Positions 1-64,000 of a DNA stretch of 64,000 nt are shown here, one piece after another. The notes under the pieces are model-generated. The model had not been told where the DNA came from, searched no databases, and saw only the letters and a program-made list of their open reading frames with translations. Origin of the DNA: Nonomuraea gerenzanensis (GTDB lineage Bacteria > Actinomycetota > Actinomycetes > Streptosporangiales > Streptosporangiaceae); contig NZ_CP084058.1 in the NCBI RefSeq assembly GCF_020215645.1, positions 8,494,001-8,558,000 on the forward strand. The letters run 5' to 3'. Position 1 is the first letter of the stretch; every line of letters begins with the position of its first letter. The translations under genes were made by a program, and so were the position numbers.

Positions 1-374
1 CCTCGCCGTACTACGCCGCCGCGAGCTGCGCGCTGGCGCTGGACGCCTTCGGCGGCGACGCCTCGCGGGACGCGGTGCGCGCGGCGGCCGAGTGGGTGCT
101 GGCCACGCAGCGGCCGGACGGCTCCTGGGGCCGGTGGGAGGGCACGGCCGAGGAGAGCGCGTACGCGATCCAGATCCTGCTGCTGACCCGGGGGCACGAG
201 GAGCCACGGCGCCTGCGGGCGGCGGAGCGCGGTGAGCCGCACCTGACCGGCTCGGCCGGCGACCATCCGCCGCTCTGGCACGACAAGGACCTGTACGTCC
301 CCAGGGCCGTGGCCCGCGCCGCGGTGATCGCGTCGTCGCACCTCATCCGGCGCGCGCGGGCCGGGGCGGGCTAG
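1..374 (+). CDS. Terpene cyclase / prenyltransferase-squalene oxidase repeat protein, 3' end only
   Basis: The reading frame is already open at position 3 and ends at TAG 372-374, so the 5' part lies outside the window. The visible tail of about 123 residues carries QRPDGSWGRWEGT, a QW-type repeat typical of class II terpene cyclases such as squalene-hopene and bacterial diterpene cyclases, followed by an alpha-helical end. Class II enzymes start cyclisation by protonation with a DxDD motif, which would be in the missing part. The neighbour is a class I terpene synthase on the opposite strand, so a two-step diterpene pathway is plausible but inferred. The TAG stop overlaps the neighbour's stop in a shared CTAG. 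Confidence 0.7.
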   Translation, partial: SPYYAAASCALALDAFGGDASRDAVRAAAEWVLATQRPDGSWGRWEGTAEESAYAIQILLLTRGHEEPRRLRAAERGEPHLTGSAGDHPPLWHDKDLYVPRAVARAAVIASSHLIRRARAGAG

Positions 375-1489
375 CCGCGATGAGCATCCGCATCCGCTGC
401 GAGGTCCTGCGCGGTGCAGGCGTGGGCGTCCCTGTCCGCGCCGAGGCCCCGGGCGACGTCGGCGTGCGCGTCCCTGTCCGCCGCGAGGTCCCGGACGGTG
501 TAGGCGTGCGTGTCCCTGGCCATGTACCAGCCTCCGCTGAAGGTCACGCACCTGTACTGCCCGTCCGCGACCCACGCCAGCCCGGCCGGCAGGTCGGCGA
601 CCGCCGCCGCGAAGTCCGCGTTGAGCGAGCGGATGTGCGCCGACACCCGCTCGACCGCCGCCTCGGTGCTCAGCCCCGCGCGTTCGAGGATCAGGACGGC
701 GTTCGGCTTGCCCTCGTCGCGCTCCCGCTGGAAGGTCCTGACGTCGTTGGCCAGCCGCAGGCACGCCGCACCCAGGTCGGTGACCTGCTCGACGGAGCTC
801 CAGACGGCGGCGTCGGCGTGATCCGGGCCGCAGATGCCCAGGGCCGCCAGCCACCACGTGTGGTAGAGGAAGGTGACGGCGGCGTGCGGCAGGTACTCCT
901 CGTACGCCGGCCACGGCTCGCCGCCCGTCGCCCAGACCCGCTCCTGCGCCATGGCCGCGCCGGTGCGTTCGAGCTGCGTCACCAGGCTGGGCACGTACGC
1001 GCCGGCGCCCTCGTAGCGGTGGAAGCGCGCGCACCACGTCCGCCAGGCCCGAAGGGCCTCGTCCACGGGCCCCGTGCCGCGGTCAGTGCCGCTGTGCGTG
1101 CCCGCCAGGACGGCGGCCAGGTCGCCGAACAGCGCCACGATGTCGCGGTCGGTCCACTCCCCCGCGATGTTGTCGGTGATGTCGTCCACGCCGAACAGGA
1201 TCGTGCTCAGCGCCCCGAGATCGGCGATCCGCTCCCGCGGCGCGTCCGGGAACGTGGCCGCGGCGGACAGGCAGCTGAAGGCCAGGCGGCTGGCGGCGCT
1301 GTTGCCGTCGGCGAACAGCGAGGCATGCGGGCGCAGCAACCGCTCCACCTCGGGGACGGCGCCGAGCGCGGCATCCAGGACGTCACCCCGGTCCTGCTCG
1401 GGCACGCCGGCCAGTTGATGTGACTGTTCGAGGAGCTGGTCGGCGAGGTCATTGCGGATGCCGAAATAGGCGGGGGCGGGGTCGATCAC
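371..1489 (-). CDS. Class I terpene synthase
   Basis: The 372-residue protein has the two metal-binding motifs of class I terpene synthases: DDITD near residue 100 (the DDxxD motif) and NDVRTFQRE near residue 248 (the NSE triad). These bind Mg2+ and ionise a prenyl diphosphate. The fold is all-helical and cytoplasmic. Product and chain length cannot be read from sequence. The start is GTG at 1489; no Shine-Dalgarno is visible but a TATTAT hexamer lies 6 bp upstream, suggesting a leaderless transcript. The C terminus is odd: three 14-residue repeats rich in Asp, Ala and His (units ending DRDAH or DADAH) follow the catalytic domain, encoded by about 42-bp tandem repeats. Its stop converges with the upstream cyclase gene in CTAG. 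Confidence 0.85.
   Translation of the reverse strand: MIDPAPAYFGIRNDLADQLLEQSHQLAGVPEQDRGDVLDAALGAVPEVERLLRPHASLFADGNSAASRLAFSCLSAAATFPDAPRERIADLGALSTILFGVDDITDNIAGEWTDRDIVALFGDLAAVLAGTHSGTDRGTGPVDEALRAWRTWCARFHRYEGAGAYVPSLVTQLERTGAAMAQERVWATGGEPWPAYEEYLPHAAVTFLYHTWWLAALGICGPDHADAAVWSSVEQVTDLGAACLRLANDVRTFQRERDEGKPNAVLILERAGLSTEAAVERVSAHIRSLNADFAAAVADLPAGLAWVADGQYRCVTFSGGWYMARDTHAYTVRDLAADRDAHADVARGLGADRDAHACTAQDLAADADAHRG
380..505 (-). repeat. Three ~42-bp tandem repeats encoding the C-terminal tail of the terpene synthase
   Basis: Three in-frame units of about 42 bp encode 14-residue repeats ending in DRDAH, DRDAH and DADAH. They extend the terpene synthase past its conserved catalytic core, right up to the stop codon. 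Unit similarity at DNA level points to recent tandem duplication. Confidence 0.75.
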
Positions 1490-1546
1490 GTGCTAATAAT
1501 ACTGATTTTGACCTATTTCGTCGGAAATTTGACTAAATTGGGTCAA
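1490..1546 (-). promoter_or_regulatory. Probable leaderless promoter of the terpene synthase, with TTGAC/GTCAA repeats
   Basis: This is an AT-rich island in otherwise GC-rich DNA. On the minus strand TATTAT (1496-1501) lies 6 bp before the GTG start, which fits a -10 box of a leaderless mRNA. TTGAC occurs at 1508 and 1529, and an inverted GTCAA at 1542, giving TTGAC-N8-GTCAA; this may be an operator. No matching -35 box is clear. Confidence 0.4.
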
Positions 1547-1573
1547 GTCTCTGACTTCTGCGATTCTCGTTAC

Positions 1574-1602
1574 TTGAGAGGCGCTTTGCCCTCCGCTAGG
1601 GT
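1574..1602 (+). promoter_or_regulatory. Sigma-70-type promoter of the conservon
   Basis: TTGAGA (1574-1579) and TAGGGT (1597-1602) are separated by exactly 17 bp, close to the actinobacterial housekeeping promoter consensus. Transcription would start near 1609 and give a leader of about 75 nt before the ATG at 1683. Confidence 0.65.
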
Positions 1603-1682
1603 TCCTTGATCGATATGATGTCCCGCGTCACCGCATGCCAGGTGGCCGGAACACAACATGTGACTTTCACAGGGTGGATACA

Positions 1683-4049
1683 ATGCGCTTCCGCAAGACG
1701 CGGCTGCGGACCAAGATCACAGCGATGCTGCTCTCCCTGGCGGCATTGTGGGTCTTCGCCGCGTGGGTCACCCTCCGCGAGGGTGTCAACCTCCTGTGGG
1801 TCTCCCAGCTCGACGCCTCCGTGTCGGCCCCGAGCGACCCCTTGCTCTTCGCTCTGCAGAGAGAGCGCCGGCTGTCCATGGTCAGGCTGAGCGAGAAGAC
1901 GGTCCAGACCCGCAAAGAGCTCGAGACCCAGCGGAAGGAGACCGACCGCCTGCACGCCGCCTTCCGCGAGGAAGCCGACACCACGGTCGTGAGCTGGGCC
2001 CTGGACGACCAGGGCGAGGAGCGGCTCGCCGGGATGCTCAAGCGGCTGGAGTCGCTCAAGGAGATCCGCAAGAGCATCGACGCGGGCCGCTTCGACCGGG
2101 GCCAGACGTCGGGGGCCTACGACGGCGTCATCGACCCCATCTACGCCCTCTACGGCTCGCTGGCGACGCTCGACGACAAGGAGCTGGCCAAGGACGTCCG
2201 CTCCCTGCTCGCCCTCAGCCGCGCCCGTGAGCTGCTCACCAGGGAGGACGCCCTGCTGGCCAGCGCCCTCGGCGAGGGGCGGCTGACGCCCGCGACGGTG
2301 GCCGAGTTCGCCCAGCTCGTGGGCTCGTGGCGGATCACCGCCGAACAGGCCGCGACCGACCTGCCCGACAGCGACAGGGCCGCCTACGACAAGCTGGTCA
2401 AGGGCCAGGCGTCCGTACGGCTGCAGAGCCTCGAACGGCAGGTCATGCAGTACGACCAGGCCGCGCTGAGCCTGCCCTTCACCACCGAGGAGTGGAAGGC
2501 GGCGACCGAGCGGTTCCTCGCCGACTTCAACACCATGGTGCTCGACGCGGGCGACAGAGTGGTGGACCGCACCGTGCCGGTCGCCGTCAACGTCATCATC
2601 CGGCTGGTCCTGGCCGGCGGTCTCGGCCTGCTGGCGGTCATCGCCTCGATCATCCTGTCCATCACCACGGCCAGGGCGCTGCTCGCCCAGCTCCAGAAGC
2701 TGCGCGACGCCGCCCACGAGCTGTCCGACGAGCGCCTGCCCGGCATCGTCGAGCGCATCGGTCACGGCGAGGAGGTGGACGTCGCCAAGGAGGCCCCCGC
2801 GCTCGACTTCGGTGACGACGAGATCGGCCAGGTGGGCCAGGCGTTCAACACCGTGCAGCGCACCGCCATCGCCGTCGCCGCCGAGCAGGCCGAGCTGCGC
2901 CGCAGCATCCGCGACATCCTGCTCAGCCTGGCGCGCAGGACGCAGGGCCTGGTGCACCGCCAGCTCACCGTGCTGGACGTGATGGAGCGCCGCGAGACCG
3001 ACCCCGAGGAGCTGAAGGAGCTCTTCCGCCTGGACCACCTGGCCATCCGCATGCGCCGCAACGCGGAGAACCTCATCGTCCTGTCCGGCTCCTCCCCCGC
3101 CCGTACGTGGCGGCGCTCGGTGCCCATGGTGGACGTGGTCCGCGGCGCGCTGGCCGAGGTCGAGGACTACACCCGCGTCTCGCTCCTGCCGATGGGCGAC
3201 GTGGTGCTCGTCGGCCGCGCCGTCGGTGACGTCATCCACCTGCTGGCCGAGCTGATCGAGAACGCCGTGTCGTTCTCGCCCCCGTACACGAACGTGCAGG
3301 TCAGCGGACAGCTCGTGGCCAACGGGTACGTGATCGAGATCGAGGACCGCGGCCTGGGCATGAAGCCCGAGGACCTGGACGCGGCCAACGAGCGCATCGC
3401 CGACCCGCCCGAGTTCCGCATCACCGGCACCGCCCGGCTGGGGCTCTACGTGGTCAGCCAGCTCGCCAGGCGCCACGACATCCAGGTGGTGCTCAAGGCG
3501 TCGCCGTACGGTGGCACCACGGTCGTGGTGCTGCTGCCGCAGGAGCTCGTCCAGCTCGACCCCACGCCCGAGCCGCGCGACGGCGGCACGCGGGAGGGGC
3601 TGCCGCGCAGGCAGCCGGCCGTCGCCACGGCCACCAGGCCCGCCACGGCGGAGAACGTGCGCACGCTGCCCTCGCGGCCCGTCCCCGCCTCCGTTCCCGA
3701 GCCCCGGCCCGCCCGATCGGCGCGGCAGGAAGCCGCACCCCGGCCCGTGCGGCCGGCGCGGCCGGAGCCCGTGCCCGCCCCCGAACCATCAGCACCAACG
3801 CCAGCCGAACCGGAGCAGGAGTCTGTGACCGAGTTCACACCAGGGGGGCTCCCCCTTCGGGTGCCCCAGGCCAACCTGGCGCCAGCGCTGCGGGACGACA
3901 CGCCCACGCAGCCCGACCTTGAGGAGGACGATGACGAGCGTTCGCCGGAGGAGATCCGCGCGATGATGGGATCTCTGCAGTCAGGCACCCGTCGCGGCCG
4001 CTCCCAGGCGGCCAAGATGCTGGAGGAACAGCAAGGAGGTGACGCATGA
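1683..4049 (+). CDS. Nitrate/nitrite-sensing-domain sensor histidine kinase, conservon component (CvnA-type)
   Basis: This 788-residue membrane kinase has TM1 at about residues 12-30, an extracytoplasmic NIT-like domain with the motif QRERRLSM, TM2 at about 300-330, a HAMP-like linker, and a C-terminal HATPase domain (N box ELIENAVSF near 525; G boxes EDRGLGM and GTARLGLYV). The last ~170 residues are a Pro/Ala/Arg-rich disordered tail. I chose ATG 1683 rather than an upstream in-frame ATG at 1635 because it starts directly at the basic MRFRKTRLR segment before TM1. It overlaps the roadblock gene by ATGA, and four genes in this order form a conservon: a membrane kinase-like sensor with a GTPase switch, known from Streptomyces to influence differentiation. 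The signal sensed is unknown. Confidence 0.9.
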   Translation: MRFRKTRLRTKITAMLLSLAALWVFAAWVTLREGVNLLWVSQLDASVSAPSDPLLFALQRERRLSMVRLSEKTVQTRKELETQRKETDRLHAAFREEADTTVVSWALDDQGEERLAGMLKRLESLKEIRKSIDAGRFDRGQTSGAYDGVIDPIYALYGSLATLDDKELAKDVRSLLALSRARELLTREDALLASALGEGRLTPATVAEFAQLVGSWRITAEQAATDLPDSDRAAYDKLVKGQASVRLQSLERQVMQYDQAALSLPFTTEEWKAATERFLADFNTMVLDAGDRVVDRTVPVAVNVIIRLVLAGGLGLLAVIASIILSITTARALLAQLQKLRDAAHELSDERLPGIVERIGHGEEVDVAKEAPALDFGDDEIGQVGQAFNTVQRTAIAVAAEQAELRRSIRDILLSLARRTQGLVHRQLTVLDVMERRETDPEELKELFRLDHLAIRMRRNAENLIVLSGSSPARTWRRSVPMVDVVRGALAEVEDYTRVSLLPMGDVVLVGRAVGDVIHLLAELIENAVSFSPPYTNVQVSGQLVANGYVIEIEDRGLGMKPEDLDAANERIADPPEFRITGTARLGLYVVSQLARRHDIQVVLKASPYGGTTVVVLLPQELVQLDPTPEPRDGGTREGLPRRQPAVATATRPATAENVRTLPSRPVPASVPEPRPARSARQEAAPRPVRPARPEPVPAPEPSAPTPAEPEQESVTEFTPGGLPLRVPQANLAPALRDDTPTQPDLEEDDDERSPEEIRAMMGSLQSGTRRGRSQAAKMLEEQQGGDA

Positions 4050-4465
4050 CCCCCACCGCGGGCACCGACCTCAACTGGTTGATGGACGACCTGGTCAACC
4101 GGGTCAAGGAGGCCGAACACGCGATCGTGCTGTCGTCCGACGGGCTGCTGATGGCCTCGTCGGCCGCGCTGCAGCGGACCGACGGCGAGCACCTGTCCGC
4201 CGTCGCCTCCGGGCTGCAGAGCCTGGCCAAGGGCGTCTCCGACCACATCTCCGGTGGTGCGGTGCGGCAGACGGTCGTGGAGTGGAAGAACCAGTTCCTC
4301 ATCGTCACCGCGGCCGGCGAGCGGGCCTGCCTGGCCGTCCTCTGCGCGCAGAACGCCGACATCGGGCTGGTCGCGTACGAGATGGCGATGATGGTCGCGC
4401 GGGTGGGCCAGTATCTCACCTCGGGCGCGCGCAACGCCGAGGCCGCCGCCAGGAGCGACCGGTGA
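4046..4465 (+). CDS. Roadblock/LC7 domain protein, conservon component (CvnB-type)
   Basis: A 139-residue single-domain roadblock/LC7 protein. The order is LNWLMDDLV helix, core strand AIVLSSDGLLMA, and C-terminal strand FLIVTAAGERACLAVL, as in MglB-like GTPase regulators. It is cytoplasmic and probably modulates the GTPase encoded two genes downstream, as MglB does for MglA; that partner role is inference from the family. ATGA overlap with the kinase and GTGA overlap with the next gene indicate translational coupling. Confidence 0.9.
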   Translation: MTPTAGTDLNWLMDDLVNRVKEAEHAIVLSSDGLLMASSAALQRTDGEHLSAVASGLQSLAKGVSDHISGGAVRQTVVEWKNQFLIVTAAGERACLAVLCAQNADIGLVAYEMAMMVARVGQYLTSGARNAEAAARSDR

Positions 4466-4839
4466 GAGGCGCGGACGAGCCCACGGACGAGCACTGGGTG
4501 GATCCGGAGATCATCCGGCCCTACGTGGTGACCCGTGGCCGTACCCAGCCTGCCCACGGCAGGTTCGACCTGATCTCCATGGCGCTGGCGGTCGGCCCGC
4601 CGCCGGGGCCGGACGCCGGGCTCGACCCCGAACACCTGCGCATACTCCAGCTCTGCCGCGAACCCAAGTCCGTAGCCGAGATAGCCGCATACCTGGACCT
4701 CCCGGCCGGCACCATCCGCGTGCTGCTCGGCGACCTGTTCGACCGCGAACTCGTCTCTGCCCAGGAACCCCGATCCGAGGTGGACATGCACGACATGAAG
4801 ATGTACAGGGCGGTGCTCGATGGTCTTCGCTCGCTCTGA
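4462..4839 (+). CDS. DUF742 domain protein, conservon component (CvnC-type)
   Basis: The 125-residue protein contains the family hallmark RPYVVTRGRTQP near its N terminus and a winged-helix-like C-terminal half (SVAEIAAYLDLPAGTIRVLLGD). The start is GTG 4462, fixed by a GTGA overlap with the roadblock stop; longer in-frame starts would run inside the roadblock gene. It probably acts as an adaptor in the conservon complex. Its last 20 bp overlap the start of the GTPase gene. Confidence 0.88.
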   Translation: MRGADEPTDEHWVDPEIIRPYVVTRGRTQPAHGRFDLISMALAVGPPPGPDAGLDPEHLRILQLCREPKSVAEIAAYLDLPAGTIRVLLGDLFDRELVSAQEPRSEVDMHDMKMYRAVLDGLRSL

Positions 4840-5407
4840 GCGTCCGCGCCTGCCGACGGCGATCAAGATCCTGGTCGCCGGCGGGTTCGGCGCGGGCAAG
4901 ACGACGATGGTGGGCGCGGTCTCCGAGACCAGGCCGCTGCGCACCGAAGAGGTGCTGACCGACCGTGGCATCGGCGTCGACGACCTCACCTCGGTCGAGG
5001 CCAAGCGCACCACCACCGTGGCGATGGACTTCGGCCGGATCACCCTCGGCAACGACTACGTCCTGTACCTGTTCGGCACGCCGGGGCAGGAGCGCTTCTG
5101 GTTCGTGTGGGACGAGCTGGCGGAGGGCTCGCTGGGCGCCGTCATCCTCGCCGACACCCGCCGCCTGGCCGACTGCTTCCCCTCGGTCGACTACTTCGAG
5201 CGGCGTGGCACGCCGTTCGTGGTGGCGGTCAACTGCTTCGAGGGGGCGCCGACGTTCGAGCTGGACGAGGTGCGGCTGGCGCTGCAGCTCAGCCCGTCCA
5301 TCCCGATCATCTTGTGTGACGCGCGCAAGCGCGACTCCAGCCGGGAGGTGCTGATCACGCTGGTCAAGCACTCGGCCAGGCTGCGCGCCGAACCGGTCGG
5401 CAGCTGA
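4820..5407 (+). CDS. Small Ras-like ATP/GTP-binding protein, conservon component (CvnD-type)
   Basis: The 195-residue GTPase shows a P loop GGFGAGKT (residues 21-28), a switch-I threonine region (KRTTTVAMDFGR), and a G3-like motif FGTPGQERF near residue 85. The canonical NKxD is replaced by VAVNCFEG, as in related family members. It probably switches state in response to the membrane kinase through the roadblock and DUF742 partners. It starts inside the DUF742 gene and is followed by a strong terminator, so it closes the operon. Confidence 0.9.
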   Translation: MVFARSERPRLPTAIKILVAGGFGAGKTTMVGAVSETRPLRTEEVLTDRGIGVDDLTSVEAKRTTTVAMDFGRITLGNDYVLYLFGTPGQERFWFVWDELAEGSLGAVILADTRRLADCFPSVDYFERRGTPFVVAVNCFEGAPTFELDEVRLALQLSPSIPIILCDARKRDSSREVLITLVKHSARLRAEPVGS

Positions 5408-5413
5408 CCCCCC

Positions 5414-5443
5414 GGGGGCTCGCGGTTCCGGCCGCGAGCCCCC
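5414..5443. terminator. Bidirectional terminator hairpin after the conservon
   Basis: A perfect 12-bp inverted repeat (GGGGGCTCGCGG and its complement) flanks the loop TTCCGG, 6 bp after the GTPase stop and 15 bp before the convergent phosphatase stop. There is no U tract, as is usual in GC-rich actinomycetes. Confidence 0.85.
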
Positions 5444-5458
5444 TCGACGGGGCGTCCG

Positions 5459-6007
5459 TCAGAAGCCGTCCGGCACCGTGTAGGACCACCCCGGCTGCCA
5501 GGCGAACCGCCCCTCCCCCACCGCCTCCTCCAGCGAGGCCCCGTCGAGCAGGCAGTCCAGCGCCCACCGGTTGGCGGAGTGGGCGATCACCAGCACCCGG
5601 GCGCCGTCCCAGCCCTTCGCGAGATCGTGCAGGAAGGCCCGCGTGGCCGCCACGACCTGGCGGTAGCTCTGCCCGCCGGGGAACGGCTCGTCGAGGTGGC
5701 GGGCCCGGCGTTCGGCGATCAGCGTGGCGGGGCTGCCGTTGAGGTCGCCGTAGTCGCATTCGCGCAGCCGCCGGTCCTGGTGGACCGGCGGGCAGCCGTC
5801 GGGGAACGCGATGCGGGCCGTCTGGACGGCGCGGTGCAGGTCGGAGACGAACACCGCCGCCAGGCCGTCGGAGCGGCGGCGTTCGCCCAGCTCGCGGGCC
5901 TGGCGGCGGCCCGTGGCCGACAGCTCGCCGGGGAGCCAGCCGGTGGCGATGCCGCTCTCGTTGTCGGTGGTGGTGGCATGCGTCTCGTAGATGAGCTCCA
6001 CGGCCAT
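5459..6007 (-). CDS. Histidine phosphatase superfamily protein, atypical active site
   Basis: The 182-residue protein follows the histidine-phosphatase fold: N-terminal catalytic strand, SDLHRAVQTA, RLRECDYGDLNG and the second catalytic block VIAHSANRWALD. The usual LxRHGET start is replaced by LIYETHATT, so the histidine is kept but the preceding arginine and following glycine are changed. A phosphatase or mutase role is likely, but the arginine that normally holds the phosphate is absent and activity may differ. The ATG at 6007 is preceded by GGAGC-like sequence. It is transcribed alone and converges on the conservon. Confidence 0.8.
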   Translation of the reverse strand: MAVELIYETHATTTDNESGIATGWLPGELSATGRRQARELGERRRSDGLAAVFVSDLHRAVQTARIAFPDGCPPVHQDRRLRECDYGDLNGSPATLIAERRARHLDEPFPGGQSYRQVVAATRAFLHDLAKGWDGARVLVIAHSANRWALDCLLDGASLEEAVGEGRFAWQPGWSYTVPDGF

Positions 6008-6106
6008 GACAGGGCTCCTTCGGCTCGATCGTGCACGGGCCGGCGGTGCGGGCCGCCCGGCTGATCTCCATCCTCGCCGGGCAGGACCGCCGGGGCCAGC
6101 GGCCCT

Positions 6107-6233
6107 GGCGTCGCGGGTCAGCCGCCGGGCCGTCGGCCTTGGCGTCGCGCGCCAGCTGCCGGGGTCAGCGGCACCGGCGTCACGCGTCAGTTGCCGGGGT
6201 CAGCGGCATCGGCGTCGCGCGTCAGTTGCCGGG
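6107..6233. repeat. Four ~35-bp tandem repeats covering and following the DUF6882 stop codon
   Basis: Units start at 6107, 6141, 6176 and 6211 and share the pattern GGCGTCGCGCGTCAGTTGCC. The unit at 6211 contains the real stop of the minus-strand gene (TCA at 6222-6224); the units further left carry copies of the same stop context 35 bp apart. The array looks like tandem duplication of a gene end into its downstream region. Confidence 0.75.
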
Positions 6234-6950
6234 CGGCGCGGACAGGGTCGCCTTGATGCCGGCCACGCGGCCGTACCCGTCGAAGTCCACGAGCCCCTCG
6301 AACCCCGGCCCGGCGATCCTGGCCTGGTCGCCGGCGAAGTCGGCGTCGAAGCCGCGCTTGACGGCGTAGCTGTGCAGGGCGCGCCGGCGGTCGCGGAGCA
6401 TCAGGCCGGTGAGCCCCTGCTGGAGGACGCGCATGACGCGGGCCGGCTCCGGCGCGGGCAGGCGGAAGTCCGGGTGCTCGACGAGGAAGGCGGCGCGCGT
6501 GCCGCCGCCCGCGTCGCCGTTGTAGGAGGACCAGAGGCCGGTCACCGCCTTGGCGGCCTCCGTCAGCAGCCCCGCCACGAGGTGCGGCTCCGTCGGCGAG
6601 CCCGGCAGGGCGCTGAACGGCACCTCCGCCGAGGCGAGCTCCTGGATGCCGTGCTGGAGCCCGAAGTCGCGCAGCCGTGCGGACGTGCCGACCACCGGCT
6701 CCGGCCAGCCGGACGGGTTCGCCCACGCCCACAGCCACGTGCCGGGGCCGGCGGCGGCGCTGCCGAGCAGGTGGAAGGCGGTGCAGGTGATCGTGCGGGC
6801 GCCGATGAAGTCGAAGCGTGGCTGCTGGAGGTCCACGTGCCAGCTGTGCTCGGCGAGGACCTCCTCCAGGTGGAGCTGGTGTTCCAGGGACAGGAGGGCG
6901 GCGTCGTCGAGCAGATCGGCGAGGGTGAGGGAATTGTGCACCTTCCGCAC
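6222..6950 (-). CDS. DUF6882-type protein of unknown function
   Basis: About 242 residues. The central motif GTWLWAWANPSGWPE and the flanking order (helical N terminus, all-beta centre, LRDFGLQHGI, then a second half ending in a beta strand KATLSA) match DUF6882-type proteins as I remember them. No catalytic residues can be named and no signal peptide or membrane segment is present. I start it at GTG 6950 because the longer open frame upstream is low-complexity shadow of the 2H gene; GTG 6941 is an alternative. It is divergent from the 2H phosphoesterase gene, with about 97 bp between starts. Confidence 0.65.
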   Translation of the reverse strand: MRKVHNSLTLADLLDDAALLSLEHQLHLEEVLAEHSWHVDLQQPRFDFIGARTITCTAFHLLGSAAAGPGTWLWAWANPSGWPEPVVGTSARLRDFGLQHGIQELASAEVPFSALPGSPTEPHLVAGLLTEAAKAVTGLWSSYNGDAGGGTRAAFLVEHPDFRLPAPEPARVMRVLQQGLTGLMLRDRRRALHSYAVKRGFDADFAGDQARIAGPGFEGLVDFDGYGRVAGIKATLSAPPGN

Positions 6951-7047
6951 CCTAGCGGCTGGGACGCCGCCCGCCGCGGCCCCGATGGGGCGGCGGTGGT
7001 GCGTTGGCGGGATCGACGGCATGCGGGTCCGGGAGGACAGTGGGGGG

Positions 7048-7557
7048 ATGACTGCCACCGGGACCAGGGTGTCGAGGGAAGGGGAGACGGCGCTCGTGCT
7101 CGACGTGCCGGAGGCGGAGCCTCTGGTGCGGCCGTGGCGGGCGCGGGACGTCGGCCTCGGCGCGCACGTGACCGTGCTGACGCCGTTCCTGCACGCCGGG
7201 GTGATCGACGAGGGTGTGCGTGGGGAGCTGCGGGCGTTGTTCGCCCGGTTTCCGGCGATCGACGTACGGTTCGGGGAGATCCGGCGGTTTCCCGGGGTGG
7301 TGTACCTGGCGCCGGAGCCGGTGGGGGTGTTCACGCGGCTGATCGAGGCGGTGACGGGGCGGTGGCCGCAGACGCCTCCCTACGGCGGGCTGTACGAGGA
7401 GATCGTGCCGCATCTGACCCTGGGGGTGGAGGGTGCCGTGGACGAGGTGCGGGTGGCCGGCGGGCTGCCGCTGGCGGCGCGGGTCTCGGCCGTGTCGCTG
7501 CTGGCGCGCGACGCCGTCGGGCGCTGGCGAACGGCCGGCCTCTTCCCGCTGGGCTGA
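7048..7557 (+). CDS. 2'-5' RNA ligase / 2H phosphoesterase family protein
   Basis: The 169-residue protein has the two HxTx motifs of the 2H superfamily: HVTVLTPF near residue 35 and HLTLG near residue 130. Members hydrolyse or ligate 2',5' or cyclic phosphodiester bonds in RNA or nucleotides; the substrate here is unknown. The ATG at 7048 has GGAGG 11-12 bp upstream and a G run adjacent; an in-frame ATG at 7021 would add nine residues. The stop codon lies inside the first unit of a downstream tandem-repeat array. Confidence 0.85.
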   Translation: MTATGTRVSREGETALVLDVPEAEPLVRPWRARDVGLGAHVTVLTPFLHAGVIDEGVRGELRALFARFPAIDVRFGEIRRFPGVVYLAPEPVGVFTRLIEAVTGRWPQTPPYGGLYEEIVPHLTLGVEGAVDEVRVAGGLPLAARVSAVSLLARDAVGRWRTAGLFPLG

Positions 7558-7656
7558 GCCGCGTCAGCTTCCCGCTGGGCTGAGCCGCCGCAGCTTCACG
7601 CCGGGCTGAGCCGCCGCAGCTTCACGCCGGGCTGAGCCGCGTCAGCGCTTGTACGG
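7553..7656. repeat. Four 26-bp tandem repeats beginning at the 2H gene stop codon
   Basis: Units at 7553, 7579, 7605 and 7631 share GCTGAGCCGC and most of the remaining positions; units 2 and 3 are identical. The first contains the TGA stop of the 2H phosphoesterase gene, so each later unit carries a copy of that stop. It fills most of the gap to the convergent MerR gene. Confidence 0.85.
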
Positions 7657-7705
7657 GGCGGCCAGGCGGGGCAGGCTGCGGCCGACAAGAACCGCCCGGC
7701 ACAGG

Positions 7706-8422
7706 TCAGTCCGCCCGGTCCAGGTAAGCGTCCAGGTAGGCGTCCAGGGCGGCGGCGCCGCGCAGCATCGCCCGTCCCCTGGCCGACAACCGCGCCTGCC
7801 AGTCGCGCAGCGCGCTCTCCAGGGGGGCCAGCCCGCCCGCCGTACGCACCTGCCGGATCAGCGGCGCGATCTGCTCCAGCAGGTAGCCGCCCCGCCGGAG
7901 CTGGTGGGCGAGCTGCGCGTCCCGTACGTCGGCGGCGCTGTAGACGCGGTAGCCGGTCGCCGGGTCGCGGCGCGGCTCGACCAGCCCGGCCTGCTCCCAC
8001 TTGCGCAGCGTCGCGGGGCGGATCCCCAGCTTCCTGGCCAGCGGCCCGATGAACGTGGCGCCCCCGGCGGGCTCCGGCGCGCGCGGCGGCACCAGGGAGC
8101 GCAGCGCCTGCTCGACCGCCTGGAGGGTGCGCCGGTCCTCGAGGAGCTGGGCGTGGCTCTCGTCGATGAGCCGCAGGGCCTCCTCGGTGGCGCCCTCGTT
8201 GGCCGCCCGCATGATGGACGTCGCCGTCGCGTGCCCGTGCCCCGGCACCAGGGCGAGGAACGCGCGCAGCGCGGAGGCGTGGCGGCCCGTGTAGGTGCGG
8301 TAGCCGTGCTCGGTGCGCGCGGCGGCGGGCAGGATGCCGGCGTCCTCGTAGTTGCGCACCGCCTGGGTGGACAGGCCGTGCTCGCGTGCCAGGTCCACCG
8401 GACGCAGCCGCCCTCGGGGCAT
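7706..8422 (-). CDS. MerR-family regulator with two DNA-binding domains (TioE-like)
   Basis: The 238-residue protein carries two MerR-type helix-turn-helix domains: residues ~6-55 (VDLAREHGLSTQAVRNYEDAGILP) and ~125-185 (IGPLARKLGIRPATLRKWEQAGLV). That architecture matches the TioE-like group of transcriptional regulators. No metal-binding cysteines are seen. The ATG at 8422 has GAGG about 8 bp upstream. It is divergent from an erythromycin-esterase-like gene, and an inverted repeat lies in between, so it most likely controls that gene. The protein ends in a repeat of AYLD (DAYLDAYLDRAD). Confidence 0.85.
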   Translation of the reverse strand: MPRGRLRPVDLAREHGLSTQAVRNYEDAGILPAAARTEHGYRTYTGRHASALRAFLALVPGHGHATATSIMRAANEGATEEALRLIDESHAQLLEDRRTLQAVEQALRSLVPPRAPEPAGGATFIGPLARKLGIRPATLRKWEQAGLVEPRRDPATGYRVYSAADVRDAQLAHQLRRGGYLLEQIAPLIRQVRTAGGLAPLESALRDWQARLSARGRAMLRGAAALDAYLDAYLDRAD

Positions 8423-8501
8423 GATGTACCTCACCGGGTTGAGGGTCCGGCAGCGGTGCCGCAGCGGAGCCGGCGTCAAAGTCTCAACAAGTGCTTCAAC
8501 G

Positions 8502-8517
8502 ATACCGTAGAAGGTAT
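8502..8517. promoter_or_regulatory. Inverted repeat ATACC-N6-GGTAT, candidate MerR operator
   Basis: ATACC (8502-8506) and GGTAT (8513-8517) form a perfect 5-bp inverted repeat upstream of the esterase-like gene. A direct repeat TCAAC lies just upstream (in 8484-8500). The repeat runs into an ATG at 8516, which is one reason to prefer ATG 8543 as the translation start. Confidence 0.45.
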
Positions 8518-8542
8518 GAACCCGGCAGAACAGGACCGTGCG

Positions 8543-9784
8543 ATGAGTGCCGCCCCCCTGGTCCGCGACGCCGCCCGCGACCTCGACGTCGAGGGCGCCG
8601 CCGCCGTCACCCGGCTCGTCCGCTCCCTGCCCGCCCGCCCGCGCCTGCTCGGCCTGGGCGAGGCGCTGCACGACGAGCGGGCGGTCCACGAGCTGCGTAA
8701 CGAGATCTTCCGCGAGCTGGTCGAGCAGGAGGGCTACCGCGCGTTCGCCCTGGAGAGCGACTGCCTGGCGGGCCTGGTGGTGGACGAGTACGTCCGGACG
8801 GGCGCAGGCTCGCTGGACGACGTCATGCGGACCGGGTTCAGCCACGGGTTCTGGGACCGGGAGGCGACCCGTGACCTGCTCCGGTGGATGCGCGCGTACA
8901 ACGAGGGCCGCCCCGAGGCGGACCGGCTGCGCTTCTTCGGCTTCGACGCGCCCCTGGAGATGATGAGCGCGGCCAGCCCGCGCCACGCGCTCCTGGCCCT
9001 GCACGACTACCTGGCGGCGGCCGGCGTGCCCCTCACCTGCGCCCGCGACACCCTGGAGCGGCTGCTCGGCCCCGACGAGCGGTGGACGAACGAGGCCGCC
9101 GCCCTGGACCCCGCCCAGTCGGTGGGCGGCTCCCCCGACGCCGCCGAGCTGCGCCTGCTCGCCGACGACCTCGTACCGCTGCTGACTGTGCACGCGCCGC
9201 ACCTGCTCGGCGCGACCTCGCGGGCGCAGTGGGAGCGGGCGCACCTGTACGCGCGCACCGCCACGGGGCTGCTCCGCTACCACGCGATCATGGCCGACCC
9301 GGCGCCGGCGCGGGTGGTGCGGATGCTGGGGCTGCGCGACGCGATGATGGCCGGCAACCTGGAGGCCGTCGCCCAGCACGGGCCCGCGCTCGTCTTCGCC
9401 CACAACCGGCACCTCCAGCGCGAGGTCAGCCGGTGGCAGCTCGCGGACCTGGACCTGCGGTGGTGGAGCGCGGGCGCCATCGCCGCCGCGCGCCTCGGCA
9501 CCGGGTACGCCTTCCTGGCCTCCGTCCTCGGCGCCGTCCGCCATCACGGCCTCGGCGACCCGGATCCCGGCACGATCGAAGGGGTGCTGTCCACGCTGCC
9601 GGGCAACCGGTACGTGCTCGACTCGCGCCTGCTGGCGGCGGCGGTGCGGGAGGCCCGGCTGGTCCAGCGGACGGACGTCGCGGACAACCACGGGTACTTC
9701 TCGTTCGACCCCGATCAGCTGGGCGAGACCGACGGGATCGTCTTCGTCAAGGACGTGCCCGGCCCCGATCGGAGTACCTCGTAG
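8543..9784 (+). CDS. Erythromycin esterase family protein
   Basis: The 413-residue protein has family landmarks in order: GLGEALHDERAVHE near residue 35, ALESD, FFGFDAP, and AHNRHLQRE near residue 285, the last corresponding to the family's catalytic AHN-H region. Known members hydrolyse the macrolide lactone (Ere) or act on other substrates such as succinoglycan; the substrate here is not evident. ATG 8543 has AGGA 7 bp upstream; ATG 8516 would add nine residues but has no properly spaced Shine-Dalgarno. It pairs with the divergent double-HTH MerR regulator. Its last 38 bp overlap the convergent MFS gene. Confidence 0.85.
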   Translation: MSAAPLVRDAARDLDVEGAAAVTRLVRSLPARPRLLGLGEALHDERAVHELRNEIFRELVEQEGYRAFALESDCLAGLVVDEYVRTGAGSLDDVMRTGFSHGFWDREATRDLLRWMRAYNEGRPEADRLRFFGFDAPLEMMSAASPRHALLALHDYLAAAGVPLTCARDTLERLLGPDERWTNEAAALDPAQSVGGSPDAAELRLLADDLVPLLTVHAPHLLGATSRAQWERAHLYARTATGLLRYHAIMADPAPARVVRMLGLRDAMMAGNLEAVAQHGPALVFAHNRHLQREVSRWQLADLDLRWWSAGAIAAARLGTGYAFLASVLGAVRHHGLGDPDPGTIEGVLSTLPGNRYVLDSRLLAAAVREARLVQRTDVADNHGYFSFDPDQLGETDGIVFVKDVPGPDRSTS

Positions 9785-11174
9785 AGATCAGGAGGACCGC
9801 GGCGAGAGCCGCGGCCAGGTAGAACGCGCCGGCGCCGAGCAGCCCCGTGGTGTAGCCCGCCGTGACGGCGCCCCGGTCGAGGAGGCCGGCCTGCTGGGTG
9901 GCGGTGGCCGCGACGCCGGACAGGATCGCCAGCCCGAGCGCTCCGCCGACCTGCTGGCTGGTGTTGACCAGCCCGGAGGCGATGCCGGACTCCTGCGCGG
10001 CCACCCCCTGCACGCCGCCGATCGTCGCGGCGACGAACCCGATGCCCAGACCGACGCCCGCGACCAGCTGAGCCGGCAGCAGGGTCACCCAGGCGTCCTG
10101 GTCCGGGGTGAGCAGACTGAACCAGCCCATGGCCGCCGCAGCCACCGCCAGGCCCGTCACCAGAGTGGCGCGGGCGGAGGCGCGGGCCTGCAACCGGGGG
10201 CCGACCAGGCCGGAGCCGAGGCCGATGCCGATCGCGAACGGCAAGTAGGCCAGCCCGGTGAGCATCGGCGGATACTGCTTGATCGACTGCATGTAGAGGG
10301 TGAGGAAGTAGAAGGTGGCCAGCTGCCCGCCGCCCATCAGCAGCATGACCAGGTTCGCGCCGACGCGCCCTCGGTCGGCCAGCACCCTGGCCGGGATCAT
10401 CGGAGCCGTGACACGGCGCTGGACGAGGACGAAGGCGAGGGCCAGCAGGGCGCCCGCCGCGCCGGAGGCGAGGGTGAGCGGGTCGGCCAGGCCGTCCGTC
10501 CCCGCCCGGTTGATGGCGTAGACGAGCGAGCCGAGCGCGAGGGTCGCGGTGAGCGCGCCGGGCAGGTCGATCCGGCCGCGCTCGCGGGTGCCGGGGACGA
10601 CGGCGAGCGTGCCCGCCAGCAGCGCCAGGGCGAAGGGGACGTTGACGAACATGATCCAGCGCCAGCCCAGGTACTCCGTCAGCGCACCGCCCAGCAGCAG
10701 GCCGGCGACGGCGCCCAGGCCGCCCATCGCGCCGTACACGCCCAGTGCCCTGTTGCGGGCCGGCCCGGCGGGGAAGGTGTCGGCGAGCAGGGAGAGCGCG
10801 GCCGGGGCGATGAGCGCGCCGCCGACGCCCTGCAGCACCCGCGCGGCGATCAGCACGCCGCCGCCCGGCGCCACCCCGCCGAGCAAGGAGGCCAGCAGGA
10901 AGACCACCAGCCCGGCGCGGAACAGCCTGCGGCGGCCGAACAGGTCACCAGCCCGACCGCCGGCCAGCAGCAGCCCGCCGAAGGACAGCGCGTAGGCGGT
11001 CAGCACCCAGCTCAGGTGGGCCTCGGGGATGGCCAGGCCGGCGCCGATGACGGGCAGCCCGACGGTCACGATGGTGCCGTCCATCACGATCAGCAGCTGG
11101 GCGGCGGCGATCACCAGCAGCGCCAGGCCGCTGTTGCGGACGGGTGGGATCGAGGTCTCGGTGGTCGAGGTCAT
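9747..11174 (-). CDS. MFS transporter, DHA2 (14-TM) family
   Basis: The 475-residue polytopic membrane protein has the DHA2 layout: an N-terminal MDGTIVTVGLPVIG segment, the loop motif GGRAGDLFGRRR, and LQGVGGALIAPAALSLL. It probably exports a drug-like compound by proton antiport; the substrate is unknown. The ATG at 11174 has GAGGAA 6 bp upstream and starts 9 bp after the stop of the serine-hydrolase gene, so both form an operon. Its 3' end overlaps the convergent esterase gene. Confidence 0.88.
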   Translation of the reverse strand: MTSTTETSIPPVRNSGLALLVIAAAQLLIVMDGTIVTVGLPVIGAGLAIPEAHLSWVLTAYALSFGGLLLAGGRAGDLFGRRRLFRAGLVVFLLASLLGGVAPGGGVLIAARVLQGVGGALIAPAALSLLADTFPAGPARNRALGVYGAMGGLGAVAGLLLGGALTEYLGWRWIMFVNVPFALALLAGTLAVVPGTRERGRIDLPGALTATLALGSLVYAINRAGTDGLADPLTLASGAAGALLALAFVLVQRRVTAPMIPARVLADRGRVGANLVMLLMGGGQLATFYFLTLYMQSIKQYPPMLTGLAYLPFAIGIGLGSGLVGPRLQARASARATLVTGLAVAAAAMGWFSLLTPDQDAWVTLLPAQLVAGVGLGIGFVAATIGGVQGVAAQESGIASGLVNTSQQVGGALGLAILSGVAATATQQAGLLDRGAVTAGYTTGLLGAGAFYLAAALAAVLLISTRYSDRGRARP

Positions 11175-11183
11175 GAGGGTTCC

Positions 11184-12335
11184 TCAAGCCGTGGTGACCG
11201 CGCGGTGGACCGCGGCGGCCAGCCGGTCGTGTTCGGGGTAGGACCAGTTGAAGGAGAAGCGGCGGCGGGTGTAGGCGAAGGCGACGCCGCTGCGGGGGTC
11301 GGCGAACGACTCCGCGCCGGCGGAGCCGTTGTGGCCGAAGGCGGTCGCGCTCAGGAACGGGTAGCGCAGGCCCTTGGCCTGGAAGCCCAGCGCGTACTGG
11401 CCGGCTTCGCCGACCACCAGGTCACGGCCGGTGGAGTGCGGCATGGCGAACTCGCCCACGGTGTCCGTCCCGAGCAGCGGGGCGTGGCCGTCCCGGCCGA
11501 AGACGGCCGCGCTGTAGAGCGCGGCGAGCCCGCGGGCGCTGCCCACGGCGCCGGCGGAGGCCTGGCCGAGCGCGCGCACCCTCCTGGTGTTCAGGAACGC
11601 CACCTGGTCCAGCGGCGGGGTGGAGTTCAGGCCGTAGCCGATGCCGGTGAGGCTGTGCGGTCCGGGCACCGCCGCCCAGAACGCGGCCTGCTCCTCCTCG
11701 CTGGCCAACCCGGGGAGTATCGGCCGGTAGCGGTCCTCCTGCTCCTCGGGCAGGCCGAGGTGGACCGCCAGGCCGTACGGGGCGCGGATCCGTTCCTCGA
11801 AGTGCTCCTGCAGCGAGCGGCCGGTGGCGCGGCGCACCACCTCGCCGACCAGCGCGAACACCACGAACCCGCCGTAACCGTACGCCGTCCCCGGCCGCCA
11901 GTACGGCCGCTGCCCGGCCAGCCGCCGGGCGATCATCCGGTCGTCGGCGAGCTCGTCGGCGCTCAGGCCGCCGTCCACGCCGATCACGCCGCTGCGGTGC
12001 GTCAGCACGTCCCGCAGGGTGATCCCGGCCTTGCCCGCGGCGGCGAACTCCGGCCAGTGATCGGCCACCGGCCGGTCCAGCTCCAGCGCGCCCTCCTGCA
12101 CGAGGAGCGCCACCACCAGCGTGGCCGCGCCCTTGGTGACGGAGTAGAGGCCGGTCAGGGTGTCGCCGGTGATCTCCTCCCCCGCCCACAGGTCCACCAC
12201 GCGGCGGCCGTGCACCTCGACCGCGAGCTGCGCGCCGGTGGGCCCGCGCTCCCCGGCCACCACGGCGGCGAACTCCTCGCGCACCGCCTCGAACCCGTCG
12301 GCCACCGTCCCGGAGACCTCGATGGTGCTCGTCAT
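11184..12335 (-). CDS. Serine hydrolase of the beta-lactamase / family VIII esterase type
   Basis: The 383-residue protein has the SxxK motif as SVTK near residue 70, a YGYGG motif in the position of YxN, and FGHNGSAG near the C terminus in place of the KTG triad. This suits class C beta-lactamase-like esterases. There is no signal peptide, so it is cytoplasmic. I use ATG 12335, with GGAG 8 bp upstream, not the longer frame from 12377. The gene leads a two-gene operon with an MFS exporter. Confidence 0.85.
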   Translation of the reverse strand: MTSTIEVSGTVADGFEAVREEFAAVVAGERGPTGAQLAVEVHGRRVVDLWAGEEITGDTLTGLYSVTKGAATLVVALLVQEGALELDRPVADHWPEFAAAGKAGITLRDVLTHRSGVIGVDGGLSADELADDRMIARRLAGQRPYWRPGTAYGYGGFVVFALVGEVVRRATGRSLQEHFEERIRAPYGLAVHLGLPEEQEDRYRPILPGLASEEEQAAFWAAVPGPHSLTGIGYGLNSTPPLDQVAFLNTRRVRALGQASAGAVGSARGLAALYSAAVFGRDGHAPLLGTDTVGEFAMPHSTGRDLVVGEAGQYALGFQAKGLRYPFLSATAFGHNGSAGAESFADPRSGVAFAYTRRRFSFNWSYPEHDRLAAAVHRAVTTA

Positions 12336-12413
12336 GTGTGCTGCTCCGTTCGTCAGGTCGGAAGTCATCGACGGCATGACGGACGGGCGGCGGAGAAGGT
12401 GACCGGCTCGGGA

Positions 12414-12785
12414 TCAGGGTGACAGGACGCGCGCGGTGGCGAGCCATCCCTCGCGGGCGCTGGGGTAGCGGGGTGCCCACCCCGCCGCCTGGCGGAAACG
12501 CGCGTTGCTGACGCGCGGCGAACGGGTGAGCGAGGTGAGCCGCTCACCGAACACGTACGCCAGCCGCCCTGGCCCGCGCACCCACGTCGCCGCCCCGGCG
12601 GCCCTTGCGAGCGCCTGCGCGTAGGCCCGCTTGGTCAGCGGCTCGTCGTCCACGACGTTGTACGTGCCCCCCGGCACCGTCAGCGCGGCCACCACGGCGG
12701 AGGCGGCGTCGGCCAGGTGGATCGAGGAGACGTACCCGCCGGGGTGGCCGAGGATCATGCCGACGTGGTGCCGGGCCTGCGCGAA
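12414..12785 (-). pseudogene. NAD-dependent epimerase/dehydratase remnant (3' part)
   Basis: Only the C-terminal ~120 residues are recognisable: HHVGMILGHPGGYVSSIH, YNVVDDEPLTKR and a normal end VSNARFRQAAGWAPRYPS. The Rossmann domain with the GxxGxxG nucleotide site is missing; upstream of about 12785 the frame runs into antisense of a TetR fragment. The breakpoint is estimated to within ~15 bp. Confidence 0.75.
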
Positions 12786-13055
12786 GAGCTGTTCGAGGGC
12801 ATGTGGCAGGGCGTGCTGGCAGGCGGGTACGCCGAGGGGGCGCGGTGGATCGCGGAGCAGCGGGAGCTGGGCAGGGTCCAGACCGGTGACCCGGAGGCCA
12901 CGGCGGCCGTGCTGCTGTCCTCGCTCACGTACTATCCGCTGCTCCGCCTCCTGATCGGCCACACCCCCGGCGACCTGGAGCCCGAGCGGTTCCTCGCGGC
13001 CTGGGTCGAGCACGCCGCCGTCACGCTCGGGCTGCCGCCCGCCGCCCGTCCGTAG
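12775..13055 (+). pseudogene. TetR/AcrR regulator remnant (C-terminal ligand domain)
   Basis: About 93 residues (LREELFEGMWQGVLAG through the end) look like the C-terminal ligand/dimerisation domain of a TetR regulator, including SLTYYPLLRLLIGHTPGD. The helix-turn-helix domain is absent; the frame to its left is antisense to the epimerase remnant. Together they look like a divergent regulator/target pair that lost both 5' halves and the shared promoter. Its end overlaps the next minus-strand gene by 35 bp. Confidence 0.75.
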
Positions 13056-15042
13056 CCGCGAGCACCTGCTCGCACGCCAGCAACAGCACTCCCGCGCTCC
13101 AGGCGTGCGACAGCGTCAGGTACATGCCCTTCGGCTGGAAGCAGTCCGTCTGGTAGTAGCGTTCGGTGATCATGCCGCGGTAGGCGTTGAGGTCGCCGTC
13201 GGCCGCCGGCAGGAGCTGGCGGAAGCACTCCAGCGTCTCGTGCGCCCGCTCCGCGTAGTACGGGTCCCCGAGCGCCTGCGACAGCTCCACCAGCTCCGCC
13301 GTGCACACCAGCCCATACGCGTGCAGGTGCTGGTTCGACGGCGAGGCCTGGTCGGCGCCGCGGGTGGCGAAGCCGTAGCGGCCGAGCGGGGTCCGGGGGC
13401 CGAAGCGCACGTTGTAGGTGTAGCGGAAGGTGAGCGTCCAGTCGGCGGCGCGGCGGGCCAGGCCGAGCCAGCGGGCCGCGCCCGTGCGGCGGTGCAGCGC
13501 CATGTACGCCATCACGGCGGCGTACCCGTCCTCCGAGGTCGGGGCCAGGTCCACGTCCTCGGGGGCGCCGTAGACGAACTCGTCGTGCACGAACGAGGCG
13601 TAGTACTCCCCCGCCCGCTCGGCCGCCCGCAGGTGGTCCGGGTCGCCGGACTCGGCGAGCGCGGCCACCCAGGTCAGGCCCGAGGCGCCGGACCAGGACA
13701 GGACCTCGCCGGTGGCGGCGTGGTGCAGTGTGCCGAGGTTGCCGTCGGCGCGCTGGCGGGCCGCCATCACCCGCAGGTTGGAGCGGGCGGCCGCCTCCCA
13801 GGCCGGGTGCGGCCGGTGGCGCAGCGCGCGCAGCAGGAAGAGGGTGGCCTCGCCGAGGGTGCGCGCGTGCAGGGCGTCCTTGACGTGACTCCAGCTCTGC
13901 GACCAGCCCGACTGCCGGTACCAGGTGCCCCAGAACGTCCCGGACGGCGACAGGTTGGCGCAGATGAAGTCGATGACCCGTTCGGCGGCGGCGACGTGCT
14001 CAGGCCGTCCCCTCCGCAGCCCGTGCTCCAGGAGCGCCGCCGCCCACGGGATCCCGCTCACCCAGCCGACGTGCATGGCCTGCCGGTCCACGCGCTCGCC
14101 GTTGGTGCCGCTCACCTCCCTGTCGAACCCGACCGTCTCCAGCAGCACGCCGGGGTCGGGGTCGTAGTGCCAGCGGTACAGGCCCTCGGCGGCGATGTCG
14201 GCGGCCTGCGCCACGTCCTCCCACGGCTCGACGGGCGCGCCGGGCAGCCGCAGGTCGCGGTCCTCGCGCAGGAGCGGCGCGTACGCGTGCCGGTCCGCCG
14301 GCAGGGCGCTGGTCGCGAGCGTGAGGACGTGCTCCTGACCCGGCTCCCACACGTGCGTGGCCGCGTGGGCGGGCACCGCGAGGGCGGAGCCGTAGTAGGT
14401 GACGGGGAACTCCCGGTACGGGAACAGCAGCGCGATTGTCGCCCGCCCGTCCTCGTGCTCGATGGCCAGGCCCGTCGGCCCGACCGGCGAGTGCTCGTCC
14501 GCGATCAGCGCGGTGCCGCCGGTGTCGCCCCAGACCAGGACGGCGGGGGTGGCGGCCCGGTCGGCGCGGAAGCCCCAGCGGGCCGAGACCATCTCCTCGG
14601 GGCGGTCGGCGCCGGGCTCGAAGCGGGGGAAGACGCGCTGGCAGGCCGCCGGGCGGTTCTCGCCGTAGAAGAGGCCGGGGATGAGCCACCACGGGTCGCC
14701 GACGGCCGTCACCGATCTGCTCACGCGGACGGTCGCGGCGGACGGCTCGGCGCCCTCGTACCGGATGCGCAGGCTCAGCCCGCGGCGGCCGGTGGGGCGG
14801 CGCTCGCCCCACGCCCACTCCACGCTGAACGGCCCCGCGGCGTCCAGCAGCTCGACCAGCACCTCACCGCCGTCGGGGTCGGCGACGACGACGCGCGGCG
14901 CCGGCTCGGGCAGGCGGGCGAGCGGCCCACCGACCGCATCGGCGTGCGGCGGGTCCGCGAGCTCGCCTGGCCGAAACGCGTCCTGCGGCGGGTCCGCGAG
15001 GTCGCCGGGCCGGGGTGGGTCCGCGAGCGGCCCGGCGGTCAC
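13021..15042 (-). CDS. Large protein of unknown function in the mannosidase operon, possible alpha/alpha-barrel glycosidase
   Basis: A 673-residue protein I do not recognise. The N-terminal third looks beta-rich (DPWWLIPGLFYGENRP, FPYREFPVTYYGSAL); the C-terminal two thirds are helical with aromatic motifs (GTFWGTWYRQSGWSQSWSHVK, ERYYQTDCFQPKGMY) like six-hairpin glycosidases. No catalytic pair can be assigned and there is no signal peptide. GTG 15042 is chosen because it overlaps the alpha-mannosidase stop as GTGA, with GGAGG upstream. The first ~45 residues hold three G-x-LADPP repeats. Being last in the ROK-SIS-GH38 operon, it probably acts on the same imported glycan. Confidence 0.7.
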   Translation of the reverse strand: MTAGPLADPPRPGDLADPPQDAFRPGELADPPHADAVGGPLARLPEPAPRVVVADPDGGEVLVELLDAAGPFSVEWAWGERRPTGRRGLSLRIRYEGAEPSAATVRVSRSVTAVGDPWWLIPGLFYGENRPAACQRVFPRFEPGADRPEEMVSARWGFRADRAATPAVLVWGDTGGTALIADEHSPVGPTGLAIEHEDGRATIALLFPYREFPVTYYGSALAVPAHAATHVWEPGQEHVLTLATSALPADRHAYAPLLREDRDLRLPGAPVEPWEDVAQAADIAAEGLYRWHYDPDPGVLLETVGFDREVSGTNGERVDRQAMHVGWVSGIPWAAALLEHGLRRGRPEHVAAAERVIDFICANLSPSGTFWGTWYRQSGWSQSWSHVKDALHARTLGEATLFLLRALRHRPHPAWEAAARSNLRVMAARQRADGNLGTLHHAATGEVLSWSGASGLTWVAALAESGDPDHLRAAERAGEYYASFVHDEFVYGAPEDVDLAPTSEDGYAAVMAYMALHRRTGAARWLGLARRAADWTLTFRYTYNVRFGPRTPLGRYGFATRGADQASPSNQHLHAYGLVCTAELVELSQALGDPYYAERAHETLECFRQLLPAADGDLNAYRGMITERYYQTDCFQPKGMYLTLSHAWSAGVLLLACEQVLAATDGRRAAARA

Positions 15043-17603
15043 CACGCCTCCACGGTGAACGCGCCCTTGCGCACCCCCAGCTCGACCAGGTCCGTCTCCA
15101 TCGCGGAGAGCGGGTCGTCCAGCGGGATCCGGAACGTGCGGATCTCGCTCGGCCCGAAGTCGGCCGTCAGCCTGATCCCGGCCATGGGGATGTTCAGCGT
15201 CGCGACCGCCGCCCGCCCCGTGGTCTCCACGGCCCGCACCACGAGGTCGCGCGGCGCGTCCTCGTGCAGCTTGACCGCCGTGACCATGACCTGCGCGCCG
15301 CCGTCGTCCAGGTAGCCGCGCGCGCTGGGCAGCGGGCCGTCGTGGAAGCTCTCCAGCATCGCCCGCACCGGCGAGCCGAGCAGCGCGGCCCGCCGGGTGA
15401 GCCCGGCCGCGCGCCAGTCGCCGGCGTGCGGTACCAGCAGGTACGTGAACCGCTGCGTCCCCTGGTCCTGGAAGGAGTAGTAACCGTCGGGGTCCAGCAG
15501 CCGGGGGTCGTGCCAGGAGTAGACCGGGCTGCGGACGGCGGTGATGCCGATGCTGTGACCGCGCCCCGGGCTCGGCGGGGAGACGTCGTAGCCGTGCTTG
15601 GCGTTGTTGATCACGGCCAGGCCGGCCCGGGTGCCGCGCACGGAGCCCGACAGGTCCACCCACGACTGGGCCGGCTCCTCGGCTCCGTCGATCGGCCTGT
15701 TCAGGTGGGCGAACGGGATCTCGTACGTGGCCACGGGGCTCTCCAGCCCGACGGGGAAGCGCAGCTTCATCAGGTGCGCCTGCTCCCGCCAGTCGAGCGT
15801 GACCCGCACCTCGACGGCGTCGTCGTCGCCCGCGCCCAGGATGAACTCCTCGGCCATCGTGGAGCGGCCCCACTCGCGCTCGACGCGCAGGCGGGCCCGC
15901 AGCGGGCCGTGCTCGCGCAGCACGATGGCGGTGGTGACCATCTCCTCGCCCGGCCAGTCGTAGGAGACGACCCGGTGGCCCCAGGTGTCGGTGGGGTCCT
16001 CGCAGACCTGGGTGTGCGGGCCGGCGGCGCCGGCCAGCAGGTCCACGCCGGTGCGCTTGTCGACCAGGCTGGACAGCCAGCCGGTGACGGGGTCGAGCTC
16101 CAAACGGAGCACGTCGTTCTCCAGGCGGCTCGCCGAGGCGAGCAGCGTGCCCGCCGGGTGCGCGCCGGGGCCCTGGCGCAGCCGGTAGAGGCGGTAGCCG
16201 AGCGCGGGCAGCTCCGCCCGGAACACGGTGGCGCCGCGCCCCTTGTCGTCGGTGGTGGCGACCGACTGGGTGCGCTGGCAGGGCACGTCGGCGCCGTCGG
16301 CGTCCACGACGTGCACGCCGTTCGGGGCCAGGCCGTACTGCATCTCGACCCTGGTGGTGACCGGCCACGGGTGCGGGTTGAACACGACGACCGGCTGCGT
16401 GCCGCTCTCCTCGGGCACCGCGATGTCGCGGGCGATCATGTTGTGCGCCCTGGTGATGATCCGCTTGGAGATCGCCACGGCTTCGCCGAGCTGGTCGCGG
16501 GCGTCGTCGTAGGCGGGCTCGATGGCCGAGCCGGGCAGCACGTCGTGGAACTGGTTGAACAGCACCTGCTTCCACGCCCGCTCCAGGTCGGCGCGGGCGT
16601 CGTGGCCGGCGACGGCGGCCCACCGCTCGGCCGACAGCACCGCGGCCTGCGCCCTGCGCTGCCAGGCCTTGATGCCGGAGTGCGCGGAGTAGCAGCCGGC
16701 CGCGTGGTGCTGCAGGTCGTCGCGCCACACGGGCAGCTCCGCCAGGCCCTGCTCGCCGAGCCGCTTGGCCATCTCGTCGAAGTAGCGGCGCGGGGACGAC
16801 ATCGTCAGCTCCCCGAACGTGCCCATCCGGTCGTAGCGGTGGATGGACTCGATGTTGGCCTTGGTGGGGCCGCCGCCGTGGTTGCCCACCCCGTAGAAGA
16901 TCATCAGGTCGCCGAGGGAACGGTCGAGCTGGCCGAGCGCCTTCTCCGTCTGCCCGGCGACCTCGCCGGGCGGGCTGCAGTACTCGAACGGGATCCGGTA
17001 GGCCAGCACCCGGCTGCCGTCGGGCGCCTCCCACCAGAACATCGTGCCCGGCAGGTCGCTCTCGTGCGGTCCTGGACGTAGGAAGCAGTACGAGTCCATG
17101 CCCTGGCCGCGCAGGATGGCGGGCAGCATGGCGTTGTGGCCGAACGGGTCCACGTTCATGCCGACCGAGGCCGTGACGCCGAACTTCTCCTTGAGGTAGC
17201 GCTGCCCGTACAGGCCCTGCCGGACGAACGACTCGCCCGACGGCATGTTGCAGTCGGGCTCCACCCACCAGCCGCCGACCATGACCCAGCGGCCCTCCGC
17301 CACCTTCTCCTGGATCCTGGCGAACAGCTCGGGGTCCGACTCCTCCACCCACGACAGCAGCACGACCTGGTCGCAGGTGAAGACGAAGTCCGGGTACTCG
17401 TCCATGCGGTGGATCGCCGACCAGAACGTGGCCCGCGCCTCCTGGTAACCCTCCTGCCACGGCCACAGCCACACCGGGTCGAGGTGGGCGTTGCCGATCA
17501 TGTGCAGGGTACGGCCGGGGGAGGCCACGGGCCTGGGCGCCCTGGGCAGGTCGCGCGGCTGGTCGCCGGAGGGCGCGTTCGACATGGGGGCCCGCCGGGT
17601 CAT
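15039..17603 (-). CDS. GH38 alpha-mannosidase
   Basis: The 854-residue protein begins its catalytic domain with HMIGNAHLDPVWLWPW; H40 and D42 would bind the catalytic Zn2+. GMNVDPFGHN near residue 150 contains the expected nucleophile aspartate. The C-terminal half holds the beta-sandwich domains of GH38. No signal peptide is present, so it should hydrolyse alpha-mannosides in the cytoplasm after import. ATG 17603 overlaps the SIS stop as ATGA; ATG 17585 is an alternative. The order ROK kinase, SIS isomerase, GH38 suggests that released mannose or a mannose derivative is phosphorylated and isomerised. Confidence 0.92.
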   Translation of the reverse strand: MTRRAPMSNAPSGDQPRDLPRAPRPVASPGRTLHMIGNAHLDPVWLWPWQEGYQEARATFWSAIHRMDEYPDFVFTCDQVVLLSWVEESDPELFARIQEKVAEGRWVMVGGWWVEPDCNMPSGESFVRQGLYGQRYLKEKFGVTASVGMNVDPFGHNAMLPAILRGQGMDSYCFLRPGPHESDLPGTMFWWEAPDGSRVLAYRIPFEYCSPPGEVAGQTEKALGQLDRSLGDLMIFYGVGNHGGGPTKANIESIHRYDRMGTFGELTMSSPRRYFDEMAKRLGEQGLAELPVWRDDLQHHAAGCYSAHSGIKAWQRRAQAAVLSAERWAAVAGHDARADLERAWKQVLFNQFHDVLPGSAIEPAYDDARDQLGEAVAISKRIITRAHNMIARDIAVPEESGTQPVVVFNPHPWPVTTRVEMQYGLAPNGVHVVDADGADVPCQRTQSVATTDDKGRGATVFRAELPALGYRLYRLRQGPGAHPAGTLLASASRLENDVLRLELDPVTGWLSSLVDKRTGVDLLAGAAGPHTQVCEDPTDTWGHRVVSYDWPGEEMVTTAIVLREHGPLRARLRVEREWGRSTMAEEFILGAGDDDAVEVRVTLDWREQAHLMKLRFPVGLESPVATYEIPFAHLNRPIDGAEEPAQSWVDLSGSVRGTRAGLAVINNAKHGYDVSPPSPGRGHSIGITAVRSPVYSWHDPRLLDPDGYYSFQDQGTQRFTYLLVPHAGDWRAAGLTRRAALLGSPVRAMLESFHDGPLPSARGYLDDGGAQVMVTAVKLHEDAPRDLVVRAVETTGRAAVATLNIPMAGIRLTADFGPSEIRTFRIPLDDPLSAMETDLVELGVRKGAFTVEAW

Positions 17604-18193
17604 GCCGCCGCCCATGCGTCGACCTTCTCGCTGATCATGTGCAGCATCAGTGTGTGGATCTCCTGGATGCGCGGGGTCTCTGAGCTGGGGGCGAGGAGGA
17701 GGTGGTCGGCGTGCTTGGCGGCGGCCCCGCCGTCGCCACCGCCGAACAGGACCGTCACCGCGCCGTTGGACTGGGCGACCTCTAGTGCGCTGACCACGTT
17801 GGGCGAGTTGCCGCTCGTGGTGAACGCGGCCACGACGTCGCCGGGCCGGGCGAGCGCCCTGACTTGACGGGCGAAGACGTCATCATAGGCGTAGTCATTG
17901 GCTATGCAGGTCATAACGGTCGCATCGGTGGTGAGCGTGACCGTGGGCAGGGGGCGGCGGTCGCGCTTGTAGTGGCCGATCAGCTCGCCGGTGAGGTGCT
18001 GGGCGTCGGCGGCACTGCCGCCGTTGCCCATCGTGTAGAGGGTGCCGCCGCGGGTGAAGGTGTCGATGAGCAGGTCGGCGGCTGCCTCCACGGCGGGCAG
18101 CAGCGCCGTCATGCCGCGGGCGGCGGCCAGGTGACCTGCCACGTGCTCGGCGAGGACGTCAGTGATCGGGGGCATCGGGGGAAGATCAGGCAT
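17600..18193 (-). CDS. SIS-domain phosphosugar isomerase (GmhA-like)
   Basis: The 197-residue protein has a SIS domain with TMGNGGSAADAQHLTGELIG and FTTSGNSPNVVSALEVA, both phosphosugar-binding loops of D-sedoheptulose-7-phosphate isomerase-like proteins. In this operon a role in isomerising a sugar phosphate from the ROK kinase is more likely than heptose synthesis, but the substrate is open. ATG 18193 has AGGAAAG about 8 bp upstream; the longer frame runs through a repeat array and is not used. It is translationally coupled to the mannosidase. Confidence 0.87.
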   Translation of the reverse strand: MPDLPPMPPITDVLAEHVAGHLAAARGMTALLPAVEAAADLLIDTFTRGGTLYTMGNGGSAADAQHLTGELIGHYKRDRRPLPTVTLTTDATVMTCIANDYAYDDVFARQVRALARPGDVVAAFTTSGNSPNVVSALEVAQSNGAVTVLFGGGDGGAAAKHADHLLLAPSSETPRIQEIHTLMLHMISEKVDAWAAA

Positions 18194-18209
18194 CGGGGGT
18201 CTTTCCTGA

Positions 18210-18325
18210 GGCGAGTTCAGGCGTCGGTGCCGGTGACCGCACCGGGCTCCGGCGATGGCGTCAGGCGCCGGCGCAGACGGTGGCACAGACGGTGGCACAG
18301 ACGGTGGCGCAGACGGTGGCGGTCA
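18210..18325. repeat. 12-bp tandem repeats and duplicated stop context after the ROK gene
   Basis: Four 12-bp units (GCRCAGACGGTG) run from 18271 to 18318, ending just before the ROK stop (TCA 18323-18325). A second copy of the ROK end sequence (TCAGGC...CCGGTGAC) occurs at about 18210-18231. The array occupies the 129-bp gap between the ROK and SIS genes. Confidence 0.75.
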
Positions 18326-19288
18326 GGCCTTGGCTCCGGTGACGAGGTCGTGGGCGACGGCGCCGGCGCCGACCACGCAGACGCCGTCGCCGAGCTTGGC
18401 CAGCTCGAAGCGGGCGGCGCGGGCGGCGGGCGGCATGGCGTCCCTGGCGACCGCCGCGGCGACGGGGTCGAGGAGCCGGGCGCCGGATCGGGTGACGCCG
18501 CCGCCGAGGACGACGAGCTCGGGCTCGAACGCGTTCACCAGGTCGGTGAGCGCCGTTCCCAGTGCCCATGTGGTTTCGTCCCACACTTCGACGGCGAGCG
18601 CGTCACCCGCCTCGGCCGCGCGGGAGACGTCCTCCGCCCTGGGCTGGGCGAGTGCGGACAGCGAGGAGGGCCGGCCGGCGGCCAGCGCCTCGCGGGCGCG
18701 CTCGGCGATGGAGGTGCCCGACGCGTACGCCTCCAGGCAGCCCCGGCGCCCGCACGAGCACAACCGCCCGCCCGGACGCACCATGACGTGCCCCAGCTCA
18801 CCGCCGTTGCCGGCCGCGCCGCGGTGCAGCCGGCCGCCGATGACGGAGCCGCCGCCGACGCCCGTGGAGATGGTGAGGTAGAGCATCGTGCTGGTGCCGC
18901 GCCCCGCGCCGTACCGGAACTCGCCCAGCGCGGCGGCCGTGGCATCGTTCTCAAGCGCGGCCGGTACGCCGAACGCCTCCGTGGCCAGCGCGCAGATCGG
19001 GACGTCGATCCAGCCGGGCAGGTGCGGCGGGCACTGCAGGACGCCGGTCGTGGTGTCCAGCGGGCCGCCGCACGAGATGCCGACAGCGGCCACCTCCGGC
19101 ACGCCGGCCTCCGCGATCGCCTTCCTGCCCAGGTCGAACAGCCTGGTCAGGACGTGCCGCGGCCCCTCCTCCCTGCGGGTGGGGGTGACCTGCCACCCGT
19201 GGATCAGGCCATCGCCTGTGACCACGCCCGCGGCGAGTTTCGTGCCGCCGATGTCCAGGGACAGGACGGCGGGAAGATCGTGCTCCAT
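18323..19288 (-). CDS. ROK-family sugar kinase
   Basis: The 321-residue protein has the phosphate-binding motif DIGGTK (residues 12-17), catalytic-region ALENDATAAALGE, and the ROK zinc motif CSCGRRGCLEAY near residue 178. No N-terminal helix-turn-helix is present, so it is an enzyme rather than an NagC-type repressor. Likely substrates are glucose, mannose, GlcNAc or ManNAc; context with GH38 and GH84 favours mannose or an amino sugar. ATG 19288 has GGAGG 4-5 bp upstream. It is the first gene of a LacI-operator-controlled operon. Confidence 0.9.
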   Translation of the reverse strand: MEHDLPAVLSLDIGGTKLAAGVVTGDGLIHGWQVTPTRREEGPRHVLTRLFDLGRKAIAEAGVPEVAAVGISCGGPLDTTTGVLQCPPHLPGWIDVPICALATEAFGVPAALENDATAAALGEFRYGAGRGTSTMLYLTISTGVGGGSVIGGRLHRGAAGNGGELGHVMVRPGGRLCSCGRRGCLEAYASGTSIAERAREALAAGRPSSLSALAQPRAEDVSRAAEAGDALAVEVWDETTWALGTALTDLVNAFEPELVVLGGGVTRSGARLLDPVAAAVARDAMPPAARAARFELAKLGDGVCVVGAGAVAHDLVTGAKA

Positions 19289-19323
19289 TGGGCCTCCGAC
19301 GGGAACGACTGCCGCGTTGAGGC

Positions 19324-19341
19324 TGTGACATCGTTCCCACA
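19324..19341. promoter_or_regulatory. LacI-type operator of the ROK operon
   Basis: On the minus strand this reads TGTGGGAACGATGTCACA, matching TGTGNNAACGTTNNCACA at 13 of 14 defined positions. It begins 5 bp downstream of the -10 box and covers the expected transcription start, a classical repressing position. The same motif occurs at 22298 and 31782. Confidence 0.75.
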
Positions 19342-19345
19342 CGGG

Positions 19346-19375
19346 ATCCTAGGGCGACCTTTCCCCGTGGGTCAA
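19346..19375 (-). promoter_or_regulatory. Promoter of the ROK-SIS-GH38 operon
   Basis: Minus-strand TTGACC (19370-19375) and TAGGAT (19346-19351) are spaced by 18 bp. The predicted start near 19339 falls inside the operator palindrome. Confidence 0.7.
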
Positions 19376-19395
19376 CGCACCGGACGGGAGAAATG

Positions 19396-20439
19396 TCAGA
19401 GGGCGGGGGGCGGCGCGGTCGACCCGCGCTCGACGAGCCGCACGTTGAGCACGGTCGTGACGGAGTCGGACTCGGGCCGCTCGATGCGCTCGTCCAGCCT
19501 GCGTACGGCGGTCGCGCCCAGGTTGAAGGTGTCCTGCGAGACCGCGCTGACCGTGGGCGAGACCATGCTCATCCACGGCGCGTCGTCGAAGGCGACGAGG
19601 CTGATGTCGCCGGGCACGCGCAGGCCCAGCTCGCCGATCGCCCGCCAGACACCTTCGGCGAGCACGTTGTTGGCGGCGAACACGGCTGTGGGACGATCCG
19701 GGCCACGCAGCATGTCGAGCGCCCGGCGGCGCGAGTCGGCGACGTCCCAGCCGGAGGAGACGACGAGGTCGGGATCCACCTTGATGTCGCCGGCGGTCAG
19801 CGCCTCCAGGTAGCCCTGGTAGCGCTCGTAACCGGTGGTCCAGTCGGTCTCGTCGATGAACAGCGCGATCCTGCGGTGGCCGAGCCCGACGAGGTGGGCG
19901 GTGGCGGTGCGGGCGCCGACGCGGTTGCCGACGACCACGCCGTCGGTCGAGCCGGCCGCGAACTGCCGGTCCACCTCGACGACGGGGATGCCGTGGCCGG
20001 CGAGGTAGGTGGAGACGGCCGAGGAGTTGGGCGTCACGACCACCCCGGCCACGCGCAGCGCGACCAGCGCCTCGGCGGCCTCGCTCTCGGCCTGGGCCGA
20101 CAGGCTCGTGTCGGCCAGCACCATGGTGTAGCCGCGCTCGCGGGCCTCCCTGCTGGCGCCGGCGGCCAGCTCCGCGTAGAACGGGTTGCGCAGGTCGCTC
20201 ACCAGGACCCCGACCGACCGGCTGACCTGCTGCTTGAGCGTGCGGGCCATGACGTCGGGCACGTAGCCCAGCTCGGCCGCGGCACGCAGGACCCGCTCGC
20301 GCACGTCGCTGGCGGCGTAGCCGCGCCCGGTGAGCGCCCGGGAGACGGTGGAGCGGGAGACGCCGGCGGCCTCGGCCACGTCCTTGATGGTGGGGCGGCG
20401 GGAACGGCTGAGGGGGGTGCTGCGCCGTTCTATGGTCAT
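19396..20439 (-). CDS. LacI-family transcriptional repressor
   Basis: The 347-residue protein has the N-terminal LacI helix-turn-helix (IKDVAEAAGVSRSTVSRAL, residues ~17-36), hinge region and a periplasmic-binding-protein-like effector domain (VGVLVSDLRNPFYAEL, VAFDDAPWMSM). It is translationally coupled (ATGA) to the upstream metallo-hydrolase gene, so it shares that gene's operator-containing promoter and is probably autoregulated. It sits centrally among three copies of the TGTGNNAACGTTNNCACA palindrome, the strongest evidence for what it binds. The effector is probably a degradation intermediate of the imported glycan. Confidence 0.92.
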   Translation of the reverse strand: MTIERRSTPLSRSRRPTIKDVAEAAGVSRSTVSRALTGRGYAASDVRERVLRAAAELGYVPDVMARTLKQQVSRSVGVLVSDLRNPFYAELAAGASREARERGYTMVLADTSLSAQAESEAAEALVALRVAGVVVTPNSSAVSTYLAGHGIPVVEVDRQFAAGSTDGVVVGNRVGARTATAHLVGLGHRRIALFIDETDWTTGYERYQGYLEALTAGDIKVDPDLVVSSGWDVADSRRRALDMLRGPDRPTAVFAANNVLAEGVWRAIGELGLRVPGDISLVAFDDAPWMSMVSPTVSAVSQDTFNLGATAVRRLDERIERPESDSVTTVLNVRLVERGSTAPPPAL

Positions 20440-22277
20440 CGAATCCCTTCCCCGACCACGTCGACGAGTGCCTCGGCGTGCTGTCCGAGACGCAGATCGC
20501 CGATGGTCACGTCGACTGCGAGGCGAACGCGGCGTCGTGGCACGACGTCGGCGCCGAGACGGAGATGCACCTGCTCCATACCCCCTCCGGGCAGCCTAAG
20601 CGTCAGGGATCCCTGCTCGCGCCGCCAGCCGGGCGGCACCACCGGCTCGACGGTGGCCACGACCTTGTCCGGCCACGGGTTGCGCACGGTGGCGGTCAGC
20701 ACGACCTCGCCGCCCGCGGGGACGCTCGTATAGTACGGCGTCAGCCGGCACAGCACGCCGTCCGCCCCGAGGTCGATCCGGTCCAGCGGGAGCAGGTCGT
20801 GGTGCAGCGCGACCAGCTCCTCGCCTCGTTCGGTCAGCATGTGCAGGTAGTCGTCGTCCACCCAGCGGGGTCGCCAGTGGCCGCTGACCATGAGATCGGG
20901 CCGCAGGCGCCGGTAGAGCGCGGCGCTCCGGCGGTAGTCCTCGATGCGGAACCTATTCTTGTACTGAAAATTCAGAATCTCCTGGCGTTCGCCGGGAATC
21001 CCCATCCCGTCCTGCTGGTCGCCGGTCACCAGCACCCGGTGCCCGTCCACCTCGAACTCGTACGCCGCCGCGAACAGCGTGTGCCCCGGCAGGTCGTGCA
21101 CCGTGATCTCGTACTCCCGCCAGCGCACCGTCTCCCCCAGCCCGAGCACGCGGTCGGCCGGGATCGGGTCGAACCACTGGCACGGCAGGTCGTGGTGGAG
21201 CGGCGTGGCCAGGATGGGCGCCATGTGGGAAGGTGCCCAGATCGCGGTGCCCTCGACGTCGCGCAGCAGCGGCATGCCCGCCACGTGGTCGTCGTGGTAG
21301 TGGGTGGGCAGGGCGACCTCGACGGTGGTGACGCCGTGGTGCTCGCGCAGCGCGGGCAGGGAGGCCAGCCAGGGGCGCCGGGCCTCGCGGGCGGTGCTCT
21401 TGACCAGCCCCGTGCACATGTCGTAGCCGAAGTCGAAGACCATGGCCGCGCCCGACTCCGACAGCAGCACGTAGCTGTGGGACTGGCTGCTCCTGTTCAT
21501 CAGCAGGTGCGGTGTGACCTGCACGAACGGGTTGTTCAGCAGGCCGCGCACGTCCCAGGGGTGCGGGCGGCGGAAGTCCACGTAGCGCTGCATCGCGGCC
21601 GACAGCCGGGTCAGGGCGTCGCCGGGGTCGATCATGGGCTCGCCGTGCGAGGGCAGCAGCACGTCGAGCTCCTCCCGCTGGAGCAGCTCCGCGCTGAGGA
21701 CGACCATGGCGGGGCCCTCGTTCTCGGTGTACGACCACTGGGTGGCGGCCAGGGACCACACCTTGCCGGGGGCGTAGATCAGGTCACCGGTGAAGGCGGC
21801 GCGGCCCACCACGTACGTGACGGAGCCCGGCGTGTGACCCGGGGTGGGCAGGACGCGCACGTCCACCCCGCCGTATTCGGCCGTCCGATACTCCGGCACC
21901 ACGTCCGTGATCGCGACCGGCTCCAGCAGCGAGAAGCGGTCGTCGCGCAGGTCGTAGTCGTTGAGCAGCTGACGCCCCGCCCACATCTCGCCGACCTTCT
22001 CGAACAGGTCGCGCTCGACGGGCGGCACGTGGATCTCCACGCCCGCCTCGGCCGCCCGGTGCAGCCCCTGCACCTGGTCGCGGTGGTGGTGGGTGACGAG
22101 GACATGGGTGAGGCGGTCGAGGCCCAGCTCGCCGAGCAGGTCGAGGACCCGCCCTGAACCGAAGTCGACGGCGATCCCGGTGCGCTCCTCACCCTCGCGG
22201 ACGGGAGCCTTGATGACGTAGACGTGGCAGGTGTCCTCCACGCGGAGCACCCCGGGCACAACTTCGGTTACATCCAT
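20436..22277 (-). CDS. Tandem two-domain metallo-beta-lactamase-fold protein with C-terminal beta-sandwich
   Basis: The 613-residue protein contains two successive MBL-fold domains. Domain 1 has THHHRDQ near residue 60, PTPGHTPGS, FTGDLIY and PSHGEP; the last metal histidine of HxHxDH is replaced by Gln. Domain 2 has the intact THYHDDHVAG near 324, LPGHTLFA, TGDQQDG and SGHWRP. Residues ~510-613 look like a NEW3-type beta-sandwich with VPPGW, a module often attached to glycosidases. It is cytoplasmic. The substrate is unknown; a hydrolase for a sugar ester, lactone or phosphate is possible. ATG 22277 is used. It is coupled to LacI and opposes the GH84 gene across a shared operator. Confidence 0.85.
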   Translation of the reverse strand: MDVTEVVPGVLRVEDTCHVYVIKAPVREGEERTGIAVDFGSGRVLDLLGELGLDRLTHVLVTHHHRDQVQGLHRAAEAGVEIHVPPVERDLFEKVGEMWAGRQLLNDYDLRDDRFSLLEPVAITDVVPEYRTAEYGGVDVRVLPTPGHTPGSVTYVVGRAAFTGDLIYAPGKVWSLAATQWSYTENEGPAMVVLSAELLQREELDVLLPSHGEPMIDPGDALTRLSAAMQRYVDFRRPHPWDVRGLLNNPFVQVTPHLLMNRSSQSHSYVLLSESGAAMVFDFGYDMCTGLVKSTAREARRPWLASLPALREHHGVTTVEVALPTHYHDDHVAGMPLLRDVEGTAIWAPSHMAPILATPLHHDLPCQWFDPIPADRVLGLGETVRWREYEITVHDLPGHTLFAAAYEFEVDGHRVLVTGDQQDGMGIPGERQEILNFQYKNRFRIEDYRRSAALYRRLRPDLMVSGHWRPRWVDDDYLHMLTERGEELVALHHDLLPLDRIDLGADGVLCRLTPYYTSVPAGGEVVLTATVRNPWPDKVVATVEPVVPPGWRREQGSLTLRLPGGGMEQVHLRLGADVVPRRRVRLAVDVTIGDLRLGQHAEALVDVVGEGIR

Positions 22278-22291
22278 ACCCACGAGGCAGG

Positions 22292-22315
22292 ATCCTATCC
22301 GGTATCGTTCCCACA
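22292..22315. promoter_or_regulatory. Shared operator and -10 box between the metallo-hydrolase and GH84 genes
   Basis: On the minus strand TAGGAT (22292-22297) serves as a -10 box, directly preceded by TGTGGGAACGATACCGGA (22298-22315), which matches the operator consensus at 11 of 14 positions. The same site ends one base before the GH84 ATG at 22316, so GH84 is probably leaderless and repressed by the same protein. Confidence 0.65.
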
Positions 22316-23950
22316 ATGGATGTCCTGGAGTGGATTGTTCCCTGTCCGAAAAAGGCCACTTTCGGTATTTCGCACGTCGAGCTGTGTGACGCTGGAGTCC
22401 AGGGCGACACCGCTTCCGAGAGTGCCGTCACCGAGCTGCGCCACGCGCTCGGCTCCCCCGCCTGCGCCACGCCGCTCGTCCAGGTGCGCGTCGACGCCGG
22501 TGCCGGGCTGCCGCCGGAGGGGTACACGCTGACGGCGGGCGACGGCCGGGTCTCGATCGTGGGAGCCGATCCTGCCGGGGCGTTCTACGGGGCGCAGACC
22601 CTGCTCGCCATGGCCGGGGCGCCTTGTGCCGAGCACGCGGTGTGCGTGCCGGAGTCCGACGTGCGCGACTGGCCCGACCTGCCGCTCCGGGGCACGATCG
22701 AGGGCTTCTACGGCACGCCGTGGACCCACGCCGACCGCCTGGACCACCTGCGGTTCTCCGCCAGGCACAAGCTCAACGCCTACGTGTACGCGCCCAAGGA
22801 CGACCCGTTCCACCGGGAGCGGTGGCGGGAGCCGTACCCGGAGGAGGAGCTGGCGCGGCTGGCCGAGCTGGTCGGGCAGGCCGCGGCGCGGCACGTGCGC
22901 TTCGTCTTCGCGCTCAGCCCCGGCCTGTCGATGGTCTACAGCGACCCGGCCGACCGGGCGGCGCTGCGGGCCAAGGCGGAGCAGGTGTGGCGGGCCGGCG
23001 TCAGGGAGTACGCGCTGCTGTTCGACGACATCCCGCCCGAGCTGAGCCACCTGCCCGACCGGGAGGCGTACGGCACGGCGGAGGGGGCGAGCGCGAGCGC
23101 CCACGCGGCGGTGTGCCGCGACTTCGCCGAGCACTTCCTCGCCCCGCACGGCGCCGACCGGCCGCTGACCATGGTGCCCACCGACTACGCGGGCACCGCG
23201 CGCACCGCCTACCGCGACCGGCTGGCGGCGGAGCTGCCCGCCGACGTGCTGGTGTGGTGGACGGGCTCCGACGTGGTGGTGGGCGCGATCTCCGCCTACG
23301 ACATGACGGCCGCGGCGGCCTCCTACGGGCACCGTGTGGCGCTGTGGGACAACTTTCCCGTCAACGACTTCGACTTCTCCAGGGTGTTCCTCGGGCCGCT
23401 GGTCGGGCGGGCCACGGAGCTGGAGGACGTGCCGATCGAGGGCATCACGGCCAACCCGATGGTGGAGGCGGCGGCCTCGCGGATCGCGCTGACGACGGTG
23501 GCCGACTACGCCTGGCACCTGGCGGCCTACGACCCGGCGCGCGCGCACGAGCGGGCGATCCGGCTGCTGCCCGGGGCCGCGGAGCTGCTGCCGCTGGTGG
23601 AGGCGTGCTCGGCGTGGCCGCCCGGCGACGACCAGAGCCCGGCGCTGACCGCGCTGTGCGCCGCCGCGCTGGAGGGCGGGCCCTACGAGGGGCTGCGCGC
23701 CGAGCTGACGCGGCTGGCGGAGCTGCCTTCTGACGTGCCCGGGCCGATCGCCAGGGAGCTGGCCCGGTGGGTGTCGGCGGCCAGGGACATGGGCGCGGCC
23801 GGGCTGGCCGCGCTCGACCTGCTGGCCGGGGCGGGCGGCCTGGCGGCGGCCGAGGAGGCGCTGGCCCGCGCCGAGGCGCACGAGGCGAACGTGCTGCGCA
23901 AGGTGATCCCGCCGTTCGCCCGACAGGTGCTCGAACGCGTCACCGCCTGA
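22316..23950 (+). CDS. GH84-family beta-N-acetylglucosaminidase
   Basis: The 544-residue protein matches GH84 in order: an N-terminal alpha/beta domain (GAFYGAQTLL), then the TIM-barrel start RGTIEGFYGTPWTHADRLD, KLNAYVYAPKDDP, the catalytic pair D237-D238 in LFDDIP, and WDNFPVND. The paired aspartates perform substrate-assisted hydrolysis of terminal beta-GlcNAc. There is no signal peptide or extra binding module, so it is intracellular, unlike many secreted GH84 enzymes. The gene overlaps the shared LacI operator at its 5' end and ends at a perfect hairpin terminator. Confidence 0.92.
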   Translation: MDVLEWIVPCPKKATFGISHVELCDAGVQGDTASESAVTELRHALGSPACATPLVQVRVDAGAGLPPEGYTLTAGDGRVSIVGADPAGAFYGAQTLLAMAGAPCAEHAVCVPESDVRDWPDLPLRGTIEGFYGTPWTHADRLDHLRFSARHKLNAYVYAPKDDPFHRERWREPYPEEELARLAELVGQAAARHVRFVFALSPGLSMVYSDPADRAALRAKAEQVWRAGVREYALLFDDIPPELSHLPDREAYGTAEGASASAHAAVCRDFAEHFLAPHGADRPLTMVPTDYAGTARTAYRDRLAAELPADVLVWWTGSDVVVGAISAYDMTAAAASYGHRVALWDNFPVNDFDFSRVFLGPLVGRATELEDVPIEGITANPMVEAAASRIALTTVADYAWHLAAYDPARAHERAIRLLPGAAELLPLVEACSAWPPGDDQSPALTALCAAALEGGPYEGLRAELTRLAELPSDVPGPIARELARWVSAARDMGAAGLAALDLLAGAGGLAAAEEALARAEAHEANVLRKVIPPFARQVLERVTA

Positions 23951-23955
23951 GACGC

Positions 23956-24003
23956 GGAACGGCCCGTGGCGGTGAGGCGCACCTCACCGCCACGGGCCGT
24001 TCC
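23956..24003. terminator. Bidirectional terminator, perfect 21-bp stem
   Basis: GGAACGGCCCGTGGCGGTGAG (23956-23976) is perfectly complementary to 23983-24003, with a 6-base loop. It sits between the convergent ends of the GH84 gene and the FAD oxidoreductase gene. Confidence 0.92.
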
Positions 24004-24015
24004 ATGGCACGCGGG

Positions 24016-25518
24016 TCAGAGTGACAGCACCTGACCGGCCGCCCGCAGCTCCTCCTGCAGCGCCGTCACGTCCACGTCCTGCACCGCCTTCCCGCTCCCC
24101 GCGGCCCGGGCGGCGGCCAGCCCGGCGGCGTGCCCGAGCATCTGGTACTGCACCTCCATCCGGATGGAGGAGAACGCCACGTGCGAGGCCGACACGCACA
24201 CCGGCACGAGGAGGTTCGCGCATTCCTCCCGCCGCGGCACGATCGCCCCGTACGGGATCGGGTACGGCGCCACCCCCACCGACAGGTACCCCTCGGTCAC
24301 CACCATGGGCACCGGGTCGGGATGCTCGTACACCTCCCGCCAGGTCCGCTGCACCTCACGGATGTCCAGGTGGTAGGACCCCATCGCGACCACGTCGGGC
24401 CGCACCCCTCCCCGCACCAGGTCGTGCTCGGTCAGATGCGTCTGCCCCAGCATCCGCCGCGCCTCGCGCACGTAGAGCTGGTGCGGCAGGTGCCCGGTGT
24501 CGGCGAACTCGTCGGCGGGCAGCCCCCACCGCGACAGCTCGGCCCGCACGGCGGCGGGCACCTCGGGGTCGTGGGAGAGGAAGTGGAGCAGGTCCTGGGC
24601 GTGGTGCAGGTGGTGCAGGCGGATGCGCTCGCGTTCGTCGGCGCCGGCGTCGGGGTAGGCCCAGGCCGAGCGGTCGAGCACGCTGAGCGAGAACGGCCCC
24701 AGCGAGTTGCCGTCGCACTTGCCGTGGGGCAGGTTCGGCTCCAGCCCGACCAGGCGTCCGGCCCGGGGCTCGACGCCCTGCTCGCGCCAGTGGCGGAAGA
24801 GCCGCCGCCCCAGCTCCCAGTGCTCCTCGTCGTAGCCGGGCCGCCGCTCGAACGGGATCCGGTCGGGCGCGGTGCTCATGCAGACGCGGTAGCCGTACGA
24901 CATCACGCCGCCGTCACCCGCGCCCACCTCGGCCATCGGCCCGTCGGCGACCTGCGGCAGCAGCGTGCCGTCAGCGCGGAACGGCGAGATCCACGGCGGG
25001 AAGTTGTGCATCCCGGGCACCACCTCGCGCCGCCCGGCGAACCTCTCCCCGTGCAGCGAGCGGTCCTCGCGGCCCACCCGGTACGACACCCCGGCGGCGG
25101 CCAGCAGGTCACCCTCGTAGCTCGCGTCCACGAAGACCCCCGCGGCGTGCTCCCCCACCGAGCCGATCCGGTCCCCGGAGGTGACCACCGCGCCCAGCGG
25201 CGCGTCGAACACCACCTCCACGCCCGCCCGGTCCAGCCAGGACAGGAAGATCTCCTCGGCGACATGCGGCTCGGGGCCCGCGTAGTGGCCGGGCGCCACC
25301 CCGTAGGCGTCGGCGACCGCCTGGCGGAACTCCGTGGCCATGCCGCCCAGCACGCGGGCGTCGCCGACGTCGGTGTAACCCAGCCCGCCGGAGGTCATGC
25401 CGCCGACGTGCCGGCCGGGTTCGAGCAGCACGGTGTCCAGGCCGCGCCGGGCGGCGGCCACCGCGGCGCACACGCCGGCCGAGGTCGCGCCGTACACGAC
25501 CACCTCGGCCTGCCTCAT
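24016..25518 (-). CDS. FAD-dependent oxidoreductase (FAD_oxidored type) in the glycan operon
   Basis: The 500-residue protein starts with a dinucleotide-binding fold (VVYGATSAGVCAAVAAARRG) and GRHVGGMTSGGLGYTD, typical of the FAD_oxidored family found in many carbohydrate loci. The FAD-binding region recurs at the C terminus (AFSSIRMEVQYQMLGHAAG). There is no signal sequence. The reaction is unknown; oxidation of a sugar hydroxyl is a reasonable inference from its place as last gene of an ABC/glycosidase operon. Its ATG overlaps the stop of the preceding glycosidase-like gene (ATGA). Confidence 0.85.
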   Translation of the reverse strand: MRQAEVVVYGATSAGVCAAVAAARRGLDTVLLEPGRHVGGMTSGGLGYTDVGDARVLGGMATEFRQAVADAYGVAPGHYAGPEPHVAEEIFLSWLDRAGVEVVFDAPLGAVVTSGDRIGSVGEHAAGVFVDASYEGDLLAAAGVSYRVGREDRSLHGERFAGRREVVPGMHNFPPWISPFRADGTLLPQVADGPMAEVGAGDGGVMSYGYRVCMSTAPDRIPFERRPGYDEEHWELGRRLFRHWREQGVEPRAGRLVGLEPNLPHGKCDGNSLGPFSLSVLDRSAWAYPDAGADERERIRLHHLHHAQDLLHFLSHDPEVPAAVRAELSRWGLPADEFADTGHLPHQLYVREARRMLGQTHLTEHDLVRGGVRPDVVAMGSYHLDIREVQRTWREVYEHPDPVPMVVTEGYLSVGVAPYPIPYGAIVPRREECANLLVPVCVSASHVAFSSIRMEVQYQMLGHAAGLAAARAAGSGKAVQDVDVTALQEELRAAGQVLSL

Positions 25519-27224
25519 CGCAGCCCCCACCAGGCCGCGATCTGCTCCAGGTCCGCGCCGCCGATCGGCTCGCCGGTGTTGTCGATGCGCTCGACGTAGT
25601 ACAGGGCGGGCACCCCCAGCTCGGGCTGGGCCCGGGCGTAGGCGAGCCAGTCCGCCTTGCTGGGCATCGGCCACTGGTCGGTGTCGATCAGGTGGTGCGG
25701 CAGGGCGTGGGTGGCCACCGCGTGGCGGTAGCGGAGCTGGTCCACGGCGGGCACGAGGTCGCCGCGGGCGTCGTACTCCAGCACGTCGTTGAGCCTGATC
25801 ATGTCGCTGACGTCGGCGAAGGCCGGGTGCGGGGTGTGGGTGATCATGAGGGCGTCGGGTTTGACCTGCTTGGCGGCGTCGTACATGGTGGCGAGCAGCT
25901 CGTGCAGGAGGGCGATGCCCCAGGTCGAGCCGTACGTCTTCAGGTGCGAGCCGCTGGGGGACCACTGCGTGAAGTCGATCTTGAAGCCGTCGGCGCCGAG
26001 GTCGCCCAGCAGCCGCCGCATGATGGCCCGCACGCGCAGCCGGTAGGCGGGGTTCGACGGGTCGGCGGCCACGGGGCGGCCGCCGGCGTCCGTCACGCAC
26101 TCCTCGGGCGGCAGCCCGTCGGCCGACCAGGCGCGCCACCACAGCAGCACGCGCTGGCCGCGCGCGTGCCGGTCGGCGATCCACTCGCGCAGCCCCGGCC
26201 ACTTGGCCTCGTCGGGCTCGCAGTCGCCGTAGGTGAGCTGCCAGCGGTCGTCGATGACGATCGTGCCGGGCACGATGCCGTGCTCCTCCAGCGTGCCCAG
26301 CCACTCGTCGTACAGCTCGCGCCGCGACAGCTCCACCGGGGAGCCGCCGTCGGCCCTGGCACACTGGGCGCCCCAGCCGCAGAAGATCGGCCGGCTCCAC
26401 CAGCCGGCCGGCTCGGGGACCCGCGACGGGGCCAGGCCGTGCTCGACGAGGTCGGCGCGGTGCTGAGTGATCGCCTCCCAGGGCGAGGAGGCGACGCGGA
26501 ACACCACGGCGGGCGAGGTCCACGAGCCGCGCACCTCGGTGTGGCACTCGTAGTCGAAGCGCAGCAGCGCGCCGCCGTCCAGCGGCTCGTACGTCAGCTC
26601 GGTGAAGGTCAGGTCGGCGATCCCGGCGCGCACCGACGCGCTCAGCCAGTCGCCGTCCGGGACGGCGGTGGCGCCGTCCGGCTCGGCCTTGCAGAAGGCC
26701 AGCACCAGCGGCGGCGGGGAGAAGACGGCGTGCAGCCGGCCGGGCGAGGCGTCGCCGACGACGGTCAGCGCGACCGGCGCGGACACCGGCCGCACCACCC
26801 GCACGGGGTGCGCGGGCGTGGGGCTGAAGACGCCGCGCGCGTGCACTGCGGAGCGGAACGTGCCGGCGGCGCGGGTGTTGAGCACGGCCCTGCCGCCCAT
26901 CAGCGTCACGTCACCGAGCACGCCGTCGCCCTCGACCCGCACCTCCAGCGCGATCGTCTCGGGGGTGCAGGTCAGGCGGACCGTCTTGGCCTGCCACTCG
27001 GTGGTGCGCTGCGGGAAGTCGAAGATCGCCACGTCGCCGCGCTCGACGAGCACGGGCGGCAGCGTCTCGTACGTCTCGTCACGCCCGCCCCTGGTGTTCA
27101 CCGAGGCCAGCAGGTTGAGCGTCATCCAGCCGACCAGCTCGGCGCTGGGGTCGGTGCGCGAGACGGTCAGATGGTAGTGGCCGCTGTCCAGGTGGTAGGC
27201 CGTGTCAGTGGTGGTGATCCGCAT
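25515..27224 (-). CDS. TIM-barrel glycoside hydrolase, clan-D-like (alpha-galactosidase/GH31-36 type)
   Basis: The 569-residue protein has an N-terminal beta-sandwich (about residues 1-270) and a TIM barrel with IVIDDRWQ near 325 and DGFKIDF near 416; the latter aspartate is the expected nucleophile by analogy with GH31/GH36 enzymes. An acid/base candidate is in LNDVLEYDARGD. There is no signal peptide. The specificity cannot be read and the family assignment is only to clan level. It follows GH1 with a 3-bp gap and is translationally coupled to the FAD oxidoreductase, which suggests sequential action. Confidence 0.8.
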   Translation of the reverse strand: MRITTTDTAYHLDSGHYHLTVSRTDPSAELVGWMTLNLLASVNTRGGRDETYETLPPVLVERGDVAIFDFPQRTTEWQAKTVRLTCTPETIALEVRVEGDGVLGDVTLMGGRAVLNTRAAGTFRSAVHARGVFSPTPAHPVRVVRPVSAPVALTVVGDASPGRLHAVFSPPPLVLAFCKAEPDGATAVPDGDWLSASVRAGIADLTFTELTYEPLDGGALLRFDYECHTEVRGSWTSPAVVFRVASSPWEAITQHRADLVEHGLAPSRVPEPAGWWSRPIFCGWGAQCARADGGSPVELSRRELYDEWLGTLEEHGIVPGTIVIDDRWQLTYGDCEPDEAKWPGLREWIADRHARGQRVLLWWRAWSADGLPPEECVTDAGGRPVAADPSNPAYRLRVRAIMRRLLGDLGADGFKIDFTQWSPSGSHLKTYGSTWGIALLHELLATMYDAAKQVKPDALMITHTPHPAFADVSDMIRLNDVLEYDARGDLVPAVDQLRYRHAVATHALPHHLIDTDQWPMPSKADWLAYARAQPELGVPALYYVERIDNTGEPIGGADLEQIAAWWGLR

Positions 27225-27227
27225 GGG

Positions 27228-28574
27228 TTAGCCGTAAGCCTCGATCCTGGGCAGGGCGGGGGCCGTGCCGCCCCCGGCGATGAGCCGGGCGTAGTAGCGC
27301 CCGGAGTCCTTGACGGTGCGGGCTCCGGTGGCGTAGTCGACGTGGACGAGCCCGAACCTGGGCCGGTAGCCCAGCGCCCACTCGAAGTTGTCCATGAGCG
27401 ACCAGTGCAGGTAGCCGCGCACGTCGGCGCCCGCGTCGAGAGCCTCTTGCACAGCCGCCACGTGGTCGCGCAGGTAGGCGATCCTGCGGGTGTCGTGCAC
27501 CCGGCCGTCGTGGGCGGGCGTGTCGCCGAAGACGCCGCCGTTCTCGGTGATCATCAGCGGGGTGCCGGGGAAGCGCCCGCTCAGCCCGGCGAGCAGGTCG
27601 CGCAGCGCGCCGGGGTTGATCTCCCAGCCCTCGTCGGTCCTGGCCACGTCGCCGCTGGGGCCGACCACCTTCCAGGGGAACGGGTCCGGCGGCGCGGCGG
27701 CCATGACCCGGCGCGTGTAGTAGTTGACGCCGAGGAAGTCACTGCGCCCGCCGATCGCGGCCTCGTCGCCGTCCTGGATGAAGTCCAGGCCGTGGCCGAG
27801 CGCCCGTTCCCAGTGTTCGCGCATGTCGGCGGGGTAGCCGTCGCCGAGCAGCGGGTCGAGGTACCAGCGGTTGACGTAGCCGTCGGAGCCCCGGGCCGCC
27901 GCCCGGTCGGCCTGGCTGCCGGTGGCCGGGTCGCAGGGGAACAGGCTCAGCGCGCACCCGGCCCTGGTGCCGGCGTGCGCGTGCAGCACGTCGGCCGCCG
28001 CGCCGTGGCCGAGCAGCACGTGGTGCCCGGCCTTGACGGCGGTGCCCAGGTCGGCGACGCCGGGGGCGTGCAGGCCGAGCTGGTAGCCGAGCAATGCGAT
28101 GATCCACGGCTCGTTCTGGGTGATCCACCAGGTCACACGGTCGGCCAGCCGGTCGGCCACCGCCTGGGCGTAGGCGGTGAAAGCGTTTACGGACGAGCGC
28201 TCGGCCCAGGTCAGGCTCGACGGCATGTCCCAGTGGTTGAGTGTGAGCACCGGCTCGACGCCGGCCTCCAGCAGCGCGTCGGTGAAACGCTCGTAGTGGT
28301 CGAGCGCCTCGGGGTCGGCGTGCGCGCCGTCCGGCATCACCCGCGACCAGCCGGTCGAGAAGCGGTAGGCGCTCAGCCCCAGCTCCTTGACCAGCTCCAC
28401 GTCCTCGCGCCAGCGCAGGAACGAGTCGCAGGCCCGCGAGCCGTCGCCGCCGCCCTCGACGGCGCCGGGACGGCGGCAGAACACCTCCCACACCGACTCG
28501 CCGCGGCCGTGGTGCCCCTCGATCTGGTACGCGGAGGTGCCCGCGCCCCACAGGAACCCGTCGGGGAAGCTCAT
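27228..28574 (-). CDS. GH1 family beta-glycosidase
   Basis: The 448-residue protein is a full-length GH1 enzyme: FLWGAGTSAYQIEG at the start, acid/base Glu in TQNEPWI near residue 154, and nucleophile Glu in ITENGG near residue 344, then HWSLMDNFEWALGY. It hydrolyses beta-glucosides, galactosides or mannosides. Cytoplasmic. It overlaps permease 2 by ATGA (start 28574). With GH38 and GH84 in the same regulon a beta-mannosidase role is possible but not shown. Confidence 0.93.
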   Translation of the reverse strand: MSFPDGFLWGAGTSAYQIEGHHGRGESVWEVFCRRPGAVEGGGDGSRACDSFLRWREDVELVKELGLSAYRFSTGWSRVMPDGAHADPEALDHYERFTDALLEAGVEPVLTLNHWDMPSSLTWAERSSVNAFTAYAQAVADRLADRVTWWITQNEPWIIALLGYQLGLHAPGVADLGTAVKAGHHVLLGHGAAADVLHAHAGTRAGCALSLFPCDPATGSQADRAAARGSDGYVNRWYLDPLLGDGYPADMREHWERALGHGLDFIQDGDEAAIGGRSDFLGVNYYTRRVMAAAPPDPFPWKVVGPSGDVARTDEGWEINPGALRDLLAGLSGRFPGTPLMITENGGVFGDTPAHDGRVHDTRRIAYLRDHVAAVQEALDAGADVRGYLHWSLMDNFEWALGYRPRFGLVHVDYATGARTVKDSGRYYARLIAGGGTAPALPRIEAYG

Positions 28575-29398
28575 CCCTTGCTCCCGGTCGTGGCGATGCC
28601 CTTGACGAAGTGCTTCTGGCCGAGGAAGAACAGGATGATCATCGGGATCGTGGTGATCACGCTCGCCGTCATGACGATCTCCCAGTGCCACTCGCCGCCG
28701 AACCCGAACTGGTCGAGCAGCGCCTTCAGCCCGCGCGGCACGGTGAACATGCTGGAGTCCCGCAGGTAGATGAGGGGCCGCATGAGGTCCGTCCACGCCG
28801 CCTGGAACTCGAACAGCAGCGTCACCACGACCGCCGGCTTGCACAGCGGCAGGGCCATCCTGGTGAAGATCGTCCAGTTGTTCGCACCGTCGATCTTCGC
28901 CGCCTCGAACGGCTCGCGCGGCAGGCCCATGAAGAACTGCCGCAGCAGGAAGATGTAGAACGCGCTGCCGAACAGGTTCTGCGCCCACAGCGGGGTCAGG
29001 GTGCCGACCATGCCCAAGGAGTTCCAGATCAGGAACACCGGCACCATGGTGACCGCGCCCGGCAGCATCATCGTGGCCAGCAGCAGGCCGAACAGCGCGT
29101 TCCTGCCGGGGAAGCGGAAGTAGGCGAAGCCCCACGCCACCATCGCGCTGGTGATCGTCACGGCCGTCGCGGCCAGCACCGTCACCAGCAGCGTGTTGAA
29201 CATCCACAGCGCCAGCGGCGCCTCCTGCCACACCTGGATGTAGTTGTCGAAGGTGAACGTCTCGGGCAGGATCCGGTGGTCGAACACCTCGCTGCGCGGC
29301 TTGAAGGAGGCGCTGAGCAGCCAGATGAACGGGTAGATGAACGCGACGGCGAACGCGCTCAGCGCCGCCCAGATCAGGATCTTGCGCAGGCGCCTCAC
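28571..29398 (-). CDS. Sugar ABC transporter permease (MalG-type), system 1
   Basis: The 275-residue inner-membrane permease has about six TM helices and the EAA loop as EAAKIDGANNWTIFTRMALP. GTG 29398 overlaps the preceding permease stop as GTGA. No ATPase gene is present; actinomycetes commonly use a shared MsiK-type ATPase encoded elsewhere. Confidence 0.92.
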   Translation of the reverse strand: MRRLRKILIWAALSAFAVAFIYPFIWLLSASFKPRSEVFDHRILPETFTFDNYIQVWQEAPLALWMFNTLLVTVLAATAVTITSAMVAWGFAYFRFPGRNALFGLLLATMMLPGAVTMVPVFLIWNSLGMVGTLTPLWAQNLFGSAFYIFLLRQFFMGLPREPFEAAKIDGANNWTIFTRMALPLCKPAVVVTLLFEFQAAWTDLMRPLIYLRDSSMFTVPRGLKALLDQFGFGGEWHWEIVMTASVITTIPMIILFFLGQKHFVKGIATTGSKG

Positions 29399-30315
29399 GG
29401 GTTGCCCCCTTCGTAGTGCACGAACCGCCTGGTGACCAGGAACTGCACACCGGTGATCGCCATGATCACGATGAACAGCAGCCAGGCCAGCGCGGAGGCG
29501 TACCCCATGTGCAGGAACTCGAAGGCCTGCTGGAACAGGTAGATCGCGTAGAACAGGGCGGCGTCGTTGCTGTAGGTGGTGTTGCCCGCGCCGAAGAAGG
29601 CGGTGTACGCCTCGGTGAAGGACTGTAGGGCGTTGATGCTGTCCACGATGAACAGGAAGAACAGCGTGGGACTGATCATCGGCACGGTGATCCGCAACGT
29701 GCGCCGCCACCAGCCGGCCCCGTCCACCAGGGCGGAGTCGTACAGCTCCTGGGGGACGCCGCGCAGCGCCGCCAGAATGATGACCACCGACGCGCCGACC
29801 GTCCACAGGCTCATCAGCACCAGGCCCGGCTTGATCCAGGCCGGGTCGGTGGTCCAGGCGGGGCCGTCGATGCCGAAGATGCCGAGGAAGCCGTTGATCA
29901 GGCCGTTCTGGCCGTTGAACAGCATCAGCAGCAGGATGCCGACCGCGACGGGCGGCGTCATCTTGGGCAGGAAGAAGGCCGTGCGGAAGAAGCCGGTGGC
30001 CCGGGTGGCGCTGTTGAGCAGCAGCGCCAGGCCGAGGGAGACGACGAGCTGGATGGGCACGGACATCACGGTGAACAGGAACGTGTTGCGCAGCGCCAGC
30101 CCGACCTTCGGATCCTCGAAGAGGGTCACGTAGTTGTCGAAGCCGATGAACGACGGGTCGTTGATCACGTCGTAGTCGGTCAGCGACAGGTAGGCGCTGT
30201 TGATCACGGGCCAGGCGGTGAAGATCAGGAAACCGATGATCCAGGGGCTGATGAACAGCAGCGCGGCCCTGGTCTCGATGAAGCGCATGGTTCTCATGCG
30301 CGGTGCTCGGGCCAT
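29395..30315 (-). CDS. Sugar ABC transporter permease (MalF-type), system 1
   Basis: The 306-residue permease has six TM segments and the EAA-like loop ELYDSALVDGAGWWRRTLRITVP. It forms the membrane channel with the MalG-type partner. The ATG at 30315 lies one base past the binding-protein stop (TGAGATG); ATG 30297 is an alternative start. Confidence 0.92.
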   Translation of the reverse strand: MARAPRMRTMRFIETRAALLFISPWIIGFLIFTAWPVINSAYLSLTDYDVINDPSFIGFDNYVTLFEDPKVGLALRNTFLFTVMSVPIQLVVSLGLALLLNSATRATGFFRTAFFLPKMTPPVAVGILLLMLFNGQNGLINGFLGIFGIDGPAWTTDPAWIKPGLVLMSLWTVGASVVIILAALRGVPQELYDSALVDGAGWWRRTLRITVPMISPTLFFLFIVDSINALQSFTEAYTAFFGAGNTTYSNDAALFYAIYLFQQAFEFLHMGYASALAWLLFIVIMAITGVQFLVTRRFVHYEGGNP

Positions 30316-30316
30316 C

Positions 30317-31708
30317 TCAGTTCGTACGCTTCGTCCAGTCGGCCCATGCCTTGTCGAGTGCCGCCTGGGCGTCCTGCTGGGCCTTGTCGAGCGCGGCCTG
30401 CGGCTCGTCCTGGCCGTTGAGCACCCGGTTCACCGCGCCCTGCCAGGCGTCCTTGAACTCCTTGTCGGCCGGGTTGGCCGGCAGGCTGAAGGTGTTCTGG
30501 TTGGCCTCGTAGACGGCCTTGACGCCGGAGTCCCAGGGCTCGCCGCCGGAGGTGAGCATCTTCTGGATCTCCTCGTCGGCCTTGACGTTGCCGGTGAGGA
30601 TGCCGGTGAACGGCTTGCCGTCGGCCTTGCGCTTGTCCACGCGGGCCTGGGCGGCGGCCTTCCACGACTCCACCAGCGTCATCGTCTTGGCGAAGCGGCA
30701 GGCGGCGCCGGGGTTCTTGGAGCCCTTGGGGATGGCCCACGACGAGCCGGAGGAGTAGGCCAGCGGCTTGCCCTCCGGGGTGCGGAAGGTGTCGAAGGCC
30801 ATGGGGGCCTTGGGCGAGACGTCGTTGAGCACGTTGACGTACCACTGCTCCATCGGCATGGCGCCCAGCGCGTCCTCGGCGAACTGGTTGCCCTTGCCGA
30901 AGAAGTCGGCCGAGTCGCGCACGGCCTTGACCTTGGCGAAGCCGCCCTGCGCGTCGTAGACGGCGACCGCGAACTGCAGCGCCTTGACCACCTCGGGGCT
31001 GTTGAGCTGGGCGGTCTTCCCGTCGGCCGACAGCAGGTCGGCGCCGAGGGACTTGGCCCACAGCGGCAGGAACTCCGGCAGCTTGCTGTCGAAGCCGATC
31101 ACCTGGAGCTTGCCGCCGGGCGCCTTGACCAGCTTCTTGGTCGCCGCGGTGACCTTGTCCCAGTCGGAGCCGTTGACGTCCTCGATCGTCAGGCCGGCCT
31201 GCTTGAGCAGGTCGGCGTTGGCCATGGTGATCTGGACCTGGTTGAACTCGGGGATCGCGTAGACCTCGTTGCCGAACGTCACCTGGCTGAGCGCGTTCTT
31301 GTTGTACATCGAGGTGTCGATCTGCTCCCCCTGGACGCACGACGTGAGGGGGATGATCGCGCCCCGCGAGGCGAAGGTGCCGATCTGGTCGCGGTTGGCG
31401 TAGATGATGTCCGGCGGGTCGCCGGCCGCCACCGCCGACAGGAACTGCTGGATGTCGAGGTCGCCCTCGATCAGCTTCACGTCCGCGCCCTTGAGCGACT
31501 TCTTGGCCAACTCGACGCGGGTCTCGCCGATCTCGTCGGTGGCGCCGAAGCCCATGACCGAGATGGTGCCCTGGTAGGAGGCGCCGGGGTTGAACTGGCC
31601 TGCCGACGGCGCGGGGGCCGCGGCGCCACCGGTGCCCTTGGCACACGAGGTGAGCGCGAGCGCGAGCGACAGCGACAGGACGGACCAGCGGACGAGCGGG
31701 GTTCTCAT
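30317..31708 (-). CDS. Sugar ABC transporter substrate-binding lipoprotein, system 1
   Basis: The 463-residue protein has a lipoprotein signal (MRTPLVRWSVLSLSLALALTSC, lipobox Cys22) and a type-I extracellular solute-binding fold of cluster B (DIQQFLSAVAAGDPPDIIY; SGSSWAIPKGSKNPG). It captures the oligosaccharide outside the membrane. The C terminus is a Lys/Gln/Ala-rich helix with DKAQQDAQAALDKAW repeats. ATG 31708 has GGAGG about 11 bp upstream. It is the first gene of the six-gene operon. Confidence 0.93.
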   Translation of the reverse strand: MRTPLVRWSVLSLSLALALTSCAKGTGGAAAPAPSAGQFNPGASYQGTISVMGFGATDEIGETRVELAKKSLKGADVKLIEGDLDIQQFLSAVAAGDPPDIIYANRDQIGTFASRGAIIPLTSCVQGEQIDTSMYNKNALSQVTFGNEVYAIPEFNQVQITMANADLLKQAGLTIEDVNGSDWDKVTAATKKLVKAPGGKLQVIGFDSKLPEFLPLWAKSLGADLLSADGKTAQLNSPEVVKALQFAVAVYDAQGGFAKVKAVRDSADFFGKGNQFAEDALGAMPMEQWYVNVLNDVSPKAPMAFDTFRTPEGKPLAYSSGSSWAIPKGSKNPGAACRFAKTMTLVESWKAAAQARVDKRKADGKPFTGILTGNVKADEEIQKMLTSGGEPWDSGVKAVYEANQNTFSLPANPADKEFKDAWQGAVNRVLNGQDEPQAALDKAQQDAQAALDKAWADWTKRTN

Positions 31709-31781
31709 TGGGGGTTTCGCCTCCACACTGAACAAGCGGGGCATCAGGCATGCTGATGACGGCCACGTGGCGCCAGGCCAG

Positions 31782-31799
31782 TGTGGCAACGTTCACACA
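31782..31799. promoter_or_regulatory. LacI-type operator of ABC operon 1
   Basis: TGTGGCAACGTTCACACA matches TGTGNNAACGTTNNCACA at all 14 defined positions and starts at the predicted transcription start. This is the best copy of three in the region. Confidence 0.8.
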
Positions 31800-31805
31800 T
31801 CTGAG

Positions 31806-31835
31806 AACGTACCCATACCGCTGAAATCCCGTCAA
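31806..31835 (-). promoter_or_regulatory. Promoter of ABC operon 1
   Basis: Minus-strand TTGACG (31830-31835) and TACGTT (31806-31811) are spaced 18 bp. The start would be near 31799, the first base of the operator. The gap 31709-32044 therefore holds this promoter, the operator and the symporter terminator; no gene is seen in it. Confidence 0.7.
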
Positions 31836-31953
31836 CCACTCACTTCACTGCGTTTCTGTCCTGTTAACAAGTCCAGCGGTGTGGGACGCCGCACTGGGAC
31901 GCCGCACTGGACGCCCGCACCTCCTGCCCCGCCGGGGATCGCGTACACGCGAG

Positions 31954-31983
31954 AGGGCCCGGCCGTTGACACGGCCGGGCCCT
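31954..31983. terminator. Terminator hairpin after the symporter gene
   Basis: AGGGCCCGGCCG (31954-31965) pairs perfectly with 31972-31983 around the loop TTGACA. It lies downstream of the minus-strand symporter gene and insulates it from ABC operon 1. A second GC-rich repeat (GGGCGCCCC, twice) follows at 31996-32024. Confidence 0.85.
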
Positions 31984-32044
31984 CAGGGGACAGGGCGCCC
32001 CGGGGCAGGGGGGTCGGGCGCCCCGTATATGGATGGAGCAGGCG

Positions 32045-33664
32045 TCAGTGCTCCGAGGCCTTCTCCGCCCCCACACCCGTGAGCGAGCGGACCTCCATCT
32101 CGGCCCACTTGCTGGCGTTGTACTCCTTGCTGAGCACCGTGCCGAGCCAGCCGCACAGGAAGCCGAGCGGGATCGAGACGATGCCCGGGTTGCTCAGCGG
32201 GAAGATCACGAAGTCGGCCGTCTTGAACAGCGCCGTCTCGCCGCCGGAGACGACCGGCGAGAAGATCACCAGCACGAGGGCGGAGACCAGGCCGCCGTAG
32301 ATGGCCGACACCGCGCCTGTCGTGTTGAACCTCTTCCAGAACAGGCTGTACAGGATCGCGGGCAGGTTGCCGGAGGCGGCCACGGCGAAGGCCAGGGCCA
32401 CCAGGAACGCCACGTTCTGTCCCTGGGCCAGGATGCCGAGGCCGATCGCGACGGCGCCGATGACCAGGGCGGAGATGCGGGCCACCACGACCTCCTGGCG
32501 CTCGCTGGCCTGGCCGCGCTTGAAGACGTGCGCGTACAGGTCGTGCGAGAAGCTGGAGGAGGAGGCCAGGGTCAGGCCCGCGACCACGGCCAGGATCGTG
32601 GCGAAGGCCACCGCGCCGATGAGCGCCAGCAGGATCGTGCCGCCGACCGGGCCGAAGATGTCCGCGCCGATCTGCTGGGCCAGCAGCGGCGCGGCGGTGT
32701 TGCCGGCCTTGTCACCCGCGACGATCGCCTCCTTGCCGACCAGGGCCGCCGCGCCGAAGCCGAGGACCAGGGTCAGCAGGTAGAAGGCGCCGATGATGCC
32801 GATGCCCCACAGGACCGACTTGCGGGCGTCCTTGGCGGTGGGGACGGTGTAGAAGCGGATGAGGATGTGCGGCAGGCCCGCCGTCCCCAGCACCAGCGCC
32901 AGGCCGAGGCTGATCAGGTCGATCTTGCCGGCCAGGCCCTGCGCCTCGGTGCCGTACTTCAGGCCGGGGCTGAGGAAGCTCTCAGGGTTGGCCTTGGGGC
33001 CGCTGACCTGGGCGGCCTGGCCGAGCAGCCCCGACAGGTTGAAGCCGAACTTGGCCAGCACCAGCAGCGTCACCAGCGCGGCGCCGCCCATCAGCAGCAC
33101 GGCCTTGACGATCTGCACCCAGGTGGTGCCCTTCATACCGCCGAACACCACGTAGATGATCATCAGCGCGCCCACGCCGACGATCGTCCACGCCTTGCCC
33201 GCGTCGCTGGTGATGCCGAGCAGCAGGCCGACCAGCGCGCCCGCGCCGACCATCTGGGCCAGCAGGTAGAAGATGCTGACGACGATCGTGGACACGCCCG
33301 CCGCCGTACGGACCGGGCGCGGGCTCATCCTGAACGCCAGCACGTCGGCCATCGTGAACTTGCCGGAGTTCCGCATCAGCTCGGCCACCAGCAGCAGCGC
33401 CACCAGCCAGGCGACGAGGAAGCCGATCGAGTAGAGGAATCCGTCATATCCGGACAGCGCGATGATGCCCGCGATGCCGAGGAAGGAGGCGGCCGACATG
33501 TAGTCGCCGCCGATCGCCAGGCCGTTCTGCACGCCGCTGAACGACCTGCCGCCCGCGTAGTAGTCGGCGGCCGTCTTGGTCTGCCGGCTCGCCCAGAAGG
33601 TGATCGCCAGGGTGGCGGCCACGAAGGCGAGGAAGAGGATCATCCCCAGGGTCGTCGAGCTCAC
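32045..33664 (-). CDS. Cation/acetate-type sodium:solute symporter
   Basis: The 539-residue polytopic protein is a sodium:solute symporter of the acetate (ActP/MctP) branch: SRQTKTAADYYAGGRSF, GGDYMSAASFLGIAG and GLPHILIRFYTV are family landmarks. It likely imports acetate or another short-chain monocarboxylate. GTG 33664 overlaps the DUF485 stop as GTGA, making a coupled pair as in yjcH-actP. Confidence 0.92.
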   Translation of the reverse strand: MSSTTLGMILFLAFVAATLAITFWASRQTKTAADYYAGGRSFSGVQNGLAIGGDYMSAASFLGIAGIIALSGYDGFLYSIGFLVAWLVALLLVAELMRNSGKFTMADVLAFRMSPRPVRTAAGVSTIVVSIFYLLAQMVGAGALVGLLLGITSDAGKAWTIVGVGALMIIYVVFGGMKGTTWVQIVKAVLLMGGAALVTLLVLAKFGFNLSGLLGQAAQVSGPKANPESFLSPGLKYGTEAQGLAGKIDLISLGLALVLGTAGLPHILIRFYTVPTAKDARKSVLWGIGIIGAFYLLTLVLGFGAAALVGKEAIVAGDKAGNTAAPLLAQQIGADIFGPVGGTILLALIGAVAFATILAVVAGLTLASSSSFSHDLYAHVFKRGQASERQEVVVARISALVIGAVAIGLGILAQGQNVAFLVALAFAVAASGNLPAILYSLFWKRFNTTGAVSAIYGGLVSALVLVIFSPVVSGGETALFKTADFVIFPLSNPGIVSIPLGFLCGWLGTVLSKEYNASKWAEMEVRSLTGVGAEKASEH

Positions 33665-33990
33665 TGAGTCTTCTCCTCCACCTCGTGGCGCAGCTTGTCG
33701 GCGATCGGGTCGAGCTTGCGCTCGGCGTGCCTGGCGTACGTCCACGCGATGAGGAAGGTGGACACGAACTGCAGCAGGCCGAGGACCAGGCCGACGTTGA
33801 TCTCGCCGAGCAGCTTGATCCCCATGAAGCCGCGCGCCCATCCTGACAGCACCACATACAGCAGGTACCACGCGAGGAACGCCACGGTCATGGGGAACGT
33901 CCAGCGGCGGAAGGCCCTTTTCAGCTCCTGGAACTCACTGCTCTCCTGCACTTGTTCATAGACCGACGCGTCATGTTCTCTAGTCGTCAC
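33661..33990 (-). CDS. DUF485 small membrane protein
   Basis: The 109-residue protein has two TM helices (about residues 35-55 and 70-92) and a charged N terminus, as DUF485 proteins that accompany acetate-type symporters. GTG 33990 is preceded by GGAGG 5 bp upstream; the longer frame to 34035 lacks such a site. It is translationally coupled to the symporter. Confidence 0.88.
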   Translation of the reverse strand: MTTREHDASVYEQVQESSEFQELKRAFRRWTFPMTVAFLAWYLLYVVLSGWARGFMGIKLLGEINVGLVLGLLQFVSTFLIAWTYARHAERKLDPIADKLRHEVEEKTQ

Positions 33991-34100
33991 GAGACCTCCA
34001 CTGTGATGCGGATCACGCCCAACGTAAGAGCGCAACCTACCCGTCGTGGAGATCCGTAGGTGGGTTGTTCGGTGAGGCGGTGCCGTCCGGCGCTTAGTTG

Positions 34101-34160
34101 GGGATGGCCTGCGGTGAAAGGTCCTTCTAGTGCGATGAGCGGTCGGCCATCCCTTTCACC
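34101..34160. terminator. Possible terminator/attenuator with two competing stems after ABC operon 2
   Basis: GGGATGGCC (34101-34109) can pair with GGCCATCCC (34145-34153), and GGTGAAAGG (34113-34121) with CCTTTCACC (34152-34160). The stems share bases and are mutually exclusive. The second includes the permease stop region. Confidence 0.4.
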
Positions 34161-34980
34161 CCTTTACGGCCCCCGCCGTGAGTCCCTCCACGATGTAGCG
34201 GCGGATCGCGGCGAACAGGACGAGCGTCGGCACCACCGAGACGACCGTGGCCGCCGCCATCGAGCCCCAGTCGATGTCGTACTGGGTGATGAAGGAGTTC
34301 ATCGCCACCGGGATGGTCTTGGCGTCCTCGCTGTCGATGAACGTGATCGCCAGGAACAGCTCGTTCCAGCACTGCACGAAGGCGAAGATGAAGGTGGCCG
34401 CGATCCCCGGCAGCATCACCGGGATCACCACCCTGACCATGGCCGCCAGCCGCGAGGCCCCGTCCACCTGCGCCGCCTCCTCCAGCGCCACCGGCACCCG
34501 CTCGTAGAAGCCGCGCATGATGATCGTCGAGAACGGCACCAGCATCGCCACGTACACCAGCATCAGCCCCGCCAGCCGGTTGAGCAGGTCGAGGTCGGAC
34601 ATCAGCAGGTAGAGCGGGCCGAGCGCGATGAACAGCGGGATCATCTGGGTGACCAGGAAGGCCAGCATCAGCGCGCCCCTGCCGGGGAAGGCGAAGCGGG
34701 CCAGCGTGTAGCCGCCCAGCACGCCGATCACCGTGACGGCCGCGGCGGCGACGAGGGAGACGAGCAGCGAGTTCAGCAGGTAGGTGCCGAAGTCGGCGAA
34801 GGCGAACAACTCGGCGTAGTGCTCGAAGGTGAGGTTCGCCGGCCAGTAGCGCAGCGGCACCGAGAAGATCTCGGGCTTGGGCTTGAGCGAGGTGACGACG
34901 ATCCAGTACAGCGGGAACAGGGTGATCAGCAGCCAGGCGGCCAGCACGACGGCCTTGGCCGCGCTCGCCAGGCGCCTCAT
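34156..34980 (-). CDS. Sugar ABC transporter permease (MalG-type), system 2
   Basis: The 274-residue permease has six TM helices and the EAA loop EEAAQVDGASRLAAMVRVVIP. ATG 34980 overlaps the upstream permease stop (ATGA). It is the last gene of the binding-protein/permease/permease operon; no ATPase or glycosidase accompanies it. Confidence 0.92.
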   Translation of the reverse strand: MRRLASAAKAVVLAAWLLITLFPLYWIVVTSLKPKPEIFSVPLRYWPANLTFEHYAELFAFADFGTYLLNSLLVSLVAAAAVTVIGVLGGYTLARFAFPGRGALMLAFLVTQMIPLFIALGPLYLLMSDLDLLNRLAGLMLVYVAMLVPFSTIIMRGFYERVPVALEEAAQVDGASRLAAMVRVVIPVMLPGIAATFIFAFVQCWNELFLAITFIDSEDAKTIPVAMNSFITQYDIDWGSMAAATVVSVVPTLVLFAAIRRYIVEGLTAGAVKG

Positions 34981-35861
34981 CGGGCCTTCTCGAATCGGGT
35001 GGCGTTCAGGTAGAAGATGCTGAAGGCCAGCAGCAGGGCCAGCACGAGCAGGCCGACCGCGCCCGCCCGGCCGTAGTCGCCGCCGATGACCTGCTGGATG
35101 AGGAACGTGGTGACGATGTCGGTGCTGCCGGCCGGGCCGCCGCCGGTCATCGCGTAGATGAGGTCGGGGAAGTTCAGGATCCAGATGATCCGCAGCAGCA
35201 CGATCAGGGCCAGCGTGGGCCGGATGTGCGGCAGCGTGACGTGCCAGAACCGGCGCAGCCGGGAGGCCCCGTCCACGGCCGCCGCCTCGTACAGCTCGCC
35301 GGGCACCGACTGCAGCGCGGCCATGATCATGATGGCGAAGAACGTGACGCCGTACCAGATGTTGGCCACGATGACGGAGGTCATCGCCCAGCCCGGCGAG
35401 GCCAGGAAGCCGATGCGCTCCTCGATCAGGCCCGCCTTCAGCAGCAGGTCGTTGACCACGCCGAACTGCCCGTTGAACATCCACCGCCACAGCAGCCCGA
35501 TCAGGAACCCCGACATGGCCCACGGGAAGAACACCCACGCCTGGTAGAGCCCCCGCCCGCGGAAGTGTCTACGCAGCAGCAACGCCAGGCCGAAGCCGAG
35601 GAGGAACTGGAAGAACAGCGAGACGGCCACCCACGTGCCGGTGTTGCGCAGCGCCGTCCAGAAGCGGTCCTCGGCCAGCACGGCGCGGAAGTTCTCCAGG
35701 CCGACGAACGGGGTGGCGGTGATGTCGAACAGGTTGTAGCGCTGAAAGGCGATCACCGCGCCGCGCACCATCGGGTAGTACGTGAACAACACGACGAACA
35801 CCACGCCAGGCAGCAGGCACAGCGCGATGAAACGGGCCCTGCGGACGGTGAACGTCCTCAT
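34977..35861 (-). CDS. Sugar ABC transporter permease (MalF-type), system 2
   Basis: The 294-residue permease has six TM helices and the EAA loop ELYEAAAVDGASRLRRFWHV. ATG 35861 overlaps the binding-protein stop (ATGA). The longer open frame upstream is a shadow of the binding-protein gene. Confidence 0.92.
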   Translation of the reverse strand: MRTFTVRRARFIALCLLPGVVFVVLFTYYPMVRGAVIAFQRYNLFDITATPFVGLENFRAVLAEDRFWTALRNTGTWVAVSLFFQFLLGFGLALLLRRHFRGRGLYQAWVFFPWAMSGFLIGLLWRWMFNGQFGVVNDLLLKAGLIEERIGFLASPGWAMTSVIVANIWYGVTFFAIMIMAALQSVPGELYEAAAVDGASRLRRFWHVTLPHIRPTLALIVLLRIIWILNFPDLIYAMTGGGPAGSTDIVTTFLIQQVIGGDYGRAGAVGLLVLALLLAFSIFYLNATRFEKAR

Positions 35862-37120
35862 GAGACCTTCTTGGCCTGGTCCACCCAGAAGGCGTCCCAC
35901 GCCTTGAGCACCTCGGCGGTGCCCTTCTTGCCGGTGATCAGGGACTGGACGTCGCGGTCGGAGTCCACCAGGAACTGGCTCCAGCCCGGGTAGTCCACCG
36001 GCCTGATCGTGATCACCTGCTTCGGGTCCTGCTGGGCCTGGAGGTACGCCTTCCACGCGCCCTGAGAGAACTGCGGGTCGTTCTGCGCCTCCTTGGAGAT
36101 CGGGATGAGCGAGTTGCCCTTGGCGAAGGCGATGCTCTGCTCGGCTTCCGACAGGAACTGCACCAGCTTGACCGCCTCGGCGGGGTGCTCGCTGAAGGAG
36201 GTCACACCCCAGCCGGCGTAGCCGACGGGCTGGTAGGCGTACCCGGTGGGGCCCTTGGGGATGGGGGCGGTGGACCAGGCGGTCACGCCGCTCTCCTCGA
36301 CCGTCTTGATCACCTCGGGGTCCTGGATGAGCATGCCGGTGACGCCCGAGGTGAAGCCCTGGACCATCTCGGGGTAGCCCCAGGACACCGAGTCGGGCGG
36401 CGACGCCTCCTTGAAGATCTTGACGAAGAGGTCGAGGGCCTGCGCCGCCTCGGGGGTGGAGAAGATCGTGCGCTTGTCCTTCAGATAGAAGGATTTCTCC
36501 GGATTCAGCTGGTCGCCGTTGTAGGCGCTGATCATCATCACCGCGTAGTCGGCGCCGCCCTTGCCGCCTCTGAAGGAGTAGCCGTACCGGTCGCCGGTGG
36601 TCATCCGCTTGCCGGCCTCGTACAGCTCCTGCCAGGTGGCCGGGGGCGCGGTCATGCCGAAGTCCGTACGGTAGAACAGCGTGCGCTGGTAGAACCCGTA
36701 CGGGATCAAGTACGCCTTGCCCCCGACCTCCACCGCCTTCTTCTGGGCCAGCTCGGTCAGGGCCGGCCAGCCGGCCCACTCCGTGGTGGGCAGCTCGGCC
36801 AGCCAGCCGTTGTTGGAGAAGGACTTGGCCGTGTGGTCGCGCACCTCCAGCACGTCCAGGCCCTTCTTCGTCTGCAGGATCTGGGTGATCTTCTGGTCGG
36901 CGCTGTCGAGCGGCGGGGAGATGAGCTCGACGGTGACGCCCGGGTTGGCCCGCTCGAAGTCGGCGAGGAGGGACTTGATGAGTTTCGTACGTTCGGGGCC
37001 GGTCAGGCTCTCGATCATCCGCAGCCGGATCTCGCCCGGCTGACCGGAGGAGCCCGAGCCGCAGCCCGTGAGCAACAGCGTGACGACGGTGGCCGTGGCC
37101 ACCAGGACGGGGTTTCTCAT
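35858..37120 (-). CDS. Sugar ABC transporter substrate-binding lipoprotein, system 2
   Basis: The 420-residue protein has a lipoprotein signal (TLLLTGC, Cys20) and a solute-binding fold of the cluster B type (LLADFERANPGVTVELIS; YLIPYGFYQRTLFYRTD). It delivers a sugar to the two permeases downstream. ATG 37120 has GGGAGG 8 bp upstream and a palindromic operator 22 bp upstream. The ligand is unknown. Confidence 0.93.
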   Translation of the reverse strand: MRNPVLVATATVVTLLLTGCGSGSSGQPGEIRLRMIESLTGPERTKLIKSLLADFERANPGVTVELISPPLDSADQKITQILQTKKGLDVLEVRDHTAKSFSNNGWLAELPTTEWAGWPALTELAQKKAVEVGGKAYLIPYGFYQRTLFYRTDFGMTAPPATWQELYEAGKRMTTGDRYGYSFRGGKGGADYAVMMISAYNGDQLNPEKSFYLKDKRTIFSTPEAAQALDLFVKIFKEASPPDSVSWGYPEMVQGFTSGVTGMLIQDPEVIKTVEESGVTAWSTAPIPKGPTGYAYQPVGYAGWGVTSFSEHPAEAVKLVQFLSEAEQSIAFAKGNSLIPISKEAQNDPQFSQGAWKAYLQAQQDPKQVITIRPVDYPGWSQFLVDSDRDVQSLITGKKGTAEVLKAWDAFWVDQAKKVS

Positions 37121-37141
37121 GACGAGCCTCCCGCGAGGTCA

Positions 37142-37153
37142 GACAGCGCTGTC
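37142..37153. promoter_or_regulatory. Palindromic LacI-type operator of ABC operon 2
   Basis: GACAGCGCTGTC is a perfect 12-bp palindrome between the PLP-enzyme stop and the binding-protein start. On the minus strand TAACGT, a possible -10 box, lies just upstream, so the site would cover the transcription start. A near-identical palindrome is at 37907. Confidence 0.7.
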
Positions 37154-37160
37154 AATCACG

Positions 37161-38318
37161 TTAGGCGGACATTCCCTCCAGGGCCAGACCGAGATCCTTG
37201 ATCAGGATCTCCGCGGGCTCCAGGCCGACCGAGAGCCGCACGAGGCCCACGGGGATGCCCATGGTGGCCCGCACGCTCTCCTCGGTGGACAGCGCGGGCG
37301 CGTTCACCAGGCTCTCGAACCCACCCCACGACACCCCGATGCGGAAATGTCGCAACCTGGCGAGGAACGCCCCGACCTCCGGCCGCGACTCCGTGTCCAG
37401 CTCCAGGCTGAACAGGCTGGAGAAGCCGGACATCTGCCGCACCGCGATCGCATGCCCCGGATGCGACGGCAACCCCGGATGGTTCACCGACCGCACGGCG
37501 GGATGGTCGCGCAGGAAAGCCGCCACCGCCAGCCCGCGCTCCTGGTGCGCCGCCATCCGCACCGGCAGTGTGCGCAACCCCTTGATCACCTTGGCGGCGT
37601 CGTGCGGCGACATGGCGGCCCCGTAGAGCTGGTACTCGGTCAGCGCCAGCGGCCTGATCAGCCGGGCCGGCCCCACCACCACCCCGCCGACCAGGTCGCT
37701 GTGCCCGCCGATGTACTTCGACAGCGAGTGCACGACCAGGTCCACGCCCATGGTCAGCGGCTTTTGGAACAGCGGCGTGGACCAGGTGTTGTCCATCACC
37801 GTCACCAGCCCGCGCTCCCGCGCCCACCCCGTCACCTCGGCGATGTCCACCACCGCGTAGGCCATGTAGGAGGGGGACTCGAAGTAGAGTAGGCGGGTGC
37901 TCGCCGTGATAGCGCTGTCACCTTCCCCGAGGTCCCTGACATGCGTGTGCGTGACCCCGAACTTCTCCAGGTATCTCAGGAACTGGGTGGTCGGCCCGTA
38001 GACGGCGCCGAGCACCAGCACGTGGTCACCCGCCGACACCAGCGAGGAGATGGTCGCCGAGATCGCGCCCATGCCCGACGCGAAACACTTCGCCCGCTCT
38101 CCCCGCTCCAGCGCGGCAAGCTTACGCTGGGCGAGATCGACCGTCGGGTTGGTCCCCCGCCAGTAGACGTAGCGCTCGTCCTCGTTCCTGACGGCCTCGC
38201 CGAGCTCCTCCGCCGTCGCGAACGTGAACACCGAGTTCTCGAACACCGGTGGGTTGACCGCTCCCAGCGTCCAAGGCTCGTCCTCACCCAACCGGCCACA
38301 GATCCAGTCATCATCCAT
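37161..38318 (-). CDS. Trans-sulfuration-type PLP-dependent enzyme (Cys/Met metabolism family)
   Basis: The 385-residue protein belongs to the cystathionine gamma-synthase/lyase and methionine gamma-lyase family: YWRGTNPTVDLAQRKLAALE, SGMGAISATISSL, MDNTWSTPLFQKPL and the PLP lysine K201 in SLSKYIGGHSD. The tyrosine position usual in YGRxxNPT is YWRGTNPT here. Which sulfur amino acid it uses is open. It sits between the ABC operon 2 promoter and a LacI gene and starts 11 bp from the divergent LacI start. An operator-like palindrome lies within its coding sequence. Confidence 0.88.
   Translation of the reverse strand: MDDDWICGRLGEDEPWTLGAVNPPVFENSVFTFATAEELGEAVRNEDERYVYWRGTNPTVDLAQRKLAALERGERAKCFASGMGAISATISSLVSAGDHVLVLGAVYGPTTQFLRYLEKFGVTHTHVRDLGEGDSAITASTRLLYFESPSYMAYAVVDIAEVTGWARERGLVTVMDNTWSTPLFQKPLTMGVDLVVHSLSKYIGGHSDLVGGVVVGPARLIRPLALTEYQLYGAAMSPHDAAKVIKGLRTLPVRMAAHQERGLAVAAFLRDHPAVRSVNHPGLPSHPGHAIAVRQMSGFSSLFSLELDTESRPEVGAFLARLRHFRIGVSWGGFESLVNAPALSTEESVRATMGIPVGLVRLSVGLEPAEILIKDLGLALEGMSA
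37907..37920. promoter_or_regulatory. Intragenic operator-like palindrome in the PLP-enzyme gene
   Basis: TGATAGCGCTGTCA matches TGAYAGCGCTRTCA and is palindromic except at one symmetric pair. It encodes Asp-Ser-Ala-Ile-Thr in the gene. It is about 765 bp from the copy at 37142, a distance suited to DNA looping by a tetrameric LacI protein. Confidence 0.5.
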
Positions 38319-38329
38319 GGGGGCACACT

Positions 38330-39322
38330 ATGACAGCACGCAAGCCGACCATGGCGGACGTCGCCCGGCAGGCGGGTGTGAGCCTCAAGACCGTCTCCCG
38401 GGTGGTCAACCAGGAGCCCCACGTCAGGGCGTCACTGCAGCAGCGGGTGCAGGCCGCGATCAGCGCGCTGGGCTACCGCCGCAACGAGGCCGCCGCCCGG
38501 CTGGCCAGGGGCGCGACCATGCTGACGCTCGGGCTGGTGATGGAGAACATCTCCAACGAGTTCTACGCGCGCCTGGCCGCCGCCGTCGAGGCCGCCGCGG
38601 CCGGTCACGAGGCGCTGGTGGTGTTCGGCTCGTACGAGGAGAGCGCCGACAAGGAGCGCATGCTCATCGAGTCCATGTACGCCAGGGGCGTCGACTCCCT
38701 CATCGTCGTGCCCTCGGCGGCCGACCACTCCTGGCTGGCCGAGCACGCCAGCCTCACCACGGTGTTCGTGGACCGGGTGCCGCTGGGCCTCGACGGGGCC
38801 GACGTGGTGCTGCTCGACGACGTGTGGGGCGGCCGCGTCGCGACCGAGCACCTGCTCGCCCGCGGCCACCGCCGGATCGCGCTGATCTCCGACGACGACG
38901 GCATCAGCTCGGTGCACGACCGTGCGACCGGCTACCGCGCCGCCCTGGCCGACGCGGGCGTGCCAGCCGACGAGGAGCTGGTCGTGCGCGCGGTGTACGA
39001 CCCCGGCCGGGTGTCGGGCGAGGTCGCCAGGCTGCTCGACCTGCCGTCGCCGCCCACGGCGTTCTTCGCCACGAACAACCGGGCCGCCATCGGCATCCTC
39101 CAGGCGCTGCGCGAGCGGCCCGAGCGGCCGGCGTACGTGGGGTTCGACGACTTCGCGCTGGCGGACGTGTTCAACCCGGGGGTGACGGTGGTCCGCTACG
39201 ACACCGCCCGCCTGGCCCGCGCCGCCGTGGACCTCCTGCTGAACCCGTCCCCGGCCGCGCGCCGCATCAAGGTGCCGGTGGAGCTGGTGCCGCGCGGCTC
39301 CGGCGAGCTGCCTCTCCCCTGA
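38330..39322 (+). CDS. LacI-family transcriptional regulator
   Basis: The 330-residue protein has the LacI helix-turn-helix (MADVARQAGVSLKTVSRVVN, residues 8-27) and an effector domain (LGLVMENISNEFYARL; YVGFDDFALADVF). ATG 38330 follows a GGGGG run. It is divergent from the PLP-enzyme gene with only 11 bp between starts, and probably controls ABC operon 2 through the TGAYAGCGCTRTCA palindromes. A half site TGACAGC overlaps its own start codon. Confidence 0.92.
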   Translation: MTARKPTMADVARQAGVSLKTVSRVVNQEPHVRASLQQRVQAAISALGYRRNEAAARLARGATMLTLGLVMENISNEFYARLAAAVEAAAAGHEALVVFGSYEESADKERMLIESMYARGVDSLIVVPSAADHSWLAEHASLTTVFVDRVPLGLDGADVVLLDDVWGGRVATEHLLARGHRRIALISDDDGISSVHDRATGYRAALADAGVPADEELVVRAVYDPGRVSGEVARLLDLPSPPTAFFATNNRAAIGILQALRERPERPAYVGFDDFALADVFNPGVTVVRYDTARLARAAVDLLLNPSPAARRIKVPVELVPRGSGELPLP

Positions 39323-39392
39323 ACCCCCAAAACGTGGTCACGTCTCCCCATGCCCCCGGCTGACCGTCCACCGGGCTGGGTACGGGTGGGCC

Positions 39393-40127
39393 ATGCCCGA
39401 GGACGCGGAGGATCCGACCGAGGCCATCGACCCGGACGTCTACCTCGACGTGCCCGTGGTGCTGGTGGACGAGATCAGCCTGGACGTGCGTGACCTGCGG
39501 GCCAAGGTGTCGCTGCAGGCCGAGGTGCTCGATCTGCTCAAGCTGAGCGTGGGCGCGGACGTGTTCCTCGGGTCCGTCAACCTCACGATCAAGGGCGTGG
39601 AGGCGCAGGCGCTGCTGAAGGTGCGGCTGGACAACGTGGCGCGGATCATCGACCGGGTGCTGCAGACCATCGACGACAACCCGCAGATCCTGGAGAACCT
39701 GACGCGGAACCTCGGCACGGCCGTGCGCGAGATCGGCAGCGGCGCGGGGTACGCGGTGCGCGACGTGGGGGCCGGAGCCGGGGACGCCGTGCGCGACGTG
39801 GGCGCGGGCGCCGGCACGGCGGTCCGCGACGTGGGCGCCGGAGCCGGTGAGGCCGTCCGCGACGTCGGCGCCGGAGCAGGCGGTGCCGTGCGGGACGTCG
39901 GCGCGGGCGCCGGTGAGGCCGTTCATGAGGTCGGTGCCGGAACCGGTGAGGTCGTGCGGGACGTCGGGGCCACGGCCGGTGACGCGGTCCAGGACACCAC
40001 GGGCACCGTGCGCGACGTCGGCCCGGGCCCCGTGCCGGAGAGCGGCGAGGCCCAGGAACAGCGCCGGCCGCAGCACCAGCGACGGCACCACCACTACCGC
40101 TTCCAGCGCCGCCACGACCACAAGTGA
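39393..40127 (+). CDS. Hendecad-repeat protein of unknown function
   Basis: The 244-residue protein has a conserved-looking N-terminal domain (VVLVDEISLDVRDLRAKVSLQAEV, LKLSVGADVFLG; about residues 15-95), then about seven 11-residue repeats of the type GAGxAVRDVGA (residues ~118-205) and a His/Arg-rich C terminus. Eleven-residue periodicity suits a long amphipathic helix, as in lipid-surface or coiled proteins. No signal peptide or catalytic motif is visible. The stop overlaps the next gene as GTGA, so the two are co-expressed. ATG 39393 is preceded by GGGTGGG. Confidence 0.8.
   Translation: MPEDAEDPTEAIDPDVYLDVPVVLVDEISLDVRDLRAKVSLQAEVLDLLKLSVGADVFLGSVNLTIKGVEAQALLKVRLDNVARIIDRVLQTIDDNPQILENLTRNLGTAVREIGSGAGYAVRDVGAGAGDAVRDVGAGAGTAVRDVGAGAGEAVRDVGAGAGGAVRDVGAGAGEAVHEVGAGTGEVVRDVGATAGDAVQDTTGTVRDVGPGPVPESGEAQEQRRPQHQRRHHHYRFQRRHDHK
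39730..40010 (+). repeat. 33-bp tandem repeats encoding GAGxAVRDVGA units
   Basis: About seven in-frame 33-bp units encode 11-residue repeats; the fourth position of each varies (Asp, Thr, Glu, Gly) while GAG-AVRDVG stays. Later units are more diverged. Confidence 0.85.
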
Positions 40128-40396
40128 GCCCCACCATGCCGAAGCCAGAGCACCCCCGCACCCCGGACGTCGAGATCAGCGCCTCCGCCACGGCCAGGGA
40201 GCTCCGCTTCCACGACCGTCCGCGGGTGTCGGTGCACGCGCAGGCGGAGCCCGCCGGCGAGTGCGCCTGGGGCAGCGACCGTACGAACCTGCCCGGCCAG
40301 GTGGAGCCGCACGTCACCTACCGCGACATCCGGATCGACTTCCGCGTGGCGGCCGAGCTCACCACCCCCGCACCCTCGGAAGAGGAATCCGGCTAG
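40124..40396 (+). CDS. Small protein of unknown function, partner of the hendecad-repeat protein
   Basis: A 90-residue protein with no recognised domain. It reads as a single beta-rich domain (VEISASATARELRFHDRP, VTYRDIRIDFRVAAEL) with an acidic tail. GTG 40124 overlaps the upstream stop as GTGA; ATG 40136 is the alternative start. Its TAG stop (40394-40396) is formed by the CTAG target of the adjacent insertion sequence, so the coding region is intact despite the insertion. Confidence 0.7.
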   Translation: MSPTMPKPEHPRTPDVEISASATARELRFHDRPRVSVHAQAEPAGECAWGSDRTNLPGQVEPHVTYRDIRIDFRVAAELTTPAPSEEESG

Positions 40397-42119
40397 CCCC
40401 GTTTTCCGCAGGTGGGTGATCTTCAGCGGAGGTCTCGTGGATCGATGCCGAGAAGGTCCAGGAGATCGAGTTGGAGGTCGGTGGGTTGCGGGATGGTCGG
40501 GGGTGACTGGCCGGTGCCCGGGATGAGCCGGATGCCGGCCAGGGCGTCGAGGATGAGCTTGCCGGTGGGGACGGCGGGCCGTCCGGCGTACAGGCCGTTG
40601 ACCTTGGTTTCGCCGCGGTCGGCGAGGGCTTGGCGGGCCTGGCGTTCGATCAGGCAGAAGATGAGCAGGGCCAGGCAGATGACGGTGATCAGTGCGTGGA
40701 TGCGGCGGTTGTTCTTCAGGTACAGGTTGGTGACGGCCAGTGGCCCCTTGAAGGCCTGGTAGCGGCGTTCGACGGCTTCTTGGCCTTTGTAATGGCGTAG
40801 CACCTGTTCGGCGTCGGCGGCCTCGGGGGGCAGGTTGGTGAGCAGGGCGTACCAGCCGTCGGTGGCGGCTTCGGCGTCGATCGCGTTCTGGTCGAAGTGC
40901 CAGGTCAGGGTGGGCTTGCCGGTGGCCGGGTCGGTGCCGGTGGCCGCGGTCAGGTAGGTGCTGACCCGGCGGTCGCGGCCGATCGCGGCGAGGCGGTCGG
41001 CGACGGCCTGCTCGGTGGGGTAGTGGCGGCTGCCCAGGCCGCGTTCCAGCCGGGCCAGGTCGTCGCGGGCCCGATCGAGTTTCTTGGCCCGGGCGGTGGC
41101 GGCGGCCTGGGCGCGGGCCGAGGAGTGCACGAAGATGCGCCGCAGGGTCAGGATCGGGTCCTTCTTGCGCGGCCCGGCCAGTGTCATGGTGTCGTCCTCG
41201 CGCACGTGCCAGAGGCCGCGCCGGTCGGCGCTCTTGTGCTCGTCCCGGGCGGCGACGTAGTCCACCCGGGTCGCGTCGCCGATCTTCTGGCCGGCCAGGG
41301 CCGCGGCGCCGACGTACTGCTTGGAGGCCGGCGCGATGAAGGCGACCCCGGCGGCGGTCATGGCCGCCAGATTGGCATACGAGATCAGCTTGGAATCGCC
41401 GATCATGAGCATGCGTTGCGGGCCGGCCAGCTTTTGCAGGCCCTGCATGGCGCCGATGACCTGCCCGACCTCACCGGCCGCGCCGTCGTAGGCGCGGTGC
41501 AAGACCGGGATCGCGCCATCGGCGGTCACCGCGATCCCGGCCTGGATCTGCTTCAGGTCCGGCCGCCGGTCTTTGGGGTGACCGAAGCGCGGTGTCGCGA
41601 AAGCGGGCTCGGCCTGCTCGTAGTCGCCGTGCAGCGAGATCGAGGTCATGTCCCAGTGCAGGCGCGCCGCGTCCAGGCCGAACGCCTCGATCGTGGCCAG
41701 CCCGACCGACCCGGCCAGTTGCTCCAGATGCGGGGCGATGGCATCCAGCGCGCGGCCGATCCGGTCATCGTTGAGCAGTTCGGGATCGGTCCCGAACGCC
41801 TCACCCACCGCCCAGGCGCGCGCCCAGTCCTGCACGTGCACCAGCGGGGCGGGCGAGGTCAGCCGGTTGGCCACCAGCACCTCGATCACCTGCCCGTGAG
41901 TCAGCTGCGCGACATCGCGCACCGGACAGGCCGCATCCACCAGCTCCCGGATCCGCAACCGTGAGCAGAACCCGGCCACCACCGGTAATGCCCCGAGCAT
42001 CTTCTCGATACTGGCCTGGCCCCACTGCGCACGCTGTCTCACCAGCCAGGTCATACCGCGACAACGATCACCACAGCAACCCGGCGATCTTCACTTACCT
42101 CTACGTGCGGAAAACGGGG
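40397..42119. mobile_element. IS1634-like insertion sequence
   Basis: The 1723-bp element has terminal inverted repeats: CCCCGTTTTCCGCAGGT at the left and CCCCGTTTTCCGCACGT reading inward from the right, 16 of 17 identical. CTAG flanks both sides (40393-40396 and 42120-42123) and may be a 4-bp target duplication; because CTAG is palindromic, it could formally also be part of the inverted repeats. It contains one intact transposase gene. Both flanking genes keep their stop codons in the CTAG copies. Confidence 0.88.
40423..42054 (-). CDS. IS1634-family transposase
   Basis: The 543-residue DDE transposase has LHWDMTSISLHGDYE with the first acidic residue, LMIGDSKLISYANLA with the second (the IGDSK motif), and HYKGQEAVERRYQAFKGPL with the YREK-like/E motif, as in IS4-superfamily IS1634 enzymes. 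It is full length and without frameshift, so the element could be active. ATG 42054 lies 65 bp inside the right end. Confidence 0.93.
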   Translation of the reverse strand: MTWLVRQRAQWGQASIEKMLGALPVVAGFCSRLRIRELVDAACPVRDVAQLTHGQVIEVLVANRLTSPAPLVHVQDWARAWAVGEAFGTDPELLNDDRIGRALDAIAPHLEQLAGSVGLATIEAFGLDAARLHWDMTSISLHGDYEQAEPAFATPRFGHPKDRRPDLKQIQAGIAVTADGAIPVLHRAYDGAAGEVGQVIGAMQGLQKLAGPQRMLMIGDSKLISYANLAAMTAAGVAFIAPASKQYVGAAALAGQKIGDATRVDYVAARDEHKSADRRGLWHVREDDTMTLAGPRKKDPILTLRRIFVHSSARAQAAATARAKKLDRARDDLARLERGLGSRHYPTEQAVADRLAAIGRDRRVSTYLTAATGTDPATGKPTLTWHFDQNAIDAEAATDGWYALLTNLPPEAADAEQVLRHYKGQEAVERRYQAFKGPLAVTNLYLKNNRRIHALITVICLALLIFCLIERQARQALADRGETKVNGLYAGRPAVPTGKLILDALAGIRLIPGTGQSPPTIPQPTDLQLDLLDLLGIDPRDLR

Positions 42120-42995
42120 CTAGCCCTCCCGCCCGGCCTCGTAAGCCTCGCGCAGGACCGAGGCCAGCTCGTCGGCCAGCTCCGCGCTGGCGGCCACCAC
42201 CCCGCTCCACCGCCTGGTCAGATCGGTGTCCAGCACCACCGCCCGCCCGAACACGTCCCTGACCGCCCCGCCCGCCGCCTCGGCCAGCACGACGGAGGCG
42301 GCGATGTCCACCAGCCGGTGCGTGTCGGTGGCGGCGTCGGCGAAGGCGTCGGTGGCGCCCTGGGCCACGAGGGCGCCCTCCAGGCAGCTCGTGCTGAGTA
42401 TCCGCACGCGCGCCGCCCGCCGCGCCACCTCCCACCAGGCGGAGCTGGCTCCCGGGTTGGCCGGGTGGGGCCGCAGGAGGGAGACGGCGGCGCCCGCGAG
42501 CGCCGTGCGGCCGCTCGTCCGCAGCGGCGACGGCACGCCCGCCCGGGCCCACCAGCTCCGCCCGGTCTCCAGCCACACGGTCAGCGCCTCGGTGAAGACG
42601 CCGTCCTCGGCCACGGCCGCCGAGAAGGCCGACAGGGGGACGCCGGCGGCGGCGTTGGCCGAGCCGTCCACCGGATCCATGACCAGGGTGAGCGCTGAGC
42701 CGTGGTCCACCCAGCCGGTCTCCTCGGTCAGGACGTTGACCGGGTGCCGGGACAGCGCGGCGAGGATGGCGTCCTCGACGAGGACGTCGATGCGCATGGT
42801 CGGAGTGCCGTCCGCGCCGTCCGCCACCACGGCGGCCAGGGTGGCGCGGTCGTGCTCGGCGGTGGCGGCGGTGTACGCCTCCAGCGCGGCCGAAGCGGCG
42901 GCGGCCAGCGCGGGATGCGCCTCCCCCGGCACCCCGGCACCCCACCCACGCCCGCCCGCCATCGCCGTCCCCTCTCCCCCGGCCGTCCCGCTCAT
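42120..42995 (-). CDS. Inositol monophosphatase family protein
   Basis: The 291-residue protein has the family metal-binding motifs: EETG near residue 90, DPVDGSANA near 107 and the C-terminal DIAAS. These bind Mg2+ for phosphomonoester hydrolysis. DPVDGSAN is a variant of DPIDGTxN, and the substrate may be inositol phosphate, another polyol phosphate or a nucleotide. The first ~25 residues are Gly-rich; ATG 42962 is a possible later start. The TAG stop lies in the CTAG bordering the insertion sequence. Confidence 0.85.
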   Translation of the reverse strand: MSGTAGGEGTAMAGGRGWGAGVPGEAHPALAAAASAALEAYTAATAEHDRATLAAVVADGADGTPTMRIDVLVEDAILAALSRHPVNVLTEETGWVDHGSALTLVMDPVDGSANAAAGVPLSAFSAAVAEDGVFTEALTVWLETGRSWWARAGVPSPLRTSGRTALAGAAVSLLRPHPANPGASSAWWEVARRAARVRILSTSCLEGALVAQGATDAFADAATDTHRLVDIAASVVLAEAAGGAVRDVFGRAVVLDTDLTRRWSGVVAASAELADELASVLREAYEAGREG

Positions 42996-43043
42996 CGTCC
43001 TACCCCCGCCGGTGGCACGGAGTCACCCACCGTGACGTTCGCG

Positions 43044-43073
43044 CCGCTCGTCCTCGCGCGTCAGGACGAGCGG
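43044..43073. terminator. Terminator hairpin of the LytS-LytTR-symporter operon
   Basis: CCGCTCGTCC (43044-43053) pairs perfectly with 43064-43073 across a 10-base loop. The right arm overlaps the last codons of the symporter gene. Confidence 0.65.
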
Positions 43074-44548
43074 GGCCGCCAGTCGCCGCGGTCGAGGTCG
43101 AGGTCCTCGGGCGTGTGCAGCCGGACCATGGTCCTGGCCACCCCGGCCGGCACCCGGTGCGGGGTCAGGAACGACACGGCCACCATCACCGCGAACGCGA
43201 TCGGCACCGTCCAGGCCGCCGGCTGGGCCAGCAGCGCCCCCGCCAGCCCCCGCTGCGGCCCGGCCACGATCGTCACCAGCACGGCCGCGCTGGCCAGCCC
43301 GCCGCCCACGAACAGGCCCGCCAGCGCCCCCGTCGTGGACAGCCGACGCCACCAGATGCCCAGCACCAGCAGCGGGCAGAACGACGAGGCCGCCACGGCG
43401 AACGCGAGCCCCACCACGTCCGCCACCGGCAGCGCCCGCGCCCACAGCGCCAGGGCCAGCGGCACCGCGACCGCCATCAGCGTGGCGATCCTGAACGAGC
43501 GCACCGAGCCCTTGAGCAGGTCCTGGGCGATCACCCCCGCCACGGAGACGGTCAGGCCGGAGGAGGTGGACAGGAACGCGGCGAACGCGCCCGCGGTGAC
43601 CAGCGCGGTCAGCAGGTCGCCGAGGGTGCCGCCGATCATGCGGGAGGGCAGCGTCAGCACGACCGTGTCCGTGCGGACGAGGTCGGGGGTGTACATGCGG
43701 CCCAGCCATCCGTACACGGCGGGCAGCAGGTAGAAGGCGCCGAGCAGCGACAGCACCACGAGCGTGGTGCGCCGGGCGGCCCGCCCGTCGGGGTTGGTGT
43801 AGAAGCGGACCAGCACGTGCGGCAGCCCCATCGTGCCCAGGAACGTGGCCAGGATCAGCGAGTACGTCGAGTACAGCCCGTACTCCTTGCCCCCGGCCAG
43901 CGGCACCTGCCAGGTGGCGGCGTCGGCGGCGGACACGTTCGGCGCCCCGTCGGCCTGCCAGGCCATCAGCAGGAACACCAGCGGCACGGCCAGCGCGGTC
44001 AGCTTCAGCCAGTACTGGAACGCCTGCACGAACGTGATCGACCGCATCCCGCCGGACAGCACGTTCACCGCCACGACCACCGCGACGAGCAGCCCGCCCA
44101 CCCACACGGGCGCCCCGGTGATCGTGCGCAGCACCAGGCCGGCGCTCTGGAACTGCGGCATCAGGTAGAGCCAGCCGATCAGCACGACCAGCACGCTCGC
44201 GGTGCGGCGCACGGTCATCGACTCCAGCCTGGCCTCGGCGAAGTCCGGCAGCGTGTACGCCCCCGACCGGCGCAGCGGCGCCGAGACCAGCACCAGCAGC
44301 ACGAGGTACCCGCCGGTCCAGCCGACGGGCAGCCACAACATGTCCACGCCGAAGGACAGGATCAGCCCGGCCACGCCCAGGAAGGAGGCCGCCGACAGGT
44401 ACTCGCCGCCGATGGCGGAGGCGTTCCAGAGCGGGCTGACCGTCCTGGAGGCGACGTAGAAGTCGGACGTGGTCCGCGAGACCCTGATCCCGAACGCCCC
44501 GATGAGCACGGCCGCCACCACGACGACCAGGACCGCCGTCAGGCTCAT
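43061..44548 (-). CDS. Sodium:solute symporter, acetate/pyruvate-type
   Basis: The 495-residue polytopic protein is related to the one at 32045 (GGEYLSAASFLGVAG, MGLPHVLVRFYTNPDG, VSGGMRSITFVQ-like core) but distinct in sequence. It likely imports a monocarboxylate with Na+. It is the last gene of a four-gene operon downstream of a LytS/LytTR two-component system and a DUF485-like protein, an arrangement that suggests the transporter is the regulated output. Confidence 0.9.
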   Translation of the reverse strand: MSLTAVLVVVVAAVLIGAFGIRVSRTTSDFYVASRTVSPLWNASAIGGEYLSAASFLGVAGLILSFGVDMLWLPVGWTGGYLVLLVLVSAPLRRSGAYTLPDFAEARLESMTVRRTASVLVVLIGWLYLMPQFQSAGLVLRTITGAPVWVGGLLVAVVVAVNVLSGGMRSITFVQAFQYWLKLTALAVPLVFLLMAWQADGAPNVSAADAATWQVPLAGGKEYGLYSTYSLILATFLGTMGLPHVLVRFYTNPDGRAARRTTLVVLSLLGAFYLLPAVYGWLGRMYTPDLVRTDTVVLTLPSRMIGGTLGDLLTALVTAGAFAAFLSTSSGLTVSVAGVIAQDLLKGSVRSFRIATLMAVAVPLALALWARALPVADVVGLAFAVAASSFCPLLVLGIWWRRLSTTGALAGLFVGGGLASAAVLVTIVAGPQRGLAGALLAQPAAWTVPIAFAVMVAVSFLTPHRVPAGVARTMVRLHTPEDLDLDRGDWRPRSS

Positions 44549-44585
44549 GCGGCCGGCTCCGCGTCGCGCCGGGCCCGGTGCCCGC

Positions 44586-45005
44586 TCACCGGCGCTCGAC
44601 CAGCTCGGCGAAGTGCCGCTCGTTGCGCTCGGCCTGGCGCACGTACAGCCAGGCGCCGATGACGAAGGCGGGGTAGATGAGGCCGGCCAGCACCGCCCAC
44701 GGGAGCGGCACGCCGAGCACGTCCACCTCGCGCAGCTCGGGGATGAGCAGGAACAGCAGCGGCAGCCCGCCCACCACGCACGCCAGCACCGTGCAGACGA
44801 ACAACGCCAGCCTGAACTGGGTGCGCAGTAAGGAGTGCATGTAGACCTCGCCGAGCTGGGTCTGCTCGTCGATCTCCCGGGTGGCGGGGTAGCGGGGGCG
44901 GCGGGCGGCGGCGGTGCGCGGGCTGGTGACGGCGACGCGCCGGGGGACGTCGGCGCGCCCCCGCGACAGGTCGGCGCGCCGGCCGGGACGCGGCTCGGCG
45001 CTCAT
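44586..45005 (-). CDS. DUF485-like small membrane protein
   Basis: The 139-residue protein has a basic, poorly conserved N-terminal ~50 residues and two TM helices (LFVCTVLACVVGGLPLLFL; WAVLAGLIYPAFVIGAWLYV), then a charged tail RQAERNERHFAEL. This matches proteins that pair with acetate-type symporters. ATG 45005 overlaps the response-regulator stop as ATGA. Confidence 0.82.
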   Translation of the reverse strand: MSAEPRPGRRADLSRGRADVPRRVAVTSPRTAAARRPRYPATREIDEQTQLGEVYMHSLLRTQFRLALFVCTVLACVVGGLPLLFLLIPELREVDVLGVPLPWAVLAGLIYPAFVIGAWLYVRQAERNERHFAELVERR

Positions 45006-45751
45006 TCCTGCCTGCCCTTCCTGGCCCGCCGCACCAGCAGGTCGCGCAGCTCGCGCGTGTGCCGCCGGCTGACCGGGATCTCGGTGTCGCCCACCCGCAC
45101 GGTGCACTTGCCGGAGTCGATGTGCAGCTCCTCGATGTGCTTGACCGCCACCAGGTGGCTGCGGTGCACCCGGACGAACCCGGCCGAGGCCCACCGCTCC
45201 TCCAGCGTGGCCAGCGGGATGCGCACCAGGTGGCTGCCCGCGGCGGTGTGCAGGCGGGCGTAGTCGCCGTGCGCCTCCACGTAGACGACGTCGGCGCTGG
45301 AGACGAACCGGGTCACCCCGCCCAGCTCCACCGGGATCGTGTCACTCTCGCCGCCCTCCGCGGGCACGTCGGCGGAGATCGCGACCCGCCTGATCGCCTC
45401 CGCCAGCCGCTCGGGCCGTACGGGCTTGAGCAGGTAGTCCTCGGCCTTGATCTCGAACGCGTCCACCGCGTGCTCCTCGTAGGCGGTCACGAACACCACC
45501 CTCGGCGGGTTCGCGAACTGCGACAGCAGCCGCCCGAGCACCACGCCGTCCAGCCCGCGCATCCTGATGTCGAGGAACACGGCGTCGATCGGCCGCCCGT
45601 CGGCGATGGCGCGGTCGAGCAGCCGCAGCGCCGCCGCGCCGTCCCTGGCGGTGGCCACCTCGCCGATGCGGGGATCGGCGCGCAGCAGGTACGACAGGTC
45701 TTCGAGGGCGGGCAGCTCGTCGTCGACCGCGAGTACCCGGAGTTGTGCCAT
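45002..45751 (-). CDS. LytTR-family response regulator
   Basis: The 249-residue protein has a receiver domain (acidic pair D10-D11, phosphoacceptor D61 in FLDIRM, KPVRPE lysine) and a C-terminal LytTR DNA-binding domain from about residue 145 (VVYVEAHGDYARLHT, RVHRSHLVAVKHI). It is phosphorylated by the adjacent LytS-type kinase. I use ATG 45751; TTG 45775 is an in-frame alternative. It probably activates the DUF485/symporter genes, as BtsR and YpdB do for their transporters. Confidence 0.9.
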   Translation of the reverse strand: MAQLRVLAVDDELPALEDLSYLLRADPRIGEVATARDGAAALRLLDRAIADGRPIDAVFLDIRMRGLDGVVLGRLLSQFANPPRVVFVTAYEEHAVDAFEIKAEDYLLKPVRPERLAEAIRRVAISADVPAEGGESDTIPVELGGVTRFVSSADVVYVEAHGDYARLHTAAGSHLVRIPLATLEERWASAGFVRVHRSHLVAVKHIEELHIDSGKCTVRVGDTEIPVSRRHTRELRDLLVRRARKGRQE

Positions 45752-45784
45752 AGACAGTGATGAAACCGACAACAAAGATCGAGG

Positions 45785-46966
45785 TCAACGGGCGGAGACG
45801 CCTGGGTGATATTTCGGCAATCTGATGTTGACCTTCGTGCCCGCGCCGCTGGCCGTCTCGACGACGAGACCGTACTCGTCGCCGTACACCTGCCGGAGCC
45901 GCTCGTCCACGTTCGCCAGCCCGACGCCGCCCGCGGGGGTGATCTCACCTGCGAGGATGCGGCGCAGCCTGTCGGGGTCCATGCCGAGGCCGTCGTCCTC
46001 GACGCTGATGCGGCACTCGGCGCCGGCGTCCTCGGCGATGATCGTGATGCGGCCGACGCCGTTCTTGCTCTCCAGGCCGTGCCGCACCGCGTTCTCGACC
46101 AGCGGCTGCAGGCACAGGAACGGCACCGCGACCGGCAGCACCTCGGGCGCGATGCGCAGCGTCACCTGGAGCTGGTCGCCGAACCTGGCCCGCTCCAGGA
46201 TCAGGTAGCGGTCGATCGAGCGCAGCTCCTCGGCCAGCGTGGTGAACTCGCCGTGCCGGCGGAAGGAGTAGCGGGTGAAGTCGGCGAACTCCAGCAGCAG
46301 CTCCCTGGCCCGCTCGGGGTCGGTGCGGACGAACGAGGCGATCGTGGTGAGCGAGTTGTAGATGAAGTGCGGCGAGATCTGCGCGCGCAGCGCCCGCACC
46401 TCGGCCTCCATGAGCAGCGTGCGCGAGCGGTCCAGCTCGGCCAGCTCCAGCTGCGAGTCCACCCAGCCGGCCACCTCCTGCGCGGCCCTGACCAGCCCGG
46501 CGGAGGCGTTCTGCCCGTAGGCGGCCAGCGTGCCCACGACCCGGTCGTCGGTGGTCAGCGGCACCACCACGGCGTGCCTGATGGGGCATTCGAGCAGGTC
46601 GCAGTCGATGGTGAGGACCTGCGTGCGGCCGTCCTTCAGGGTGGCCGCGGCGTGGTCGAAGGCGTGCTCGGCGTGGTGGTCGTCGCCGTCGCCGTCGTAG
46701 ACGAGCAGGCGCTCGCCGTCGGTGATCGCCAGCGCGGCCGAGCCGAGCAGCGCGCGCAGGTGCCGCGAGGCGCGCTCGGCGCCGTCGGCGGTCAGGCCGG
46801 CCCGCAGCGGCGGCCCGGCGAGCGAGGCGGTGTGCAGCGTCTCGAACGTGGCCCGCTCCGCCGGGCTGGTGCCCAGCTCCCTGCGGCCCCGCATGACGCG
46901 CCACAACACGATCGAGGGCACACCGACGAGCACCGCCACGACGGCCACGCCGACCAGGTACTCCAC
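45785..46966 (-). CDS. LytS-type sensor histidine kinase
   Basis: The 393-residue protein has one N-terminal TM helix (residues 4-24), a GAF-like sensing domain (about 40-180), the His_kinase motif QISPHFIYNSL with H200, and an HATPase domain (LQPLVENAVRHGLE; EDDGLGM; GVGLANVDERL). In related systems this type senses extracellular or intracellular carboxylates. The single TM and GAF domain suggest intracellular sensing. It starts the operon. Confidence 0.9.
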   Translation of the reverse strand: MEYLVGVAVVAVLVGVPSIVLWRVMRGRRELGTSPAERATFETLHTASLAGPPLRAGLTADGAERASRHLRALLGSAALAITDGERLLVYDGDGDDHHAEHAFDHAAATLKDGRTQVLTIDCDLLECPIRHAVVVPLTTDDRVVGTLAAYGQNASAGLVRAAQEVAGWVDSQLELAELDRSRTLLMEAEVRALRAQISPHFIYNSLTTIASFVRTDPERARELLLEFADFTRYSFRRHGEFTTLAEELRSIDRYLILERARFGDQLQVTLRIAPEVLPVAVPFLCLQPLVENAVRHGLESKNGVGRITIIAEDAGAECRISVEDDGLGMDPDRLRRILAGEITPAGGVGLANVDERLRQVYGDEYGLVVETASGAGTKVNIRLPKYHPGVSAR

Positions 46967-47002
46967 GCGGCCAGAGCCTAGCCGCTCACGGAGCCGACGG
47001 CC

Positions 47003-47407
47003 TCACAGGGCCTTGGAGACCAGGTCGGCGTAGGACTGGGCCTCCTCGGCGGAGTCGTAGGCGGTGCGCGGCCAGAAGAAGCCGCGCAGCCCGTCCTTCT
47101 TGTTGCGCGGCACGACGTGCACGTGCAGGTGGGCGACGCTCTGGCTGATGCGGTTGTTCATCGCCACGAACGTGCCGCCCGCCTGCAGCCCCTGCTCCAC
47201 GGCGCGCGCCATGGCCTGCACGCGCTCGAAGAACGGCCCGACGTCGCCGAGGTCGGTGAGCGTCTCCACGTGGGCGCGCGGCACGACCAGCACGTGCCCC
47301 TTGAAGACGGGCCGGGTGTCGAGGAAGGAGACCGCCACCTCGTCGGAGCTGACCACGTAGGCGGGCCGCTCACCGGCGATGATCTCGCAGAACAGGTCGG
47401 TGCTCAC
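47003..47407 (-). CDS. HIT family protein
   Basis: The 134-residue protein has the histidine triad HLHVHVVPR near residue 93 and the N-terminal CEIIAGERPAYVV region of HINT/Fhit-like nucleotide hydrolases. It probably hydrolyses adenosine phosphoramidate or dinucleotides in the cytoplasm. GTG 47407 overlaps the DUF1838 stop as GTGA. Confidence 0.93.
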   Translation of the reverse strand: MSTDLFCEIIAGERPAYVVSSDEVAVSFLDTRPVFKGHVLVVPRAHVETLTDLGDVGPFFERVQAMARAVEQGLQAGGTFVAMNNRISQSVAHLHVHVVPRNKKDGLRGFFWPRTAYDSAEEAQSYADLVSKAL

Positions 47408-48111
47408 CGCCCGACCCTATCCGCGAACGCCGTCCAGCTCGTCATGTTGGGCGCCGACCACTCCGACGGCGCGTGCAGGAAGCGCTCGCCGACCCGCTCG
47501 CGCAGCCGCTCGGGCACCTCGGCCACCTTGGCGCCCCGGCAGTGGTAGACCAGCCCGCCCCCGCGCTGCCCCATGGCCATCCACGGCAGCCACGGCGAGA
47601 CCCGGCACCAGGAGAACACGCACGGCACGTCGGGCATGCCCGAGCGCACGTCGGCCGCCGAGGCGAAGAACTGGAACAGCTCCAGCGCCCGGTAGGTGTC
47701 GCTCGCGGAGTTGTCGGGATGGTCGGCCACCTTCAGCGGCGATGGGTAGGCCAGCCGTACGTCCACGTTGTAGACGACCTGCTCGCCGAGCCGCGTCTCG
47801 GGCACCGGGTAGGCGCCCAGCCGCTGGTTGACCGGGTCGTTGAAGACGTGCTGCACCTCGACCTCGCGCCCGGTGAACGGGCTCTGCCAGGAGTCGAGGA
47901 CCTGCCTGCTCCTCGGGTCGAGGTAGAGGGCGGCCTCCCTGGTCAGCAGCTGCCAGCCGCCGTCGGCCTCGACCGCCCTGGCCACGTTGAGCCCCTCGAA
48001 GCCGAACAGGTGGTGCGGGCCGTCGTCGTCCTGCCAGCCGTAGACGTCGCCGGTCCAGTACGAGATCGTCTCGGCGCCGTCGGACGAGGCGCGTACCCGG
48101 AGGAAGTCCAT
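47404..48111 (-). CDS. DUF1838 family protein
   Basis: The 235-residue protein matches DUF1838 along its length: ISYWTGDVYGWQ, LFGFEGLNVARAV, ALYLDPRSRQVLDSW, VQHVFNDPVNQR. The function of this family is unknown. There is no signal peptide or TM helix. It is coupled to the HIT gene and 10 bp after an I42-type inhibitor gene. Confidence 0.8.
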   Translation of the reverse strand: MDFLRVRASSDGAETISYWTGDVYGWQDDDGPHHLFGFEGLNVARAVEADGGWQLLTREAALYLDPRSRQVLDSWQSPFTGREVEVQHVFNDPVNQRLGAYPVPETRLGEQVVYNVDVRLAYPSPLKVADHPDNSASDTYRALELFQFFASAADVRSGMPDVPCVFSWCRVSPWLPWMAMGQRGGGLVYHCRGAKVAEVPERLRERVGERFLHAPSEWSAPNMTSWTAFADRVGR

Positions 48112-48121
48112 GATCGCCAGC

Positions 48122-48553
48122 CTAACGCGGCACCACGGTCACGGCGAAGATCGCTTCACCGGACTGCCGCTTGCTCTCCTCCGAGGTGGGCGTCGTCGCC
48201 TGCCCGCAGCGCCAGCAGTCGAACAGCCTGATCTCGGTGGTGCCCGGCCGCTTGCCGTTGAAGACGAAGTAGGCGGTGCGGCCCGCCCCCGGCTGCTCGC
48301 CGCCGCCCTGATGCTCCTCGCTGATGAACGAGGCCACCTTGGCGTCGGGCACCCCCACCAGCCCCCAGCTGTCGCCCACCGACGGGTTGTCGACGACCGC
48401 CAGCGAGAACCGCTCGCCCGAGCGCACCTGGACCTGCACGGTCGCGCCCTTGGCGCCCTTGACCACCTTGCCGTAGTCGCTCACGGCCGACCCTGCGCCG
48501 CAGCCCGTCACCAGGAGGGCGAGCAGGACGGCGGCGCAGGTTCGACGGATCAC
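48122..48553 (-). CDS. Putative chagasin-like (I42) protease-inhibitor lipoprotein
   Basis: The 143-residue protein has a lipoprotein signal (LALLVTGC, Cys18) and a beta-rich domain with NPSVGDSWG, FVFNGKRPGTTEIRLF and an end strand IFAVTVV. These match the loops of chagasin-type cysteine-protease inhibitors (NPTTGY-W and G-rich loops), with NPSVGD in place of NPTTGY. It would be anchored outside the membrane. GTG 48553 overlaps the YihY stop. Confidence 0.72.
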   Translation of the reverse strand: MIRRTCAAVLLALLVTGCGAGSAVSDYGKVVKGAKGATVQVQVRSGERFSLAVVDNPSVGDSWGLVGVPDAKVASFISEEHQGGGEQPGAGRTAYFVFNGKRPGTTEIRLFDCWRCGQATTPTSEESKRQSGEAIFAVTVVPR

Positions 48554-49500
48554 CCTGGCAGGTTATCGGGCTCCGGCGGGTCGCGGGGCACCGCGTACGG
48601 CTCCCGCTCGACCGGCTGCCCCTCGGCGATCCTGCGCTGCCTGACCAGCTCGGCGTCCAGCTCGGCGCCGAGCAGCAGCACCATGTTCGACAGCCACAGC
48701 CAGACCAGGAACACCACGACCGCCGCGAGCGTCCCGTACGTCTTGTCGTAGGACGCGAAGCGGGAGGCGTACAGGGCGAACCCGCCCGAGACGAGCACCC
48801 ACAGCACCACCGCGAGCAGCCCGCCCGGGGTCAGCCAGCGCATGCCGGGCTGGCGGACGTTGGGCGCCGCCCAGTACAGGACCATGATCATGCCGACGGC
48901 GATCAGCGCGAGCACGGGCCACTTGAGCACGTTCCACGCCGTCACCACCACCTGGTCCACGCCGAGCGCCGCGCCCACGGCCTCGGCCAGCCGGCCCGTC
49001 AGCGCGACGGCGATCGAGCCCGCCGCGAGCAGCACGGTGGTCAGCACCGTCAGGCCGAGCCGGAGCGGGGTGATCTTCCAGAACGGGCGCCCCTCCTCGA
49101 TGTCGTAGATCACGTTGCCGGCCCTGATGAAGGCGGCGACGTAGCCGGAGGCGGACCACAGGGCTATGACCAGCCCCGCGGCCGCCACCACGCTCGCCGC
49201 GTAGTCCGTGCCCTCGATGGCCTGCACGCCCTGCTGGATCACGCTGCGCACCTCGGCGGGCGCCACCTGCAGCAGGGTGCCCACGATCGCGGCCGCGTCC
49301 TGCCTGCCCAGCAGGCGGAACACCGATACCAGCACGATCAGGGCCGGGAAGATGGACAGCACGGCGTAGTACGTCAGCCCCGCCGCCAGGTCCTGGACCC
49401 GGTCGTCGCGGAACTCGGCGACCGTCCGCCGTAACACGTGCCACCAGGCCCGCCGGGGTAGCTGGGCCGGATGGTCAGGGACGGTCCGGGGGGAGGGCAT
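48550..49500 (-). CDS. YihY/BrkB-family membrane protein
   Basis: The 316-residue protein has six predicted TM helices and the family signature LAAGLTYYAVLSIFPALIVLVS, SASGYVAAFIRAGNVIYDIEE and YASRFASYDKTYGTLAAVV. The role of this family is unclear; it is not the RNase once proposed. It begins 4 bp after the DUF3618 stop and is coupled to the inhibitor lipoprotein gene. Confidence 0.9.
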   Translation of the reverse strand: MPSPRTVPDHPAQLPRRAWWHVLRRTVAEFRDDRVQDLAAGLTYYAVLSIFPALIVLVSVFRLLGRQDAAAIVGTLLQVAPAEVRSVIQQGVQAIEGTDYAASVVAAAGLVIALWSASGYVAAFIRAGNVIYDIEEGRPFWKITPLRLGLTVLTTVLLAAGSIAVALTGRLAEAVGAALGVDQVVVTAWNVLKWPVLALIAVGMIMVLYWAAPNVRQPGMRWLTPGGLLAVVLWVLVSGGFALYASRFASYDKTYGTLAAVVVFLVWLWLSNMVLLLGAELDAELVRQRRIAEGQPVEREPYAVPRDPPEPDNLPG

Positions 49501-49504
49501 CGTC

Positions 49505-50263
49505 CTACTTCTTGGCCTTCGTGTACTTCTTGGACTTCGTGGTCGTCCTGCGGCGCCTCATCATGCGGCGCAGCACGAAAGCCGTCACCGCGCCGGCCGC
49601 CGCGATCAGCACCACGGGGCGCTTCCTCGCCTCGGCGGCGGCGTCCTTGACCTGGTCGGGGGTGTTCTCGCGGACCTTGTCCGCCACCTCGGTGGCCTTG
49701 CCCTTCACCGTGTCGGCCGCGTCCACGGCCTTGCCCTTGACGGTGTCCGCCGCGCCGGCGGCCCGTTCCTTGGCGACCTCCGCCGCGTGGCTCGCCCTGG
49801 CCTTCACATCGGCCTTGGCGGCGAGCTGGCTGACGGTCTCGCCCATCTCGTTGCGCGTCTGCTGGATGTCTCTACGCACTGCGTCTTGATCCTCCTCGTC
49901 GTCGTCCCCGCCTGCCCCATGCCTGGACTCGCGCCCGGACTCGCGCCTGGACTCGCGCCCGGACTCGTGCCTGGACTCGTGCCTGGACTCGTGCCGGGAG
50001 CCGCGCCGGGTCTCCTGCTGTGACTCCTCCTCGGTCCGCAGGTGCTCGACCGCTTCGGACCGCTCGTCCTCGATGGGGGCTTCGGGAATGAACGTCTCGT
50101 GTTCCTGCCTGGCCACCTCGGCCTTGCGCGCGTTGTCGGCCGCGCCGGGCCTGGTGGGAGGGACATTGATGGATTCGCGCTCCGTCGGGGTGCCCACGGT
50201 CGCTCTGTGTGCGCCGACGTCACCGGCGTGCTGCTGGCTGTGTCCCGGGTCCGTCTCGCTCAT
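49505..50263 (-). CDS. DUF3618 domain protein with SRHE-type repeats
   Basis: The 252-residue protein has a long charged N terminus, a stretch of 4-residue SRHE/SGRE repeats (about residues 86-113), the DUF3618 core RRDIQQTRNEMGETVSQLA, two KGKAxDAADTV helical repeats, and one C-terminal TM helix (VVLIAAAGAVTAFVL) with a basic tail. It is probably a membrane-anchored helical protein in the cell envelope. ATG 50263 overlaps the holin-X stop. Confidence 0.87.
   Translation of the reverse strand: MSETDPGHSQQHAGDVGAHRATVGTPTERESINVPPTRPGAADNARKAEVARQEHETFIPEAPIEDERSEAVEHLRTEEESQQETRRGSRHESRHESRHESGRESRRESGRESRHGAGGDDDEEDQDAVRRDIQQTRNEMGETVSQLAAKADVKARASHAAEVAKERAAGAADTVKGKAVDAADTVKGKATEVADKVRENTPDQVKDAAAEARKRPVVLIAAAGAVTAFVLRRMMRRRRTTTKSKKYTKAKK
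49922..50005 (-). repeat. 12-bp tandem repeats encoding SRHE/SGRE units
   Basis: About seven 12-bp units (core GGACTCGYGCC on the plus strand) encode the 4-residue repeats within the DUF3618 protein. Copy number likely varies between strains. Confidence 0.8.
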
Positions 50264-50640
50264 CGCCGTGCCCTCTCCTTGACCATGTCGATGTCGGCCT
50301 TGACGCTCGCGATGGTCTCCTCGGGGACCGGCGGCGTGGCCCGTTTGACCTCGTTCTTGCCGAACAGCCCGAGCAGGGCGGAGACGATGAACAGCGCTCC
50401 CCCCACGATGGCCGCGGCCGCCCAGCCGGGCAGTACCAGAGCGAGGAGCATGACGACAGCGGCCACCAGGGCGGCACCGCCGAAGAACGCGGCCATCCCG
50501 GCCGCACCGAACAGGCCCGCGCCGAGCCCGGCGCGCTTGCCCTTCTCCGTGAGCTCCATCCTGGCCAGGCGAAGCTCATCCTTCACGAGCCTGGAGACCT
50601 GCTCGGAGAGCTCGTTGACCAGTTTGTGGGTGTCGTTCAC
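50260..50640 (-). CDS. Actinobacterial holin-X (phage holin superfamily-like) membrane protein
   Basis: The 126-residue protein has an N-terminal helix LVNELSEQVSRLVKDELRLAR, two TM helices (AAFFGGAALVAAVVMLLALV; AAIVGGALFIVSALLGLFG) and a charged tail, as in the holin-X family common in actinomycete chromosomes. There is no phage context. It starts the run of coupled genes leading to DUF3618 and YihY. GTG 50640 is the start. Confidence 0.88.
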   Translation of the reverse strand: MNDTHKLVNELSEQVSRLVKDELRLARMELTEKGKRAGLGAGLFGAAGMAAFFGGAALVAAVVMLLALVLPGWAAAAIVGGALFIVSALLGLFGKNEVKRATPPVPEETIASVKADIDMVKERARR

Positions 50641-50711
50641 GACGTTCGCCTCCTCCGCTGAGGAAGGCGACTACCCAGACAAACTGCCTTCTATCACGCG
50701 CAAATCAGCGC

Positions 50712-50885
50712 TCAGCGACGCTTCCCCGTCGCGGCCTTCAGCAGGAAGCCGAGCACGGAAACCACCGGGTCCTTCTGGACCTCGCACCAGTTGTCGGGCT
50801 GCTTCGGCTTGCTCCACGGGGAGGGGAGCTCGCACGAGGGAGCCTGCGGCTTGGGCCGCTCACACCACGATCCTGGACGCTCCAT
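50712..50885 (-). CDS. Small Cys/Trp-containing protein of unknown function (57 aa)
   Basis: A 57-residue open frame from ATG 50885 to TGA 50712. It contains three cysteines (C8, C18, C34), three tryptophans (W7, W24, W33), and two WCE motifs around Pro/Lys-rich linkers, ending in VVSVLGFLLKAATGKRR. TAGGAT lies 6 bp upstream of the ATG, which would suit a leaderless transcript; GAGG is also immediately upstream. Not recognised from any family. The non-random Cys/Trp pattern supports it being real, but evidence is modest. Confidence 0.5.
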   Translation of the reverse strand: MERPGSWCERPKPQAPSCELPSPWSKPKQPDNWCEVQKDPVVSVLGFLLKAATGKRR

Positions 50886-50941
50886 ACCTCGATCCTACGT
50901 CTTCCTGCCCCGTCGCGACAGACGAGATATGTCGTTTCTTC

Positions 50942-51691
50942 TCATCCGCCGGCATGACAGACGAGGTGCGTCAGGGCCGCCACCGCCCGGTAGGGATCGG
51001 TACGCCCCGCCCGCTCCTCGACCGCCAGCAGCTCCTCCAGGTCGCCGGGCACGGGCGCGCCGTCGGGCGCCACGTCCGTGAACACCCGCACCCCGTACCA
51101 CTGCCGCACCTCAAGCCCCGTCACGGCCAGCCGCCGCGTCAAATCGGCGAGCCGGTCGGCCCTGGCCGTGACGCCGATCCTGTTGCGGTAGTACGCCTCG
51201 TCGAACCCCCGCTGCGCCCCCGCCCAGTCACCCAGCAGCCCCGGCCGCATGGCCAGCGCGTCACCGTTGCGCACGAGCAGCGACAGCATGCCGCCGGGGG
51301 CCAGCATGCCCGCCAGCGCGGCGAGCAGCGGGCCCGGATCGTCGAAGTACATCAGCACGCCGTGGCACAGCACCGCGTCGAACCCGCCCGGCTCGAACAG
51401 CTCCCCCAGCCGCTCCGCCTCGGCCTGCACGGTCCTGACCCGCATCCCCGGCTGCACCCCGGACTCCAGGACGTCGAGCAGCTCGCGGGACGCGTCCAGC
51501 GCGGTGACCCGGTGCCCTCTGGCCGCCATCCTGAGCGCCTGTGTGCCCTGGCCGGAGCCGACGTCCAGGACGCGGCAGGGGGTGATGGGGAGGTGCTCGG
51601 CGAGCTGGCGGGTGACGAGCTCCTGGCGCACGACGTCGCGTAGCGAGCCGAGCCCCTCGCGCCACCTGCCCTCGGCCCCCGAAAACCTCAT
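50942..51691 (-). CDS. Class I SAM-dependent methyltransferase
   Basis: The 249-residue protein has the SAM-binding motif VLDVGSGQGTQALRMA (residues ~42-57), the acidic motif ALDASRELLD, and GFDAVLCHGVLMYFDDP. Resembles small-molecule or tRNA (CmoM-like) methyltransferases; the substrate is unknown. ATG 51691 is used; ATG 51703 would add four residues. Divergent from the SNF2 gene. The long frame to 54916 is antisense shadow. Confidence 0.88.
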   Translation of the reverse strand: MRFSGAEGRWREGLGSLRDVVRQELVTRQLAEHLPITPCRVLDVGSGQGTQALRMAARGHRVTALDASRELLDVLESGVQPGMRVRTVQAEAERLGELFEPGGFDAVLCHGVLMYFDDPGPLLAALAGMLAPGGMLSLLVRNGDALAMRPGLLGDWAGAQRGFDEAYYRNRIGVTARADRLADLTRRLAVTGLEVRQWYGVRVFTDVAPDGAPVPGDLEELLAVEERAGRTDPYRAVAALTHLVCHAGG

Positions 51692-51772
51692 GCTCACGAC
51701 CATAGCCGCCGGTCGTCCACAGGCTCCAGGGAGCCCGGCCCGATCACCTGCCGGTCCGGGTAACCTGCCGGG

Positions 51773-54736
51773 GTGCTGGTACACGGGGTATGGACGACGG
51801 AGGGGCTGGCCTTCTGGGCCGAGACGGCGCAGGCGGCCGACGCGCCGCGCCCGCCCCTGCACCCGTTCGCCGCCCCGGCGGCCGAGGTCGCCCCCGCTCT
51901 CGGCCTCGCAGACCCGCGGTCGCCGCTGCTGGAGCTGCTCCTGCCCGGCTCGGCCAAGGAGCCGCTGCCCTCGCCCGAGACCGGCCGCATGGCCCAGGTG
52001 AGCCGCCCGCGGCTGCGCCTGTGGCAGGTGCCGGCCGTCGTCCCGGCCACCGCCGACACCCTGCGCGTCCTCGACGAGCACGCCGAAACCGCGACGGTGC
52101 GCCACTGGGCCGCCGTCGCCGCCTTCGCCGACGACCTGGTACGCCGGGGCCGGGTGATCCCGCAGCTCGTCCCCGCCGCCGACCAGCACCCATCGCAGCA
52201 CCCTGCCGGGCCTGACGACGGGTGGGTGGCCCCCGGCGACAACGCCCGGGCCGGGTGGCGGCCGGTCCTGACGGGGGCGGACGCCGCCTACTTCCGCGAC
52301 CTGGCCCTGGCCATGCCACCCGCCTGCCGCACCTCCTCGGTCGAACGCCCCTCCGCCGACGTCCAGCACGAGGCCCTGGAGGCGTTCACCGACGCCCTGG
52401 TCCGCCGCCGGCTGACCGGCAGCCTCCTCACCAGGCCCGCCCGAACTCTCCAGGAGCGCTGGCTGGCCGCGCTCACCGGCGACAGGCCGTCCTGCCCCGA
52501 CGTGCCCGAGCTGCGCCGCGAGCTGGAGAAGTGGCGGGTGGCGGTGGCCGCGTCCGAGGGGGCGACGCGGGTGTGCTTCCGCCTGCTGGAGCCCGCCGAC
52601 ACCGACGACTGGCGGGTGGAGCTGGCGCTGCAGGCGGCCGACGACCCGAGCCTCTACGTTCCCGCCGCGCAGGTGTGGCGCGGGGTGACGGGGCTGCCTG
52701 GCGTGCCCGAGCGGGAGCTGCTCACCGGGCTGGGCCGGGCGGTGCGGCTGTATCCGGAGCTGGACCGGGCGCTGCGCGTGCCGGAGCCGAGCGAGCTGGC
52801 GCTCGACACGGCGGGCGCGTTCGGGTTCCTGCGGCAGGCCGCGCCGCTGTTGCAGGCGGCCGGGTTCGGGGTGCAGCTGCCGCGCTGGGCGGGGCGTACC
52901 CGGCTGGGGCTGAAGCTGACCACGCGCACCACCAAGCAGCAGTCCGCGGCGGCGAGCCAGGGCTTCGGCATGCGGGAGCTGGTGGACTTCCGGGTGGATC
53001 TCGCGGTGGGCGACGAGACGATCAGCGAGGCGGAGCTGGCCGAGCTGGCCAGGCTCAAGGTGCCGCTGGTCAGGGTGCGCGGCCAGTGGGTGGAGCTGGA
53101 CGACAGGCAGCTCAAGGCGGCGCTCAGGGCCGTGGAGGGCAGCCGCGCGGGCCAGGCCAGCGCGGCCGAGATCCTGAGGCAGGTCGTGCGGAGCGACGAC
53201 GAGGAGCTGCCGCTGCTGGAGATCGACGCCGACGGGGTGCTGGGCGACCTGCTGTCCGGGCAGGCCGAGCGACGGCTCACCCCGCTGGCCACCCCGCCGG
53301 GCCTGGACGCCACGCTGCGGCCGTACCAGGAGCGCGGGCTGGCGTGGCTGAGCTTCCTGTCGGAGCTGGGGCTGGGCGGGGTGCTGGCCGACGACATGGG
53401 CCTGGGCAAGACGATCACCACGCTGGCGCTGCTCGTGCACGAACGCGGCGCGGCGGCGCCGGCCGAGCCGGTCGGCGCCCCGACGTTGCTGGTGTGCCCG
53501 ATGTCGCTGATCGGCAACTGGCAGCGGGAGGCCGCCAGGTTCGCGCCGGGCCTGCGCGTGTACGTGCACCACGGCAGCGGGCGCGACGCCGCCGAGATCG
53601 AGCGGGCCGACCTGGTCATCACCACGTACGGCACCGCCTACCGCGACCTGGAGACACTCAAGCGGCACCGGTGGCGCAGGGTCGTGTGCGACGAGGCCCA
53701 GGCGATCAAGAACAGCGGCACGCTGCAGGCCCAGGCCGTGCGCGCCATCCCCACGGACACCCGCCTGGCGCTGACGGGCACCCCCGTGGAGAACCACCTG
53801 GCCGAGCTCTGGTCGATCATGGAGTTCGCCAACCCGGGGCTGCTCGGCCCGCGTTCGCGGTTCAAAACCCGCTTCCAGGAGCCGATCGAGGCCCGGCAGG
53901 ACGAGCAGGCGGCCAGGGCGCTCAAGCGGGCGACGGGCCCGTTCATCCTGCGCCGCCTGAAGACCGACAAGTCCATCATCTCGGACCTGCCGGAGAAGCT
54001 GGAGGTCAAGGAGTGGTGCCCGCTCACGACCGAGCAGGCCACGCTCTACCAGGCGGTCGTGGACGACATGCTGGCCAAGATCGACAGCAGTGAGGGCATC
54101 GAGCGGCGCGGCCTGGTGCTGTCGGCCATGGCCAAGCTCAAGCAGGTCTGCAACCACCCCGCCCACCTGCTGAAAGACGGCTCCCGCCTGGCCGGCAGGT
54201 CGGGCAAGCTGGCCCGCCTGGAGCAGCTCGCGGAGGAGATCCTGGCGGAGGGCGAGAAGGCCCTGCTGTTCACCCAGTACGCCGAGTTCGGCGCGATGCT
54301 GCAGCCCTACCTCGCCCAGCGCCTGGACCGCCCGGTGTTGTGGCTGCACGGCGGCCTGCCGAAGAAGACCCGCGACCGCCTGGTGGACCGCTTCCAGCAC
54401 GACCCCGAGCCGACGCTGTTCGTGCTGTCGCTCAAGGCCGCCGGGGTCGGGCTCAACCTGACCGCCGCCAACCACGTCGTGCACGTGGACCGCTGGTGGA
54501 ACCCGGCCGTCGAGGACCAGGCCACCGACCGCGCGTTCCGGATCGGGCAGCGCAAGAACGTGCAGGTGCGCAAGCTCATCTGCGCCGGCACCCTGGAGGA
54601 GCGCGTGGACCAGATGATCGAGCGCAAGAAGGCGCTGGCCGAGCGGGTCGTCGGCACGGGCGAGGACTGGCTGACCGACCTGTCCACCGAGGAGCTGCGC
54701 GAGGTCTTCCGGCTGACCACCGAGGGGGTGGGCTGA
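51773..54736 (+). CDS. SNF2-family helicase-like ATPase
   Basis: The 987-residue protein has an N-terminal bacterial SNF2-associated region (residues 1-490), Walker A DDMGLGKT with K546, DEAQ box near 640, LTGTPVENHLAELWSIM, and helicase C motifs (LLFTQYAEF, LKAAGVGLNL, RWWNPAVEDQATDRAFRIGQ). It translocates on duplex DNA using ATP; bacterial relatives include HepA/RapA. GTG 51773 is the start. The downstream SWIM-protein gene follows after 49 bp, a pairing common in bacteria, so the two probably act as a complex on DNA. Confidence 0.93.
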   Translation: MLVHGVWTTEGLAFWAETAQAADAPRPPLHPFAAPAAEVAPALGLADPRSPLLELLLPGSAKEPLPSPETGRMAQVSRPRLRLWQVPAVVPATADTLRVLDEHAETATVRHWAAVAAFADDLVRRGRVIPQLVPAADQHPSQHPAGPDDGWVAPGDNARAGWRPVLTGADAAYFRDLALAMPPACRTSSVERPSADVQHEALEAFTDALVRRRLTGSLLTRPARTLQERWLAALTGDRPSCPDVPELRRELEKWRVAVAASEGATRVCFRLLEPADTDDWRVELALQAADDPSLYVPAAQVWRGVTGLPGVPERELLTGLGRAVRLYPELDRALRVPEPSELALDTAGAFGFLRQAAPLLQAAGFGVQLPRWAGRTRLGLKLTTRTTKQQSAAASQGFGMRELVDFRVDLAVGDETISEAELAELARLKVPLVRVRGQWVELDDRQLKAALRAVEGSRAGQASAAEILRQVVRSDDEELPLLEIDADGVLGDLLSGQAERRLTPLATPPGLDATLRPYQERGLAWLSFLSELGLGGVLADDMGLGKTITTLALLVHERGAAAPAEPVGAPTLLVCPMSLIGNWQREAARFAPGLRVYVHHGSGRDAAEIERADLVITTYGTAYRDLETLKRHRWRRVVCDEAQAIKNSGTLQAQAVRAIPTDTRLALTGTPVENHLAELWSIMEFANPGLLGPRSRFKTRFQEPIEARQDEQAARALKRATGPFILRRLKTDKSIISDLPEKLEVKEWCPLTTEQATLYQAVVDDMLAKIDSSEGIERRGLVLSAMAKLKQVCNHPAHLLKDGSRLAGRSGKLARLEQLAEEILAEGEKALLFTQYAEFGAMLQPYLAQRLDRPVLWLHGGLPKKTRDRLVDRFQHDPEPTLFVLSLKAAGVGLNLTAANHVVHVDRWWNPAVEDQATDRAFRIGQRKNVQVRKLICAGTLEERVDQMIERKKALAERVVGTGEDWLTDLSTEELREVFRLTTEGVG

Positions 54737-54785
54737 TGGCCCGGCACGTGACGGGCAGGGCCGCCGGGCGTCAGGAGGCGCGCTG

Positions 54786-55553
54786 ATGGCCTGGTTCGAG
54801 GGAGGCGAGCCGATCCAGGTCGAGGGCGGCATCAAGGCCAGGTCACAGCGCGGCAGCATCGGCTCGGCCTGGTGGTCGCGCCGGTTCATCGACATCCTGG
54901 AGCGCGTCTGCGACAAGGGCCGCCTCTCGCGCGGCCGGGCCTACGCCCGCAAGGGCCAGGTGCTGTCCATCGAGCTGTCCGCCGGCGAGGTCACGGCGGC
55001 GGTGCAGGGCTCACGGCCCGATCCGTACGCGGTCGTGATCAGGATCGAGGCGTACGACGAGTCGCGCTGGGCGGCCATCGAGGAGTCGATCGCGGCGCAG
55101 GCCGGCTACCGGGCCAGGCTGCTGGCGGGCGAGATGCCGACGGAGATCGAGGAGCTGTTCGCCGCGATGGGCGCCGACCTGTTCCCGCGCGATCTGGACA
55201 TGAGCTGCTCCTGCCCCGACTGGGGTTTCCCCTGCAAGCACCTGTCGGCCGTGCTCTACCTGCTGGCCGAGTCGTTCGACGACGACCCGTTCCTGGTGCT
55301 GGCCTGGCGCGGGCGCACCAGGGAGCAGCTGCTCGGCTCGCTGGCCGACGAGCCCGCGGCGGATCCGCTGCGGGTGACGGACGTGCCGTTCGCGGACCGG
55401 CTGGCCGACTTCTACGCGCCGGGGGCCACGGCGCACCGGCCGGAGCGGCGTCCCGGGGCCGTCGCCCCCGATCTCCTGCCGCGGGTCTTCCCGCCGCCCG
55501 GCGACCTGGAGCGCACGCTCACCCCGGCCTACCGGAGGCTCGGGGACGCCTGA
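54786..55553 (+). CDS. SWIM zinc-finger protein, partner of SNF2 ATPase
   Basis: The 255-residue protein has a SWIM domain CxCx6CxH with C141, C143, C150 and H152 (CSCPDWGFPCKH), followed by LSAVLYLLAESFDDDPFLVL. SWIM domains bind Zn2+ and mediate DNA or protein contacts. The N-terminal half (GSAWWSRRFIDILERV, RLSRGRAYARKGQV) is typical of bacterial SWIM proteins encoded beside SNF2 ATPases. CAGGAGG lies upstream of ATG 54786. Confidence 0.92.
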   Translation: MAWFEGGEPIQVEGGIKARSQRGSIGSAWWSRRFIDILERVCDKGRLSRGRAYARKGQVLSIELSAGEVTAAVQGSRPDPYAVVIRIEAYDESRWAAIEESIAAQAGYRARLLAGEMPTEIEELFAAMGADLFPRDLDMSCSCPDWGFPCKHLSAVLYLLAESFDDDPFLVLAWRGRTREQLLGSLADEPAADPLRVTDVPFADRLADFYAPGATAHRPERRPGAVAPDLLPRVFPPPGDLERTLTPAYRRLGDA

Positions 55554-55679
55554 CGTACGCCCCCTTCGCACTCTCCCTGCCCCGTGACGTACAGCGATCG
55601 CTCGGTTACTTTGAGTAGAGGAAGCCGCGACTAGGGAAAGGGCGCGAACGTGGGATTCTCCTGGACCTGAGCCGCTGAC

Positions 55680-56618
55680 TCAGCGGTCCTCGAAGGCGGC
55701 GGGGACCATGACGCGCACTCCGTTCGGGACGACGCGGAGCCTGATCGGAGTGCGCAGCCGCACCTCGCCGTCCACGTCGGCGGCCATCGGCGGATCGGTC
55801 TCCAGCAGCATCTCCCTGCCGACCACGAAGGGCCCGCCCGCCAGGCTGCGCCAGCGGCCCGTCGTGGCGCGCAGCAGGGTCTCGCCGAGCAGCCGCAGCT
55901 TCTTGCCCGAGCCGAGCTGGTAGGCCACCAGCATGCCGTTGTCGATGCTGATGTCCCTGGCCACCTGCCAGCCGCCGTGGAAGCGCCCGTTGGCGATGTT
56001 GAGCTGGTGGGTCAGCAGCTCGTGGCGCTGCCCCTCCACCGTGATGAACGCGCGGAAGGCCCGGTGGTTGGGCAGGATCGTCAGCGCGGTGAGCGGGTAG
56101 GCCGGGCGGCCCACGATGCGCTTGAGCCACGGCTTGACCTTGCCCGCCACCTCGACGGAGACGCCGAAGCTGGCCAGGTTGGCGAACGGCCGGTCGTCTG
56201 CCATGCCGAGGTCGATGTCGGCCACCTTGCCGGTGGCGAACACCCTGATCGCCCCCGCCAGGTCGAGCGGCAGGCCCAGGCTGCGCGCGAAGTTGTTGGT
56301 GGTGCCCAGCGGCAGCACGCCGAGCGCCACGTCGCGGTGGGCGACGTGGCGCACGGCCGTGGACAGGGTGCCGTCGCCACCGCCGACGATGAGCAGGTCG
56401 GGGTCGGTGGCCAGGGCGGTGTCGAGCAGGTCGCGCAGCTTCTTGGTGTTGTAGACCGACAACTCCGCCAGCGGCTCGAACCCGAGGTTGTGAATCTGCT
56501 CGATCACCTCGAAGTAGTGACGGCGGCCGCGGCGCGAGCGAGTGTTCACCACCACCGCCACCCGGCGATCCCGCCGGATCGCCTCGGTGTGCTCATCTTT
56601 GGTGCGCAGTTCGCTCAT
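55680..56618 (-). CDS. Diacylglycerol kinase-like lipid kinase
   Basis: The 312-residue protein has the DAGK catalytic signature IVGGGDGTLSTAV and VLPLGTTNNFARSLG, then the C-terminal beta-domain with FVVGREMLLETDPPMAADVDGE. It phosphorylates a lipid at the inner membrane face, probably diacylglycerol. ATG 56618 is used; ATG 56624 is an alternative. The 126-bp gap to the SWIM gene (55554-55679) holds no gene; it includes the palindrome GCGATCGC. Confidence 0.88.
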   Translation of the reverse strand: MSELRTKDEHTEAIRRDRRVAVVVNTRSRRGRRHYFEVIEQIHNLGFEPLAELSVYNTKKLRDLLDTALATDPDLLIVGGGDGTLSTAVRHVAHRDVALGVLPLGTTNNFARSLGLPLDLAGAIRVFATGKVADIDLGMADDRPFANLASFGVSVEVAGKVKPWLKRIVGRPAYPLTALTILPNHRAFRAFITVEGQRHELLTHQLNIANGRFHGGWQVARDISIDNGMLVAYQLGSGKKLRLLGETLLRATTGRWRSLAGGPFVVGREMLLETDPPMAADVDGEVRLRTPIRLRVVPNGVRVMVPAAFEDR

Positions 56619-56682
56619 GGTCATCAATCGTAGGTGCAAAGACTCGCGACCTGAGATCGATCGCTGGACGCGACCGATCATA

Positions 56683-56710
56683 GGGGGCCACCGGGTTACC
56701 GGTGGCCCCC
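56683..56710. terminator. Terminator hairpin after the immune inhibitor A gene
   Basis: GGGGGCCACCGG (56683-56694) pairs perfectly with 56699-56710 around the loop GTTA. It lies 8 bp past the minus-strand protease stop. Confidence 0.9.
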
Positions 56711-56717
56711 TGGATGA

Positions 56718-59462
56718 TTACTTCTTCGGGGGGACCACGTGAACGATCGCGCCGAGGTTCCCGGGCAGCGGGCTCACGAGCTTGAACTGCACGCCCAGCG
56801 CCTTGCCCTCGTCACCGGGGTTGCCGGTGCCGAGGACGGAGCCGGCGGCCACCTGGCCGTACAGCTCCGTGGCCGGGGTGCCGTCCTGGTGCACCACGCG
56901 GGTGGTGTACGTCTGGTCGCCCTTCGACGGCACGACCACCGAGGCGTCGGCGTCGCGGTAGTACAGCCCGCCGTCGATCACCTCGAGACCCGGGTACCAG
57001 GTCTTCGCGTCGGTGAAGGTGGAGACGCCCTTCTGCGCGGGGAAGTCCGTGCAGTACTCGCTGTACGGCTCGTCCGCCGCCTCCAGGCACTCCTTGAACG
57101 GGTAGGTCTTGCCGAACCCGAACGCGGCGTTGGAGGTCTGCACCCGCCCCTGCAGGTTCTTCTGCAGCGTCGGGTCCTTCTCGGCCGCGGCCCCGGTGCG
57201 GCGCAGCGGCTCGAAGTGGGAGTCCACGACGAGCAGGCTGCCCTTCGGGCCGAGGCTCGGCGGCTGCCTGAGGGTGTCGGCGATGTTGTTGTTGATGTAC
57301 GTCGAGTCGCGGTACCAGACGAGCAGACCCGGCGCGTTGTACTTCACCTTCTGCACCTTCCACGCCCCGTCACGGAGGTAGTCGGTGTCGTAGGTGTACT
57401 GCAGGCCCTTGTCGAAGCCGTCGAAGTTGCGCCACTCGGCGAGGTAGAAGCGCTGGATCTCGCGCTCGCCGTTGTTGCGGGTCCAGCCCGTGCCGCTGGT
57501 GTTGGTGAACGTGCCGTGCAGGGGCTTCCAGCCCGTGTCGGTCTCGACGTCGTCGCTCCACACGGCGGCGCCGCCGTTGGTGAGCTCGAAGTCGTCCACG
57601 TGCCAGCCGCGCATCTGGTAGGCGGCGTCGGTGTTGTACGTCAGCCGCAGCTTGATCGTCTGCCCGGCGAACGGCGTCAGGTTCACGTAGTCGTGCCGCC
57701 AGGCGCCGCCGGTGTCACCGGTGAGGCCGTACTTCTTGTTGCCGAAGGTCTTGAGGTTCTTGTACGGGTCCGGGTAGTCGTCCGGCGTCGTGACCTCGTT
57801 GCCGGCCTCGTCGTAGACCTTCTGCTGGGTCCACGTCTCGCCGCCGTCGGTCGAGACCTCGACGAAGCCGAAGTCCCAGTCCTGCTCGATCTCGTAGTTG
57901 TTCCACATCCACAGCTTGAGATCGGTGCCGGCCGGGACGGGCAGGTCGCGCTGCAGGCTCAGGTTGGCCCAGTCCTGGTCGAGGCCGCTCCACCAGGCGT
58001 TGGAGCCGCTGTGCACGTCGATCATCTTCAGCGGCGTGGAGGCCAGGTTCACCCGGATGCCGTCCTGGGTGAGCTTGGGCGTGCGCGACGTCTGGCCGAC
58101 GGTGACGAGCTTGGCGGCGTCACCGGGGTTGAACGTCTTCGGGTTCGCCCAGCCGAGCACCCACTTGTCCCACAGACCCATGTGGGTCGGCATGGACTGG
58201 AAGATCGGGCCGGAGTGGGAGCCGCTGGACATCAGGTCCCAGAAGTCCACGGCGGAGCTGGCCGCGCCCGAGGTGTCGTACAGGTCGGGCAGGCCCAGGT
58301 CGTGGCCGTACTCGTGGGCGAAGACGCCGACGCCGGAGTCCTCGGGCTGCACGATGTAGTTGGAGATCTTCTTGTCGGTGCCGGGGATCTTGTAGCCGCC
58401 GGCCACCGCGCTGGAGTGGGCCCAGATCGCGTACGTGCCCTGGGCGCCGCCGTCGGAGGACTTGTCCTTGCCGGCGTGCACGAGCACGAGGTGGTCGATC
58501 ACGCCGTCGGGCTCGGCGAAGTTGCCGTCACCGTCGGCGTCGGAGATGTCCTCGACGTCGTAGTCGGCCCACGGGAAGTTCGGCTGGGCCTGGGCCAGCG
58601 CGTTCACCGTGTCGATCGGCAGCTGCTGGGCGCCGAGCGGGTTGTCGGGGTGGCCGGACATGTCCTGGGGCGGGTTGCCGCAGGCGGCGGCGCCGTACCA
58701 GGCCTCGGAGTGCGGGACCTTGATCCAGCCGACCGCGGAGCCGGTGACGGAGTAGGCGCCCTTGGACATCTCCTCGTACATCTTCTTCATCGTGAAGCCG
58801 GAGATGTCGATGCCGGGCTTGCCGTCGCGCGGGTCCTTCAGGTCCGGGCGCACGCGCTCGGTGATGCCCTTGTCGGTGTAGAGCATCTTGTTGAAGTGCT
58901 CGGTGCTGAAGTCCTTGACCCAGAAGGAGTTGTTGTCCTTGTGCGGCAGCGTCGCCGGGTCGGGGATCTGGTTGTGCAGCGGGCCGTTCAGCAGCGTGCT
59001 CGGCGGCTCGACGACGCAGTCGTCCGCCTCGCCCTGCGTGCTGCGCAGCCGGTTGAAGCCGGAGAAGTCGTCGTTGGCCTGCTCGTTGAACTCGACGAGG
59101 ACGGTCAGCAGCTTGGCCGTGCGGGTCTGCTTGGTGTTCTTGAAGATCCACTCAGCGGGGTTGCGGCCGGTCTTGATGGCCTGGTCCTCGCGGGCGGCGA
59201 GGATCCGGCCGGTCACCGGGTTGCCGCTGTTGAACTTCCTGTCGAACTTCTGCGCGGGGGTGAGCGAGCGGGACCTCGCCTCGTTGAGCGTCGGCTGCTC
59301 GGGGTCGTCGGGGACCGCCGGAGGAGCGTAGTTGATGTAGTAGTCGGCGGCCGTCGGCTGGTACTCCGCGACGGAGGTCGCGGCGGCCGGCGGCGTGGCC
59401 AGGGCGGCGCCAAGCAGGGCGACCGCCGGGAACGTTGCTAACAGGCGCTTAGTACGTGGCAC
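56718..59462 (-). CDS. Secreted M6-family metalloprotease (immune inhibitor A type)
   Basis: The 914-residue protein has a Sec signal peptide (basic VPRTKRLL, hydrophobic core, AAA cleavage region near residue 28), a propeptide-like region, the zinc motif HEYGHDLGLPD near residue 382, and long C-terminal beta-sandwich domains (WHVDDFELTNGG). Immune inhibitor A proteases degrade extracellular proteins. GTG 59462 is chosen because AGAGGG lies 6-7 bp upstream and the signal peptide follows at once. It is single-transcribed with its own terminator. Confidence 0.92.
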   Translation of the reverse strand: MPRTKRLLATFPAVALLGAALATPPAAATSVAEYQPTAADYYINYAPPAVPDDPEQPTLNEARSRSLTPAQKFDRKFNSGNPVTGRILAAREDQAIKTGRNPAEWIFKNTKQTRTAKLLTVLVEFNEQANDDFSGFNRLRSTQGEADDCVVEPPSTLLNGPLHNQIPDPATLPHKDNNSFWVKDFSTEHFNKMLYTDKGITERVRPDLKDPRDGKPGIDISGFTMKKMYEEMSKGAYSVTGSAVGWIKVPHSEAWYGAAACGNPPQDMSGHPDNPLGAQQLPIDTVNALAQAQPNFPWADYDVEDISDADGDGNFAEPDGVIDHLVLVHAGKDKSSDGGAQGTYAIWAHSSAVAGGYKIPGTDKKISNYIVQPEDSGVGVFAHEYGHDLGLPDLYDTSGAASSAVDFWDLMSSGSHSGPIFQSMPTHMGLWDKWVLGWANPKTFNPGDAAKLVTVGQTSRTPKLTQDGIRVNLASTPLKMIDVHSGSNAWWSGLDQDWANLSLQRDLPVPAGTDLKLWMWNNYEIEQDWDFGFVEVSTDGGETWTQQKVYDEAGNEVTTPDDYPDPYKNLKTFGNKKYGLTGDTGGAWRHDYVNLTPFAGQTIKLRLTYNTDAAYQMRGWHVDDFELTNGGAAVWSDDVETDTGWKPLHGTFTNTSGTGWTRNNGEREIQRFYLAEWRNFDGFDKGLQYTYDTDYLRDGAWKVQKVKYNAPGLLVWYRDSTYINNNIADTLRQPPSLGPKGSLLVVDSHFEPLRRTGAAAEKDPTLQKNLQGRVQTSNAAFGFGKTYPFKECLEAADEPYSEYCTDFPAQKGVSTFTDAKTWYPGLEVIDGGLYYRDADASVVVPSKGDQTYTTRVVHQDGTPATELYGQVAAGSVLGTGNPGDEGKALGVQFKLVSPLPGNLGAIVHVVPPKK

Positions 59463-59533
59463 CAGGAACCCTCTCTGCCCGGGGTCGCCGGGCGCATGGC
59501 CATAGGGTGTGCAATGCCGGACGCTAAGGGGTA

Positions 59534-59563
59534 CGTCAACCCAACGTAAAGTACGTTGTTGAA
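59534..59563. promoter_or_regulatory. Inverted repeat CAACGTA-AAG-TACGTTG upstream of the protease gene
   Basis: A perfect 7-bp inverted repeat (59542-59548 and 59552-59558) with weaker flanking symmetry (TCAAC and TTGA) lies about 80 bp upstream of the GTG. A minus-strand TTGACG (59534-59539) overlaps it. Suited to a repressor operator at the protease promoter. Confidence 0.5.
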
Positions 59564-59584
59564 ACGTGATCAAACTACGACATT

Positions 59585-59926
59585 TCAGAACATCAACATC
59601 ACTGCGAGCACCCCGCCCGTAATGGCCCCGCCGTAACACAGAAGTGCCACGACCAGGTCGAACCTGGCAATGCCGAGCAGCTCCTCACTCGTGTGGCGGA
59701 TGCGGTGCGCGGCGTGGAAGAGGCAGAGCACCACCACCACGACCAGTGCCAGCCGGACCAGCACGTTGCCCAGCAGCCCGCCCAGGTGCCCGGCGGTGGG
59801 CCAGTCGAGGACCCCGAGCGGCATGAGCACCCCGAACAGCAGCACGAGCACCGGCAGCACGAGCGCCGCCACCACTCCCCCGCCGCTGAACAGCAGCCAC
59901 AGGTACGGCTCCAGTGTGCGCCTCAA
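59585..59926 (-). CDS. frdD: Fumarate reductase subunit D (membrane anchor)
   Basis: The 113-residue protein has three TM helices (LWLLFSGGGVVAALVLPVL; LVRLALVVVVVLCLF; VALLCYGGAITGGVLAVML) and the motif FHAAHRIRHTSEE, typical of FrdD. With FrdC it anchors the enzyme and handles quinone. TTG 59926 overlaps the FrdC stop as TTGA. It is the last gene of the operon. Confidence 0.88.
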   Translation of the reverse strand: MRRTLEPYLWLLFSGGGVVAALVLPVLVLLFGVLMPLGVLDWPTAGHLGGLLGNVLVRLALVVVVVLCLFHAAHRIRHTSEELLGIARFDLVVALLCYGGAITGGVLAVMLMF

Positions 59927-60318
59927 TGGAACCCCCTCAGCACGAAGAACGCGATCACCGCGGAGACCGCCAGCCAGAGCGAGTGGTTGCCGCCCTGGAT
60001 CATCCAGGCGGGCAGCCGGTAGCCGTCCAGGCGCACGACGGTGGCCTTGGGCGCGAGGTTCAGGAACGTGACCGCGTGGAAGCACGTCGCCGCCAGGGCC
60101 AGCACGTTGAGGGCGATCATCCAGGGCTGCGCGGCCAGCGCCGCGAAGCCGGCCAGCCGGCCGCCGAGCACCGCGTCGGCCAGCAGCAGCAGGAAGACGA
60201 CCGACCAGGCCACGAAGACGCTGGTCAGCTCGCGCAGCACGAAGATCGTGTAGTTGCGGGTGCGGGCGAACCAGAGGTGGTCGCGCCGCGGCCGGTACGC
60301 CGCCGGCGGCGCCTTCAC
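59923..60318 (-). CDS. frdC: Fumarate reductase subunit C (membrane anchor)
   Basis: The 131-residue protein, the same length as the E. coli homologue, has three TM helices and the conserved [11 protein letters not shown] and [11 protein letters not shown] segments. GTG 60318 overlaps the FrdB stop as GTGA; GTG 60330 is an alternative. It binds quinone at the membrane together with FrdD. Confidence 0.9.
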
Positions 60319-61082
60319 CGCCTGCTCCACGGCAGCACCGAGCGCAGGGCGGCGGTCAGCTTGTAGCGCTGGATCGCCTCGGCCGGGTCCACGTGCTTGG
60401 GGCAGACCTTCGTGCACTCGCCGACGAACGTGCACCCCCACACCGCGTCGTCCTGGTTGAGCACGTCGAACCGGTCGCCCATGTCCCGCGAGTCCAGGTT
60501 GTAGCGCTGGGCCAGCGCGATGGCGGCCGGGCCGAGGAAGTCGGGGTCGAGCACGTAGACCGGGCAGGCCGAGTAGCACAGCAGGCAGTTGATGCACATG
60601 CTGTACTGCTTGTACGCCTCCAGCTGCTCGGGCGTCTGGGCGTACTCGGCGGTCAGCGGCGGGTCCTCGCCCTCCCTGATCAGCCAGGGCCGCACGGACG
60701 TCAGCTTGGCCAGGAACTCCTCGATGTCCACCACCAGGTCCCTGATCACCGGGAACCCCTTCAGCGGCTCGATCCTGACCGGCCCCTCGCCGTACTCGGT
60801 GAGGAAGGTGCCGCAGGTCAGCCGGGCCTCGCCGTTGACCGTCATGCCGCACGAGCCGCACACGCCCATCCGGCACGACCACCGGTAGGACAGGCTGCCG
60901 TCGAGCTGGTCCTTGATGTAGTTGAGGCCGTCGAGCACGGCCCAGTCGCTCATCAGCGGCACGTCGTAGCCCTGGAAGACCGGCTCGGCGTCCTGGCCCG
61001 GCCGGTACCTGGCCACTTCCAGCCGGATCGTGCGCGTGCCCGCCGCCTGCCGTACCGCTTGCGTCGTGTCAGTCACGGCCAT
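60315..61082 (-). CDS. frdB: Fumarate reductase iron-sulfur subunit
   Basis: The 255-residue protein has the [2Fe-2S] motif [11 protein letters not shown], and two cysteine clusters [12 protein letters not shown] and [12 protein letters not shown] for the [4Fe-4S] and [3Fe-4S] centres. It transfers electrons from menaquinol to the flavoprotein. Its start overlaps the FrdA 3' end by 14 bp. Confidence 0.93.
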
Positions 61083-62814
61083 AGACCCTTTCTCCCGGAG
61101 GCCAGCGGGTGATCGTCACGGGCAGCAGGCCGACCGACGGCGTGCCGTCGGGCGCGCGGTGCACCAGCGAGTGCGCCAGGAAGGCCGCGTCGTCCCTGGC
61201 CGAGAAGTCGGTGCGCTGGTGCGCGCCGCGCGACTCCCGCCTGTTCAGCGCGCAGGCCACGATCGTCTGCGCGATCTCCAGCATGCAGTGCAGCTCCTGC
61301 AGGCTGATCAGCTCGGTGTTGAAGGCGGTGCTGCCGTCCTCGACGCACGCCTCCTTCGCCCGCTCGCGCAGGTCCGCGAGCGTGTCCACGGCCTTGGCCA
61401 GCTCGTCGCCGGTGCGGTAGATGCCGGCCGCGCCTTCGAGCGTGTGCTGCATCTGCTCGCGCAGGTCGGCGATCCGCTCGCCTCGTCCGTCGCCGTGCCT
61501 GCTGCCCTCGCGCACGCGCTCCAACCGCCGCCGCTCGTCGCCGCCCTGGCTGCGTACGGCGGGCGGCTCGGCGTCGCGGTGCTCCTTGGCGAACCCGGCC
61601 GCCGCCAGGCCCGCCCGGCGGCCGAAGACGAGGATCTCGGGCAGTGAGTTGGAGCCGAGCCGGTTGGCGCCGTTGATGCTCACGCAGGCCGTCTCCCCTG
61701 CCGCGTACAGGCCCGCGATCGGGGTGGCGCCGTCGAGGTCGGTGTGCACGCCGCCCATCATGTAGTGCACGACCGGGCGTACCGGGATGAGGTCGGTGGC
61801 CGGGTCCAGGTTCTGGTAGCTGCGGCACAGCTCGCGGACGAACGGGATGCGGGCGTCGATCTTGCCCTCGCCGAGGTGGCGCAGGTCCAGGTAGACGACG
61901 GGCCCGTACGGGGTGTCCACCGTGCGGCCCTTGTGCTGCTCGTGCACGAACGCCTGCGACAGCCGGTCGCGCGGCCCCAGCTCCATGCTGCGCAGCTTCG
62001 GGGTGGGGGTGGGCTTGCCCAGGTCGTAGTCCTGGAGGTAGCGGTAGCCGTCCTTGTTGATCAGCCAGCCGCCCTCCGCCCTGGCCGCCTCGGTGATGAG
62101 GATGCCGGTGAACGGCAGGCCGGTGGGGTGGTACTGGACGAACTCCATGTCCTTCAGCGGCGCGCCCTCGCGGTAGGCCAGGGCCATGCCGTCGCCGGTC
62201 TTGATGGCGGCGTTGGTGGTGAAGGGGAAGACCTTGCCGCAGCCGCCGGTGGCCAGGATGACGGTCCTGGCCGGGATGGTCTCGATGCGGCCGGTCCTGA
62301 TCTCCACGGCCACGACGCCGTGGACGCGCCCGTCGTCCACGACGAGCTTGGTGACGAACCACTCGTCGTACCTGATGATGTCCTGATATTTCAGAGTGGT
62401 CTGGAAGAGCGTGTGCAGCAGGTGGAAGCCGGTCTTGTCGGCCGCGTACCAGGTGCGCATCTTCTTCATGCCGCCGAACGGCCGCACCGCCACCCGGCCG
62501 TCGCTCTCCCTGCTCCACGGGCAGCCCCAGTGTTCGAGCTGGATCAGCTCTCTGGGCGCCTCGGCCACGAACGCCTCCACGGCGTCCTGGTCGCAGAGCC
62601 AGTCGCCGCCGGAGATCGTGTCGTAGCAGTGCTCATCGAGCGTGTCGCCGATGCCGATCACCGCGGCGGCGCCGCCCTCGGCGGAGACGGTGTGGCTGCG
62701 CATCGGATAGACCTTCGACACGACCGCCACCTTCAGCGAAGGATCCGTCTCGGCGACCGCGACGGCCGCGCGCAGCCCGGCCCCGCCTCCCCCGACGATG
62801 AGCACATCGATCAT
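61069..62814 (-). CDS. frdA: Fumarate reductase flavoprotein subunit
   Basis: The 581-residue protein has the FAD fold [17 protein letters not shown], the histidine of [10 protein letters not shown] for covalent FAD (H41), active-site segments [11 protein letters not shown] and [10 protein letters not shown], and [12 protein letters not shown]. It reduces fumarate to succinate in anaerobic or low-oxygen respiration, though the reverse reaction is possible. ATG 62814 has GGAAG 8 bp upstream; GTG 62823, which overlaps the upstream stop, is an alternative. Two anchor genes downstream distinguish it from most succinate dehydrogenases. Confidence 0.92.
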
Positions 62815-62819
62815 TGACG

Positions 62820-63053
62820 TCACTTCCCGTGGTCTGGCTGTATCGGGTCCTTCACCCGCTTGCCGTCGTGGCGGATGGCCGACAGGTGGATGCTGCCGTC
62901 GTGGTACTCGTGCCGGATGCGGCGGCAGCCGCAGTCGAAGAGCTGGTCGCGGATGACCAGGCCGTAGCCGTCGTCGTCGACGAGGCGATCACCTCCGGAC
63001 TTCTTCCCGCAGGGGGCCGTCTCGGGGTCGAAGGGAATCTTCGTGCCTGTCAT
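62820..63053 (-). CDS. Small Cys/His protein of unknown function between ctaD and frdA
   Basis: A 77-residue soluble protein with [15 protein letters not shown] (C41, C43, H48, H51) plus C15 and further histidines, which could bind a metal. The ATG at 63053 has GGGAGA 8 bp upstream, and the stop overlaps a possible FrdA GTG. Not recognised. Position within the run ctaD, small gene, frdA suggests a respiratory role. Confidence 0.72.
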
Positions 63054-63095
63054 CGCCGATCTCCCTAGATAGGCGAAACATCATGGGATGAGGGG

Positions 63096-64000
63096 TCAGC
63101 CGGGCGGGTCCTGGCGCGGCGGCACCTCGGGAGCGCCCTCCTGCTCCTGCTCCGGTTCCGGCTTCTCGCCGGGCTCCTCGTGCGGGTAGTGCAGGTCGAA
63201 GGCCGGCCGCTCGGAGCGGATGGGCGGCATGCGGGTGAAGTTGTGGCGCGGCGGCGGGCAGCTCGTCGCCCACTCCAGGGAGTTGCCGTAGCCCCACGGG
63301 TCGTCGAGCGTGACCTTGGGCGCGTACCTGGCGGTCTTCCAGACGTTGTAGAGGAACGGCAGCGTCGAGGCGCCCAGCAGGAACGCGCCGACGGAGGAGA
63401 CCTGGTTGAGCGCGGTGAAGCCGTCGGCCACGCCGTAGTCGGCGTAGCGCCTGGGCATGCCGAGCTGCCCGAGCGCGTGCTGCACCCAGAAGGTGGCGTG
63501 GAAGCCGATGAACAACGTCCAGAAGTGCAGCTTGCCGAGGCGGTCGTCGAGCATGCGGCCCGTCATCTTCGGCCACCAGAAGTAGAAGCCGGAGAACATG
63601 GCGAACACGACGGTGCCGAAGACCACGTAGTGGAAGTGCGCGACGACGAAGTAGGTGTCGCTGATGTGGAAGTCGAGCGGCGGCGAGGCCAGGATGATCC
63701 CGGTCAGCCCGCCCAGCAGGAACGTGATGAGGAAGCCGACCGCGAACAGCATCGGCGTCTCCAAGCTCAGATGGCCCCGCCACATCGTGCCGATCCAGTT
63801 GAAGAACTTCACCCCGGTCGGCACCGCGATGAGGAACGTCATGAACGAGAAGAACGGCAGCAGCACCTGGCCGGTCGGGAACATGTGGTGCGCCCACACC
63901 GTCATCGACAGCCCGGCGATCGCGATCGTGGCCCCGACCAGGCTCATGTAGCCGAAGATCGGCTTGCGGCTGAAGACCGGGATGACCTCGGTGATGATCC
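63096..64000 (-). CDS. ctaD: Cytochrome c oxidase subunit I, C-terminal part
   Basis: The frame is open to the window edge and lacks its start; about 300 residues are present. It includes [44 protein letters not shown] (heme histidines) and [18 protein letters not shown], all diagnostic of heme-copper oxidase subunit I. The C terminus ends in an acidic Glu/Pro-rich tail. It stops 42 bp before the small gene that precedes frdA. Confidence 0.95.

Follow-up and report, generated by a model that had tools for sequence, protein, structure and literature searches.

The glycan locus of Nonomuraea gerenzanensis is most likely controlled by a local, autoregulated LacI-family repressor whose operators fall on -10 boxes and transcription starts, a reading drawn from sequence. 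The first-pass annotation had proposed a single autoregulated LacI regulon, and this is borne out by what we observe: the sites are confined to the locus, are conserved and co-occur with LacI, keep their positions at predicted promoters and fit the recognition helix. A self-regulating sugar switch of ordinary kind, with some uncharacterised enzymes attached, is thus a well-supported description of the system.

Operators, promoters and genes of the locus

In the window, by which we mean the whole 64,000-nucleotide stretch analysed, the palindrome TGTGNNAACGTTNNCACA had been reported at 31782, 19324 and 22298. All three sites are real, with 0, 1 and 3 mismatches, respectively, but a second tandem operator contiguous with the 31782 site had been missed. 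The full set, on the minus strand, comprises 19324–19341 (TGTGGGAACGATGTCACA), 22298–22315 (TGTGGGAACGATACCGGA) and the tandem pair 31782–31799 (TGTGTGAACGTTGCCACA) and 31800–31817 (TATGGGTACGTTCTCAGA; 3 mismatches to TGTGNNAACGTTNNCACA). All four are even, CpG-centred palindromes with a central CG, and the best half-site of the 18-bp palindrome is TGTGGGAAC. At up to three mismatches, TGTGNNAACGTTNNCACA matches six places in the window versus 0.70 expected, a number reached in 0 of 100 shuffles. The two further matches look like chance: that at 21224 lies in the metallo-hydrolase coding sequence without a central CG, and the corresponding place reaches 9 bits in only some relatives, while a matrix score of 9.8 marks that at 59557 as weak. 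On the original pattern alone, the 22298 site would be too weak to stand; we accept it because its right 12 bases (ATCGTTCCCACA) are the same as those of the 19324 site and because it is kept in 24/24 genus loci.

Each operator sits at a predicted promoter region. The 19324 operator starts 4 bp after the -10 hexamer of the predicted ROK operon promoter (19346–19375, minus strand; TTGACC-18-TAGGAT) and therefore should cover the transcription start. The 22298 operator lies just upstream of the predicted metallo-hydrolase -10 and, on the plus strand, directly before the GH84 ATG. Of the tandem pair, the 31782 operator is at or near the predicted start of the operon that opens with the solute-binding protein (SBP), and the TACGTT of the 31800 operator serves at once as the predicted -10 hexamer, with an 18-bp gap separating it from the TTGACG upstream. 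Across the genus, a predicted promoter of the form TTGACC-17/18-TAnnnT recurs in 20/21 ROK loci, and TTGACG-18-TACGTT in 18/18 SBP loci. A sigma-70 scan of the region adds little, because it returned one promoter versus 0.5 expected. Three promoters had been described as joined by the palindrome; three promoter regions are indeed present, but they serve four transcription units once GH84 is counted.

The first unit would comprise, on the minus strand, the sugar ABC SBP (30317–31708, first of its operon), ABC permeases 1 (29395–30315) and 2 (28571–29398), a GH1 beta-glucosidase-like enzyme (27228–28574), a 569-aa enzyme of GH31/GH36 fold type (25515–27224) and a 500-aa FAD-dependent oxidoreductase (24016–25518; PF12831). 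The second would hold, also on the minus strand, a metallo-hydrolase with two metallo-beta-lactamase-fold stretches in one protein (20436–22277, first of its operon) and the 347-aa LacI itself (19396–20439); the two genes overlap by 4 bp, and the 22298 site stands in front of this operon. The divergent GH84 beta-N-acetylglucosaminidase-like gene (22316–23950, plus strand) would be the third. The fourth, again on the minus strand, would run from a ROK-family sugar kinase-like protein (18323–19288, first of its operon) through a GmhA-like SIS-domain protein (17600–18193) and a GH38 alpha-mannosidase-like enzyme (15039–17585) to a distant GH127-like enzyme (13021–15042); the starts of the ROK, SIS and GH38 genes were chosen by eye. 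Where the GH84 and FAD genes converge, a perfect 22-bp inverted repeat (23956–24003) possibly marks a bidirectional transcription end.

The regulon gene list given earlier stands, but it omitted the enzymes at 25515–27224 and 13021–15042, neither of which had a Pfam match in first scans. For the former, which matches no Pfam or NCBIfam family in its own right, a structural model (pLDDT 91) and its fold matches back the GH31/GH36 type. The latter has a GTG start, a 4-bp overlap with the GH38 stop and a GC3 of 0.97, and 14/18 homologues have a weak PF07944 match. Since its model is modest (pLDDT 70) and its fold matches, several of them to (alpha/alpha)6-type carbohydrate enzymes, are weak, we assign it no activity. 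On third-position GC, we treat the long open reading frames 25692–28769, 15015–17081 and 13105–15315 (all plus strand), as well as the part of 24016–26547 (minus strand) upstream of 25518, as shadow frames. The block holds candidate mannose/GlcNAc-type exo-enzymes, GH38 and GH84, and ABC import proteins; among its 13 genes, Pfam and NCBIfam recognised no endo-glycosidase, nagA or nagB.

Confinement and conservation of the operator

The host is a soil bacterium with a 12.07-Mb genome. A degenerate motif made from the window sites, scanned through this genome with at most one mismatch, matched only the four window sites, all 4/4 within 12.5 kb, and a control gave 0; the motif is thus not common at unrelated genes. 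With up to two mismatches, TGTGNNAACGTTNNCACA itself occurs at five places genome-wide, two of which lie in the window, and a reversed control pattern at two. Of the three off-locus places, one falls within a PTS EIIC gene, one follows a 3-oxoacyl-ACP synthase III gene and one precedes a methyltransferase gene; as regulon members they are unsupported, and the refined motif with one mismatch drops them.

Comparison of orthologous loci likewise found the motif conserved. Among 54 genus genomes, the refined motif has 61 exact matches, 60 of them at the LacI locus (control, 0). Exact matches occur in 21/24 genomes with the LacI gene versus 1/30 without it (Fisher P 8e-11, a statistic that ignores relatedness); the three LacI genomes with no exact match (G156, G169 and G177) nevertheless have variant sites. 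The metallo-hydrolase site is kept in 24/24 genus loci (window included), the site before ROK in 21/21 loci with ROK and the tandem pair in 18/18 loci with an SBP start, a conservation in close relatives that partly reflects shared descent, given that the window's own sites served to build the motif. When 118 18-bp windows per aligned upstream stretch were ranked by conservation, the ROK site came first, the metallo-hydrolase site third and the tandem pair fourth and tenth, and the windows shown outranking them all overlap an operator.

The sites also persist when genes are lost. In three loci without ROK, a site is found before SIS or GH38 instead; in one locus, a GH31/36-like gene without a transporter upstream has its own site, and one locus without detected transporter genes still has the tandem pair. 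At L073, ROK follows a permease gene and no site precedes it. Three loci lack detected GH84, FAD, GH1 and ROK genes, and there the GH31/36-fold enzyme and the metallo-hydrolase remain with LacI. In one genus genome (G069), a GH31/36-like gene occurs in the absence of any LacI match, and no site was found in the 19.9 kb around that gene.

A second family gives a more distant view. In 14 Jiangellaceae-like genomes, whose LacI is 64–70% identical, the sites recur: the tandem pair in 14/14 and the metallo-hydrolase site with its gene in 13/14, the fourteenth (G385) having a match to this site with its gene side outside the fetched stretch. The tandem centre spacing is 18 bp in Nonomuraea and 16 bp here. 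Where the fetched stretch of a Jiangella-type locus included the ROK gene, as it did in four loci, the ROK site is weak (15–17 bits); one Jiangella-type locus examined (L166) contains a GH2 enzyme. Across 17 further genomes, 28/30 matches are at the locus, one of the 28 (in G385) placed by contig position. Off-locus matches to the motif number three, in genomes G176, G484 and G284.

That the palindromes reflect chance or promoter-sequence conservation, with no regulator behind them, is barely credible. The three-mismatch search does yield likely chance matches, two of the six in the window, but the genomic matches lie 4/4 inside 12.5 kb, and the sites survive gene loss and reappear in the second family, where the tandem spacing differs. 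On the shuffles, the genome scan and the control pattern, we reject chance as the source of the operators.

The regulator and its proposed mode of action

LacI combines an N-terminal LacI helix-turn-helix with a periplasmic-binding-protein-like effector domain (PF00356, 60.6 bits; PF13377, 122.5 bits; both over cut-off), and its PDB relatives are PurR, LacI and CcpA. In the passages drawn on here, Camas et al. (2010; PMC2978694) give two pairings: an Arg in helix position 20 goes with an operator G at NT-6, and a hinge Leu in position 54 with a CG in the operator centre. The local protein agrees with both rules: Arg occupies helix position 20, with an operator G at NT-6, and the hinge Leu is at position 54 (ARTLK), with a central CG in the operator.

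We considered whether another regulator binds the palindrome, with the local LacI incidental. The genome offers 67 LacI-type helix-turn-helix domains over cut-off, the local one included, and one belongs to a second LacI gene in the window (38330–39322), at a distance of 6.5 kb from the tandem pair. On the other hand, the recognition helix VSRSTVSR is found in 1/65 readable domains (two of the 67 are unreadable) and in none of the other 64; the neighbour has VSLKTVSR, which disfavours it, and 33800–39500 contains no CpG-centred palindrome with at least 8/9 matching half-site bases. Moreover, 29/30 genus genomes without the local LacI have no exact match, and divergent LacIs with the RS pair at positions 15–16 accompany the same motif. 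Another regulator is therefore very unlikely.

With high confidence, we propose that a dimeric local LacI binds four operators and represses four units, its own included, until released by a glycan or sugar. The operon transcripts, the GH84 promoter and the inducer are inferred, as are binding and repression, and the scheme runs as follows. The LacI dimer would bind the 18-bp CpG-centred palindrome at each operator and, since these lie on the -10 box or start, would obstruct RNA polymerase. A glycan fragment taken up by the cell, or a sugar produced from it, would free the operators, and repression of LacI's own operon would limit the amount of regulator. Proteins of this family that control sugar genes locally act as repressors as a rule. 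An activator or dual role at some sites is highly improbable; the metallo-hydrolase/GH84 site does sit immediately ahead of the predicted -10, a position from which a bound protein could either assist or impede transcription, but operators on -10 boxes and starts agree with repression.

Under local repression by LacI, the glycan locus becomes a defined regulon with named operators, and its substrate can therefore be sought via the sugar that releases the repressor. Two enzyme families without clear Pfam assignment gain a testable functional context, and four operators, one of them a predicted -10 box, offer a compact target for the study of LacI promoter silencing in actinobacteria. More tentatively, the regulon may represent a so far undescribed system by which actinobacteria break down a glycan containing mannose and GlcNAc, with the uncharacterised GH31/GH36-fold family and the two-domain metallo-hydrolase as core, an oxidative FAD step elsewhere and a tandem operator spaced by 18 or 16 bp according to family.

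Comparison with known systems

Loci for utilisation of N-glycans or mannose/GlcNAc glycans bring GH38, GH84, ROK and ABC import together. The present locus shares this combination, and the GH2 enzyme of L166 is a further likeness. Unlike N-glycan loci, it has no recognised endo-glycosidase, nagA or nagB and adds the GH31/36-like, GH127-like and FAD enzymes and the double metallo-hydrolase. It was not met in the literature searched, on LacI regulators in Nonomuraea and Actinobacteria and on N. gerenzanensis glycoside hydrolases.

With the TVSR subgroup, as presented in the portions of PMC2978694 used, the local LacI shares the TVSR helix, the Arg 20/NT-6 G pairing and the Leu 54/central CG pairing. 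The Jiangellaceae-like orthologues, with a TASR helix, fall outside that subgroup despite a very similar operator. In the sections of Ravcheev et al. (2014; PMC4052901) that we draw on, autoregulation is given for 72% of the LacI-family regulators studied, and multiple sites for about 20% of operons, with spacing peaks at 13, 22 and 32 bp. Common to our locus and the local LacI regulons described there are an even CpG-centred palindrome, autoregulation, few operons, sugar transport with catabolic genes, and multiple sites. The tandem spacing of 18 or 16 bp falls off those peaks and, unlike in the regulons those sections cover, operator 2 doubles as a predicted -10 hexamer.

Predicted operators of the gene block and of the genome

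The LacI-family gene at 19396–20439 (minus strand, 347 aa; hereafter the local LacI) is a member of a coherent gene block. On the minus strand lie, in order, the sugar ABC solute-binding protein (SBP, 30317–31708), two permeases, GH1, a Pfam-less enzyme (GH31/36-like, 25515–27224) and an FAD oxidoreductase; GH84 follows on the plus strand, and the block continues through metallo-hydrolase, LacI, ROK, SIS, GH38 and a last gene, 13021–15042. With the coordinates used, five joints overlap by 4 bp (metallo-hydrolase/LacI, GH38/last gene, permease/permease, permease/GH1 and GH31/36-like/FAD); several gene starts were set by eye. Between GH84 and FAD, which converge, lies a perfect inverted repeat of 22 bp with a 4-nt loop (23956–24003), likely a bidirectional terminator that has no T run.

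The first-pass annotation had placed one LacI palindrome at three promoters of this locus, and the palindrome was recovered at all three: before SBP (31782–31799), ROK (19324–19341) and metallo-hydrolase/GH84 (22298–22315), with 0, 1 and 3 mismatches, respectively. The window holds six matches at up to 3 mismatches against 0.70 expected, a number reached in 0 of 100 shuffled windows. An additional match, 31800–31817, adjoins the perfect site at 31782–31799 to form a tandem pair. Across the window's own genome (12.07 Mb, 3 contigs), the same pattern with up to 2 mismatches has five matches, of which two fall in the window; a reversed control has two. The three matches outside the window are located within a PTS EIIC gene, downstream of a 3-oxoacyl-ACP synthase III gene and upstream of a methyltransferase gene. 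The degenerate motif TRTGKGWACGWTNYCRNA covers the four window sites and was built from them, so that their recovery is by construction and the real test is the absence of further matches in 12 Mb. With 1 mismatch allowed, TRTGKGWACGWTNYCRNA matched the four window sites only (control, 0). The palindrome is not common at unrelated genes of this genome.

Conservation and promoter geometry in the genus

The LacI gene was detected in 24 of 54 genus genomes at E ≤ 1e-100 and, at E ≤ 1e-60, in 5 of 150 evenly sampled family genomes, 4 of these in the genus (own genome counted in both). The surrounding 5 to 19 kb were fetched for the other 23 genus genomes, together with two more distant loci. In the orthologous loci, a site precedes metallo-hydrolase in 24/24 genus loci, window counted, ROK in all 21 loci that have ROK, and, as a tandem pair, SBP in all 18 loci that have its start. 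In one pair (L066), the start-proximal copy is weaker, with 13/18 positions matching the consensus used. Aligned operators have a mean identity of 0.98–0.99, compared with 0.74–0.88 for the entire aligned stretch.

An exact search of the 54 genus genomes with a refined motif, TGTGKGAACGWTRYCRSA, returned 61 matches (control, 0), of which 60, in 21 LacI genomes, fall at the locus or on contigs that hold the SBP portion of it. The sole off-locus match (L143:9303–9320) comes from G176, whose genome is 63% complete and gave no LacI match, and lies 20 bp upstream of an apparently truncated ORF with a GH2 sugar-binding (N-terminal) domain. The three LacI genomes lacking an exact match (G156, G169 and G177) all carry variant sites.

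Loci with altered gene content indicate which feature the sites follow; here, a gene counts as "not found" if tblastn at 1e-15 gave no match within the fetched stretch, and some stretches are truncated by contig ends. In L063, L065 and L070, in which ROK was not found, the site precedes SIS or GH38 instead. L070 also gave no match to SBP; its GH31/36-like gene stands by itself, with a further strong site, TGTGTGAACGTACCCACA, upstream of it. The tandem pair of the SBP promoter is retained at L057:11601–11636, a locus with no match to the transporter genes; downstream of the pair lie a GH1 remnant and the GH31/36-like gene. This is a draft assembly and may contain a fault. Each of the five loci in which GH84 was not found (L054, L063, L065, L066 and L070) retains the metallo-hydrolase site, suggesting that this site serves metallo-hydrolase and LacI first and GH84 second. 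In these comparisons, the sites track promoters rather than particular genes. One genus genome, G069 (locus L164), carries the GH31/36-like gene alone, 80% identical; it has no match to any of the twelve other block genes, LacI included, and across 19.9 kb no site exceeds a score of 7.5, which argues against too tight a tie between this gene, LacI and the sites.

The sites occupy defined positions in the predicted promoters. At SBP, TTGACG and TACGTT are spaced by 18 bp in 18/18 genus loci, and the predicted -10, TACGTT, is part of operator 2 (31800–31817). This double role may explain why the operator 2 half-site, GGGTACG, departs from the best half-site, GGGAACG. At ROK, the distance between TTGACC and TAnnnT is 17–18 bp in every genus locus but L069 (20 of 21), and the operator starts 3–5 bp downstream of the -10; L073, from another genus, has neither the hexamers nor the operator at ROK. 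An automated promoter scan returned the same ROK promoter as its sole match (1 found, 0.5 expected). The metallo-hydrolase operator is immediately upstream of a predicted TAnnnT-type -10. The GH84 promoter is the least certain assignment of the set: the site abuts the GH84 ATG, which would imply a leaderless transcript.

The probable regulator and the sites beyond the genus

Of 394 genomes of the class searched for the GH31/36-like enzyme, 18 gave matches: three from the genus, 14 from one other family and one from a third. The 14 are probably Jiangella- and Phytoactinopolyspora-like genomes, and their LacI is 64–70% identical where seen. All 14 carry the tandem pair, at a spacing of 16 bp, compared with 18 bp in the genus (all 18 fetched loci with the pair and two contig fragments). 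The metallo-hydrolase site occurs together with its gene in 13; in the 14th, G385, a matching site lies just beyond the fetched stretch. Strong ROK sites are present in three Phytoactinopolyspora-like loci and the single third-family locus. Four Jiangella-like loci had ROK within the fetched stretch, and in these the site is weak (15–17 bits). An exact pattern derived from these sites gave 30 matches in 17 genomes, 28 at the locus, with a control match in one genome (G385). One off-locus match, L180:2770–2787 in G484, is strong and lies 14 bp upstream of a sulfatase ORF (PF00884), a possible extra regulon member that may hint at sulfated glycans; the other follows a DUF3147 ORF and has no clear target. 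Two genomes of a further genus in the window's family encode a LacI of 50–51% identity and carry two strong sites each, near the metallo-hydrolase and SBP starts.

The recognition helix of the local LacI, VSRSTVSR, is identical in 23/23 fetched genus orthologues. It reads VSRSTASR in 12 Jiangellaceae-like LacIs and one third-family LacI, and TSPSTASR in the two distant LacIs. Of 69 LacI-type domains in the own genome, 67 exceed the cut-off and 65 of these are readable; VSRSTVSR occurs in the local LacI only, and one other readable domain has the RS pair in a different helix. A second LacI-family gene in the window (38330–39322), near a second ABC sugar transporter (34156–37120), has the helix VSLKTVSR. 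Camas et al. (PMC2978694) report that Arg-20 pairs with a G at NT-6, and that Leu-54 of the hinge goes along with a CG at the operator centre; the local LacI and its sites agree with both rules.

Possible substrate and comparison with known LacI regulons

GH38, GH84, GH1, ROK and SIS were assigned via Pfam and NCBIfam, and PDB relatives of SBP are mostly sugar-binding proteins. Neither Pfam nor NCBIfam gives a match for the 569-aa GH31/36-like enzyme (25515–27224) itself; among 20 homologues, two reach a GH31 model, at 0.002, and a profile match to GH31 alpha-galactosidases spans ~60 positions (5.9e-7). Its structural model is confident (pLDDT 91), with alpha-galactosaminidase as the closest fold, followed by GH36 and GH31 enzymes. 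The enzyme is conserved (of 7990 candidates scored, 1561 are homologues at E ≤ 1e-10) and, judging from the model, possibly represents a glycosidase family so far without assignment. The 13021–15042 product, last in the ROK–SIS–GH38 operon, has 897 homologues at E ≤ 1e-10 out of 7997 candidates scored; 14 of 18 homologues weakly match PF07944, suggesting a large, distantly GH127-like protein without a clear family. In the one Jiangella-type locus examined for extra genes (L166), a GH2 enzyme is added between permease and GH1. Our best guess at the regulon's substrate is a mannose- and GlcNAc-containing glycan.

Among the papers listed by a literature search, none was on the locus. According to Ravcheev et al. 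(PMC4052901), nearly 90% of LacI regulators are local, 72% are autoregulated and 1173 of 1303 have a CG at the centre; multiple sites occur in about 20% of operons. By these figures, the regulon predicted here belongs to a common type. What is unusual about it is modest: the tandem spacing of 18 or 16 bp is off the peaks of 13, 22 and 32 bp given there, and one operator also serves as a predicted -10 box.
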